Assembly (NCBI RefSeq): GCF_937616625.2 | Contig: NC_065577.1 | Span: forward strand, 41,817,001-41,881,000 | Origin: Mercurialis annua | Lineage: Eukaryota; Streptophyta; Magnoliopsida; Malpighiales; Euphorbiaceae | Length of the DNA stretch: 64,000 nucleotides | Reading direction: 5' to 3' | Shown here: piece by piece, positions 1 through 64,000 of the stretch | How the letters are laid out: each line of letters begins with the position of its first letter | Numbering within the stretch: position 1 is the first letter of the stretch | Position numbers and translations under genes: made by a program | The notes under the pieces: generated by a model | The model's input: the letters and a program-made list of their open reading frames with translations, nothing else | The model's database searches: none | What the model was told of the DNA's origin: nothing

Positions 1-151
1 AAGAGTAGTGAAAAATATGAAAATGTGCGGAGATTGCCATAGGATGGCTAAATATATCTCCATGAAATATGGGCGTGAAATTATCTTAAGCGACTCAAAT
101 TGCTTGCACCATTTTAAATCTGGCCGTTGTTCATGCCGTGATTATTGGTAA
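1..151 (+). CDS. PPR protein, DYW-type, C-terminal fragment (5' end outside window)
   Basis: The open frame with codons starting at base 2 runs to a TAA at 149-151 and gives 49 residues. It contains CGDCH near the start, an HHF motif and the terminal tripeptide DYW preceded by CSCRD. This is the zinc-binding end of the DYW cytidine-deaminase-like domain that closes plant PLS-class pentatricopeptide repeat proteins. Members act in mitochondria or plastids and edit C to U in organelle transcripts; that role comes from the family, not from this stretch. The deaminase core and PPR repeats lie upstream of the window, so the target cannot be guessed. All visible Cys and His residues of the C-terminal motif are present and there is no break, so the gene is probably functional. 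Confidence 0.93.
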   Translation, partial: RVVKNMKMCGDCHRMAKYISMKYGREIILSDSNCLHHFKSGRCSCRDYW

Positions 152-260
152 AGTGATTAATGAACAGTTAAGCTCTACTATCGCAATACCAGTTCCAGTG
201 CAATTTTCTTTGAGTGCTCTGGATACTGTTCAGGCTGACATAGATCTGGCTGCTGCTTAA

Positions 261-438
261 AGTTGCAGCACGCTTTTGGTCCTTTAATTCCATCCTGAGT
301 GCCAAGCAATAACATGCTTCACTTCTTGAGGATTTTAGGGAGTTTGAAACGACAAGGTTAGACTTGGTAGATGGTGATGGCTCCGCAGAACAAGCTCTTC
401 TCAAAGAGCGTGCATCCATCAACAGATATACTGGACAG
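261..438 (+). pseudogene. Decayed single exon of a GOS11-like Golgi SNARE
   Basis: Reading from about 261 gives a peptide that closely matches the middle of the plant Golgi SNAP receptor complex member 1 (GOS11 type): an AKQ.HASLLEDFREF core, then a TRLDL segment, EQALLKE and an N-rich end. The frame closes at a plausible GT donor at 439. An in-frame TAA stands exactly where the family has the Glu of AKQEHA, so the exon cannot be read through. I could not find the preceding exons or the following one with the SNARE helix and membrane anchor. The intact family acts as a Qb-SNARE in ER-Golgi and intra-Golgi fusion. This is best read as a relic of a duplicated gene; a retro-copy is less likely because it ends at an intron boundary. 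Confidence 0.8.
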
Positions 439-2576
439 GTATAAATTCAAATTGCTATAAGGTTCCTTTTATTGTATTATATTGCAAGTGTTTATGTGTG
501 GACAAGACACATGAGCTTACTTATATATGTATTCTCCCTATCAGATCACTATCAACTAATCAGTGGATATATAGTGAGTATATATTTTTCAATTATCTCC
601 CACATACTATACAATCACTATCAAGAATAATTTAATGTTCCATCAATTAGTCAATCAAATGTGAAAGATTGGTTCTTTGATAAAGTAATTCTCTGCACAG
701 AGTGTCCCGGGCGTCTCTGAAGTTAATTCTGATTGATTGTGGAAGCCCCAAAAATCGTGCTAGAACTGTGCTGTATAGTGTTGTAGTTTAGCCTCTGTAC
801 CTTTCCCTACGTGGCTCATCTGTGTCAAAACCAACTGCTTAATATTGTTATTTTAGGTCATGTTTTATATCTGCTTAAGTCATTTGCGGAAATGCCTCGC
901 TGAATTTTTTGTATTGATATGTGTATCTTTGTTAACCTAGTTTAATCAACATGTCCCATTTTAGAAACGTATCAGACACTTACATTTCGGACAGGGAATT
1001 CCATTTTACATGGAAAACCATAAAATAATGCCGTTTCACAGTGTCAAAGTGTCCCGTGTCCGTGCTACCTAGTTGTTAAGTTGGCAGTGAAGATCTATAT
1101 ACAGCTTTAGCCAGTTCTGCTTCAGAAAATTCTTGATTGATAGAGCTGTTAATTCTCTGAGCCTTATCCTAGCATTCTTATGTTTTCGTTCATTTAATTT
1201 GATTGATTATGAGATAATTTGTGCTATGTTTTTGCTGAAATGGCTAACTATGGTGGTGATGAGATATCCATGTTTTGAGGTATAGAATTTGGTACCAAGT
1301 TCCTGCTTATAGGGAGAACCTACTTAGGATCACTGCATTTTTTGTGGAATTATTGGATTATTTGAGTCTAAGTATTGCTGATTGCTTTGATTGGTTGCCT
1401 TTCATGTCTTTGTACCAGATCGAGTGTAACAATACTCTTGTCGTGTACCTTTGTGATGGGGACAGGGTCTGAAAAACTTGGAAACTTTGTGTTATCAGCT
1501 TCATCTTTCATACACAGGAGCTAGGAGTTAAAAAGCATCACTATATATCTAAACTAAGTCTTTGACTTGTTTTGGGACCCTTGTTTGTTTGATATATTCT
1601 GTTTACGTTTTTATTTTAAGTTTTACGTTTAATTATGGTTGAATTCGATTGCAGGTGTTTTGGATTTTTGGAAGCGCATTCCCTCAAAAATTATTTGTTT
1701 TATTTTTGATTAGACAACAAATGATCTGAAAATTAGGACAGACTGAATAAAAGGGCATTGTAAATGCTTTTATTTGTGTATAAAACAGTCTTGTGTGTAA
1801 TCAACTGACGTAAAATGTAAATGAGAGAATAAAGTTCAGTTTCTTTATTGTTTTACTCGTTTTTATCTTTTTGCAATTTTCTAGATATATTTCATTCGCA
1901 AAGACTTTTATATCGGATATTTTATCAAGGTGCAAAAAGGAACAATATCATTTAAATTCTGCAGGAAAGATTCTATTTGTATCCACTAGCATACTGTTAA
2001 CCAAAGTGTTGTGTTACAAGCAGATGCCTGCAGTTAAAAGGCTCTTCAGAATAGCTCGTGTGGGTGGCTCGGGAATAAATAAATCGAACCTTGCGCATTT
2101 GGCTGCATCGTCATGATGTGACTGTACGATTGTCACTCCGTTATTCCCAGGTATTATCATATTACCAAGATATTGAATATCAATTTTTGTAAGGAACATA
2201 ATAATGGCTGAGCTGTTAGCATCTCCATTATACTAACAGTGACATCGTGATAGAACCCAAAAGTGACGGGCAAAAATGCATATGACTTTTTCCACCTCAG
2301 AATGGTAGTGCTTCCTTTTTCTTATCAAAAATGAATAATCTCAGGATCTGATTCTCATGTCTTCAATTATTTTACACCTTAGTGGACTAGGGAATTTGCT
2401 TCTTCTACAAATGCATTACAACTATTTCGTACTTTGTTTTATTTTAATCACCAAATCATCTTTTTTTGTTCATAAATTCCAGTCTCATCTTCACTGCTGC
2501 TCCATAAAACACTAGAACCATTTCTTGTGTTATTCTATCTTCACCTTCTTGGTCTGTTTCTGGTGTCACCGCGAAA
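439..2576. other. Intergenic, no gene recognised
   Basis: AT-rich sequence between the SNARE relic and the lectin gene. Short open frames at 1275-1472 and 1871-2116 (+) show no recognisable domain. The last ~100 bases before 2577 are pyrimidine-rich, as expected for the lectin 5' UTR. Confidence 0.6.
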
Positions 2577-4883
2577 ATGGTAAGAACTCCTATATCTAGA
2601 GATACGTAATTTTTGTAAGAAGTATACTTGACTAATCAATTGCGATGCTACTCCAGAGCTTTGAGGCTGGTGAGAAGAAACCTATTGCACTAGGACCATG
2701 GGGTGGTCAAGATGGCCATCGATGGGATGATGGAGTACACTCTACAGTAAGACAATTGGTGATAGCTCATGGATCGGGCATTGACTCAATCCAGTTTGAG
2801 TACGATAAGAAGGGGACCTCGATATGGTCAGAAAAGCATGGGGGAAGTGGAGGTATCAGAACAGACAAGGTAAGTTAGACATGCTTAAGAATTTAGTGCA
2901 AGTGTCTTGATTATAACTTAGTACCAAATAACTATTAACTAAATTTCTGATGCTATTTCTCCTGTTATAAATTCTGATTGCAGGTGAAGCTTGATTACCC
3001 TGAAGAATATCTTGTTTCCGTAAATGGTCACTACGGTAGCTTAAATCAATGGGGATCGGTTTTTATTCTTTCGCTTACTTTTCAAAGCAATAAAAGAACA
3101 TATGGACCATTTGGTGTTGAACAAGGAACATATTTTTCTTTCCCTGTGACTGGGGGTAAAATTGTTGGATTTCATGGCAAGAGTGGCTGGTTTCTTGATT
3201 CGATCGGTATTTATTTGAAGCCTGTCCAACAAAAAAAGAGTTCCAAAGCTTTGGTCCTACCAAAGAGTTCTGTCTATGCTGGGACTGAAAATATTGGCTA
3301 CTCTGTGATACAAGGAACTGCAGGCAATAATTATGACATAGTTGTTGCTGTGAAGCAGAAGGAGAAATATAGCAGCCCTCTACAACACAAACCACCCCCG
3401 AAACAAATTTCTTCTGATTCTAGCGGTGAAGATGCCAATGACAAGGTGAGATATCTTAAAATCTATGGTGAATTATATCTTTCCAGTGTGCTGTTTCTGA
3501 ATAAAAACCTCAATTCAGACTCCTAAGGTTAGAAGCATGGATTCAAAACCTGAAGGCCTGATAACATATGGACCCTGGGGTGGTAGCGGTGGCTCTGCTT
3601 TTGATGACGGGATCAACACAGGGATCAGACAAATCTATTTGTCACGTAATGTTGGAATTGTATCTGTCCGAGTTCAATATGATCGCAACGGTCAAGCTGT
3701 GTGGGGAAGTAAACATGGAGGGACTGGAGGATTTAAGACTGATAAGGTGAATGCAATATCCGTATGAATTAATATGCTTAACTAGTTCTAGCTCTTACTA
3801 TCAAATTGTGAATGTTTTCACTAAAACTTTTTCCTTCTTTCCGCAGATAATGTTCGATTATCCATCTGAAATACTCACGCATATATCAGGAACTTATGGT
3901 CCCTTCATGTACATGGGACCTATGATCATCAAGTCGCTTACGTTCTACACCAACAAGGGGAAGCATGGACCTTTTGGAGAAGAACAAGGGCCTTCTTTTT
4001 CGTCCAAACCGAATGAAGGCAAGATTGTCGGGTTCTATGGGAAGGAGGGTTTATTCCTAGATGCTATCGGTGTTAGTGTGATGGAAGGAAATGTTAAATC
4101 TTCTAGGCATTATATCAGTGATGCAATTGTTAAAGCAGAAGCTGATGTTACTGAGATTGATAATTCTCCTTGGTCTAATAAGCTAGTAATAGCGAAACGA
4201 GGACCAATCGAAGAGGTGATACATAAGATCTGATTCTTATAGGCATAAGACCCTCAGTGGATTGAATTAATTACCTCTAATCCACATATGCTAACTTTTT
4301 TCAGGTAGCTTGTGCTGTAGTCAAAGAGCCAGCGCCATTTGGTCCGGGTCCTTGGGGTGGGAATGGAGGAAAACCATGGGATGATGGAGTATTTTCTGGG
4401 ATAAAGCAGATATTTGTGACTAGAGCTGAGGCTATTTGTTCAGTGCAGATTGAGTATGATCGGAACGGACAATCTGTGTGGTCCGTAAGGCACGGAGGTA
4501 CCGGGGGAACTGCCACAAACAGGGTAAGGAAATGTTAGTGGAAGAGAGAGTGAATTGTGATTTTATTTGCCTCATCTCTAAATTATATATTGCAGGTGAA
4601 ATTGGAGTACCCGCATGAAGTGCTGATACGTATATCAGGTTACTATGGAGCTGATGAGAAGTCAACTGTGGTGAAGTCGCTCACATTTTACACGAGTCGA
4701 GGCCAATATGGTCCGTTTGGTGACGAGGTTGGTACATTTTTCACTTCTGCAAATACAGAGGGCAAAATTGTTGGTCTCCATGGAAGGTCTGGAGCTTACT
4801 TGGATGCCATTGGTGTCCACATGCAGCACTGGCTTGGAAATAATCGAACCCCAAGGTCATCTCTCTTCAAGATGTTCAATTGA
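2577..4883 (+). CDS. Jacalin-related lectin with three jacalin domains
   Basis: Seven exons: 2577-2579, 2657-2869, 2984-3445, 3519-3746, 3847-4215, 4305-4523 and 4596-4883, all with GT-AG borders and phase 0, giving about 593 residues. Exon 1 is only the ATG, and the spliced start reads MSFEAG. Three jacalin (mannose-binding lectin) domains follow, each opening with GPWGG and a DDG motif and each cut by an intron at the same place, after the GG-(I/F/T)-x-T-(D/N)-(K/R) strand. The sugar-site GxxxD loops are intact in all three (GWFLD, GLFLD, GAYLD). Lys/Ser/Pro-rich linkers join the domains. No signal peptide or membrane segment is seen, so it is probably nucleo-cytoplasmic, as usual for this group, which is often linked to defence or stress. 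The ligand and trigger are not visible. The identical split of each domain shows that the gene grew by duplication of two-exon units. Confidence 0.92.
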
Positions 4884-5464
4884 TCGAAATATTTATATTT
4901 TCGAGTTTTCAGTACTAATAAATGTAGGCTCAATGTATCTTAAACTATTGGATACAGCTTCATCCTAGTCTAGTTCATCATGGATTTTTGTTGCTTCAAC
5001 TTCAATGAAAAGTCTTAATAAATTTACGCCACTTAAAAAGTTCGATGAAAAGTCGTAACTAAAAAAACTATATCGTAACTAAAAAAACTATGTATCTTGA
5101 ACTTCTTATGGAATTTTGTTTGACTGTTAATGGTTTATTTGTGAAGCTTCTTGAATGTATTTGATGTTGTAAGCTAGTGTGCTGTTTTACGAATTCGCAG
5201 TATAGTCTCTGTAGTGATTATCGATTATATTACATTAATTATATATTGTAATTATGAAGTTTTTTGTAATTAAATATTCCGTTCAAATTGAACCAAATTG
5301 AAATTTTAATATTTTAAATATCGAGCCAAAGCTATGAGTCTGGCAGTTTTCAAGAAAATAATGATCACTTCTTGATCCAGACTAAACTACACTGCACTCA
5401 CAGTAGCTTGCAACTTCTACATAAATTGAGATGAGTTGCTCGAGTTATAGCTATCAGATGTACT
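4884..5464. other. Intergenic; lectin 3' flank
   Basis: Contains the lectin 3' UTR and AT-rich DNA. Around 5051-5090 an 18-20 bp sequence (cgtaactaaaaaaactat) is repeated twice in tandem. Nothing else recognised. Confidence 0.6.
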
Positions 5465-6077
5465 AATTAGACGCCTCACAGTCCAATAAAATACAGTCAT
5501 AAAGAGGCACTCCATGTTTCCTTTGATCTAGACCGCTACGAACTAGTTCGACAGCCATATCTCCATTCTCACAAACCATAACAGATGCACCGAGACGAGA
5601 GAGATTTTGCTCAGCCACCCTCCTCACCTATCTACTATCTTTAGCAACTAAAAAACTCAGCCCACTCAACGGATAACATGATACAAACGAGAACCTTGCA
5701 AGGGCTTGTGCAAGATTTCGTGAAGAACTGTAAGGCGAAACAGCTTGCTTACATTTAATTTTCGTCAGCATAGACGAAAGGTGTTGCCATTTGGTCACAA
5801 CCAATGCTTTTATCCCCAAGATTTCAACAAATTTCTGCATAATTCCAAGTCTTTCTGTTTTCTGAATCAAGGGAAACGGCAGGTGATCCGCCAATCTTGA
5901 GAGTAGAACCTAGCTTAGACAATCGGGGACTGTTCGAACAGCTGGTCAGGCTAGGAGTACAAACTCTATCAGTCAGCTGCGTGTTATCGGTTACAGAATA
6001 CTTTCCCGTTATTAGCTCGTCTTTCGGCATTCCGATGCCTGTATCGTCCACTTCAAACACAAATTCCACAATATGGT
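5465..6077 (-). pseudogene. CKI1-like hybrid histidine kinase, broken C-terminal fragment
   Basis: Reading 6069 downward gives FEVDDTGIGMPKDE, the G1-box region of a histidine-kinase ATPase domain. The next box (the GTGLGLGIV region) is missing. The frame then carries the Ser/Pro-rich stretch typical of CKI1-like kinases, and a frameshift near 5850-5890 leads into a segment resembling the pseudo-receiver (ERLGIMQKF...LGIKALVVTKWQHLS). Further down, after an in-frame TAG, comes RRVAEQNLSRLGASV...YDCILLDCE, the start of a true receiver domain up to its phospho-acceptor Asp. Stops end it at 5465. Intact relatives act in cytokinin-type phosphorelay at membranes. The deletion, frameshift and stops make this a pseudogene. 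Its right end abuts the stop codon of the first kinase copy, whose divergent C-terminal tail may have been shaped by this junction. Confidence 0.75.
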
Positions 6078-7964
6078 TTAAATTGAATCAACTCTAACAA
6101 GTTTTGGATTTTTTTGTTTGAAATCACTAGGATAGACTTTTTTTATCTTTTTAGATAAATTAAGGGCGAAAAACGACCCTTTGTTCTCTGCATAACAGAG
6201 AGACAAACTTCTTTCCAGGTTAGCTACAACATCAGCTATATTTGGCCTCTCCCTGGCATCCAAATTAACACAATGAGCCGCAGTTTCTGCCACCAGCTCA
6301 ACTGCCTCCGCTTCATTATGCTCCGGCGGAGTAACTCTAGGATCTAAAACCTTAACAATCTCACCTGATACAATTTTCGGCACTGCAAAATCCACTACAC
6401 TTCTTGCTATTCCTCCATCAACATCAATGAACATAGCTTTCTTCCCTGTCAAAAGCTCTAACAAAACGACACCGAAACTATACACATCACTCTTTGCAGT
6501 TAACACTTTTCGAGTAGAGTACTCAGGATCAACGTATCCAACTGCACCAGCCGCGTTTATGGACTTGTAACCATTTTCTGATTGAGGAGTAGAAAATGCA
6601 AACTCTGCAACTCTTGCAGTCCAATTCGAATCGAGCAAAATGTTGGAAGATTTAATGCCTCTGTGAATTACTGGCGGGACTGCGTAGTTGTGAAGATAAT
6701 CGATTCCTCTAACTGCATCTAAAGCAATCTTGATTCTCATTTTCCATGAATTTATCATACTATTGTTCATTTCATTGAATTTCTTGTCGTGTAAATGCCG
6801 CGATAGCTCTCCGTTTTTCATGTACTCATAGACTAATAGTCTCTCATTTTCATCTTCATAGAATCCAATTAGTCTAACTAGATGTTTATGATGAAGCCTC
6901 GACAGGAATTCGATTTCAGAATCAAAATTCTCTTCATGACCTTTCTCCCCTCTTTGTACCACTATTTCACTGCCATTTACTAGTTTCCCCCTATAAACAA
7001 TGCTAAAAGTTCCGTCACCAACCTTGTTTCGTATCGAAAAATTATCAGTTGCGACAGCAAGCTCTGCGAAACTGAATTCTGTGGCTCTAGTCAATCTCCT
7101 TACCTTCGGAGTTGATTTTTGATTTCCTGAAAACCTTGAATATAGCAAGGCAAAAGCAAAGACCATAGGCCAAACGGATATTTTGATTGGATTATCGATA
7201 TGCTGGTACACTAAAACATACGAAAGTGAAGCGAAAATGCATTGAAAGATTGCACAAACGAATCCTACAATGTCCGGAAATCTTCCAAATCGCTTGAGAT
7301 TAGGATATGGATAATAAAACCAGGGTAACCACCCTTTCATCATCCAAGTTACTCCTTCATTTTGAATCTTGTATACAAGATCAATTATAGAAATGATCAA
7401 GATTGTGAAAGACATTATCATGCTAAATAGTGCATACTGAGGCTTATGTACAGAAGATAGTTGATCGAAAGCCGCTGATGGAAGTTCTAAGATGAAATTG
7501 GAAATCAGGAACAATCTTTCTAGTTTATAAACCTGTTTCAGAAGACAGTATTAGAAGAAGTTATAAGGCCTAGTCGATTAGTTTTGAATAATACTCGAGT
7601 TTTTTTATGATTAAGTTTATAATTTCTATTTCAGTTTAGATTATTTATGCAGTATTTTCTACTTCTATAACAAGTTGGTCACCCGCTTAGTTGAGAAAGG
7701 TATCGGCTTCCTACGGAGGCATTCCAGTAGGTAAAGACAGGCCGGTAAAAGCAAGTTTTATCGCGATTCGTATTTACTATTTTTTATCTATAAAAGCTTA
7801 AGTTAAGCTATTGAATCATAACATGTTGAGTCTTTTCCAAAATAAATGATAAATATCATACAAAACATGGTGATTACCTTTTGATTGAAGCGATCTGCGG
7901 CGCCATGTGTCTTGTCGCTACCGATATCATCAATTTTAACATCAATATGTATGGATTCAGCCAT
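6078..7964 (-). CDS. Membrane-anchored CR4/CCR-type pseudokinase, copy K1
   Basis: Two exons: 7878-7964 (29 codons, beginning MAESIHIDV) and 6078-7532, joined in phase 0 by a GT-AG intron, for about 513 residues. The N-terminal half has four hydrophobic stretches (around residues 36-50, 65-88, 120-142 and 152-168) and no receptor ectodomain. I do not recognise this membrane region as a named family. A CRINKLY4/CCR-type kinase domain follows. The glycine loop reads GDGTFSIVYRG, the VAIK-type Lys is Gln (VVQRG), the catalytic HRD is HRG, and DFG is EFA; the DPE and SDVYSFG motifs remain. It should therefore be catalytically dead and act, if at all, by binding nucleotide or partners. The C-terminal ~30 residues differ from the sister copies and are rich in Lys. 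The frame is fully open. Confidence 0.88.
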
Positions 7965-8129
7965 GTTTTTTTCTCTTGAAATTATGTCACAAAAGCAGTT
8001 TTAATGTCTGAAACACAGGAAAAAACAGACAAATTAATAAAGGTAAGGAAATATTTATACTATTGTAATAAATGTGAGGAAGACTTGCAGCCATATGTGG
8101 CTCCACATGGTTTATAATATTTGAAAATA

Positions 8130-8220
8130 TAGTTTTGCTTCTTTGAATTGACAGCTTCAACCTGTTTTTCAAAAACTGTAACTTAAGTCAAGGCTGTCAA
8201 CTTCTGTTACGTTGGACCAA
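8130..8220 (-). promoter_or_regulatory. Conserved upstream block of K1 with two W-box cores
   Basis: On the minus strand this block carries GTTGACAG and CTTGACTTAAG, two TTGAC cores a few bases apart, about 220-240 bases before the K1 ATG. The same block is found before K2, K3 and K4. WRKY binding is inferred from the TTGAC core only. Confidence 0.45.
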
Positions 8221-8514
8221 TTTTTTCAACTCTCATGTATTTCACTTTTTTTTTTGTAAACACTTCTGAAACTCCGAAAATCTATATCATAAACTAATCT
8301 ATAAATATTATTTAACCATTTCCAATTTAAATTTTTTCTGTTAAAATATTTTGGTTGCTTTTGTTATTAGGTCCATGAGGTATCCCAACTATGAAATGTC
8401 TATGTTCAGACTAATCTGCACTTGAGCTGCATAGGTTCCTTGTGGAGGCCAACTCTAACCCCAAATTTTAAACGGATGCATATATGAGTACGGTTTGAAC
8501 TAATATTTTTGTTT

Positions 8515-8710
8515 TTATTTCCATGCAACATAGCGGTCAGCAAAAGCTATCAAGTTGCCATTTCGGCATTTCTAATTCGATTTGCTCTATTTTGCTGCTT
8601 TATAGCTTCAACAACAATAGGACTGATCATGTCTAATTACGAATACAACTAGCATCCAATAGACACAAACTCTGCAGCTTCAATTACGTTCTCTATAGTT
8701 TCCACAAGGT
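8515..8710 (-). pseudogene. Relic of the 3' end of a further kinase copy
   Basis: The stretch with a gcaacatagcggt...caaaagctat motif, a ttgctctattttgct motif and ctagcatccaa-agacacaaactctgc resembles, in the same order, the 3' flank and last codons of copy K5 at about 17225-17380. Only the end of the kinase reading frame is present and it is interrupted. It suggests that the tandem array once held at least one more K5-like unit between K1 and K2. Confidence 0.55.
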
Positions 8711-8753
8711 GTAGATTTCTGAAAACTCTGTTAAGAGAAGTCGTGTAAGCGAA

Positions 8754-10792
8754 CTATGAGATTTTATCTTTGGAATGATCTAGTTCTGTTTTTGCTCGCC
8801 CCCTAGTCGGAAGTTCTAAACCATCATTACTATTTGCAAAACCGAGAGCCAAACTTCGCTCCAAGTTGGCTACTACTTCACTTATATTTGGCCTCTCTTT
8901 CGCGTCCAAATTCGCACAATTAGCTGCAGTATATGCCACCATTTCTACTGCTTCTGCGTCTTTAAGCTTCGGTCGAATGACCCTAGGGTCTAAAACATTA
9001 ACAACGTCACCGGATAATATTTGCGGCACTGCAAAGTCCACTACACTTCTTGATATTCCTCCACTATCATAAGCATCATCCGTGAATATAGCTTTCTTCC
9101 CAGTCAAAAGTTCTAACAATACAACGCCGAAACTATACACATCACTTTTTGGAGTTAACACTTTTCGAGTAGAGTACTCAGGATCGATGTATCCAACTGC
9201 TTCGATTGCGTTCATTGATTTGTAACCGTTTTTTGATTCAGGAGCAGAAAATGCAAAGTCTGCAATTCTTGCAGTCCAATTTGAGTCAAGCAAAATGTTG
9301 GAAGATTTGATGCCTCTATGAATTACCGGCGGGACTGCGTAGTTGTGAAGATAATCGATTCCTCTAGCTGCATCTAAAGCAATTTTGATTCTTGTTTTCC
9401 ATGAACTTATCATATTATTGTTCATTTCATTGAATTTCTTGTCATGCAAATGCGTATGCAAATCTCCGTTTACCATGTACTCATAGACTAAAAGTTTCTC
9501 GTTTTCATCTTCGGAAAATCCGATTAGTCCAACTAGATGTTTGTGATGAAGCCTCGACAGGAATTCAAATTCAGAATCGAAAGCTTTGTCTTGCTCTTCA
9601 GAAATATTCCTTTCATGACCTTTCTCCCCTCTTTTTACCACTACTTCACTACCATCTACTAGTTTCCCTCTATAGACAATGCTAAAAGGTCCTGCACCAA
9701 GCTTGTTTTGTAGCGAAAAATTATCAGTTGCGGCAGCAAGCTCTGCGAAACTGAATTCCGTGACTCTAGTCAATCTCCTTATCTTTGTAGTTTTTTTTGA
9801 TTTTTGATTTCCTGAAAATCTTGAATACAGTATGGCAAAAGCAAATATCATAGGCCAATAGGATATTTTGATCGGATTGTTGATCTGTCGAGTCACAAAC
9901 ACGTATGATAACGATGCGAAAATGCATTGGAAGATCGCGAAAATGAATCCAACAATGTCTGGAAAGTTTCCAAATCGCTTGAGATCCGGATGTCGATAAT
10001 AAAACCAGGGTATCCATCCTTTCGTCATCCAAATTACGCCTTCGGTTTGAATCTTGTACACAAGGTCAATGATCGAAATGATCAAGATTGTGAAAGACAT
10101 TAACATGCTAAATAGTGCATACTGAGGCTTATGCACAGATGATAGTTGATCGAAAGCCGCTGATGGAAGTTCTAAGATGAGATTGGAGATCAGGAATAAT
10201 CTTTCTAGTCTAGTTACCTGTTTCAAAAGGGAAAATTAACAGTTGTTACAAGGATTAGTCAATTAGTTTTGAAAGTTCTTATTATTTCTAATTGGGAAAA
10301 AGTGCAAAAATGACGATAATCCATAGCCTGCGTCTCTTGTAAGCACCTCATGTATTTCGGATCCCAAAAAAGACCCTGAGGTATATCTTGAAAAAGCGCA
10401 TCAAAAAAACACAAAAGATCTCAACTCCATTAACATTTCCGCTTAACTCCGTCCAATTTTTGTGTTTTTTATCCGTTTTCAAGACGTAAGGGTCATTTTT
10501 GAGATCCGAAATACATAAAAGTGCTTACAAGAGACGCGGATATACTTCTATCCCTATGTTATATTTATAAAAGCTTAACTTAAACTATTGAATCATAACA
10601 TGTTAAGTCCTTTATTTCTCCATCTCCTTAAATAATTGAGTTTTTTGTTTCTTTCAAATCTCCAAAATAAATGATAGTAAATAACATGTAAAACATGATG
10701 ATTACCTTTCGATTAAAGCAATCCGCGGCGGCTCGTGTCTTGTCGCTACCAATATCATCATCTTTAACATCTATATGTATGGATTCAGCCAT
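8754..10792 (-). CDS. Membrane-anchored CR4/CCR-type pseudokinase, copy K2
   Basis: Exons 10706-10792 (29 codons, MAESIHIDV start) and 8754-10217, phase-0 intron, about 516 residues. Same plan as K1: a short polar leader, four hydrophobic segments with a WIPWFYY motif between the second and third, then a CCR-type kinase domain from about residue 180. The ATP-binding Lys is kept (VVVKRG, about residue 224), but HRD is HRG (about 329-331) and DFG is DFA (about 349). DPE and SDVYSFG remain. Loss of the catalytic-base Asp predicts no phosphotransfer, while nucleotide binding may persist. The frame is open throughout and splice sites match K1 and K3. The intron holds a MITE at 10328-10539. It is the least degenerate of the intact copies in its metal-binding motif. 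Confidence 0.9.
10328..10539. repeat. MITE with ~47-bp terminal inverted repeats in K2 intron 1
   Basis: The left arm (gcgtctcttgtaagcac, then a tgtatttcggatc motif) at 10328-10374 recurs in reverse complement at 10488-10539. The arms are similar but not identical, and the true ends may lie slightly further out. No coding capacity. Confidence 0.65.
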
Positions 10793-11399
10793 AATAAGAA
10801 GTTTAATGTCTGAACTACAGATTTGCAGCTATATGTGGCTCTGCACGGTTTAGAGAATTTTAAGATATTTTTTGTTTCTTTGAATTGAAGTCTTGAACCT
10901 GTTTTTCAAGAAATGTAACTTAAGTCAAGTCTGTCAACTTCTGTTCTGTTGGGCGAAAATTATCAAGTTTTACTTTTTTCACATTTTGTTTTCGTTTCCG
11001 GAAACACTTCTAAAACTCCGAAGTCTATATTATAAACTATTTTTATAAAATATACTCCCTCCGTCCCATAATGACAGGCTGCTTGAACAAGTACATAACT
11101 TAAAAAAATATAACCAAGTTAGATATATTTCATTCACAATTTCTATGGTGTATAATCTGTCAAATAAGTTGACTGCTCCAGTTTATTTTGCATTGGTGTA
11201 GTATTTGTTATTTATTGGAATATGAAATAATTAATTCATTTGATGATCACTATATATTTATTAGGGGTAAATATGATTTTTTTTATCTTTACACGTGGCT
11301 CACCAAAAACAGAAGGTGGTCTATAATTTAAGACACCAAAAATAAAAATATAGCCTCTTAATTCTATACAGACGAAATATTATTCAACCGTTTCCGATT
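10793..11399. other. Intergenic between K2 and K3
   Basis: Contains the K2 upstream block and, at 11053-11068, a lone Stowaway-type end (ctccctccgtccc) with no clear partner. Otherwise AT-rich with no gene. Confidence 0.5.
10870..10950 (-). promoter_or_regulatory. Conserved upstream block of K2 with two W-box cores
   Basis: Same block as before K1: minus-strand GTTGACAG then CTTGACTTAAG, about 125-150 bases before the K2 ATG, within a longer conserved stretch. Confidence 0.45.
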
Positions 11400-13314
11400 T
11401 CAACTTATTCTTAAAAGTGGTCTAGTTTCATTTTGTGCTCGGTCCCTAGTCGAAACTACTAAACTATCATCACTATTTTCATTACAGAGAGCCAGACTCC
11501 GCTCCAAATTGGCAACTACATCACCTATATTCGGCCTCTCTCTGGCATCCAAATTCACACAATGAAGTGCAGTGTATGCCACCAGCTCTACTGCCTCCGC
11601 TTCCTTAAGCTCCGGTCGAATAACCCTTGGATCTAAAACCGTAACAACTTCACCGGATAATATTTTCGGCACTGCAAAGTCCACTATGCTTCTTGCTATT
11701 CCTCCACTATCATCATGATCATCCTTGAATATAGCTTTCTTCCCTGTCAAAAGTTCTAATAATACGACGCCGAAACTATACACATCACTTTTCGGAGTTA
11801 ACGTTTTTCGAGTATAGTACACAGGATCGACATATCCTGTTGTTCCTCCTACCTTCATTGGCTTGTTATTGTTTTCTGATCCAGGAGCTTTCACCGAAAA
11901 TGCAAACTCTGAAACTCTTGCAGTCCAATTCGAGTCGAGCAAAATGTTGGAAGATTTGATTCCTCTGTGAATTACAGGCGGGACTGCATAGTTGTGAAGG
12001 TAATCTATTCCTCTTGCTGCATCTAAAGCAATTTTGATCCTCATTTTCCATGAATTTATAGTACTCATTTCATTGCATTTCTTGTCATGCAAATGCCTAT
12101 ACAAATCTCCATTTTTCATGTACTCGTAGACTAAAAGCCTCTCGTATTCATCTTCATAGAATCCGATTAGTCTAACTAGATGTTTGTGATGAAGCCTCGA
12201 CAGGAATTCAAATTCAGAATCGAAAGCTTTGTGTTGCTCTTCGGAAAAATTCTTTTCATGACCTTTCTCCCCTCTTTTCACCACTATTTCACTACCATTT
12301 ACTAGTTTCCCTCTATAAACAATGCTGAAAGTTCCTGCACCAAGCTTGTTTTGTGGCGAAAAATTATCAGTTGCGGCAGCAAGCTCTGCGAAGCTGAATT
12401 CCGTGGCTCTAGTCAATCTCCTTCTCTTCATAGTTGATTTTTGTTTAACTGAAAATTTTGAATACAGTAGAGCAAAAGCAAATATCATAGGCCAAAAGGA
12501 TATTTTGATTGGATTATCGATATGTCGAGTCACAAACGCATACGAAAGTGATGCGAAAATGCATTGTAAGATTGCACAAATGAATCCAACAATGTCCGGA
12601 AATCTTCCGAATGGCTTGAGATTCGGATATGGATAATAAAACCAGGGTATCCATCTTCTCATCATCCAAGTTACTCCTTCTGTTTGAATCTTGTGAACAA
12701 GATCAATAATCGAAATGATCAAGATTATGTAAGACAAGATCATACTAAATAGTGCATACTGAGGCTGATGCACAGATGAAAGTTGATCAAAAGCAGCTGA
12801 TGGAAGCTCTAAGATGACATTGGAGATCAGGAATAGTTTAGTAACCTGCCCCAGAAAATAAAATTAGAATTTGTTATAAGCTTTGCTTCAAAGGTAGCTT
12901 ACGACAAGATAGCTTACGACTCTTACAGTCTCCATTTGTTAGTTGTTAATTACGGTAGCAGGATTCAAACCCATGACACACCTTAACCATCTAGGTTAGG
13001 CCCACACTAGATGTAAATAAATATTCTTATATTTTTATTTTTTATATGTATCTCCCATGTTTTTGTTTCTTATTATATTTCAGCAAAATCCGTTCCGTCG
13101 AGTCTGTTTCCGTTTTCGTGCAACGTAGATTTACGCCTATATTCCGATTCTTATTTACTATGTTTTGCATATTAAAGACTAAGCTAAGCTATTAAATCAT
13201 ACTAGACATGATGATATTTACCTTTTGATTGAAGCGATCGGCAGTTGCATGAGTCTTGTCACTACCAATATCATCTTCATCTTTAACATCCATAATATGT
13301 ATGGATTCAGCCAT
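11400..13314 (-). CDS. Membrane-anchored CR4/CCR-type pseudokinase, copy K3
   Basis: Exons 13222-13314 (31 codons; two residues longer than its sisters) and 11400-12845, phase-0 intron, about 512 residues. Exon 2 starts VTKLFLIS, lacking three residues present in K1 and K2. Four hydrophobic stretches precede the kinase domain. The glycine loop is GAGTFSIVYRG and the ATP-site Lys is kept (VVKRG), but HRD is HRG and DFG is EFA, and the activation segment reads DPVYY instead of DPEYY. This predicts a pseudokinase that may still bind nucleotide. The frame is open. The intron carries a SINE-like piece, and a Helitron lies just upstream of the gene. The membrane half is not a domain I can name; a role as a scaffold or decoy partner for the active CCR-type kinases is inference. 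Confidence 0.88.
12935..13015 (-). repeat. tRNA-derived SINE-like fragment in K3 intron 1
   Basis: On the minus strand the segment reads TAGATGGTTAAGG followed about 10 bases later by GGGTTTGAATCC, resembling pol III A and B boxes of a plant tRNA-derived SINE. No clear poly-A tail or target duplication was located, so the borders are approximate. Confidence 0.5.
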
Positions 13315-13439
13315 CTTTTTTTTCTCTTTAAAATTATTAGTTTACAAGAAGAAGAAGCAAAACAAAAAACCAGTTTATTGTAGAGAAAATTATAATAATA
13401 TGTGGCTCCACACGGTTTAAATAATTTGGAGATATTTTT

Positions 13440-13520
13440 TGGTTCTTTGAATTGAAGTCTTGAACATTCAAGAACTGTATCTTAAGTCAAGGCAGTCAAC
13501 TTCTCTTATGTTGGACAGAA
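13440..13520 (-). promoter_or_regulatory. Conserved upstream block of K3 with W-box core
   Basis: Minus-strand CTTGACTTAAG or its close variant and a nearby GTTGAC, matching the blocks before K1 and K2, about 175 bases before the K3 ATG. Confidence 0.4.
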
Positions 13521-13810
13521 ATTTATCGAGTATTAGATTTTTAAATTAATCACGCTTTTAAAACTCTGAATTTTTTTATTATAAACTTATTGCAGTCAAC
13601 CGTAAGTTAATAATTCTAACAATTAAAAAAATTTCAGGGAATCAACTTCAATATTACTCGCATGTAATATTTAATAAATTGAAAATTTTAATAAACTTTT
13701 AATCCATTCTGTATATTAATTATTAGAGTCGACTGTATTTAACCATTTTCGGTTTCAACTTTTTCTGTTGTAGCATTTCCTTCCATGAATTGATCAAACT
13801 ACTATTAATA

Positions 13811-14811
13811 CTAGGTCGATGACCGCGCGTTGCGCGGATGAAATTAAATAAATTTAATATTCTTTAATGTATGTTTTTTATATAACTTAACTTGATTGTT
13901 AATAATATAAATATTATTTTTGGGTAATATTCGATTTGTAGATAAAGTATCATAAGAAAAGTTCAGATTTTAAATATAATAATTTAACGGATTTTAAAAA
14001 ACTGAATATTCAAGATAATATAAATTTAATTGAATTAAATATGTTGAACATAATATGAAATATCCTTAGGTAATAGATAAAAAAATATTATTTATAATCG
14101 TAAACATAAACTTTACGAATAATCAACTAATGACAGTTTTGATGATGAATGGAGATTCAAAAAACTAACCCTCTTATGATTAATTAAGCACATCAATGAT
14201 GAAGAATATCTACAAAATAAAAAATCCAAGAGGTTAAAAACATGAAAGACGAACTGAAGCTTAACAACATGTTGTATAGATTGGAATTCCAATTTATGAC
14301 TGAATTTCCCATATCAAAATAGATTAACAAAATCATTTATACTTCAATGAGGCATTTCAACAAACAGTTGGTGATCAATCATACAAATAAATTGTGAAAA
14401 AGAGAGAATTAGAGAGACCTATAAATTGCACTGCAAAAACAATGATTTTTGATTTCAGAATGTGTTCCCCTTTGCTTGACGCAAAATGTTTTCTCTTTAT
14501 ATTTATAATGTAGAATTGCTTGTGGTGCAATATAAAGTGAACATTAATTTGCTGTAGAAGCTTCAACGGCGCATAACATCTAGGAATGAGGTTTTACGTT
14601 ATGAGTGTGCTGAAGAGTTTTTTTGAAAATTGAAAATTTAAGAGAGTTAAAGAGGGTTAATAAATCTGAATAATTCACATGTCTGGATTAAAGAGCGTCA
14701 CTTGTTAACGTTATGTTAAAAGCTAATTGAGAGCTCAGAAGTTATGTTAAAAGCTAATTGAGAGCTCAGAATTATATAATAGATATAGATATAGATATAG
14801 ATATAGATAGA
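13811..14811 (-). mobile_element. Non-autonomous Helitron with canonical ends
   Basis: On the minus strand the element starts TCTATCTATATC at 14811 and ends CTAG at 13811. Eight bases before the CTAG there is a 3' hairpin, CCGCGC-AAC-GCGCGG (13823-13837). It sits between A and T, as Helitrons insert. No Rep/helicase is encoded. Near its 5' end a 31-bp unit is duplicated in tandem (14710-14740, 14741-14771), followed by an ATATAG microsatellite. It lies between two kinase copies and contains no kinase sequence that I could see. Confidence 0.8.
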
Positions 14812-15000
14812 TTCTTTCATGATTGTTTCGATCACATAACCGACTAGCAAGAGCTCGATTAACCCCGGGTCATAATGATATAAGGGTGTTCATTCAGCTT
14901 AAGTCGAAATCAAACCAAAACTCGAACCAAATTAAGTTAAGTTTACAATTTTCTTAAAAATGGTATAGTTCGATTTTTGCTCAGCCCCGAGTGGAAACTA

Positions 15001-16813
15001 CTAAACATCATGATCATTAGCATAACAGAGAGCCGAACTTCGCTCCAAGTTGGCTACTACATCACCTATATTTGGCCTCAGGCTGGCATCCAAATTCACA
15101 CAATGCAGTGCAGTATATGCCACCAGCTCTACAGCCTCTGCTTCTTTAAGCTCCGGTCGAATAACCCGAGGATCTAAAACCTTAACAACTTCACCAGATA
15201 ATATTTTAGGCACTGCAAAGTCCACTACGCTTCGTGCTATTACTCCACTATCATAATCATCATCATGATCATCCTTGAATATAGGTTTCTTCCCTGTCAA
15301 AAGCTCTAACAATACAACTCCGAAACTATACACATCGCTCTTTGTAGTCAACACTTTTCGCGTATAGTACTTAGGATCGACATATCCAATGTTCCCTGCT
15401 GCCTTCATTGACTTGTAACTGTATTCTGATTCAGGAGCCTTCACCGAAAATGCGAACTCTGCAACTTTCGCAGTCCAATCCATATCGAGCAGAATGTTGG
15501 AAGACTTGATGCCTCCGTGAATTACTGGTGGGACGGCGTAGTTGTGAAGGTATTCAATTCCTCTAGCTGCACCTAAAGCAACTTTGATTCTTAGTTTCCA
15601 TGAATTTATCATATTTTTGCTATGTTCATTGAATGTCTTGTCATGTAAATGCCGATACAGATCGCCATTGTTCATGTACTCGTAGACTAAAAGTCTCTCA
15701 TTTTCGTCTTCATAATATCCGATTAGACCAATGAGATGTTTGTGATGAAGCCTTGACATGAACTCTAATTCGGATTCAAAAGCTTTGTGTTGCTCCTCAG
15801 AAAAATTCCTTTCATGACCTTTATGCTCTCTTTTTACCACTATTTCACTGCCATTTACTAGTTTCCCTCTATAAACAATGCTAGAAATTCTTACACCAAG
15901 CTTGTTTCGAATCGAAAAATCATCAGTTGCAGCAGCAAGCTCCGCGAAACTGAATTCCATGGCTCTATGCAATCTCCTTACCTTTGGGGTTGACTTCTTA
16001 TTTCCTCCATAAACAATGCTAGAAACTCCTACACCGAGCTTGTTTCGTGGTGAAAAATCATCGGTTGCAGCAGAAAGCTCTTCGAAACTGAATTCTACAG
16101 CTCTTGTAAATCTCCTTATCTTTCGAGTTGTCTTCTGATTTCCTGAAAATCTTGAACACAGTAAGGCAAAAGCAAAAGATCATAGGCCAAACGGAAATTT
16201 TGACTGGATTATCGAGACACAAACGCATATGACAGTGCTGCGAAAATGTATTGAAAGATTGCACAAACTACTCCAACAATGTCTAGAAATCTTCCAAACC
16301 GCTTTAGATTTGGATATGGATAATAAAACCAGGGAATCCGTCCTTTCGTCATCCAAATTACTCCTTCCTTTTGAATCTTGTAAACAAGATCAATGATAGA
16401 AATGATCAAGATTGTGAAAGACAGTAGCATGCTAAATAGTGCATACTGAGGCTTATGCACAGATGATAGTTGATTCAAAGCTGCTGATGGAAGCTCTAAG
16501 ATGACACTAAAGATCAGGAATAATCTTTCTAATTTTGCTACCTGTTTCAGAAGAGAAAATTAGAAGTTTTTTTTAATCAATATCTTCTGCTAAGTTAAGT
16601 TATAATATCATATACTATATTAATCATTTCTTTCTTAATCTATTCGAATAATTGAGTTTTATGTTTCATTCAAATTTCCAACAGAATGATATATATTAAA
16701 TTACATACAGAACATGTTAATATTACCTTTTGATTGAAGCGATCTGCGGCGGCACGTGTCTTATAACTACCAATATCATCATCTTTAGCATCCATATGTA
16801 TGGATTCAGCCAT
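15001..16813 (-). pseudogene. CR4/CCR-type pseudokinase copy K4, frameshifted
   Basis: Exon 1 (16727-16813, MAESIHMDA start) and the exon 2 acceptor at 16541 match the sister copies. Exon 2 is broken twice: about 8 bases are missing near 16214, where siblings read R-H-I-D-N-P, and one base is inserted near 16178. As a result the membrane half and kinase half lie in three frames. The kinase half (15001-15972 and upstream) stays open. It contains an in-frame 138-bp tandem duplication (about 15866-16003 and 16004-16141) that repeats the segment from RRL-x-RA-x-EFSF to the glycine loop. HRD is HGG, DFG is EFA, and the glycine loop is GVRISSIVYRG. The copy cannot make the full membrane protein; a truncated soluble kinase-like product is possible but unsupported. 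Confidence 0.85.
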
Positions 16814-17283
16814 GTATTCTTTTTTTGCAAGTTGCAATTATTAGTCTCCAAGAAGAAGTTTAACATCTGAAACATAGTAAAAGCAAATCGATAGACGTAA
16901 GTCGATGCTTATACTATTGTAATAAGTGTGACAGAGACTTGCAGCCATATGTGGCTTGACACAGTTTGGAGAATTTGAAGATTTTTTTTTCTTTCTTTGA
17001 ATTGAAGTCTTGAACCTGTTATTCAAGTACTTTAACTTAAGTCAAGGCTGTCAACTTCTATTATGTTGGACTGAAATTTATCCGAGTCTTACGTTATTCA
17101 CGATTAGTTTTTGTTTTTGAAAACGCTTTTAAACCTCCAAAACTGTATATTTAAACTATTCTTATAAACATAATATTTCACCATTTCCGATTTCGATTTC
17201 TTTTTGTAGCGATTCTGTTTTTATTTCGTGCAAAATAGCGGTAACAAAAGCTATCTACGGACGTGCATTTTGTGTACAACGTA
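16814..17283. other. Intergenic between K4 and K5
   Basis: Contains the K4 upstream block and the K5 3' flank; no gene. Confidence 0.6.
16990..17075 (-). promoter_or_regulatory. Conserved upstream block of K4 with two W-box cores
   Basis: Minus-strand GTTGACAGCC and CTTGACTTAAG, as in K1-K3, about 225 bases before the K4 ATG. Its survival before a broken copy shows that the duplicated unit included this upstream DNA. Confidence 0.42.
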
Positions 17284-19374
17284 TTAAGTGCTTATTTCTG
17301 TTGGCAACTCTAACTGGTTTTGCTCTATTTTGCTAGCATCCAACAGAGACAAACTGTGCTCCAAATTACCAACTACATCCCTCATTTTCGGCCTATTTTC
17401 CCCATCTGGATTCACACAATGAAGTGCAGTATATGCCATCACCTCTACTGCTTCTGCTTCGTTACGCTTCAATGGACCGAGTCTCCGATCCAAAGCCTTA
17501 ACCAGCTCGCCAGACACAATTTTAGGTACGGAAAACTCTACTAAACTCGTTAGTGTATGGTCATTTTTGAACAAAGGTCTCTTTCCGGTCAAAAGTTCTA
17601 ATAATACCACACCGAAACTATACACATCAACTTTTGCAGTTAACACATTTTGATCATAGCACTCAGGACTGCGTGAACTGGAATCAAGTTTCGATTCAAT
17701 ATCCTTGAGTGACGATCCAAACCACGAAATTCTTGCAGTCCACGTTGAGTCGAGCAAGATGTTAGAAGACTTGATGTCTCTATGAATTACCGGCGGGACT
17801 GCATAACTGTGAAGATATTCAATACCTCTAGCTGCATCTAATGCAATCTTGATCCTCATCTTCCATGAATCGATCATACTACGATTCTTTTCATGATTGT
17901 TCCGGTCATGTAAATGACTAGCTAGAGCTCCATTTTTCATGTACTCGTAAACTAAAAGCCTCTCGTCTCCATCTTCACTATATCCAACAAGACTATTCAA
18001 ATGTTTGTGATGAAGCCTGGACAAGAATTCCAATTCAGCTTGAAACTCACTCTCTTTTTGTTGATCTCTTTCCGCTCTTCTTATGACGACTTCTCTGCCA
18101 TCCACTAGTTTTCCTCTATAAGCAGTACCGAAATTCCCCACACCGATAACTTTCTGAGGCGCGAAATCATTTGTGGCAGCCGAAATCTCAGCCAGAGTAT
18201 ATTTCTCTACTCTACCCGTTCTTCTTGAACTCGCGGACAGATTTTTTTCCGGAAGATCTCTTAATAGTCCGGAATACAGTAAACCAAAGGCGAAGATTAT
18301 CGGCCAAACAGAGACTTTGACAGGATTATCTACATTATGAGACAGAAAAACATATGCTGTTGTTGAAAAAATGACTTGAAAGATTGCACAAACTATTCCG
18401 ACCATGTCGGGAAATGTTCCGAAAGGCTCGGAATTCGGATACGAGCAATAAAACCAAGGTATCAATCCCGTTTTCTTCCAGCTGACTCTTTGTTTTTTAC
18501 CCTTGTAGACAAGATCAACAATGGAGATGATCTACACTGTGAAAGATATTAACATACTAAAGAGTGCAAATTGGGGCTTATGCACTGAGGATAGCTGATC
18601 AAAAACAGCTGATGGTAGCTCTAGCATGACGTTCGCCACAAGTAAGATTCTTTCAGCCTATTTCACAAGAATTAAATATCAGTAGCTTGAAGGATAAAGG
18701 AATACATTTAGAGTTAACCGCATAATAAATCACGAACTTTAGCGTGTTTTGCAATTTTATTACGTCCTTTCAACTTTGGCAATTCAAAATACAAACTATA
18801 TTTTTTTGTGTAACATTAGAATAAATATTGTTCCGCCTTCACATCAGTATGATTTTCTTTATCAAAATATTGTTCGGTATTCGGAATTGTAAAATATTGA
18901 TAGTTCGTTGAAAGATCGTGTTAAATTTACAAAACAAGCTGTGTTCGTAATTTATTTTGTAATTGGCTCAAACATTTAAACCCTTTGTTTGTATTAATTC
19001 TAGCGTAGAATTCATTATTTGCAAATGAATCGATTTTGACATAATCTATTCTATAAAAAGGAGTTACTAAATGAATTATGAAGTATATCAAACACAGCTA
19101 GATTCATTTATAAAGAAATTTCATAAGATTTTATAGAATTCATTCAAATCTAACACACCAAATTCACATATAAATCAAACTCAAATACATTCATTAAGAA
19201 ATAAATTGTATAAAATTTATGAAATTCATTTGAACCAAACGCACCATAACATTTTAATAGAACTTAATGTTTCAGTACTGACTTAACCTTCTGACTAAGT
19301 AAATCTGTCTTGGTGTGTGCCTTATCACTGCCATGAAAATCTTCATCAACCTTTATATTCAGAATTTCAGCCAT
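17284..19374 (-). pseudogene. CR4/CCR-type kinase-like copy K5, nonsense mutation in membrane region
   Basis: Exon 1 is 19288-19374 (MAEILNIKV start), and exon 2 runs from 18657 to 17284. An in-frame TAG (plus-strand 18532-18534) replaces the Leu of the second hydrophobic stretch, where siblings read FTILIISI. A shorter open frame remains from an internal Met at 18465 (393 codons). K5 is the most divergent copy. It alone keeps HRD, but the ATP-site Lys is Arg (VVIRRA), DFG is WFG, and the activation segment with the DPE motif is shortened. Both halves of the active site are therefore compromised. It may be the oldest member, closest to the CCR-type ancestor in its catalytic loop. Translation from the internal Met would keep two membrane segments. 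Confidence 0.82.
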
Positions 19375-20880
19375 AATTTGAAGGGAAAAAAAAAAAGATG
19401 AACAAATTCTGATATTTTTTTCCTCTTCTCACACTTTGAAGATGGGAGGAAAATGGAAACAGAGACCAAAAAAAAAAAGTAAACCAAAAAATTAGACTTT
19501 TGAAAACACTGCTAAGAAAAGTCAAAGTAAACTTATTTTGGACAAATAGATCTCTATACTTTACACTTATTTCCGGAGGTTCTTATATTTTAATTTTATA
19601 TTATTGATCACTCCACTTGTCTATTTTCTGTTTTTCAAGTTTTTTTTAAGTTTTTTTCAGTCCTTTTAAATGGAAGGAAAAAAAATTATAAATAGAGGGA
19701 CTGCAAAAAATTCAAAAAAAACCTGAAAATATGTAAATAGAAGGATCAGATAATACAAAAATGAAATATAAGAACCTACAAAAAAAATATAAAGTACAGG
19801 GAGCTCTAAATAGATTAAGCCTTTTATTTTACGTAGAATTGCATTGACATTTTGTGGGTTAATTGTATTATAAGCATCCAAACTTTAAATATTAAATATA
19901 AAGTCGATACCCGAACTTTAACATTTATTCTTTCAGAGCCTTAAATTTTGTTTACACTTCATATGACCATAACTTAAAAATTCAAACGAAATTAACAGAA
20001 ATGTCAATTGAACACGCGTTATTAGATTCTAAACTAGACGCCATGTCAGTTAAAACCCAATTTTTATCTATGTGGCATATGACAACTAACGTGACATATC
20101 ATCAAAATATCTTATATTTAGCCTTTTCCATCAGCCGCTACGACATTGAAACGTATATTTATTGCTGATGTGGCAGTAATTGTGGCAGCTGATGGCGAAA
20201 GCTCATGTCAAATTTTGACGGAATAACTATCTGAAATGAAAATCAAATTTAAGATTCTGAAAAGATTTAAATTTAATTCAGGTATCAATTGGAATGCAAC
20301 TATGAAATGAACGTTTACTTCTATTAAGGTTAATTTCAATCATACTAATGGTGCGTAAGGAAAATTAAAAGGATTAATTTATTTTAAGATTTTCAACATT
20401 AGCTGTATTTTGTTTTGTTTATGTGATCCATAAACTTCCATTTAATTTTATTTGATATTTTAATTTTTACGTTTTTTGTTAATCTGATTTCTAAATTTTT
20501 ATTTGGTCATATCTGATCTATTAATCTTACGTTTTTTAGGACTTGAGAAAGTAAAAAAAAGTTCGGGGATATATAAGATGAAATGAAAGTTGACGTAACA
20601 GATAAAAAAAACATAAAATTAAAAAGATCAGATAATACCAAATGAAAATTTAAAGATCTGATGAAAAAAACTTGTAAAGTTAAGCGACCTTAAAATAAGT
20701 AAATCCAAATTTAAAGTTTAGAGAATAAATTTTAAAAAATAACAAGGAGGGATCTATTAAAATCAAATGTGATATTACAGGGATCTAAATATATAATTAA
20801 CCAAATATAAAACCAGCTTTCAGACATAACATAACAGCTAACAAACATCCAATTCACTTCCACTTCTCCAAATCTTCACC
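19375..20880. other. Intergenic between K5 and NFXL2
   Basis: Very AT-rich. The minus-strand TTGACT core at about 19517 may belong to the K5 promoter. The divergent NFXL2 promoter and 5' UTR lie just before 20881 (pyrimidine- and CA-rich leader). No gene or clear transposon. Confidence 0.55.
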
Positions 20881-23800
20881 ATGTCCTCCTCCACCACCAC
20901 CGACCAACAACCATTCTCCGACTCCGATTCCGACTCCGACCACCCCCACCACCGCCACCACCACTCCGACCTCTCAAACTCAATTTTCAAATCCTACTTC
21001 GACCACACCAACAAAAACACCCAATCACCCACCTCCCAAGACCTCATAAAAATCCAATCCTTTCTAACCTCCTCATCGGCCGGAGCACTGTCCTGCCTCA
21101 TTTGCCTCGAACGGATCAAACCCTCCGATCCTACTTGGTCCTGCACTTCATCATGCTACGACGTTTTCCATCTCCTCTGTATTCAATCATGGGCCCGCCA
21201 ATCCTCTGATTTAGCCGCTTTACGCGCCTCCACGCGCCTCCCAATATCGGCGGAAAAAGCGGCGGAAACTTCCACGTGGAATTGCCCCAAATGCAGATCA
21301 GTTTTTGCAAAATCTCAAATACCCAGAAGCTATTTTTGCTTCTGTGGTGAGGTTGAGAATCCCCCATTTGATAACCCTTGGATTTTGCCACATTCTTGTG
21401 GAGAAATTTGTAATAGGCCCTTGAAGTTTAACTGTGGGCATTTCTGTTTGTTGCTTTGTCATCCTGGGCCTTGCCCTTCTTGTCCTAAATTAGTTAAAGT
21501 CAAGTGCTTTTGTGGTAAAATTGAGGATGTTAAAAGATGTGGGTTTAAGTTTTTTTCTTGTAATAAGAAATGTGAGAAGTTGTTAGATTGTAAGACTCAT
21601 AGGTGTAATGAGATTTGCCATGATGGGGATTGTCCTCCATGTGAAGCTCAAGGCGTTTATCGATGTTTTTGTGGGAGGAAAAAGGAGGAAAGGAAGTGTT
21701 TTGAGAGAGATTTTCAATGTGAAAATCCGTGTGAGCGAATGCTCGGTTGCGGGAAGCATGTGTGTGAGAGAGGGTGTCATTCAGGAGAGTGTGGGAAGTG
21801 TCCTCTCCAAGGGAAGAGGAGTTGTCCATGTGGGAAAAGGGTTTATGAAGGAATGGCCTGTGATGTGATTGCCCCGGTTTGTGGCGGTACTTGTGATAAA
21901 ACGTTAAGTTGCGGTTTTCATAGGTGTCATGAGAGGTGTCATAAAGGACAATGTATTGAAACTTGTAGACGCGTTGTTACTAAGTTATGTCGGTGTGGAG
22001 GCCTCAAGAAAGAGGTAATTGCTTAATTTAGGAAATATTTAAATCATCTTAATGTCACATTATGTATTGGATTGCTAATTAGAGTATTGCAATGGAAATG
22101 CTAGCGCTTTGTGTTTTAGAAACTGGTATTTTGATATGATTCTGATTTAAAGAACATTGTTTTCTTTTATATATTTTACTTATTATAAGTGTTTCTTGTT
22201 GGTTAGCAAGCTTATTTTCTTTCAATTAGGGATGGTTTAACTGAATTTGGATTAGGTTCCTTGCTATCAAGATTTGGCATGTGAGAGAAAGTGTCAGACA
22301 CTGAGAGATTGTGGACGCCATGCTTGTAGAAAACGATGTTGTGATGGGAACTGCCCGCCATGCGCAGAGGTGTGTCTCACAGTACCTATTTTCCTATACT
22401 GTTTTCATTGTGAACTATGTAATAAATGTTTGAAATTTCAGATCTGTGGTAAGAGGCTTCGATGTAAGAATCACAAATGCCCAGCGCCGTGCCACAGGTA
22501 TGTACGCTCTTAACTAGATGAACAAGGTTGACTTTGAGTCTAATAGGAATGCAATGACAAAGATTAGTCTCAAACTTGCAAGTATTGATCTAAAAATTTA
22601 TTTCCTTTAACATCAATCTTTTTTTAGAAAATGACGATTGTGTTAAATTTATTGTCTAATTTTTGAAATGCAACATTGATAGTTGGTTTTGTCTTTGTAG
22701 AGGTCCCTGTGCTCCTTGCCCTGTGATGGTTACAATCTCTTGTCTGTGTGGTGAAAAACACTTCGATGTAAGTGTTTGTTTACAGTGTATCGTTTCTTCA
22801 TTTCTGAATAGGAGCAGCCTGTAGATTACCTGAATGTTTGATTTCCAGCTTTTTGCATCATTCCACTATAACCTGCTTTGCGATTACAATTCATTTGATT
22901 GGATTGTAGCCTTAGTAAAATAGGTCTGAAACTCCCACTGAGATTTTGATATTGCGTTCTTTTGTGTACACTTGATTATTTGTATGTCAATTCTAATAAT
23001 CGCATGTATTACTGATTTTTTTTGTAAAATTCTGTTAGGTTCCCTGTGGTACTGAGATGGATCAAAAGCCTCCAAAATGTCGTAAATTATGTGGTCAACC
23101 TACCTTATGCAGGCATCGCTCAGATCGCAAGGTACTATTGGTAGCTCCAGATCGTATTTTGTCTCATATGCTTATTGGTATATTTTGCTCACTGAAATTT
23201 GGGATATATAGTTCTGTATATCTAAATTATTGAATACACGGCTACATAGAATAAACATAATAATCATTCTCAATATGTGGTTGTGGAGCTTGATATTGAG
23301 TGTTAATGAACTTCAAATACGCATGTAAATGCATTTATCACAAATATAATTGGGTGCCCTAAATAAATAGGGCTTGTAATATGCAAACTTTTGCACCTGT
23401 CCAAACTACGTATGCTTTTAAATTCTCCAATATGGGAGGATGTTTGGGTTCTTGGTAACTATTACCATATGTGTTCCAAGTTTTGTCTCGCCTATAAATC
23501 CAAATTTCAATGTTTATGAAGACAACTGTAAAATTGCATTGAGTAGAAGTTGAAACCCTTGTTCGGCAGTTGGGATGGCATATCTTTTTTGTATTATTGG
23601 TTTTTTAGAAGTATGTACGTGTAACTCATATACCTTGTAACTTTTTCGTTTTTCATTATCCCTGTTATACTTTTCTGAATAGGATTTTAAGAAACTTTGC
23701 TTGTGTCTTATCCAGCCACATAGATGCCATTATGGAGCATGCCCTCCGTGTCGATTAATTTGTGAGGAAGAATATTCATGTGGTCATAAGTGCAAATTAA

Positions 23801-26751
23801 GGTTTGTAATACCGAGAACTTGTGAACGATATATCCATGTTTGTGTTTGGAGGTTTTTTCCAGATATGATTTTTTCGTGATGTTTCTGTTTTTCATGGTT
23901 TTAGCTGTCATGGTCCACAACCCCCGCCTAACCCAGAATTCTCGTTGAAACCAAAGAAAAAGAAACATCATCATCAGAGTGAGTGTACTCCAGGATCTCC
24001 CTGTCCTCCTTGCCCAGAACTTGTTTGGAGGTCTTGCATTGGCCAGCATCTTGGAGCAGAGCGGATGGTTGGTATCATTTATTAGATTATTTTTCTTAGG
24101 CAAAATGCATATTTAGGTCCTTGCACTTGTCTTCTTTTTAACACTGGATCCTTGAACTTCTATTTGTCGACATTGAGTCCTTATACTTTTAATTTTATAA
24201 ACATTGGGTTTCTTCATAACAAAAGGTGTTAATAGCGTCAATCCAGACCGAAGAAAAAAAACTAATTTCGGGACTTAATGTCAACCAAAAGAAAAATACA
24301 TGGACTAAATATTAATGAAGTATGAAAACGAATAAGAAACTTATCGCAGTCACACCAAGTCATAAACGGCATGAAGTACATGCTCTTCATTTCTGTGACG
24401 GAAGGACCTAATACGTACAAAATTAGAAGTGTAGGGACTTAATGTTGACAAACAGAAGTTCATGAATTCAATGCCAAAAGGTGGGCAAGCGTAGGAATCC
24501 AAATATGTGTTTTGCTTTTTTTCTATTTAAAGTAGTTTATCAATCTGTTCTAATGAGTATGACGTTTAGACTAATATACTTTTATCCTTTTGCTTGCTTC
24601 TCATTTCAGATGGTTTGCTCTCAGATATCACTGTTTGCCTGTGATAATTTGTGTGGAAATCCTCTGCCTTGTGGCAATCACTATTGTACAAAAACTTGCC
24701 ATGCTTTGAAGAGCCAGTCCCCAAAATCATTGGTTCAACGCAACAGTGAGGCTTGTGAAAAGTGCCGTCTTCCCTGTGAAAAGGTTTAAAACTTTGTACT
24801 GTTTGATTTTTAATTGAGCATGATCTTTTTAGTTTCCCCTCATTATCATTTTTCCTAGGCATAACGCATTTTTTGGTCCTTGCACTTGTCTTGTTTTTGG
24901 TATTGGATCTCTGTACTTCTTTTTGGCAACATGAAATCCTTACACTTTTAATTTATAGACATTGGGTCCTTTCATCAGAAAGTGTTAACGGTGTCAATTT
25001 TGACAAAAAAAAAAACAAATTTAGGGACTTATTGTCTATAAAACTAAAAGTGTAGGGACTCGATGTTGATAAATAAAAGTTTAAGGATTTAATGCTAAAA
25101 AGTGAAAAGGTGTGGGGATCCAAATATGTGTTTTTCCTTTCCCCTACGAGTTTATGACATGCCATGTACAATTTTTCCTCATCATGATATTTATTGGAAT
25201 ACATATTATATTCCACCTCGACATAGTATTTGGTTTAAAATTTGTAAGCTAGGTGATATTCTTTTGAAATTCATTCAGGAGAGGAATCCCACTTGTTCAC
25301 ATTCATGTCCTCTTCCATGTCATCCTGGGGATTGCCCCTCATGCAAAGTTCTCGTGAAACGATCTTGTCATTGTGGAGCTATGGTCCATGTTTTCGAGTG
25401 CTTGTACTATAACAGTTTGTCGGAATTGAAGCAAATGGCTGTCCGCTCATGTGCTGGACCCTGCCATAGGTAATATTTATATCCTATTTATTATACCTGC
25501 AAGTTAAGTGTGTGGCCTCATATTATTTTCATTGCATGACTATCTTAATATTCGGTAAGGAGTTTTCGTACTGTTCGGGATCTGCGAGTTCCGTTTTCAG
25601 TCCTAATAGCTTCAGAATTGATAGAATGTTATTATTGCAGGAAGTTGCCGAATTGTACACATTTATGCCCGGAGACCTGTCATCCTGGTCCATGCTCATC
25701 ATCTGACAAGTGCAGCAAAAAGGTAATGAGTTCAGTTAAATCGCCATATTTATGAAGATCAGTAACTTACATAGTCGCTATTTTGACATAATCTTTTTCT
25801 GGTTGATGCATATTAACATTTATCTGCCTATTATTAATATTCTTTTCCTGTGTTAACTATTTCTTTATTAGGTTAATGTGCGTTGTGCATGCCAAACCTT
25901 GAAAAAGGAGTGGCTATGTCAAGATGTTCAAGTAGCTTACAGAAAAGCAGGTCGTGATCCGAAAGATGCGTCTAAAAGTCAATTCGGAGTTGGACTTCTT
26001 CCTTGTAATTCGGATTGCAAGAGTAAAATAAAAGTTGTTGAGCCAGAATTACATTTGCGTAAACCTAAAGACTTGGAGGTAACTTTTACAAGTAACTTTT
26101 GTCGATCATTAGCTGCAGTAAAATTTAGTTTTCCATACCATTGCCAAGGTTATCTTTAACGCTTCCATGTTTTGATCACTTGGCATCATTGATGCTGCTG
26201 AGCATGTGTTATATGGAAACTTTTCGGAGTAATATTTTTGACATATTGTTTCTACAAAACTCTATATTGACAATCTGATCTCTTAAAAAATGTCCTTTCG
26301 CTATTTTTTCATATTGGAGTTTCCTGTTTCAACGTTTTCATTTCCGTGCTACATAGCTGGACATTTATGCACTTGCGTGATCCGAAATCTGATTCTTTAT
26401 TGTGTTATTTTTGAAGGAAAAGGAGGCGGATACTGAAAAGCATGCACCAAAGCGTAGAAAACGACGGGATCGAGTACACGAATCAAAGCAGATATCGAGA
26501 TTTCAGGTACTATTACTTCAGCTGGTCATATTATAGCATGTACTAATTTAACAACCTTCTGCTTTGTATGACAAACTATTCTGTGGAAACAGAAACTCGC
26601 CGCCACCATCAAATGGCTTCTTCTAGTAGTCACCATTGTGGCAACTCTGATGGCAGCCGGATATTTTGGGTACAAGGGTCTTATGTGGCTTAACGATTGG
26701 ATGAATGAAGCGGAAGGACAAAAACGAAGGACAAAATACCCCCGAATCTAA
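20881..26751 (+). CDS. NFXL2: NF-X1-type zinc finger protein NFXL2
   Basis: Thirteen exons can be joined in frame: 20881-22014, 22256-22369, 22442-22497, 22701-22767, 23039-23131, 23716-23801, 23905-24067, 24610-24783, 25279-25469, 25641-25722, 25872-26078, 26417-26506 and 26593-26751. All use GT-AG, and the product is about 871 residues, close to the usual NFXL2 size. After an Asp/Ser/His-rich start comes a RING/PHD-like Cys finger ([10 protein letters not shown]...CPKCRS, about 80-145), then a long run of NF-X1 fingers (CGH.C...CH.G.CP.C) to about residue 690. A basic KRRKRRD stretch and one membrane-spanning helix ([18 protein letters not shown]) sit near the C-terminus. In Arabidopsis NFXL2 is a regulator of ABA/H2O2 responses and of the clock; this role is taken from the family. 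The helix suggests a tail-anchored form. Two MITEs sit in introns 7 and 8. Confidence 0.95.
24100..24515. repeat. MITE in NFXL2 intron 7
   Basis: Inverted-repeat element. The left end (ggcaaaatgcatattt...ggtccttgcacttgtc) recurs in reverse complement at the right (ggaatccaaatatgtgttttgc). It contains paired 'gacattgagtccttatacttttaa'-like lines in opposite orientation. Non-coding; borders approximate. Confidence 0.65.
24858..25136. repeat. Second copy of the same MITE family in NFXL2 intron 8
   Basis: Shares the same ends and internal lines (ggtccttgcacttgtctt at left, a ggggatccaaatatgtgt motif at right) with the element at 24100-24515 but is shorter in the middle. Same orientation, one intron downstream. 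Confidence 0.65.
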
Positions 26752-27345
26752 TCATTCCTAAGCCGTACGCTGCGCAGTTTTAGATACTTTCCATTTACAC
26801 TGATAAAACCATCACCAAAATTCTTTTTACCAGAAGCTAAACAAATGTTTTTTTATGACCAAATTTACAATACATGGAAAGAGTGCAGAAAATTTTCAAA
26901 TTTGGTTTTCTGCTATGTATAATAAAATGGGATTTTAAATGTTATAAATATGTTTGTTTGAACATTTCTAGTTCGTTATTAACCAAGAAGAAACAAACAA
27001 AGAAATTTGCATACAATATGACATTTTTATTTTTTATTTCTGTGTTTTTTCAATAAAGGTTATGCTGTTTACTTTTTCTTTGAAGTTATATCTTATGCCA
27101 TCTTGGTCCTTGAACGTGTGCAATAAACACATAATAAATTAATTTGGCAGATTTTAATAAATAAATTTATAACTCTCCGAAAATAAGTGTGAAGCTATTA
27201 TAAACAATGACATAAAATATTAAACAAAAAATAAAAAATAAAAACATATCGAATTTGACTTAAAATAATAAATATTTCAAAAGTACTTTTCATGCACTTT
27301 GAAAGTATAACAGTGAACGTGAATAGTTTTATTTTAAAGAGTTAT
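26752..27345. other. NFXL2 3' flank
   Basis: 3' UTR and AT-rich DNA. An AATAAA-type signal is seen near 27051 (tttcaataaagg). No gene. Confidence 0.5.
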
Positions 27346-27623
27346 AAATTATTCCTTCCGATTCATAATATTTATTGTTTTTGAAAAAAAAATTGGTCCA
27401 TAATATTTGTCATATCAGAGTTTTAAGAAAACATTAATTATTATTTTTCTAAATTTCTCCCCAAGAATAAATAATTTAGTAAACTTAAAAGAACTAGCCA
27501 AATATAAAACTAGTGATAATTAAATATGGACAATTGAGTAAAAATGTATACAAATCAAGACATATATATTAGTTTTTTAATCTATATGAAATGGCTAAAT
27601 GCAACAAATGTTACAAACCGGAG
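27346..27623. repeat. Stowaway/mariner-like MITE
   Basis: The left end tattccttccgattcataat and the right end, in reverse complement tattccctccggtttgtaac, form the 'ctccctccgt'-type inverted ends of plant mariner MITEs. No coding capacity. Confidence 0.6.
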
Positions 27624-27775
27624 GGAATAAATTAATAAAATATATCAAATTTAATTTATTCGAGTTTGACTGATAGGCCATGTTTGGTTCATGGAATAGG
27701 TGCGGAATGGAATAGCTATTCCGTATAGAATGATAATTCTTAACTTTGGTTCATGGAATAGGTATTCCAAAGAAT

Positions 27776-28856
27776 GAACAAAGGATCACTTTACCCCCTG
27801 AACTTGGCACAAAGTATCAAAAACGTCCAAATTGCGAAAACCGGATCACTTTTACCCTGAACTTGGCAAAACCGGCTCAAAATCCCCCTCGATGCTGACG
27901 TGGCACTTAATTGGAGAGTGAGTTTAATAAAAGTCATAATTAACTCTAATTAATTACACTTAAATACTAATTAATTCTAATTAAATTTTAATTAAAATAA
28001 ATAACATCAGGGATCTTTTTGAATCTTTTCCCCAACAAAAAAAATTTCATTTTTTTTTTAATTTCTTCAAACAGATTGGCCGGAAAATTTTCCGGCCAAT
28101 CTGTTTGAAGGAGAACAGACCCACCGGCGGGTCTGTTCTTCAAAAACAGACCCACCGGCGGGTCTGTTAACACAGACTCAACACCGGAGGGTCTGTAAAC
28201 AACAGACCCGACGTCGGGTCTGTTGCCGACGTCGGATCTGTTACAAACAGACCCTCCGGTGGGTCTGTTAACAACAGACCCACCAGTGGGTCTGCTTTGA
28301 ACGACCCACCGCGCGGTGGGTCGTTAACGAGGAGCAGATCTGCTCCTCGTTTTTTTGAGGAGCAGATCTGCTCCTTGCTCCTCAGCCTGAGCAGCAATCC
28401 TCAGGCGAGGAGCAGGCGAGGAGGAGCAGCTCCTCCTCGCCTGAGAAGAGGAGCAGCTCCTCCTCGCCGGAGGAAATTTTTAAAAATAAATTGATTTTTT
28501 TTTATTAAAAATATAAATTTTAGGGATTAATTTGGTATATATGTAAAAGTTGGAGGATTAATTTGTAATTTGAAATTAAAAGGATGAAATTGTCCCTTTT
28601 TAAAATTGTTAGGTATTAATTTAAAACGTTTAAAAAAAATTAGGACCATTTTAAACTTTTTTCAAGCAAAAACCACCTTAGAAAACCAAAACCACTATTA
28701 AAACCGGAGAGTGAGTTACACTCTCTAAGGTGAGAGTGGGGAGGGGGGTTTTTGTACTAAATTTGACAAGTTCAGGGTAAAAGTGATCCCGTTTTGCTAA
28801 TTTGGACGTTTTTGATACTTTGTGCCAAGTTCGGGGGGTAAAGTGATCCTTTGTTC
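27776..28856. mobile_element. Mutator-like non-autonomous element with 10-bp TSD
   Basis: Long terminal inverted repeats of about 90 bp: the left arm begins GAACAAAGGATCACTTTACC and the right arm is its inverted copy ending GTTC at 28856. It is flanked by a perfect 10-bp duplication, TCCAAAGAAT (27766-27775 and 28857-28866), made in the surrounding MITE. Long arms with a 9-11 bp duplication are the hallmark of MULEs. No transposase is encoded. The interior carries an array of palindromes (28065-28474). Confidence 0.82.
28065..28474. repeat. Array of about 14 successive perfect or near-perfect palindromes
   Basis: In order: 28065-28110 (46 bp, perfect), 28112-28139, 28145-28168, 28172-28196 (imperfect), 28200-28225 (26 bp, perfect), 28226-28235, 28246-28269, 28275-28294, 28300-28325 (26 bp, perfect), 28326-28351 (26 bp, perfect), 28358-28375 (18 bp, perfect), 28377-28413 (stem with one bulge and an 8-9 nt loop), 28413-28443 (15-bp arms around one A) and 28448-28462. 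Half-sites drift along the array: CAGACCC first, then ACGACCC, then GAGGAGC. GC-rich against an AT-rich background. No coding role is visible. Confidence 0.9.
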
Positions 28857-28989
28857 TCCAAAGAATTGCTATTCCATGATTTTGTGGAATAAACACTCCT
28901 CTCAAAAACTAAAGAATGGCTATTCCATTCTTTATGGAATAACTATTCTATTCCATGCTATTCAATTCCATGAATCAAACATGGCCATA

Positions 28990-30113
28990 AGTTTAAAGAC
29001 CGGAATAACTCTTTACTCATAATAATAATCGAATATAATGACTTTAATATGAAAAGAAATTTGTAGAAAATACAGAACTAACATTTCCTGTTATTTTCAT
29101 AGCCGTCGGTCTCAAAGTAGCATTCTACTTGCACGTCAGCGCCCACTTAGCTCGTGTTTGACTTAATACTCCTTGAATTAATATTACTATTTAATTACAA
29201 TAGCTGCAAAACATTTATTAAATTTAAATACTATAAACTATCTGTTTTTAGAAAGCATAATTTATCCGTTGTATAGGTTAAATATCTTTTTTTATTGTAG
29301 CAATTTCTTATCAATAAAAAAAATAAACTAGTTATGTAAAAGATTTAGGCTTAATCATCCAAAAATATCCATCTTTTCAAAATTTTATTTATGATCTCAT
29401 CTTTTAAATTTTTTGATTTTAGTCTTTTTTTTTCAATTTCAATTATAGTCATTTGTTAAAATTGAAGTGAAAAAAAATCAAATATACCTTTTATATTATT
29501 TTATTTTTGAAATTTTTTATAATAAAAATACAATTGAAGCAATATGAAATAATATAACAGGCATACTTAAATTTAAACTTTGGTTTAATTTGTTAAATGA
29601 ATGTATAATTGGATGGCTCAAACTCCACATGTTATTATTTATTTGAAGAATGACTCATTTTCTTCATAGGATAGTCATTTTTCTATACATTTATATATCG
29701 TTATCTTTGATAAAGCAAAAAAATATAAAAAGCACACTTAAATTTGTTCTCGGTCTAATTTGAATAAAATGACTATAATCAAAACTAAAAATTGAAAATT
29801 TTGGAATGTGGAATTATAAACAAAAAAAAATCGAAAAAGATGCATATTATTTGACGATTAAGTCAAAGATTTATTATATTCAATATACCTCATTCATTAC
29901 ACATTAAATTAATAAGGTTAAATAAAAATTTCGTAAGGAAAATACTTTATAATCCACCTTTTTAACTCAATTCTTTTAACCCACCTTACGTGACAAGATT
30001 TCATTCGTCCAATTTCCACCCAAAAGTGCATATCTCAAAAAAAAACAGAATTAATCAATTCACTGTTTGATTGTCACGTCAGGCGGTACAAAAAGATGAA
30101 TTAAAAGTGTTGG
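28990..30113. other. Intergenic, AT-rich
   Basis: No gene. Between about 29340 and 29880, similar lines occur in opposite orientation (gtcatttgttaaaattg and ggaccg/cggtcta motifs), possibly an old MITE, but the ends are not clear. Confidence 0.45.
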
Positions 30114-30118
30114 GTTAT

Positions 30119-31720
30119 TGATAGGAGTAAAATACTCCTATCTTTAGGATGTCTTTTCGTATGCTTTTATGCGTTTTCACCCCGCTTTTATATGAATTGA
30201 TTAGCTTATAGAGGGTGTTTATGTTTCAGGGAATTAGGAGCAATACGAAAGGTTTTGAGGCCGGAATAGTGGAAAATGAGCAAAAGATGGAAAAGTCGAC
30301 GGAAAAGAGGCGAAAGCTCATTTACAAGTCTGAAAATCTGACCCCGCTGCACTAATTGGAAAATTGGAACCAGTTAGAAGCTTCAAATGAATTTGTATTC
30401 TTCATGAAAGTTAAAGTAGACATCCCAAGCTTTCCACCGGTTCAAGAACCGACTCATTTGGACGTTTCTACACCGAGTTATGGAGTTTTGAAGTTTGTGG
30501 TTGTGCAGCAGAAAGGGTGTCTCGATTCGAGACACACCCCTCTTATTTGGGTGTCTCGAATCGAGACACCATAAAATAGCAAACAGAAGACATTTCAAGA
30601 TGTGTCTCGATTCGAGACACACCCCTAAGTTGGGTGTCTCGAATCGAGACAAGGGGATCAGTAGGATTTCGATTTTTGCTTGCTTTCTTTCTCTATTGGG
30701 CCCAAACATTCTAGATGGGTTGTACTTTTATTCCCTATTTTGAGTAGTACTATATAAGGATACCTTATTTTCCCTTTTTAGGGTTATGCACGAGATTTAG
30801 ATTTGTAGCCCCCATTTCCTATTACTATTCTCAGATTTTTAGATACAATTGTTCTTAGTTTTAATTCCAAATTCTTGTTCTTAACTTTGGTGATTAATGC
30901 AAGATTATTATTATTCAAGCTTCATTATTATAGTTATTGTTGAATGTTTTTCTTCTACTTATTAAAGGTAATCTTTCTACATCTTAATAGTATGTTTAAT
31001 TCTTGTTTAATTATTGCTTTAGTTTTGATAATGGCTAGCTAAACTCCTTGTTTGGGGGTTGTTGATGATTGCCATGATTAGTTGAATAGTTGATTAGGGT
31101 TGAGTTGTGTTGGGAGTTTGTTGTGATTATTGGGGCTTAATGCTTAGATTAACTTGATCTATTAATCTATGTTTAGAGACTAGTTAATTAGGCGAGAGTC
31201 AATTAATTAGACGGACTTAGTTGATCACAAACCTAAAATCTAATCACGCTAGGGCGGTTTAGGGAATAGGTGGTTAGAAGTTAGCTTCATGATTGGATTA
31301 GATTGTCATTGTTGAATTCTAATTACGCGAGAGCGATTTAGACTCCAACTTGTTAATCTAATCTCAATTAGACCTAATTGCGGACTCGAGAGAGCGGATT
31401 AGGCAATCTAGGAAAACTTGACCCGAACCGATAACACTACTATACCCAATTTTCTAGGATTCGTTAGTGGCATGATTTAACAACCTTTGAGCGCCTTTTT
31501 CCTATTGTTTTATCCCGTTATTAATTAATTGCTTTAGTTTTTAATTGCTCAAAGTGTTGATTTCACTAGTTTTAAATTCCGTAGTCATTACTATAATTCC
31601 AATTGATCATTGCTTTCCGAATTGAATTTCCAATTACATGTTCGCTCACTTTAAACCTCTTGTCTTCGTGGGATCGATTCCGTATTTCCGGATTACTACA
31701 AGTTAGTATTTTTGCTAACA
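30119..31720 (+). repeat. 5' LTR
   Basis: It starts with TG followed at once by a hairpin (GATAGGAGTA-AAA-TACTCCTATC, 30120-30142). Four 17-bp palindromes lie at 30518-30534, 30552-30568, 30603-30619 and 30635-30651. A TATATAAG box lies at 30750-30757, so transcription probably begins near 30785. Confidence 0.93.
30750..30757 (+). promoter_or_regulatory. TATA box of the 5' LTR
   Basis: TATATAAG stands about 100 bases after the last U3 palindrome; the matching site in the 3' LTR is at 37656-37663. Confidence 0.6.
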
Positions 31721-31726
31721 AGTTTT

Positions 31727-31744
31727 TGGCGCCGTTGCCGGGGA
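31727..31744 (+). other. Primer binding site, tRNA-Asp
   Basis: TGGCGCCGTTGCCGGGGA, six bases after the 5' LTR, is complementary to the 3' end of plant tRNA-Asp, including the CCA. Confidence 0.92.
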
Positions 31745-31886
31745 CAAGGTTGCGTTTAATTGATTGAAAGTATTGAGAAATTCGGTCGAGTTAGCGTTAT
31801 TTTCTGTTTTTGGTTTTTTGTTAATAATTATCTTTCGTGGTTTACACTCGGTTTTCTTGTTGTTGTTTGTGTAGGGAATTTGATTT

Positions 31887-34853
31887 TTGTGTATGCACAA
31901 TACGCGACGAGCAAATCTACCACTAGAACCGTTCCAAGATAACCTCGGTAACTACGAAAGAGGTGTAAGAAGAAGAGCCCGTATACCCGAAGTTATGAAC
32001 AACGAGGGAAACAATTATGATGAAGAGGGGAGGTTCAATCCTCTAATGGATGGAGGGGAACAACAATATCCACCCGCTCCTCCATTAGGGAATGTGAACC
32101 GACCAAGGCAACAAGACCACCCAAGGGATGATCGACCCCAAGCGCACGCACACGTGCCAAACCAACAAAGACAAACTTTGGGTGAGTTTTTCTTGCCGGA
32201 TGTGGACAATGCAACTTTTGGATGCTTCGCAATGCCGGTTCAAGCGGCAACTTTTGAGATCAAGCCGAGTACCATTCAACTTTTGGAAAATCGTTGTGCC
32301 TTCTTTGGGTTGAGTCATGAGGATCCTAATGAGCATATCGCCAAGTTTTTGGGTGTTCTAAACACATTCAAGCTTCATGGGATAACGGCGGACCAAATTA
32401 AACTTCGGATGTTTCCTTTTTCCTTGAGGGACAAGGCTAGCATTTGGTTGCATTCTCTACCTAATGAGTCCATTCACAATTGGAGGGAGTTGGCTCAAGC
32501 CTTCCTTAACAAATATTTCCCTCATGGCAAGACTACAAAGTTGACTAAAGACATACTTGAGTTTGTCCAATTTGAAGGAGAATCACTTCATGAAGCATGG
32601 GAGCGGTTCAAGGATTTCCAACGAAGTGTACCCCATCATCGGCTCAATAGAGAGCATGTTATACAAATCTTCTATGATGGGACGAATGTCACTACCCGAG
32701 CTACTATCGATGCGGCTTCGGGGGGTTCACTTATGCAAAAGACCTATGAGGAAGCCCTTGAATTGGTGGAGAAATTGGCCGTGGTTAGTAGTACTTGGGG
32801 TCCTATGGAAAGAAGAGCGCCACCTACTCAAAAGTCACTCATGACTCTTGATCAAGTGAGGGAGATGGAGTCCATCAAAGCCGCAAATGCTTCGCTTCAA
32901 GCTCAAGTGGATGCTCTCAAGAAACAAGTCGCTCCGATGCAAAGAAACGCTCCGGTGGCTTATGTGCAAGTAGGTTGTGAATTTTGTGGTGATTTTGGCC
33001 ATTCGGGAGGAGAATGCCTAGTTACGGGTCAAGCTTTGAGTGAGCAAGTCAACTACATCGGGGGACAAAGGCAAGCTAATGACCCCTACTCTAACACCTA
33101 CAACCCCGGATGGAGGAATCATCCAAACTTCGGGTGGAGAAATCAAGAAGGGCAAGGCAATGCTCAAGGGTCTAATCATGCGGGTTCAAGCTTTCAAAGC
33201 AATAATAGGCCTCCACAACAACAAGGTCCTTATCAAGGCCCTTATCATAACAATCAAGGGAACCACAATCACAATCAAGGGAACAATTTGGGCAATCGAC
33301 CTCCACACCCTCCCGGTTTCCAACAACAACGGAGTCCGGATGAGGGAAGCTTGCTTGCTAAGGTGCTTGAGAGATTTGATAGGATGGAACTTGAAGCCAA
33401 GCAAAGAGAGCTTGATGCTAGACAAAGAGAGAGGAACCAAGCCGCCACTAATCAAATGCTTGAAACTCAAATCTCACAACTTGCTATCAACCTTCAAGGG
33501 AGACCTCAAGGAGGATTGCCTTCCACTACGGAGACTAATCCTAGGGAGCATGTGAAAGCCATCAAAGTTGTAGAGCTTCGGAGTGGGCGGAACTTGGAGA
33601 AAGCCAATGGAAAGAAACAAGTTGTTGAGGAGGATGAGCCTCAAGTGGTAATTGACATAGCAAGTTCAAGTCGAGAGTTGCCTCGGGAATGTGAGGAGGT
33701 GGTTATCGAAGTCGAAGAGCCTTATGTACCACCGCCACCGTTTGTGCCTCCGGTTCCATTTCCGAGCCGGTTAAGAAAAGCTCCGGACAATGAAAAGTTC
33801 AAAAAGTTCCTTGAAATATTCAAGAAAATTCAAATCCACTTGAGTTTGGCGGATGCTTTGAGAGAGATGCCCCAATACGCAAAGTTCTTGAAGGACATAA
33901 TAATGAACAAGCGAAGTTGGGAACAAAGCGCAACAATTTCCCTCACGGAGAATTGTAGTGCTATTATCCAAAGTGATCTACCGACAAAGCTAAAGGACCC
34001 AGGGAGTTTCACTATTCCTTGTTCAATTGGAACTTCTACTTCTCTTAATTGTCTTTGCGATTTGGGTGCAAGTATAAATTTAATGCCATTGTGTCTTTTC
34101 AGGAAAATATGTGGAAACCAACCGATAAAACAAACTTCCATGATGCTCCAATTGGCCGACCATTCGCTCAAGAGACCGCACGGGGTTGCGGAAGACGTGC
34201 TAGTAAAAATGGGCAAGTTCATCTTTCCGGTGGACTTTGTTGTGCTTGATTATGCGGTCGACAAAGATTGCCCCATGATTCTTGGGCGCCCTTTTCTAAA
34301 TACGGGACGAGCATTGGTTGATGTGAATGCGGGAAAGATAACATTGAGAATGAATGACGAGAGCATGGAATTTGACATGAGACATGGAAAAAGCAAGTGT
34401 GAGGAGGAGCAATGTATGAAGATTGATGCCATTAAACCCACATTGCATGTGCCTTTAAAGGAGGTTCATAAGAAAGAACCCAAAATTGGGTGTGCCAAAA
34501 CTAACATGACACCTCATGTCAAGCCACGGAAGGGAAAACCAAGACATTGGGCATCATGGAAGTTGAAGCTCAATGGGATAGCAACCGCAAGCAAGAGACA
34601 AATGTGCAAGGAAGTTGCTACTCTTGGTGAGTACGTCCAAGTTCGAACCTCCCAAGAGCATTCGCATGCGGGGAAGTTGATTTCTCAATGGAGCGGACCA
34701 TTTAAAACACGACGCAAATTGGAGGATGATTTGATTGAGTTGGAGGGGGACAATGGAGATGTTTTTAAGGTGCTTGGGGAATGGTGCAAACCATATCCAA
34801 GAGTGTTGAGGAATGAGGGCCGTGAGCAAGTCGCTCTTTTTGATCCTCCATGA
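31887..34853 (+). CDS. Retrotransposon Gag-protease fused to integrase C-terminal tail
   Basis: A 988-residue open frame. The gag capsid domain spans about 125-300 (FLNKYFPHGKT, then an EAWERFKD motif). A CX2CX4HX4C zinc knuckle lies at 364-377, then a Gln/Asn-rich region. An aspartic protease has its active site DLGAS at 725-729 and ILGRPF near 799. After a Lys-rich linker (about 855-925) the frame ends in WSGPF...LE...FKVLG.W.KPY (about 934-970), which matches the GPY/F module at the end of Ty3-type integrases. The polymerase, RNase H and integrase catalytic core that normally separate these parts are absent, yet the frame is uninterrupted. Codon 1 is the first ATG after the leader; a second ATG two codons later is equally plausible. 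The product should still assemble particles and mature Gag. Confidence 0.9.
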   Translation: MCMHNTRRANLPLEPFQDNLGNYERGVRRRARIPEVMNNEGNNYDEEGRFNPLMDGGEQQYPPAPPLGNVNRPRQQDHPRDDRPQAHAHVPNQQRQTLGEFFLPDVDNATFGCFAMPVQAATFEIKPSTIQLLENRCAFFGLSHEDPNEHIAKFLGVLNTFKLHGITADQIKLRMFPFSLRDKASIWLHSLPNESIHNWRELAQAFLNKYFPHGKTTKLTKDILEFVQFEGESLHEAWERFKDFQRSVPHHRLNREHVIQIFYDGTNVTTRATIDAASGGSLMQKTYEEALELVEKLAVVSSTWGPMERRAPPTQKSLMTLDQVREMESIKAANASLQAQVDALKKQVAPMQRNAPVAYVQVGCEFCGDFGHSGGECLVTGQALSEQVNYIGGQRQANDPYSNTYNPGWRNHPNFGWRNQEGQGNAQGSNHAGSSFQSNNRPPQQQGPYQGPYHNNQGNHNHNQGNNLGNRPPHPPGFQQQRSPDEGSLLAKVLERFDRMELEAKQRELDARQRERNQAATNQMLETQISQLAINLQGRPQGGLPSTTETNPREHVKAIKVVELRSGRNLEKANGKKQVVEEDEPQVVIDIASSSRELPRECEEVVIEVEEPYVPPPPFVPPVPFPSRLRKAPDNEKFKKFLEIFKKIQIHLSLADALREMPQYAKFLKDIIMNKRSWEQSATISLTENCSAIIQSDLPTKLKDPGSFTIPCSIGTSTSLNCLCDLGASINLMPLCLFRKICGNQPIKQTSMMLQLADHSLKRPHGVAEDVLVKMGKFIFPVDFVVLDYAVDKDCPMILGRPFLNTGRALVDVNAGKITLRMNDESMEFDMRHGKSKCEEEQCMKIDAIKPTLHVPLKEVHKKEPKIGCAKTNMTPHVKPRKGKPRHWASWKLKLNGIATASKRQMCKEVATLGEYVQVRTSQEHSHAGKLISQWSGPFKTRRKLEDDLIELEGDNGDVFKVLGEWCKPYPRVLRNEGREQVALFDPP

Positions 34854-37024
34854 TTTTGAAGATTGCTAGTCGAGCTTTCGACTTTAAACAAGCGCGCTCG
34901 GGAGGCATTCCCGAGAGGTTCGATTTTCTACCTTTTATCTTATGTTCTTAGCTTTTAATTTTGTGTTTTTTTTATGTTGTTCTTTTTGTTATTTATGTTC
35001 GATTTGATGTCGGGTGTGTTCAGTTTTTGGATGTGTAGGAGTCCGGGGAATCAACGGAGCGAGGAATCGAGAGACACGAAAAGAGAAAGGAGCAGTTTTT
35101 TCTGCTAAACCTTGTCTCGATTCGAGACAAGCTTCTTAGTAAGTTGTCTCGAATCGAGACAGGGGGTGCAGATCAATCTGCCCCCTTTTCTTCTGTGTCT
35201 CGAATCGAGACACCTTAGTAACAAGGGTGTCTCGATTCGAGACACTCTACTTAAGAGGGAAGAACTCGAATTTTCTCATTGATCTTTAAATTATCACTTG
35301 GATTGATGATGTGGCGCGATATAGGACTTTTACAAGACGCATATTAGCCCGCCTACACCTTCACCGGAGCCACCCGAGTTCGATTGAACTCGAAGATTTG
35401 CTTTCTTCAACTCTAACTCATGCAATTTTCCGTTTTATTTCATTGCCATGAGGACATAGCATAGAAATAGTGTGAGGAGGGGTTGTTGAAAATATGAATG
35501 CGTTAGAGTCTCGATTTTATTGCTTTGTTTTTGATGTTTGCTTGTAGGAGTCTAGTTGTTGTTTTATGTTGTTTATTTTGAGTCACCTCGCACTAAATCG
35601 TTGGCTTGTGTATGTTGAAGCATGATTAGTGACTTTGGTGAATGTGTGAAATGAAAAGTTTGATTCCCGATCAATGAAGTTAGTGAGTGCATTTTTCTAG
35701 TGTGAATCAATCAATTGTGATGTGTTTAAATAAGATGCAAGTTGTATGACATGGTTTAATGAAATTCGAGTTAATTACATGATTAATTGGTGTTGTGTTT
35801 TGATAAGTTTGAAGTGCTTAATACGGATGCATGATGTGTGCTTGTAATGTGATAAGTTGTGCCATTGTTGAAAATTTGAGGATGTTGGCATGTTTTCATA
35901 GGAATTGAGCTTTTTGCATGACACCCTTTTATTGAGTGATTTTTGAGCCTAATTGTTGTTGTGAGTGTCAATTGCATGCTTGATTCCTAGAACTTGCTTG
36001 GTGTCCGTTCAAAACTATAAAGGTTGAGTGTTAATGACTAGATGAGTATGGCATTTAGGAATACCCCAAATTTTTGAACTAAATCACTTAAAAGCCTACC
36101 CTCTACCTTTAGAATCACCATTTTGAGCCTAAGCCCTTCTTTGTCAAAACACAAATTACACAACTCCCTTCAACAACTTACCTCTTAAAACACCCAATTT
36201 GATTTGAATGACCTAATGATGAGAAAAATGTGGCTCTAGCTTGATGATTATAATGAAAATGTGAAGTGGTAAAAGAAGAGAAATTTGCCTTGAGAAAAAG
36301 AAAATCAAAGAAAGAAAGAATAACAACAATATCAAGAAGAAAAAGAAAACAAAAGAAAAAGAGGAAAATGAAGAAAAGAAAAGAAAGAAAGAATAAACAA
36401 AGGCAATAAAAATTGAAAAGTTCACAAGTGTTGAAAATCCGAGCTAGGTCGAAAGTATATTAGAAAAGAGTCGTTCAAATCAAGTTTTAGCCAAGTATCC
36501 AAATCTACCTACCCCTAACCCATAGCCAAGTTACAACCCTCACAAGTCCATATGATAGTTGTTAATTACCGAACCAAATAGTGGAGTTCGGGACTAAAAG
36601 CAAGCTTATGGTGAATAAGCACGATGTGAGTTTAATCGTTTACCTTAAACACTTGTGTGTTGGAATGACATCTTGTGAGTTTCATTATGTTTTGCTTGGT
36701 TTCTATGAGAATAATGCCATGATTTACCATTTCATTTTGGCCAATGTGTGCATGTCCCGTAGATGATTGTAACTTCGAATTTGCTTAACACAAATGCCTT
36801 ACCAATAGTATTCTCAATGTCATTGGACTATGTCATTGTAGTTGCATTCATCATTGGTTGCATCGCTTGCGATTGTTAACACTAGAAGTTTGTCTGGTGC
36901 CTTCATTGGTTGGGAATTCGTATGTTGTTTTGTGTTTACAATCACCAAGGTTATTAGTTGTTGCGGTTGATAGTGAGATTCATTTCTTGCTTGGGGACAA
37001 GCAAGGTTTTAGTGTGAGGAGGTT
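34854..37024 (+). other. 3' non-coding region of the retrotransposon
   Basis: About 2.2 kb with no polymerase frame on either strand. It holds four 17-bp palindromes (35113-35129, 35145-35161, 35196-35212, 35228-35244). An AG-rich stretch lies at 36240-36430. A tagtgtgaggagg motif occurs at about 35468 and again as the polypurine tract just before 37025. Confidence 0.75.
36986..37024 (+). other. Stem-loop and polypurine tract before 3' LTR
   Basis: CTTGCTTG-GGGA-CAAGCAAG (36986-37005) forms a perfect 8-bp stem, followed by the purine-rich gtgtgaggagg tract that should prime plus-strand DNA synthesis at 37025. This layout is usual for Athila-like elements. Confidence 0.75.
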
Positions 37025-38626
37025 TGATAGGAGTAAAATACTCCTATCTTTAGGATGTCTTTTCGTATGCTTTTATGCGTTTTCACCCCGCTTTTATATG
37101 AATTGATTAGCTTATAGAGGGTGTTTATGTTTCAGGGAATTAGGAGCAATACGAAAGGTTTTGAGGCCGGAATAGTGGAAAATGAGCAAAAGATGGAAAA
37201 GTCGACGGAAAAGAGGCGAAAGCTCATTTACAAGTCTGAAAATCTGACCCCGCTGCACTAATTGGAAAATTGGAACCAGTTAGAAGCTTCAAATGAATTT
37301 GTATTCTTCATGAAAGTTAAAGTAGACATCCCAAGCTTTCCACCGGTTCAAGAACCGACTCATTTGGACGTTTCTACACCGAGTTATGGAGTTTTGAAGT
37401 TTGTGGTTGTGCAGCAGAAAGGGTGTCTCGATTCGAGACACACCCCTCTTATTTGGGTGTCTCGAATCGAGACACCATAAAATAGCAAACAGAAGACATT
37501 TCAAGATGTGTCTCGATTCGAGACACACCCCTAAGTTGGGTGTCTCGAATCGAGACAAGGGGATCAGTAGGATTTCGATTTTTGCTTGCTTTCTTTCTCT
37601 ATTGGGCCCAAACATTCTAGATGGGTTGTACTTTTATTCCCTATTTTGAGTAGTACTATATAAGGATACCTTATTTTCCCTTTTTAGGGTTATGCACGAG
37701 ATTTAGATTTGTAGCCCCCATTTCCTATTACTATTCTCAGATTTTTAGATACAATTGTTCTTAGTTTTAATTCCAAATTCTTGTTCTTAACTTTGGTGAT
37801 TAATGCAAGATTATTATTATTCAAGCTTCATTATTATAGTTATTGTTGAATGTTTTTCTTCTACTTATTAAAGGTAATCTTTCTACATCTTAATAGTATG
37901 TTTAATTCTTGTTTAATTATTGCTTTAGTTTTGATAATGGCTAGCTAAACTCCTTGTTTGGGGGTTGTTGATGATTGCCATGATTAGTTGAATAGTTGAT
38001 TAGGGTTGAGTTGTGTTGGGAGTTTGTTGTGATTATTGGGGCTTAATGCTTAGATTAACTTGATCTATTAATCTATGTTTAGAGACTAGTTAATTAGGCG
38101 AGAGTCAATTAATTAGACGGACTTAGTTGATCACAAACCTAAAATCTAATCACGCTAGGGCGGTTTAGGGAATAGGTGGTTAGAAGTTAGCTTCATGATT
38201 GGATTAGATTGTCATTGTTGAATTCTAATTACGCGAGAGCGATTTAGACTCCAACTTGTTAATCTAATCTCAATTAGACCTAATTGCGGACTCGAGAGAG
38301 CGGATTAGGCAATCTAGGAAAACTTGACCCGAACCGATAACACTACTATACCCAATTTTCTAGGATTCGTTAGTGGCATGATTTAACAACCTTTGAGCGC
38401 CTTTTTCCTATTGTTTTATCCCGTTATTAATTAATTGCTTTAGTTTTTAATTGCTCAAAGTGTTGATTTCACTAGTTTTAAATTCCGTAGTCATTACTAT
38501 AATTCCAATTGATCATTGCTTTCCGAATTGAATTTCCAATTACATGTTCGCTCACTTTAAACCTCTTGTCTTCGTGGGATCGATTCCGTATTTCCGGATT
38601 ACTACAAGTTAGTATTTTTGCTAACA
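37025..38626 (+). repeat. 3' LTR
   Basis: Same length as the 5' LTR and identical at every segment compared, including the terminal hairpin, four palindromes and TATA box, each at a constant offset of 6906 bases. Confidence 0.93.
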
Positions 38627-39136
38627 GTTATATAACATTACTCAGACCATCTCCAACTCATACCTATTTTTGGGTTTGGGTCTTGATTTTCAACTCCAAC
38701 CCATACCTACTTCCCACCCCATTTCTTTGTTTGTGAATAATAGCAACCCACTTCTTGGTATGCACTATTCACACAAACCCATTTTTTGGTTAATTGGATA
38801 TTTACTTTTTAATTATAATTTATATAGCTAACTTTGTAAATGTTCATTTTGGTCCAACTTTTCATTAAATACCAATCAAATTTTTAATAATGTAATCCAA
38901 ATTATTTTTATTGGTAAAAATAAAATAAATAAAATAAATTCTTTAAATTAAATACATAAAATTTAAACAACATATTTTTTATTTAAACATAAAAATTACG
39001 TTACATTAAACATAAACATTACATTATATTAAACATTAAAGCGGGTAGATAAATATTATAATTAAACTAATCCTAGAACGGAAATTAACATAATAGTTAA
39101 TAAACAGCATTAAACATTAAAATTAAAATTATTTAA

Positions 39137-39560
39137 TTAATAATCTGGTAAATTGCCCCTCGATCCACCAATATCATGAAAATATTGGCTAAAATTATCT
39201 TGTTACGGTGGCATTTGTTGCTGCTCTCTTTTTTGAATTATTTTCTCTTGTTCAGCTTGAGTAATGGCCCGAATTCTCGGATTAGAAATAGTATTCAAGT
39301 CTATGAATAATATTTTGTTTTCTTCTTTCTCTTTTCGAAAGAGAAATTGCTCGTTTTGCATCTTCATTTGTTCTTACCTATCTGAACCGGACTTTTCAAG
39401 CAACTCTATAACCTTATCATTTTGTTCTTTAATGCTAACAATAGTAGAAAATTGCTCGGTCATTTTTCTCTTCAATTTAGCTTTTTTGACTCCAATGGGC
39501 CGTGAAAAACCATCAATATTATGATCTTCTAAATTATCAGAAAATAGTGACTCCTCGGGA
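39137..39560 (-). pseudogene. Harbinger ORF1 (NAM/trihelix-associated) C-terminal relic
   Basis: Minus-strand translation gives SRPIGVKKAKLKRK, a signature of the accessory DNA-binding protein of plant Harbinger elements. A charged coiled-coil stretch and a Gln-rich end closing at NLPDY-stop follow. Two in-frame stops break it, near 39375 and near 39203. The N-terminal DNA-binding part is not seen. Confidence 0.65.
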
Positions 39561-39631
39561 GATTTCGGTATTTGAGATTCAGAAGGAGAATATTCGGACT
39601 CGGATGAAATATTGTTGAAACGTGGTAATCG

Positions 39632-39956
39632 ATGAACTTGTCTTGGACTATTGTTGAGCGAGCATTTGGAGTTCTACAAGCACGATTTGCAATTATTGTA
39701 GGACCGGCCCGTTTTTGGAAAAAAGATGTATTGCATGATATAATGACATCTTGCATAATAATGCACAATATGATAATCGAGGATGAACGCGATTTAAATG
39801 CAACAATAACAAATTCAATGGAAGGATAAATACCGCAAGTTGAAATGGTATTAAATGATAATGCTCGATTTGAAGAATTTCTTGCTCGCCACAGACAAAT
39901 CAAGAACAAAAATGCACACCTTACACTTCGTAATGACTTGATTGATCATTTATGAG
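39632..39956 (+). pseudogene. Harbinger DDE transposase C-terminal relic
   Basis: The frame reads VERAFGVLQARFAI, then GPARFWKKD and IMHNMIIEDERD. These are landmark motifs of the end of PIF/Harbinger transposases (DDE_Tnp_4), with the last catalytic Glu region likely at ER-AFG. A TAA interrupts it at about 39827. After that, RQIKNKNAHLTLRNDLIDHL continues in frame to the natural end. The first two catalytic Asp blocks are absent. Confidence 0.8.
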
Positions 39957-40433
39957 AAAAATATACTAATGCGGAGGCATAAAGAAGATTGTTTCAATTG
40001 TAGTTTTATTATCAATATTTGAATGTAATGTGTTATTTTATTATTAATATTTTAATATAATGTGTTATTATAATTATAATTTTATTGTTTCAATTTTAAT
40101 TATTATTTATTTTATTTTTTATAATTGGACATTAAATAATATTAAAAAAATTAATATTTAATTTAATACTATTATTTAAGCATTATTAAATAAATGAATA
40201 GATGAGGATGTATGTGTTTAAAATATAAATATAGTTTATCAAAAAAAAATATAAATATAGATGTGAAATGGTAAATGGTTAAATGTAGTAGTATTAAATA
40301 TAAAAGAGAATATATAGAGAATATTCTTTTGGTGTGAAAAATGGGGTAATGGGTTGGAATAAAAACACTGTAGCAAATTTAAAAATGGGTAAATTGAAAT
40401 TTAAAAATAGGTTTTGAGTTGGAGATGCCCTCA

Positions 40434-41821
40434 TCTCGTGATAATAACATAATGAAACAAGAGTTATTACCTTAAAATTAAATTAAATTTAGTATTATGT
40501 AACCTTCGATCTTTATTATATGACCAAAAAAGAAACATTTGGCCTTTATTGAGAAATAATAAAGATATCCATAAATGTATACACGTTTACAACCCCAAGC
40601 ATCTAAATAAATGTGAATAAAGGAGAGGCTGATTTAATGGTGATAGTAGTGGTGGTGGTGGTGGTGGGGTCTGAGGTAGTTCACCGGCCACCGCCAATAA
40701 GACCCATAAATTGTTATCCCATTCCAATTAAGTGCTTAATTAAATTACGCGTATTAAATGTAGCCTACAAAATTAATGTTTAAAATATAGTTAGGGGTTG
40801 TGGAGGATCGAATCGAGTTTATAAATTTAATATAAATTAAATAAAAAATTGACAGAACTCAATTTATTTAATTGGATTTATTTTAAAACACTTATTACTT
40901 CAAAAAAATTAATTCCATTTAAAATTAATAGATAAAAAAATTAATTCGCTTTGCCCACAATAAACACTCCCTAAATATAGTAACCATTTGGACCTTGGTA
41001 TTAAATTGGCGAGGCACCGCCTGTTTTTAATATAATTGTGTTTTTATATTTAATAGCAAAAAAGATTGAAAAGTCCAAATAAATAATGCAGATTCAATCA
41101 CGAATTGACACGTGTCAAATATTTTAAGCCCCACCAAACATAATCCAAATCACAAATTCTTATTGACTCCTTTTCACATTGAATTTTCAAAGTCAAAAAA
41201 GCTACCATCTCCAAATATGTGGACTTAAAAGATTGTGTGCTATTAGTAATTGGTATGTGCAAATTTTAACTAAATTGAATAATTAAATTAAAATTAATAA
41301 TTTTTTCTTAATTTAATATTTAAACGAACTTTAGCATTATTGCAATTATAACACGAATTTTAAAACTTGACAACATTTGTCCTCAACTTTTATTTTATAG
41401 TAAATCAGGACGCTGAGCTAAAAATACACTGGCGTGAATAGTATAATATACAACCACTTCCGTATTTCTATTTTTGCATGATTGATTAGTGTTCCAATTT
41501 ACCAGAAAATAAAATAATAATACTGTAACTATTAAAAAATATAGTTTTGTAAATAAAAGAATACATTATGTTTTTATAGAACATGCTTCATGAGAACAGA
41601 AAATAAATCAAATAATCATTCTCATTGCTGTCAGTGTTCATAAAATTCTAAACTACAGCTCAATGTTAGAAGAAACTAATAATTCCTCTAATAATTTATC
41701 CAAAAAATAAATTAATAAAAGGTAAATCTCCTAATTCTTTACATCAATTCAAAAAGTATAATGAAGAAATTATCTAAGAAAAATTAAAAAAAAATGGATT
41801 TGCTTTGTTTTCGCCTCGTTT
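40434..41821. other. Intergenic, AT-rich; CCR4-like gene 3' flank
   Basis: No gene. A GGT-rich microsatellite lies at about 40645-40668. Around 41340-41500 there is a line (acttgacaacatttgtc...ttttatagtaaatcag) resembling one arm of the MITE at 50621-50814. Confidence 0.5.
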
Positions 41822-44242
41822 TCATTCCGAAATAATCGACATCGTACCGCTAGAGATGCTGCCATGGCTACTATCACAGAGAGACAAAGCTCTTTCTAAA
41901 TTAGCAACAATGTCACTCATAGTTGGCCTATCTTTCCCTTCCAAATTCACACAATTTAATGCTGTATATGCTACTAATTCTACGGCTTCCGCTTCGTTAA
42001 GTTCCGGCGGACCAACACGATGATCTAATACCTTATTCAATTCACCCGACATTATTCTCGGCACTGCAAAATCAACTATACTTGTCGGTGTTCCTCCGTT
42101 ATCATCGCCCTTAAATATTGCTCTCTTCCCCGTCAAAAGTTCTAACAACACCACACCGAGGCCGTACACGTCACTCTTTGCAGTTAACACATTTAATCCG
42201 TAGTATTCTGGATCGATGTAACCTACTGTTCCGGCTGCTTTCGTTGGCCTGTAATCTCTTTCGGATTCAGGCCCCATCATTGACAATCCGAAATCGGATA
42301 CTCTCGCTGCCCAATTCGCGTCCAGCAAGATGTTTGATGACTTAATGTCTCGATGAATTATCGACGGGACTGCATAATTGTGCAGATATTCGATTCCTCT
42401 GGCAGCATCTAATGCAATCTTGATTCTCACTTTCCAGAAATTGATCATATCACTACTCTTATGAATGTTGTTCTTGTCGTGCAAATGATCATATAACGCT
42501 CCGTTCTTCATGTATTCGTATACTAAAAGCCTCTCATCGCCATCTTCGCAATAACCGACGAGCCTTACCAAATGCTTGTGGTGAACCCTAGACAAAAATG
42601 CCAATTCAGAATCAAATGCACTCTCCTTCTCTTGAAACTTTTTCGTCTTCTGCCCCGTTTCGCCTCTCTTAATCGCCACTTCACGACCATCGCTTAATTT
42701 ACCCTTATAAACCACACCAAAACTCCCTGCACCAATCTTGTTCTCGAGTGAGAAACCATTGGTAGCAGCAGCTAGCTCAGCAAGACTAAATTCCTCAGCT
42801 TTATCAGGATGCTTTGATGAAGTTCCGCTCCTCTGTCGCCTCATTGCCCTTGAGCCCTGGCGCATAATTGTAGACGATCTCGAAAGAATACCACTATTAT
42901 TCGATGCTCCACCACCATTCGAACCGCCTCTAGTTATTGTAGGCTGAACTGAATTATGCACCTTCTTTTTACCAAAACAAACACCAGCCCACAAGCAATA
43001 GATAATCGTACAAATGCCAGCGAAACCGCCAACTGATCCCACTACACAAAACACCAACAACCCAGTTGTCAATTCCTTTGACGGAGACGACGGGGAAGGC
43101 AATACAGCTGGCGGAAATGGCGAAACCGGCGGTGGTGATAATGGAAACAGCCTCGAAACATTTAACCCTGGCGGATAACAAACATTCCCTGAACCAGAAC
43201 ACAATCTATCAGAATCAGGATACATTTTCCGACCTTCACAAGCAGATTGTTCACAAGGCCCCGGAAGAATTTCATCGGGCAACGGAACAATCTGAACACC
43301 CGAATCATCAACATTAGACCAACCAGGACCCCAACACATAACCGAAAAATTACTAGTAATCAATCCACAACTAAAAGTTGAACTCGAAACAATCGACTCA
43401 AATGCAACGCCACCAGTACCACTAACCGAATACGCTCCGTTTCCGCCCCAACAAACGACCGATCCGTTACCCGTTCTAATAGCACAACTATGATCAACAC
43501 CAAGAGCTAATTGTGAATACTCAAATGCTAAAGAATTCAAAGGAATATCTAACTGACCAAAACTATTATCACCTTTACAAATCAAAAACCCAATTGAATT
43601 CACTCCACAAACATGTGAACCACCCGCTGAAATACTCAACATGGACATATTTGCAAATTGACCCTCAATTTCTAAAGCAATTGTATTATTACCCCAACAC
43701 TTAATTCTCTTAGTATTCTTCAAAATCCCACAATTAAAACCAAACCCAGATGAAATTACCTCAAATCTATCACCACCCACCAACTGCTCACCGGAATTAC
43801 CGTCTCCTCTCCAACACTGAACAATTCCGGTATCATTCAAAACGGTGTCGTTTAAAACTCCACACACTTGGTCACCACCAACGGCAAAATTCTGTAATAA
43901 AACAGTCCTATTAAAGTAAACTCTTTGTGGGTTATTAAAACCCACCGGAGAATTTGAGCTGGTCGTGTCCCAGCATAAAAATGCGTAGCCGCCGGACCGG
44001 ATGCCGCAGAGGAAATCACGGCCTCCGGAGATGGCGGAGAAGGAGATGGTCGGCTCAACGGTGATGGAGTTTCCATCTTTATAGCAAACTATGTACTGGG
44101 TATTCCTCGCCGCCGCTATTCCGCAGATGGCGGAGGCGGTGGCGGCAATGGTTGAACCGGAGCCTAGGGAGTGGGTTTTGGATGAGAAAAGAGTGAGAAA
44201 TGTGAAGAGGGTGATGATGGAGGAGAAGGGTAGTTTTGTCAT
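41822..44242 (-). CDS. CCR4: CRINKLY4-related receptor kinase, CCR4-like, full length
   Basis: A single intron-less frame of 806 residues. A signal peptide (1-26) is followed by an extracellular domain with about six or seven crinkly/RCC1-like repeats marked by C-G-(I/V) and CW motifs (30-320). Next come a short Cys cluster (330-356), a Pro-rich stretch, one membrane helix (392-417), a Ser-rich juxtamembrane part and a Ser/Thr kinase domain (about 497-780). Catalytic motifs are complete: GAGSFGVVYKG, VAIKRG (Lys 525), HRDIKSSN (631-638), DFG (650-652) and DPEYY. CR4-family kinases act at the plasma membrane in epidermal and cell-fate signalling; the ligand of the CCR4 branch is not evident from the sequence. 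Its kinase domain is clearly akin to K1-K5, about 22 kb away on the same strand, and serves as the intact reference. Confidence 0.95.
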   Translation of the reverse strand: MTKLPFSSIITLFTFLTLFSSKTHSLGSGSTIAATASAICGIAAARNTQYIVCYKDGNSITVEPTISFSAISGGRDFLCGIRSGGYAFLCWDTTSSNSPVGFNNPQRVYFNRTVLLQNFAVGGDQVCGVLNDTVLNDTGIVQCWRGDGNSGEQLVGGDRFEVISSGFGFNCGILKNTKRIKCWGNNTIALEIEGQFANMSMLSISAGGSHVCGVNSIGFLICKGDNSFGQLDIPLNSLAFEYSQLALGVDHSCAIRTGNGSVVCWGGNGAYSVSGTGGVAFESIVSSSTFSCGLITSNFSVMCWGPGWSNVDDSGVQIVPLPDEILPGPCEQSACEGRKMYPDSDRLCSGSGNVCYPPGLNVSRLFPLSPPPVSPFPPAVLPSPSSPSKELTTGLLVFCVVGSVGGFAGICTIIYCLWAGVCFGKKKVHNSVQPTITRGGSNGGGASNNSGILSRSSTIMRQGSRAMRRQRSGTSSKHPDKAEEFSLAELAAATNGFSLENKIGAGSFGVVYKGKLSDGREVAIKRGETGQKTKKFQEKESAFDSELAFLSRVHHKHLVRLVGYCEDGDERLLVYEYMKNGALYDHLHDKNNIHKSSDMINFWKVRIKIALDAARGIEYLHNYAVPSIIHRDIKSSNILLDANWAARVSDFGLSMMGPESERDYRPTKAAGTVGYIDPEYYGLNVLTAKSDVYGLGVVLLELLTGKRAIFKGDDNGGTPTSIVDFAVPRIMSGELNKVLDHRVGPPELNEAEAVELVAYTALNCVNLEGKDRPTMSDIVANLERALSLCDSSHGSISSGTMSIISE

Positions 44243-44312
44243 TGATGAAATGAAAATCTGCAGTGGCCGGAGCGGTGGTGGATTCCGGTGAGCAGCTTCA
44301 TTTGGTGGTTTG

Positions 44313-44315
<3 letters not shown>

Positions 44316-44349
<34 letters not shown>
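44316..44349. repeat. GA/CT microsatellite in 5' UTR of CCR4-like gene
   Basis: About 17 GA units (CT in the transcript), starting some 70 bases upstream of the ATG. CT-rich leaders are common in plant promoters and 5' UTRs. Confidence 0.85.
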
Positions 44350-44352
<3 letters not shown>

Positions 44353-44438
44353 AATGTATTTGTTGAGAGATGAAATAGTTTAAATTCAGGTGTCAGTTTA
44401 AGACTTTGAGAAGAACACTAGAAAAAGGGATTGGGATT

Positions 44439-44556
44439 CCCTCAAGTTCATTTTCAACTTGAGGGGGTCATGTTCAGATCTACACCGTTCATTATAAAAT
44501 GAACGGTGTAGATCAAAAAGATACAATTTTAATTAAATTGATCTACACCGTTCATT
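44439..44556. repeat. Foldback element with two hairpins and a third arm
   Basis: CCCTCAAGTT and AACTTGAGGG pair at 44439-44466. GATCTACACCGTTCATT (44477-44493) pairs perfectly with its complement at 44498-44514 across a 4-base loop, and a third identical copy of the arm lies at 44540-44556. Confidence 0.8.
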
Positions 44557-47500
44557 CTAGAAAAAGACTGTTAAGGATGTGTTTGGAATTTATTTTTAAA
44601 TTTAAAATTTTACAATTTATGAGATAAACTAAAAGAGTATTTTTTTCTTAAAAAGAAATTAGTTTTTGAATGTAAAAAGTAAAATTAAGAAATTATATTG
44701 ACAGTATTATTTGTGATTAGAAAATTTTTCAATAGACTCAGTTCACCGTCATTTATTGAAAAAACCGTTCAATAAATGTAATTTTTGCTATTATGTAATT
44801 AAAATTTTAGCTTTGAATAAAAAAAATAAAGTTCACCGTCATCTGTGAATTGTTCTAATTTTTTTAAAATACGTCATTAAATGATGATTTCCATGTGATT
44901 TTATTTAAACTATAAAACTAGACTCTTGATGCATAAATTAATTATATCAACACGATAAAAAAAATGTAGCTCATGTGCAAGTTCATTTTCTCCAATAATA
45001 AATTATTTTTGTTGTCATGAACTATTTGACTCATCAAAAATATTATGTTAATGAAAAGATTTTTTAATTTATGGGTTTCAAATCTCAAAATGAAGTTGTG
45101 AGATCTACTTACTCAAAAGGATTTGTATTGTAAAGTTCTATTCATTTATGGTGTAATTGTTTGATTTGCTATACATAACATGATAACAAGTACATTGCTT
45201 TTCATAAATTTTATATTTCTTTCATTGTATGAAATTGTTTTGGATATGTTAGTCTTTGTTAAAGAGATTCATAACTTAGATATATGGATTTTATACTAAA
45301 TGTGTTTTTTTAAGCATTATTTAACTTTGTTCATCATTCATTAAATAAATTTTAATTTGGACCATATTATCTATATCATGAAAGATCATTTGTTAAATTA
45401 GGCAGAATAATTTGATATGTTCATATTTCTGATTAAAATGATAAAAATAAATTTCTTGAATAATTATAACGATTAGACCTATCAATTCTACAGCATGTGA
45501 CACTTATATTTAATCTATATTTAAAAAAAAGTATTTTCATAGTTGATTTAATTTTTGAATTTCATATTACAGAGCTACTTTTTTATTCTAGATTATGAAG
45601 AATTTTTTTTAAACTAAAAAAAATCATTAATATTAAGCAGTTATAAGTGTTAATTTTAAAAAAAAATATATATAAATCACTTCTATATAGATTATAAAGA
45701 ATTATGAAATTATAGTAAATTTAGATTATAAAGCATTATGAAATTACAGTAAATGTAGCTAGATTGAGAATTATGTTCTTGAATATAAATTTAAAATAGA
45801 AATTGGATATAAAATATTGTGCCTTTAAATTAATAATGTTGTATAGCAAAATTCTTTTATTTAGACATAAACTAACTTACATTACATGTGAACTCGATTT
45901 GGTAAAAATAATTATTGACTTCATCTAAAAAGTTAGTAGTCTTTTCTTTTGAAAACAGAAGGATTAGGATGTAAACTTCACCTAACCTAAGGATTAATTT
46001 GTTTTTTGCATTCTTTTTTAAAATATTTAATATTTTTTTTTGAAAAGGCTCATTTTTTGAATGATCAAAACAAACAAAAAGAAAAGTTTGTTAGGCAAAA
46101 CAAGAAAATTAATAAGTGAAGTACACGTGCCAAATATAGAGACGCGTTACCTTGTTTGACAAATCCTACGTGTCCATTACGCGCCTTCAGTCTCTTTAAA
46201 GAAATATAATAAATTTAATAAAAATACATGCATGCATAATGTACTTGTTCCACGACCACGTAGCCAATAAGGGAAAAAAATGATTTTATTATCTATTTTA
46301 AAATATTTTATTTTATGGTAAGTATTTTCTGGTTATTTTTGTTGTTATTTTGTTTCTATCTAAATCTTGTTTTAATGATTAACTATACATTAATTATCAA
46401 GAATATAATCTAGTTCATGTTAATCAAGATTCTTTTCAAAGTAATTTAAAAATTATCTGCTGTAGATATATTTAAGACTCGTAAATTTATAAAACTGAGT
46501 CGAATTAGATGAAGTTTATGGGAGCTGTTTGGTTGAGTGTGAATGAGAAATTGAAAAGTAAGTGAAAGAAGAGAAGTTTCCATAAAATAAAATACTTTTG
46601 ATGACCCAAGAATAATATGGAGATGGAATGGTTAACACAAAAATAATATCGAAAGAGATTAAAAAATAATATAAAATAACTGGTAATAATCAATGATTAA
46701 AGAGTGCTTCGAAAAATTTGTATGAATTTAGTTCGCCACGTAATATAGTAAATCATCCACTAAATGTTCCTAAATATCCACCATTCGAGAATATGTCGCC
46801 ATTCGTGTGATATTCAAATATATACAGAGTAAAGGGTCAATCCAATCTTTAAATTATGCCTCGAGGTTAATTAGATTATTTATTTTTATTTATTTTGATC
46901 AATTAATAATATTGTTATATGTTTTTGGGTCAATTAAAATTATACAATACAAGATACGGACATTTCCCATGCCACAGTTCCCTCCTATTTGTTTCCAGGT
47001 TGGAAATTAGGCGAACATCCGAGCAATTCCCTTCACGGATCCAAACGCGCTCACAAGAGAATAAAAATAAGACCCTCATAAGTGACCATTTGAGCGGCAG
47101 ATCGTAATGCTCCTAAAAGGTATTTTGAATATAGAAAAATGAAAGTTTCCAACAATCAATGAGTTGATCATATCTTTCTATGAACCGTACTTTTTATTTT
47201 TAAAAATACTATCCTTAATTGATTAAAATAATTGAAGATGAGTTATTTAACTCCGCACCACATTTTAAAAACCAGATTATACCTTTGCTTAATTATATAT
47301 TTCATCTAATATATAAAACCAAACCTGCTACTTGTTTCTACTTGGGTCGGGTCGTCGGGTCAAATCCGATAAATTAAGGTTGTAATGGGACTAGATTTTA
47401 ATTGGATTGCACTATATAACGTAACACCTGATATAACAATTAGTAGCATAACAATATTATATTTTATTGTAAAAATTAAGATGTTCTTATAACCACAATT

Positions 47501-48333
47501 ACTTTGACTTAGTTATTTATGTTGGTCATGAAAATTAATTTAACATGTTTAAATTGCACTTTTTAAGATGATGTAGTCATTTCATACGTAAATGACTAAT
47601 TCCTTAATTTTCGATGAAGAAATTAGTGAGAGTCAAGAAAATCACAACGGTTATTTTTGATTGTATCAAAATTAGGAGGAACTAATTGCTTGAAAATTAT
47701 TTCTTGATGGCAGTTATTTATCTACTATACTATCTCTCTGACCATGTCAAAAACGACTAGAGACTAGAGTATAATTTAGAATATTCTTATGATTCTAGTA
47801 GCAAGAAAAATAAGTAGAAGAAAATGTGATCCAAACATAGCTATTTGTGCCATTTATTAATTAATAATATATACTAAGAACATAATATGAACTTCAAATA
47901 AAAAATATTAAAATAGTAGATGGTGATGTGTGTATACATTCATCAAATATAATTTAGCAACCTAAATAGTATTTTAAAGATCGAGTCGACAATTTAACTG
48001 ATTTGACTGTAAATTACTATAAACTATTAAACTAGTTGAACCGTAAAAACACGACAATTTTCATAAATTTGCTCATTATGCATGCTTTTTTTTAAGTTCA
48101 AATATATTATATATTTTTAATAATTTTAAAAGCGTCAAGAATGCACTTTTAGCAAGATTTATATTCTTGATTTTCTTTTTTTTCAGTTATTTTATTTTAC
48201 TTATAAATCAGTTAATTTTTAGTATTTGTTCTTAAATTTGAAATCCCATATAATTTATTTTTGTAATTTTTTTTTTATCTTGTATGTTATTCATCGATGG
48301 ATTTTACTTCTAACCTTTTAGGATAAAAGAAAA

Positions 48334-48723
48334 GGCTTAATTACTTAAAAACCACCCACCTTGAACTTTTTTTTCGTTTATATCCTGACCTAGAAAAAAG
48401 TTCATTTATACCCTGACGTATGTGTTTATGTTTCACCTCTACCCCAAATTTCAAAAAAAGAAGAATATTTATTGAAAACAACTAAATATAAAGATTATTT
48501 AATACTTTTTTCTATTAAAAAAATACAAAAAATACTTCATCTTTAAAAATGTTTAAAAATAAGAATTATTTAAAACTTTTTTTTAAATAAAAAGAGGTTA
48601 ATTTAGTGCTTCGGGGTAGAGGTGAAACATAAACACATACGTCAGGTATAAATGAATTTTTTTAGGTCAGGGTATAAACAAAAAAAAAGGTTCAAGTTGG
48701 GTGGTTTTTAAATAATTAAATCT
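48334..48723. repeat. MITE with ~110-bp terminal inverted repeats
   Basis: The left arm (aaaaaccacccaccttgaac, then a cacctctacccc motif) recurs inverted at 48608-48723. Non-coding AT-rich centre. The long arms suggest a Mutator-like MITE; the target duplication is not clear. Confidence 0.75.
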
Positions 48724-49655
48724 AAAAGAAAACTATTAAGAGCCGCCGATTTGACCACCAACTCAGTTTTGAAACAATGATAGAAACATATTATCTAGTT
48801 TGAAAATTTTATATTTATTTCTCTTTGTAATAAAAATATTGTGTCATATTATTTTATGACACATGAAACATTTATCTATTGATTTTTTTATAAGAGTTAT
48901 ATAAGGCTGTGCTGCCACACATAATTCTACCATATTTCTAATCATGATATCTTGGTCAACTTATTTAGAAGAATTAGTGTATCAAGTAAAGTTATATCAT
49001 TCAAATTTGTGACATCATGAGTTAAACTCCCATTTCTTGACCAAAAATTGAAGACCAAAGTCTAAAATCCAAATTAGATGCTTTCATTTCGAATGGTATC
49101 AAAATTAAAATGTATAAAAAAATTCCTTAAAAATGTAAAATATTTTTTTGGTAAAATGTCCATATACATCCACTACTTTATTATATTTGCCAAATATACC
49201 ATATTTTAAAAGTCGCGCTATATTTACCATTATCTTTGACTTTTACCAAATATACCCACAATCAGTTTAAATTTGTTGTGGCGTGATGTTGTTCGCGTAT
49301 GTGTATAAAATTAATCTTACATGGCGTGTATAACATCGTGTCGCATCATATCAAAATCGATTGAAGATATATTTGGTAATGGTCTAAAAAATAATAGTGT
49401 ATATAATACGATCTTAAAAATATGATTATTGGTAAATGACAAAGTTTTGAATAGATAAACACATTTTATCTATTTTTTATAATTAATTAGTAATTTAAAT
49501 ATTATAAATAAATTAATTAATGATTTAATACAAATATCGTAATGTTTTTTTTTTCAATTAGACAAAAGTATATAGCAGGTGATCACTAATAAAATTTTGA
49601 TATATGAAAAGAGAACATAAAAGTCACATAAAAAAACTTCATGTAACATTTAAAA

Positions 49656-49795
49656 TTTGAGGGGGTCATGTTCATAATATACACCATTCATTGTAAAATA
49701 AATGGTATAGATTAATTTGATTAAAGTTGTATCTTTTTATCTTCACCGTTTATTTTACAATAAACGGTATAGATCGTAAATATTACCCTCTCAAG
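49656..49795. repeat. Foldback MITE related to the one at 44439-44556
   Basis: Shares the ttgagggggtcatgttca end and the 'tacaccgttcatt' arms, here diverged, and ends with an inverted 'taccctctcaa'. It is a second, more complete copy of the same family. Confidence 0.7.
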
Positions 49796-50620
49796 ATATT
49801 TAAATGACATTTCGTGCTTACTTGAAAAAATAATTGTTATTATCTTTTCCATAAGTGATTAATTTCATCTAATTACGTTTCCTTATATGAGAAAGTTTTG
49901 ACCAGTCTTAATTGCCCTTCCAAGTAAAAATAGATTATGTTTCACCTTTCCTAATAAAAGAAAGAATTAAGTTTCACCTAATCTTTTGTTAAAATAAATT
50001 CAAATTATGTAACATGTAGAATTTTCATAATGTAGATCATAACTTTTACGTAATTAAGGATTATATAACGTAAATCAAAATTTTACCTACTTATTTTGAC
50101 TATTCTACTCGCATGCTAAGGTAATTATAATTATACTAGTATTAGTCCAATTAAAAATGTATAATAGTGTCTGCTATTATGTTATATTTCTGATGCCGGG
50201 TGACGAGGACTCATTTTACTGAACCGAAACTCGTATTATTATTTCTGAGATATGAACCGCCCGCAAACCCACACCTGATAATTCCAGATTATAATTGCAA
50301 GAACCCAACCTCATATTTTACTTGTTAATGCAATGATTTTAATAAAACTTATTAAATGGCCAATGACTATAAAAAAATTAAACTTTTTTAACTTTTTGAA
50401 AATCTAGTCAAAACTTTTAATTTGATAATTTTAGCCCAATTTTAAAAGTTGAAAACAATTCTAGCCCAACTTTTAAAATTGTTTAATTTATATGTGATAT
50501 TATGTATCAAATATTTAATTTTTAGATATTGTATGTGTAAAAATACAAAATGAAGTAAAAGTTTAAAGGGTTAATTGGAAATTCATACATGAAGTTTATC
50601 CTAATTTGCAATTATAATAT

Positions 50621-50814
50621 AAACTTTGAAACTTGGCAATGTTAGTTACCAACTTTATATTTTTGGCAAATCGATACACCAAACACGAAAAACACTAACG
50701 TGGACATTGTAATATACCGCCATATGTCATTGCGTGATTGGTCGGTGTACCAATTTGCCAAAAAATGAAAGTTGGTTACTGATATTGCCAAGTTTCAAAG
50801 TTTGTATATCTAAT
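50621..50814. repeat. MITE-like inverted repeat
   Basis: AAACTTTGAAACTTGGCAAT and the following ~50 bases recur inverted before 50814 with a few differences. No coding capacity. Confidence 0.7.
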
Positions 50815-51663
50815 CAAATTAAATCAGTAAACATACATGTCGAATTGTATTGAACAATGATTACAGTTGGTTAAATACAATTAATTTTGTATATCTAATC
50901 AAATTATCAAAATCAAAAACTTCTGTTAAATTTGCAATAAAACAAAAAGATTTGATTTTTTAAACCATCATACATTTATAAAATCAAAATTCTATAAGCT
51001 TTTTTTTTGCAGTAATCGAAACTGTAAATTCTATGTTGTCGTGTTATCAATAACGGAGGAAGGGGTGGGCTGGGGATGGCCTTTGTCACGACCCAAAATC
51101 GAGGGCCGCGACCGGCGCTAGAGAATGGGAATTGTAGTTCCGAATCCCGTAGCAAGCCTGAAATTCACTATAAATTTTTCGCAATTATGTTATAACACGG
51201 AAGCATTTAATTATGAAAACATTACTAGCCATTTTATAAACACTGACTATGTATATCTAACATTGTTATAATATTCATTTTATACACAACAGCAATTATA
51301 AACATTTTCCAACACTATAACATTATCCTAGGTCATAACTTGTCACACAATATACTACTGCAGCGGTCAAGGAAGTCAGACTGTACATGGCAAGACAGAC
51401 TCCCGGCAAAACGATAGACTTCTAGTCACTCCAAGTCTAGGTACCTGAAATGTTTGAAAACCACGGGGTCAGCTTAAGCTGAGTGAGATATACCTTACTA
51501 ACGGTATTATCACAAAAATAACATCGCAATTGAAATTCATTTATTTAAACAAACATAATATCATTATATTTCAAACAAAGAATTGATCCGATAGAAACAT
51601 TAATCTTAAACTCCTAACCTTTTCTAACATGTATCGTACTCATATCAAATCATTGTAGTCCAA

Positions 51664-52004
51664 GTGGTACGGTCCCGAGATAGTTCAACCGAGTTACTCG
51701 TTACCACGTGGCATAGTCCCGAGATAGTTCAACCGAGTTACATCATGCCACTGCTTAATCCCAAGGTGTGAGTCCCGAGATAGTTCAACCGAGTTACTCA
51801 CCAGATACGGGTCCCGAGATAGTTCGACCGAGTTACCTCGTATCTACCAAAATTATAATCCTCCTTTCCGATACCCAAACATATTCCATTTCATAATCAT
51901 AAATATGATCAATATTTAATGAGCTCATGTCAAACAATTCTGAGTACAGATATCTAGACTCTTACAAACACCGGTGATCACACGGCCTATTGACGCCCAA
52001 TAGG
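51664..52004. repeat. Four stem-loops with a shared loop and different stems, plus a fifth hairpin
   Basis: A 26-nt sequence (beginning gtcccgagatag, ending accgagttac) occurs four times at 51672-51837. Each copy is enclosed by its own inverted pair: GTGGTA/TACCAC (51664-51669, 51702-51707), GTGGCAT/ATGCCAC (51708-51714, 51745-51751), GTGAG/CTCAC (51768-51772, 51797-51801) and AGATACG/CGTATCT (51803-51809, 51839-51845). CCTATTG/CAATAGG follows at 51986-52004. Confidence 0.88.
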
Positions 52005-53272
52005 TAGCTTGTTTCTTCGGATCACACATCAATTTCAAACATAGAACAAATAGCAACAAAACGATATACAAAATTTCAAACATAGAACAAACAACAACAA
52101 AACACTACACGATTTGATCCAACACCAAACATGTAATTCATTCTCAAGTATATAATAAATCAATTCACAATTTAACTATCAAACATAAGCTATTAGTATA
52201 CATATGTATATACTCATCTATGTATATATAATAATTCATACTCCGTGTATCTCACGGTAGAATAACCATTTAGTTCATACAATCTCAAATCACAACAAAT
52301 CATCATATAATGCGATGTGTTTTTATAACTTATAAATAAAATATTTAATAATATGCTTATAGCGTAATAATACGCGAGAGTAAAGTATACTCACTCCTTG
52401 CTTTCCAATCCAAATCATTTACATGCATTAGTCTTGGCCGAATACTCCTAGGCCAAAACCGTCGATCCCGTCGCCTCTCGGTTTGTCTGTCACAAACGAG
52501 GTTCAAAAAAATGCATTTAAATTAAATTGGCATTATAAAATCAAAACTACTAAATTAATATCTTAAGTTAAGTTCCCTTAACTTCAACCTATCTATAACG
52601 CTCAATTTATCCCTTAGAATCCTCTCAAACGTCCAAGTTCACTTCGTCGCGTTTTTACGTCAATTTCGCCTTTTCGTTTTTAAATCTGAAAATGCTTAAC
52701 CTTAATATATTTTTCCTTAGAATTTTGAGTTTAAAACAGCAAATACAATCCTTAGTGTCCTTACTTTAGGTTCACCCCTTTGACCTTAGTCGAAACGCAC
52801 TTAATTCGCTAAACGTTTTCTATTGATTCTTGCTCGGTTCAAACACGATACAAAAACAACATTTGAAATTCGTTTAGCACCACTATTACCCTAAGTCATT
52901 AACCTTATTATCAACTTAGTACAGCCCTATTACACCTTCTATAACCATTTTATTTATTTATTTTGATATCACCCTTTTAACATAAGTTTCGTCATTTACG
53001 TTCTACGTTTAAAATGTCAATTTTATGATTATTCTTTCAACGTTTTAATCGATTTAAATCAGCCTATAACTCAATATAATTACCTATGTATTCATTTTTA
53101 ATCATGTCATAATCTTAAACCAACTTCAATTACAATTCACTAACATTTTACTCCAAAAACTGTTTTTAAAGTCTAGTTCGATTCCTAGTTTCGTAACTCC
53201 GTTAACTATCGAAACAATTACGCATTCGAACACGAACGGAGGGTGGCATCAGCCCCCTCCCCCTCAATTCAG

Positions 53273-53404
53273 CCCTCCCCTGTTTTGACAAGGGAGGGGC
53301 CGGCCAATGCCCTGGTGCGTCGCACCAGGGCTGCTGCTCACGGCAGCAACTCACCGTGCTTCGGCACGGTGAGAAATCCGGCCACCATGGCTGGAAAACA
53401 GCCA
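53273..53404. repeat. Cluster of five consecutive stem-loops in the solo LTR
   Basis: CCCTCCC/GGGAGGG (53273-53298, with an inner TGT/ACA), GCCCTGGTGCG/CGCACCAGGGC around one base (53309-53331), TGCTGC/GCAGCA (53332-53348), CTCACCGTGC-TTCG-GCACGGTGAG (53350-53373) and TGGCTG/CAGCCA (53388-53404). All are perfect except a single C-A pair in the first. GC-rich, unlike the surroundings. Confidence 0.88.
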
Positions 53405-54413
53405 CCAAACACCCTTTAATCTCACCAAATCATCAACCCAAACACAACTCTCACAACCTCACTCAACCACCCTTAATTTTAGTTTAAACTTAACCAAAAT
53501 CATGCCAAAACTATTAATTCTAAGCTTATAACATCACTTTCAACAATTATCACCAAAACAGAAAATTACAGCAGCAACCCTAACCTTAAGATGAGATTTA
53601 TACCTTGACTTATTGGGCTCAATCATTAGGTATGGTTCTCCTCTTTCCGTTGCCGCAAGAATCGATCAAAACCGAGCTAAAACGAATAAGTTATGGTGAA
53701 TTGAAGTTTGGTTTTCATATGGAGTTGAGAAGATGAAGATGGTGAGGGTTTGAGCTGAGAAAATGGGTGTATATTCTGATCTTAAATCATATAATTAACT
53801 ATATATATTTATGGCAAAAATGCACTTGAACCCTTAATGAAGCCACCTCCTCAACATTTAGTCCTAAGCTTTTCCTTTGCTCAATTTAGTCCAAAAATCA
53901 CTCAATCGTTAAATCTCGATAAATTTCGTATTATTTATGTCCAAATAAATAATACTCTTCCGCCAACTCACTATTTAGACTCCGCTAATCGATTTTGCCA
54001 AATTTTGGCTAAAACGCTTAATTTTCCAATTTGAGCGAAAACGACGATTTCCGTCACTTTTTCGTCCTTATTTTTCTTTTATGAATATTGATATCCAAAT
54101 TATCAATATTATTTTCTTAATTACTGATTCCCGTCAATAATTTATTTATTTAATATTTTTCGGACAATAAAATTCTATTTTCTAATTTTTCGGGGACTTA
54201 ATCTTACTTTTAATTCCAACTTTTCCTTCGTCCCGTTTAATTAATTTAGGCATTACAAATATTGAAATTCCTTCTTTAAATTTCAATATCGACCTATCCT
54301 CGTTCTTAATTACTTAATTTCTTCGCTAACTCCTTTTTCTAGTCGCTCTGACTATTAATTTAAATTGCGTTGCTCACTTCGGCGACGGCAAACGTACGGG
54401 GTATTACAGCCTT

Positions 54414-57400
54414 GGCCCTCCCTGAATTTTGGAAAATAGCTAAACTAGTACGTGAAGTTTTTTTTTCCTTTTTACAATTTGGCCCTCCTCAATTTAAAAA
54501 AAAATAATCTTCTATAGATAGTGCATATTACGATTTGACTCCCGATATAGAAATTCTGACTCTGTCACTATGTGTTATTATAATAATTCTGAAACTGTTA
54601 CTAAATTAGCATCATTATCGCAATATTGTCATTCCCTTTTATTTTTTTAAATAACTAGAGGAAAAAAATGTTTGCTAGAAAAAAGAAATTTACGACCTAG
54701 CAGAATTGCTATTTATCGATTATACTATTTAAATTATAATTTATTAGTTATTATTGATCGTCATACTTTTAATTTTTTTATTTTTTTATACATATTGTAT
54801 GCATAATCTTAAGCATGCTTTACAGTTTACAGAGTCCAGTTCTAAAGTCCACAATTCAAGGGACTATCAAAGTTTATAGACTCAAAAGAGTAGGAAAAAT
54901 GTTATTTTCAGCATACTCTAATTAAAATTAATTTAAACTAATCAAAAGGGTTTAGTTCTTAGAAAATAAAAGGTGTTTCTGGTAAGGGAATCTGAGGAAC
55001 AGCTCATATAAGTAGACATAAAGTGTGATGGATTTAAAAATTTGAAGAAGAATTACAAAATATAATAAGGATATAATTGACATAAATATATATATTTAAA
55101 GATATTATTATCTAAACATAAACAAATAAATAACTTATCAACTTTAAGCTACAACTATAATTTATGAGTAGCTAGTGATAGTAATCATAGCTGTTGCAGA
55201 ATACAAGAACATGAAGCATGTATTATTTTAGGCAAAATACTTTTATATATTTATAATCTTGACTCTTTTGATAGATTATTTAAAAAAAATAACTTAATCC
55301 GTTAATTTTATAAATTATGATAAGAACGTATTGCCTATGTGAATTTATTTGATTAGTTCATTTAGAAGAAAAAAAACTTCATTACTTCGATTGAATTTGA
55401 ATTTGTGTATGATTATTCAACCTCGATAACTTAATGGATTAAATTATCCAAAAATATTAAGAAATTTATTTATTAAAAACTTTAAATTATGGAAGATATA
55501 AATCATTTTGCCATATTTCTATAGTCTTACAAAAACATATCTATAAATTATCAGGAAAAAAAAATTACGATTTTTAAATTCGATTCAGTTTGATCGATTC
55601 AACTGACAATAGAGACTCACTCTTAAATCTGGTTTTGATAATTATAAAAATTCTTGTCAACCCCGTAAAATATGTTTCACATATAAATATATATTTCGGA
55701 AATTATGTTTTTCATTTTTAAAGAATCTCTATTTTGCAGCCAATTTTGTTAACTATTTTTATTCTCTGTAATAGTTGTGAAGACTGAAAACAACACTACT
55801 CTTATTAATATGATTCTTTTTGCCTGTCTATGTAAAATTTATTTTTTAACATACTCTCTAAAGATAAAGGTCACAACTACTAATTAATTGTGCTAGTTTA
55901 TAAAAATTGTCTTCAGCAATGACAGATCTAAAGGGAACTTTTTCAAAACAAAAATAAAAACTAAAACCTACTAAAATTATTATAATCTATTTTATTCTTC
56001 TTTTCAAGATTGAAAAATCTATGAATGCAAATATGCATTCCTAGCAAGAAGACAGCATAAACCAAGAATAGACATAAAGTGAATAATTGGTATAGCATGA
56101 GATATAAAATTAGAGAATGCTCAACTCAGTGTTTTAAAAACCGAATAGAACCGTTTGGTTCATTTGGTCTGACCATGAATCAAAGCTCGACGTCGTCTAG
56201 TTCTTCCTTTAAAGCCAGATTCAACTTTTTTGAGCAGAGAAGGAATGCGAAAATTGAAAATTAATGAATCGATTAAATCATAAAAATTGTTTACTTTTTT
56301 TTACTAGTTAAACTATGATCCATTTATTAACTCTTCAATCATTTGCTAGTTAAATCTTTGTGTATTTGTATTTAAATAGGTAATCTAAATATTTATTACT
56401 GTATTTTTTTATTTATCAAGCTAAACTGGTTACCGTTGGCGGAATCATTTATAGCTAAGGTAGAAGTTAACCCGAACTACCATCTAAAATACGGGGCGAG
56501 CAAAATATTCAGCCGACCATTTTAACGGCCCAAACTGATGACTTTAATTATGTCGGTTTGGTTCGGTTAAAAATTAGCCTGGTTCAATTTTGGTTATTAT
56601 CTTTTTTTATTATTCAGTTTACTTTTGATTCTAACTTTGGGAAATCAAAAATATACGAACCGACTAAATAACCAAACATTTGATTATTTTAATCTTATAA
56701 TCTTTTTTATATTTTTGTTGGTTTAACCAAACTGCCATATATTTCAAAAAAAAAATCAGGTTTTCGATTCAGTTTTGATTTTTTTTATTAATTTTTCTAC
56801 CAATTCCATTTTGGTTAAAGTGTACCTTCTGTCCATCTCGGTTTCGTTCTTGTCGGTTTTGGTTTGCTCGGCTATTGGAAATTCAGCTTGATTTTAACAG
56901 AACCGACCGTATGTCAGAAATGGACTAAACAGTGTATCTATATTTACTCGACAACCGGAATCAAAAAGAAAAAAGTAAGAGGAATGTATTTTGTGTGTTA
57001 ATAGGGCATTACTCAGATTAAAACATTTATTTGGGAGGAAAAAGACATCAAATTTTACTCATCGATGATAGATTTGCAAAAAAATGGAAGGTGGTGATTT
57101 TATTTGACACTTTTTAAAGGACGTGATTAAAATGAAAAAACGTGTAAATGTGGTGATTTTATATGAAATTAACCCAATAAAATATAGTACAAAATGAAAA
57201 TAAATTCTGATTCCGCCACTAACTGGTGGTCGATCATATCAGTCCGGTTCTAAAATTCGGGCTCAAATCAATCTAAACCAAGTATGACTAAGACAAAAAC
57301 ATCTTCAATCTTACCAATGATTTACAAATAGAAAATTACAATACAAGCTTTAGGTCGGCAGTGAAGTATAGTTACGACATTTACAAGCTTTAAGGAAATA

Positions 57401-58949
57401 CAAAATGTTACTATAGAATTGCTTAATATTATCATGTCAACTTGGTGATTAACTCTTACTTAAATGACAAAACATTTCCGGCGACGACTCCTATGTGCCG
57501 ATGAACTGTGTTCTTCTGATGGTATTCATCATAATTACATCAAGGTCTTGAATAATATTACTTTAGTTACATTTAAATCCGCTTAATTAAAATAATTGAG
57601 TTTAATTCGCACATGTACCTAATCAATTTGGATCAAATTTCCTTTTTCTACATAAATAAAGTTTCCACTGCTAAAATCACAATTGTTAAATGTTAGTTGT
57701 AAAGGTGTGGAGGCGCTTTAACCATCAAGGCTAGCCCTCGCTGGACTAGAATTGAACATCTATTTTTTTCATCAAGTTTAGCTCACACTCGTATTAAATC
57801 TGTTTTTAGTTCGGGTTTTCTTTATTATTATCAAAATTTATGTATGCCAAAAATACCTAACCGCATAAATTTATGGGTTAGTGTCATGAAAATATATCAA
57901 TTTTACATGTTTTCTCAATCTAATCACGTTCTTTAAAACCTTTCATAAAAATACACCAATTTTTATGTTTTTTCCAAATTCAATCACAGTGCTGACGTGT
58001 CACTCATTCATTAATTAAGAATGACTTACATCTCAGTAAAGTGAACCAATAAATAGAGTCAGCATCGTTAACCTGTAATAATTTAATTTATAGTAAACCT
58101 GTAAATTATCATAAAACTTTAACTTAACATATCAATTATTAATAAATAATTGTATTTAATAAATTATTATGTGAGTAGCAGTGGTGGTTTACGTATTTTG
58201 GCAATCTAACAATATTTTAATTTTAATAATGAAAGAAATATTTATTTATCAAATTGTTTCAAATTGATGTGTTTTTAGTTTAAAAAGGAAGAACCATGGT
58301 CTTTTAGGAGTAAAGAAAAAATTGCTACGTAGAATATATTAACTATGACTGTTTATTGAAAACATATCTAGTTTATTTTATTACATGAATTGTATTTGTA
58401 GGCATGTAGTAGTTACCTTGATTACATAAACAATAGTTACTTTATTTTAGGAGTAGTCGTTTACTTTAATTAAATTTCCAATTGTATTTTCTAATAAATA
58501 TTATAATTTTATAATTAAATAGTAAATAACATTATAACTTTTAATTTAGCATCAATTAGTAATAAATTTTAAAGGGTGTCTTAGTAAATTTCCATGCCCC
58601 CCCCCCTCCATGCTTTTCATTTTACATGTTTCACACGTGACTCGTAGTTTGACGCGTCAAATTATCAAATAAAATTTAAAATAATGGTTGGTTTGAAATA
58701 GTTTATCTTATTTAATACTTTAGATGACGGTTTTAATTATTTAAAAATTTAAATTGGTACTCAAATTTTATAATTATAGATAATTAAAAAAAAGATATAA
58801 AGTAAAAATAAAAATAGTAATTTATTGAAAAGGTTTATCTTATTTAAAATTCATATAATAAAAAATAATTAAAATAGTATTCATTAAATAGTTATAATAT
58901 TTTATTTTAATTAGTATTCTATACAACAGCGGAAATAGAACAATTTTCA
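54414..58949. other. Intergenic, AT-rich, no gene recognised
   Basis: No coding frame with recognisable content. At 56500-56900 there are repeated 'ggtttggttcggtt/aaccgaac'-like lines common in plant intergenic DNA. At 57720-57740 a ggcgctttaaccatcaaggc motif faintly recalls a SINE A box on the minus strand. Confidence 0.55.
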
Positions 58950-60814
58950 TACAAATCTTAATTCTTTTATCTCTCTTACTCTTTGCATTTCTTTTATTCA
59001 ATCCACATTTAAATTTCACTTCAAGAATCCAAGAAAATGGCAGCAAATTTGTATTTCAAAATCAAGAAATCAGTGTAGAAAATCAAGAAAATATGGAAGA
59101 TTGTAATTTGTTTGACGGAGAATGGGTTTTTGATAATAAAACTCATCCTTTATATAAAGAAAATGAATGTGAATTTCTGGAAGATTGGATTCTTTGTATC
59201 AGAATTGGAGATGGCAGCCTAGAGATTGTCATTTGCCCAAGTAAGTAATTCTAGTGACTCAAACCGAGTTGAGTATTTACATATTTAAATCCGAGCACGG
59301 TCTAATTAGTCGAGTTCAAGCTAGAGTCGAGCTTTAAACAACTCAAAGTCAAACACGAGCTCGAGCTTGGTAAAAATGTTGAGTTTTTAACGAGTGCGAG
59401 TTGGGTTCGAGCTTAAAATAAATTGGTCCAAAAATAATTAAAAATAATTTTGATGATATTATAACAATTGAATTTTAATTATATGTAGAAGGAAATATAT
59501 CGTAATATATAACGGTAAAACTGTAGAATTGGATAAGCTCGATAAGGCTCGCAAGCCTTCCGTGTAAATTATTTCAGAGTTCGAGCTTGACTCATTTGAT
59601 TACTTGAGCAGTTCAAACTATAACTCGACTGATATTAATCGAGTCGATTTCAAATATTTTTTCAGTCAATGTCCAATAGCTAATGAATTAGCTCGACTCA
59701 TTTACAATCATAGTCGCTGAGATTCAATAATTATCTATCATAGTTAAACATATCCAATTTAATCCAGAGATGATAATCATTCAATATGATTGTCACATGA
59801 GCAAAATCATGTTTATGTGCTTCAATTGAAAAAATATCAGATTTGGGTTGAATTGAAGAAAAAAATCAAAAAGATGTGTCTTTTTAGATGAATGGACTAT
59901 TAAAATTGAAAAATGGCTACAATTGTAAATTTAAATTGATAAATAGATTAAAAAATTGATAATTTCAAAACCTTTAATTAGAATTAAAATAATACGTACA
60001 CGTTTGGCTTTTTTCAAATGATTAAACCATGATTAATTAGTACAATTAATTCGTATATTCAATGACATGATCATGAGTCTGATTTAATATTTCTAATGGA
60101 GTTGATGAGGAAAGACGAGGATCGTTCGATGAAGGATCAACGGCATATGATGAAATTGAATTGCCAATAGCATATGAGAGAACATTGAAGACATGGGCTA
60201 ATTGGGTAGACAACAATGTTGATCCTATGCATACTTCAGTTTTCTTCACCAGCATGTCTCCTACTCATCTCAAGTAATTCATCTTCTCTAGTACTTCTAA
60301 AATCTCCGGACGGATCGGAACATACTGAACTTCTCGAGTTCTATGTTTCGAGATTTTTTATTTTCGTTTTCAAAAACACTTTTAAAAATTGGATTGTAAA
60401 TTATAAAGCTCAATAGTTTCACATTTGTTCGGGTGATTAGCCCTTACTCTTGTTCAATAATATAGGAGTTTGGATTGGGACAAACCTGATGGGATCAAAT
60501 GTGCTAAAGAAACAACACCCATTCTGAACAAGACCAGATCATTGGAGGTTGGCTCAAACCACCAGCTTTTCAGGACTGCCGTGAACGTGACTCGATCGAT
60601 GATAGTACCGGTCTACTTCCTGAATGTAACGACACCATCCGAATACCGGAAAGATGCTCATACCTCTATATACCAAGCTGTTGATGGCAAGTTACTGTCC
60701 CCGGAGCAAAGATTCGATCCGTTGAAGTATGCTGATTGTGTACATTGGTGTCTTCCAGGGTTGCCGGATACATGGAACGAGCTACTCTACGCACATATCA
60801 TAACTCGTTCTTGA
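58950..60814 (+). pseudogene. TBL/PMR5-like (DUF231) polysaccharide O-acyltransferase, broken
   Basis: Three exon relics. (1) About 58970-59240: a hydrophobic N-terminal anchor, then CNLFDGEWVFDN and PLYKENECEFLEDW. The frame shifts at about 59186, where a short piece is missing, into DSLYQNWRWQPRDCHLP, ending at a GTAAGT donor. (2) About 60110-60273: GSFDEGSTAYDE, then WANWVDNNVD and FFTSMSPTHLK. (3) 60466-60814: SLDWDKPDGIKCA...YADCVHWCLPGLPDTWNELLY. The exon with the catalytic GDS Ser block is absent; the gap 59241-60100 holds gagctcgagc-type repeat DNA instead. The C-terminal DxxH (DCVH) motif survives. Intact TBL proteins O-acetylate wall polysaccharides in the Golgi. No start codon in frame was found. 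Confidence 0.85.
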
Positions 60815-61784
60815 CAATTAGAGAGAACATTTGTTGATTGTTTCTTACTGCAATTAATCAATGTTTCTTACCATATGGTCAATATGTTGATTGTTTTCAG
60901 CATTGGATTCAAATCCCCTATCAATATACTATTTGTCCCGTCATTTTAATCTCGAATTTAGAAGGGTTGAAGTTGGGCGGAGAAACCTAACCAGCAGCGG
61001 CTGAGAGAAACCTAACCGGCGGCAGCTATATGAATGGTGTATAGAACAATAGGAGGGGATAACCTACACTTGGTTAACTTCTTCCTATATGTAGGACATA
61101 AATTGACCATGCTCAAAGGTGTCTACAATTTGACCAAACTGAATGGAGACAAATTTAATTTAATATTATAAGAAAATTTACGTTTAGCTTTGAACGAAAA
61201 AAGAAATTTAATTAATTTACTGATAATCGAACTAAAATAACCAAATATACTAGTTCTATTCCGTTTGAAAACTTTTAATTTCTTGAAATTTCACTTCGAA
61301 TTGATTAAAAAAAACTGATTCGGTTTGACTCAATTTGAATCATATTCATAAAATTCTGAAACTCCGAAACTCTATATTTGTTTATACTAGAAAGGATTCT
61401 AACATTATCATTTCCATTTCGGCATTTCTATTTCTCGTGCAACATAATTCATGAATCAATAAAACAATTGCAGTCAGTAAGGTTATGAGCCTTGCGAGCA
61501 ACAAATGAGTGAACTAACAATGATCATATTGATAAAGTACAATTTACACAACTTTGACATACATAAACACTCATAGAAGAAAAAAAATATAAACAAAATT
61601 ACAATAAGAATCAAAGTATTAACGAATCTACAGAAATAATTATAATAGTACCTATTGAACCGATGAAGGCAGCGGGGCGAATCCTCCTCCGAAACTTCAC
61701 AAACTTCGTCTTTTTTGCCATGCCTCCAGCATAGGAACTAATGCTATACAAAATCTCGTCTCCTACACAATCCGATTTATCCGA
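60815..61784. other. Intergenic between TBL pseudogene and phosphatase gene
   Basis: AT-rich; contains a short tandem line (gagaaacctaaccagcagcgg / gagaaacctaaccggcggcag) at about 60980-61025 and the phosphatase 3' UTR. No gene. Confidence 0.5.
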
Positions 61785-63533
61785 CTATGTCCAACTAGAA
61801 GTGGGAATTCCCTGCTTCTGAAACCATTCCTGCATGTGGAATCTTTCATAGAGTACGGGTCTGACGTCGCACTGCGTAGACAAGTGCTTTAGAAGTGGAA
61901 GAACAACGTCGAGAAGCTGATCAGACAGAAGAGATAGATTGAGAGGTTATTACTTATTAGCAAATAAAGAAAATAAGTTTTGAGAAATGATTCGGTATGA
62001 CTGTAAAGATTACTTGGGTATCATGTGGTTGACCAGCAGAAAATGGAACACATGGAATTCCGTTCAGAGGTTGCAATAAGAAACTAAACGGGTTGTTGTC
62101 AACTATAACAATTCGACTAGGATCATCAGTTAGCCTGGAGAGATCCTTCACATGCTCTCGATATTGCCTGTTTCACGTTATTCGTGAGCAATTTGCCAAA
62201 ATGAAAAAGAGCTATCTGTAGCTTAAAAGTGCAAAACTACTCATGCTTAATGGTTATACAATAATTTTGTATGAAAAGAAAATCTGGACTAGAATAAATT
62301 ACAATTTATGTTAGAAAACGATAAAGGATGAAAAAATACTTCATGACATCATCCTAATTTATGCAGTGACATCATGATCTTTCTTAATCGACTTAGTACA
62401 TGAACATCGATTACAGACAAAAGCCATGCGAGAGAAATTATCTACTAAAGCACTAAAGAAATGATCCTTCTGAGAAGTAACAATTAATTCAAACCCAAAG
62501 AATCTCATCACCGAGACACAACAAAAATAACTCAAATCATATTTTGACCAACAAAAAAACCCAAGAGACAATTTACATTTATGATTTAACTTGCAAGAAT
62601 TAATACGAAAGTTCAGAAGTATGTCTGACCATGTAGAAGACTAACTAAACATAGATGTAGCACTTAGCAGAAGAAAATATCTATTTCATAAAAGTATTTC
62701 GTTTCAAAAGCATATAATATTTTAAAAAAATGTTGACCAAGTTTAAATTGTATGGATTAGTAATTTAGACATGGAAATTTTAGCAAAAAGGAAACGATGT
62801 TATTATCTATTTTTACTCAAAGTCATTCTATGCATAGTTTAAGACTCGTGCTTCTTGTCTAACTTTGTATGCTCAACCTTCCATCCTAGTGAATTTACTG
62901 GCTTATTTTCTAAAACATCAAACTATTCAAGCTAACAAAGAATAAAAATTTCAAGGGTCTATATTTTAAAACTATGGATACAAAAGAAAAGATGCATGAA
63001 AAAAAGAGCAAAGGAACTTACGTTCTAATTGTTGAAGGACGATAGAGCCGATAACTTAATACATTTTCTGTATCAATTCTGTCCACGAGGGGTTTAGCAT
63101 AACCTACAATCAAGCATAGATAATAATTACCTTACAAAATCAAAGTTAGTGACAAAATGTAGCAGCAGCCTAAATATGAGTAGTAATAAGGAAACCTTCA
63201 AGGCCAGCAGTAAATAGAACAAGATCAGCAAATTCACTAAGTTGCTTTAAGAATTCAGACAACCCTGGACGTTCAAACACCGTGACATAATTTATCTTAG
63301 GTTTTCCTTCAGATTCCTTCAAAAGACGACATAATCACCATTATAATTTAAACATTAACTACACACTTACTGTACAGAAATGATAGTAAGACTATGAACA
63401 ATACCTTGTCTGAAGAAAGACACTCCAGCTCAAACCATTTAACTCCATTTTCTGTTGCTTGAGTACGCAAAATAGCTGGCAAACTAGACGTCTCATATGC
63501 ACATACTAGAGTTTCGTCCAAATCAAGAACCAC
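61785..63533 (-). CDS. SCP/FCP1-like HAD phosphatase, partial (5' exons outside or not found)
   Basis: Five exons on the minus strand: 63405-63533, 63196-63316, 63022-63103, 62014-62167 and 61785-61916, in frame with GT-AG borders, giving 205 residues and a stop at 61785-61787. The first visible exon holds the catalytic DLDETLV motif (DxDxT, phospho-acceptor and acid/base Asp). Next come the GLxEFL...ADLVLFTAG stretch and the late HAD block IVIVDNNPFSFLLQPLNGIP. It ends VRPVLYERFHMQEWFQKQGI, a tail seen in a plant subgroup of small CTD-phosphatase-like proteins. Members dephosphorylate phospho-Ser or Thr; the substrate here is unknown. Residues before the DxDxT exon must lie to the right; I found no coding exon up to 64000. 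No disabling change is seen. Confidence 0.9.
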
Positions 63534-64000
63534 CTGCGTTCCATTCCATTCCCATCATTCAGCACTCAACAATACTCAAAACTTACTAATCATCAAAGCT
63601 CTTAAAGACCCCAAAAAAACTTAATAGCATGACATTCATAACAATAACAAGAAAACTTAACAAACAATAACCTTAAAACTACACAACCTCGTAAAATGTT
63701 CAAGTATTGAATGTAAAACCAACAAGAGTCGTAAAAATATAAGGACTTGTTTGGAATAAATCATTGATAAGAGACTGCTTTCAAATTGGAGTGTTTATTC
63801 CACGCAGCAGTTGTGCCGTCATTTCTACATTAAACCCATGAATGTTTGCGATAGTAAAATATTCAATCATTATATTCTTTATCATTAAATATCGTAATAT
63901 TGCAAACGTATCCTGCTTATTGCACGAATGACGTGGCACAACCATTACGTTATATAATTATTCATCAAATTGAGCTATTGCAAAATCATGTCAAAATCCA
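63534..64000. other. Intron or upstream DNA of the phosphatase gene
   Basis: AT-rich, no clear exon. The first exon is expected beyond the window edge. Confidence 0.5.

Follow-up and report, generated by a model that had tools for sequence, protein, structure and literature searches.

Mercurialis annua carries a family of non-autonomous Mutator-like elements with a core composed of palindromes, and it is probable that this core is remade by one palindrome arm templating the other. The copy described here in detail lies in a stretch of 64,000 nucleotides, further referred to as the window (C55:41817001-41881000 of a 451-Mb genome). Copying from arm to arm is supported by a converted palindrome in the copy L021, by clusters of differences which fit an inverted source, by subfamilies with similar ends and dissimilar arrays, and by hairpins in 66 of the 71 copies with both terminal inverted repeats (TIRs).

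The element in the window

The palindrome-array element is 1,081 bp long with the array in its middle, and it is nested inside an outer MITE which we take to be PIF/Harbinger-like (Table 1). The initial annotation regarded the array as the core of a Mutator-like element, and this assignment stands, since long TIRs and a perfect 10-bp target duplication flank it on both sides; the ends, given there as 90 bp, are actually about 113 bp long. The left TIR contains imperfect two-copy direct repeats, no tandem array was reported in either TIR, and comparison of the array with the window by BLASTN gave no match within the TIRs. A captured gene was considered for this copy and rejected, because the single stop-to-stop frame of at least 110 aa overlapping it (111 aa, 27988-28323) spans the array. 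A search of 27600-29050 against Rfam returned 57 matches at E up to 1 and none at the family gathering score; such sub-threshold matches are explained by hairpins drawing microRNA models. The exact 25-nt TIR pattern had 0 matches in viral contigs.

Fourteen intervals were marked by hand in the array. Six of them are perfect palindromes (46, 26, 10, 26, 26 and 31 bp), five have one or two mismatched pairs, and the other three, in the frame chosen, are broken remnants with 7-11 mismatched pairs, the last remnant containing a perfect 15-bp core. Seven hairpins with a score of at least 8 cover 300 of the 410 bases, compared with a mean of 0.03 and a maximum of one such hairpin in 1,000 dinucleotide shuffles of the array. 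The description of about 14 adjacent palindromes of 10-46 bp, several of them perfect, filling 410 bases is thus borne out; so is the shift of arm wording along the array from CAGACCC to ACGACCC and GAGGAGC, and the array is indeed something other than a simple tandem repeat. The window copy is shortened with respect to its near twin L009, about 91, 24 and 27 bp of array being gone, and deletion therefore accounts for some of its broken units.

Table 1. Features of the palindrome-array element and the outer MITE (positions in the window)
Feature	Position	Strand	Remarks
Outer MITE	27676-28986		22-bp TIRs 27676-27697 and 28965-28986; 3-bp ATA on either side
Target site duplication, left	27766-27775	+	TCCAAAGAAT
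Left TIR	27776-27888	+	Begins GAACAAAGGATCACTTTACCCC; 88% complementary to right TIR over 113 nt
Left subterminal AT-rich stretch	27889-28064	+	Common to sibling copies
Palindrome U0	28065-28110		46 bp, perfect; related palindrome also at the left end of type 2 arrays
Palindrome, ACCGGC centre	28113-28138		26 bp, 1 mismatched pair
Palindrome	28144-28169		26 bp, 2 mismatched pairs as framed; contains the 91-bp deletion junction relative to L009
Broken unit	28170-28198		24-bp deletion scar; in L009 part of a 102-bp nested palindrome
Palindrome, GACGTC centre	28200-28225		26 bp, perfect
Palindrome CCGACGTCGG	28226-28235		10 bp, perfect; longer in subfamily B
Palindrome, TCCGGT centre	28245-28270		26 bp, 2 mismatched pairs
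Palindrome	28273-28296		24 bp, 2 mismatched pairs
Palindrome, AACGACCC arms	28300-28325		26 bp, perfect
Palindrome, AACGAGGAGC arms	28326-28351		26 bp, perfect
Palindrome	28357-28376		20 bp, 1 mismatched pair; forms a larger hairpin with unit 28326-28351
Gapped, decayed inverted repeat	28378-28410		Better preserved in L009 and L014
Palindrome	28413-28443		31 bp, perfect
Remnant of the 81-bp nested palindrome of L009	28445-28471		27-bp deletion in the window copy; perfect core 28448-28462
Right subterminal AT-rich stretch	28475-28743	+
Right TIR	28744-28856	-
Target site duplication, right	28857-28866	+	TCCAAAGAAT

Other palindromes of the window belong to a retroelement, in which three clusters (30517-30651, 35111-35245 and 37423-37557) each hold four perfect odd palindromes of 17-21 bp, built as GTGTCTCGA(A/T)TCGAGACAC with an alternating centre base. 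The first and third clusters have the same four palindromes and the second a similar set. The gag-like frame of this retroelement lies at 31884-34853, and five related membrane-protein-kinase-like genes occupy 6078-18531 on the minus strand; a further relative lies at 41822-44392 (frame and genes named by eye).

Copies in the genome

The genome contains 686 exact matches to the 17-nt TIR end (353 forward, 333 reverse), and the reversed control of this end gave 0. Among the first 100 exact ends, all on C1, there are 27 neighbouring +/- pairs, spaced by 799-1,278 bp in 25 cases, by 2.1 kb in one and by 22 kb in another. In the search with the array, 40 of 264 candidate places were scored and gave at least 244 matching pieces; 38 other loci were fetched from the matches listed. 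Both TIRs are present in 66 of 69 element sequences, and four further loci (L047, L053, L068, L069) have one TIR only. Complete copies measure 634-1,223 bp.

Target duplications in the 66 elements are perfect and 10 bp long in 48 cases, 10 bp with one mismatch in eight, and 11 bp in another eight (one with a mismatch), the remaining two elements having none; the test let both ends slide up to 4 bases in AT-rich flanks, so that single weak cases may be chance. Duplications of 9-11 bp are given as the range used for MULEs in PMC3310237. The ends and target duplications place the element among the non-autonomous Mutator-like transposons. The copies of one subfamily (L012, L014-L021, L023) each have a nearest relative of at least 99.3% identity, from which recent spread is concluded. 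An assembly artefact was considered as the source of the array and rejected, as eight chromosomes carry related copies with target duplications and the quality of the assembly is given as QV 52.8 in PMC11157195.

MULE-domain frames are abundant in the genome, 150 having been scored of 1,158 candidates. No autonomous partner was found among these 150 when they were compared with 80 listed TIR hits; the nearest frame lies 5.2 kb from any of the hits and the next 61.5 kb. The frame at 5.2 kb (G000:C3:57152416-57152700, 525 aa, near the TIR of L010) is one of several with the same score and frame length. The four single-TIR loci were rejected as longer or autonomous relatives: L047 has no second TIR and no 120-aa frame in 8 kb, L068 ends early, after a palindrome remnant, L053 retains the left TIR alone, and L069 has a TIR and, over 1 kb, a tandem repeat. 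In the last case (L069:480-1500) the same kind of TIR is joined to an AACGTT-bearing tandem-repeat core, with no palindrome array within 1 kb.

Changes within arrays

Related copies allow arm changes to be divided into one-sided and paired ones. The ratio was 45 to 1 in group A, 49 to 2 in group B, 37 to 0 in type 2 and 13 to 0 in type 3, and these groups argue against the view that symmetry comes from compensatory changes of single bases. In group D (L040, L042, L044, L046) 23 one-sided and 4 paired changes were counted, a result reached by 13 of 500 permutations, and pooled older copies gave 246 one-sided and 18 paired changes, where 500 permutations had a mean of 5.7 and no value as high; both alignments mix non-orthologous units, and therefore the pooled excess of paired changes carries little weight. 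The initial annotation assumed that in each unit both arms had changed together. This applies to units and subfamilies as wholes, but most single-base changes among related copies are one-sided, and maintenance of symmetry by paired drift, base by base, has to be abandoned. Arms varying independently, named there as an observation that would speak against the proposal, are what is found within subfamilies at the single-base scale.

Some differences can be followed in U0. A paired insertion (A on the left, T on the right) marks subfamily A, and L031 has the right-hand one only; between type 1 and type 2 there is a paired A-T/G-C change, for which L050 is a one-sided intermediate. Subfamily A also has mismatched arms in several units in common.

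The clearest event concerns L014 and L021, two copies of 1,207 bp. In L014 two 65-bp arms surround a 7-nt spacer and differ by 6 mismatches, and in L021 the same arms have none. These six arm changes make up 6 of the 9 differences between the two copies, L021 being otherwise more than 99% like its sibs, and the derived string was found in L021 alone among the 69 element sequences (one strand searched). It suggests that one arm was rewritten from the other, presumably in place, which is the signature of inverted template switching; the stretch may, however, stem from a donor among the hundreds of copies beyond the 69. This is the one polarised clean arm conversion found, and it gives substance to the earlier suggestion of template switching at hairpins.

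Multi-base clusters of differences between sibs are in agreement with such copying. Inside arrays 21 of 84 fit an inverted source, with 0.8 expected from random substitutions, and outside arrays 2 of 27, with 0.15 expected; the scan counted both directions of each pair, and a few clusters in the array of the short copy L030 went into the outside class. A direct source is fitted by 27 of the 84 array clusters, both sources by 13 and the inverted source alone by eight. At least three of these eight (the window copy with L025 and with L027, L012 with L023) come from pairs where one copy lost units, and may thus align non-orthologous units. Spacers or centres appear flipped between L049 and L052 and between L067 and L075; the flips are ambiguous, because L057 and L075 contain the two orientations next to each other and the loss of different units would look alike. 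Several unit losses amount to 27 or 54 bp, others to about 91, 24, 13 and 5 bp. In the TIRs of L063, L064, L066, L062 and L080, small multi-base differences from L065 and L073 match the opposite TIR inverted, and homogenisation may affect the arms of the TIRs as it does those of the array.

It could be argued that the arrays arose passively: a few ancestral palindromes were amplified in tandem, after which units were lost and decayed, with no arm-to-arm copying. Many units of one array are near copies of one another, several losses have the size of 27 or 54 bp, and the array clusters fitting a direct source would be expected. Such an origin is nevertheless improbable. It leaves the L021 event unexplained unless the arm was converted from elsewhere, and it accounts neither for subfamilies with unrelated arms nor for the architecture of L014, where, in addition to an 83-bp palindrome, a 102-bp near-perfect palindrome is composed of smaller palindromes in mirror order, their asymmetric centres included.

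Subfamilies with similar ends and different palindromes

In the first 200 bp of nine representatives every pair matches, with 76-98% identity over 72-100% of the length. The array of type 3 (L051) had no BLASTN match at E 0.001 to the eight other arrays, and some other types have array parts in common. Type 2 is characterised by the palindrome CATCTGGGTTCGCCGGCGAACCCAGATG, type 3 by GTCTCTGTAAGGAGACGAA and its complement, type 4 by CAGATCCTCAGGTGAGGATCTG, and type 5 by GGAGCAGATCTGCTCC together with CCATCTGAGG; further palindromes include TGCTCGTCTGAGACGAGCA and CACTTCCATTAGGAAGTG. A tree of the TIRs has two well-supported sides, and array types track it, with 12 changes compared with 31 in shuffles. 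Types have words in common at the array edges, and their wording overlaps, as in ACAGACCCATCTGGGTCTGT of L082 and L083, CAGACCC of type 1 and CATCTGGG of type 2. Judged from the letters, this overlap suggests that types were rebuilt from older arms.

Capture of each array type, ready-made, from another palindromic repeat of the genome, comparable to the capture of genes by Pack-MULEs, would suit the isolated position of the type 3 array. It is nonetheless very improbable, as several types have the left-end palindrome U0 and the GAGGAGC motif, the overlapping arm words (CAGACCC, ACCCATCTGGGT, CTGGGTTCG, TTCGTCTC) fit stepwise rebuilding, and at least one of these TIRs is present at all 38 other array loci fetched from the matches listed.

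Retention of the array and folding

Loci were picked by TIR regardless of array: 14 with close TIRs, outside the listed array matches, 20 with diverged TIRs, and five with exact TIR ends paired at a distance of about 1 kb. Both TIRs were present in 12 of 14, 18 of 20 and 5 of 5 loci, and at least three GC-rich core hairpins in 12, 15 and 5 of these respectively, that is in 32 of 35. The 39 loci accordingly divide into 32 with an array of at least three such hairpins, three with fewer (L070, L073 and L076, of which L076 and L070 have one each today) and four with a single TIR. For all copies with both TIRs, the 66 of 71 having at least three GC-rich core hairpins were counted with the end margin kept clear (200 bases in the main count, 180 for the five exact-pair loci) and with L022, L029 and L036 excluded, one TIR being missing in each. 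The median is 6 separate hairpins per copy, between ordinary TIRs. In copies of the recent burst the hairpins are long and nearly perfect. RNA folding of six arrays (the window copy, L014, L040, L046, L051 and L057) gave z-scores of -18.6 to -39.3 against dinucleotide shuffles, 40 per array, and in three more arrays 81-85% of bases are paired (mononucleotide shuffles as control).

Such folding raises the question whether the palindromes are kept because their hairpins, as RNA or single-stranded DNA, serve the element. They might feed or escape small-RNA silencing, aid replication or gap repair, or bind a protein. Selection on source copies would then favour a core made of a run of hairpins, template switching would supply it, the letters would be free, and the family would keep shape and not sequence, the information conserved in this mobile element being its symmetry. 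If the array had a conserved function, its presence in nearly all sampled complete copies, including those chosen regardless of array, would be explained; such a function also agrees with arrays of differing sequence folding far beyond chance and with the state of the recent-burst hairpins. However, a common ancestor together with a self-feeding mutational process explains near-universal arrays too, and the mutational process alone yields strong folding. Within subfamilies most single-base arm changes are uncompensated, subfamily A has uncompensated mismatches in common, which speaks against selection for folding being strict, and L076 and L070 have come down to a single GC-rich hairpin. Selection of this kind is therefore regarded as possible, though rather unlikely.

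Proposed mechanism and its meaning

Rewriting of one palindrome half from the other would explain why symmetry survives while letters change. Polymerase template switching between inverted repeats is described with arm homogenisation and spacer inversion as outcomes (PMC8604942), and for this reason inverted template switching is taken as the maker of symmetry; it has also been put forward as a source of hairpin stems and a means of their upkeep (PMC8794818). During replication, or during gap repair after excision, the nascent strand would fold back or switch at a hairpin and copy the opposite arm. In this way imperfect palindromes would be turned into perfect ones and new inverted units built from pieces of old arms. 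Altered source copies would then spread, every burst with its own array, moved by a transposase assumed to act in trans, and after insertion the arrays would decay through ordinary, mostly one-sided mutation. We infer the timing in the life cycle, the origin of new types by the same process and the role of a MULE transposase as mover.

Long palindromes are thought to be unstable, and the origin and upkeep of hairpin stems is presented as a standing question in PMC8794818. Here one genome holds many copies, some nearly identical, in which palindromes are intact, converted, shortened or replaced. With these copies it becomes possible to measure, in a plant, at what rate and in what geometry inverted template switching takes place. 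The family may be seen as a case of a mobile element renewing its core without keeping its sequence.

Comparison with known systems

The initial annotation knew no named element type of this design, and none was found in the open-access PubMed Central literature searched by title and the start of the abstract. Long TIRs and target duplications of 9-11 bp are features of MULEs, while shortness, lack of coding sequence, TIRs and high copy number (634-1,223 bp; 686 exact TIR ends) are those of MITEs. With non-autonomous MULEs the family has in common TIRs above 100 bp, 10-bp target duplications, a length of about 0.6-1.2 kb and many copies; it differs in its palindrome-array core with letters specific to the subfamily, and no captured gene was found in the window copy. 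MULEs with tandem or multiple TIRs, as described by Ferguson and Jiang (PMC3310237), likewise combine MULE-like TIRs with inner inverted repeats, but the inner palindromes found here are not TIR copies according to BLASTN.

The foldback element Tm1 (PMC3169594) also consists largely of inverted repeat and has 9-bp target duplications. Its repeats are reported as direct tandem motifs inside two TIRs, whereas in the present family separate hairpins lie between the TIRs, which are not tandem direct repeats and take only about 113 bp of 1,081 bp. Short interrupted repeat cassettes (SIRC) of Arabidopsis (PMC10342631) are similar in having a complex interior and a proposed MITE origin; they are characterised as direct repeats split by diverse spacers, in contrast to palindrome arrays. 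A comparable process is template-switch conversion as presented in PMC8604942 and PMC8794818, where one arm is made the complement of the other, as in L021. It is known there from inverted repeats in yeast genes and from RNA genes, and in Mercurialis annua it would shape the whole core of a transposon family.
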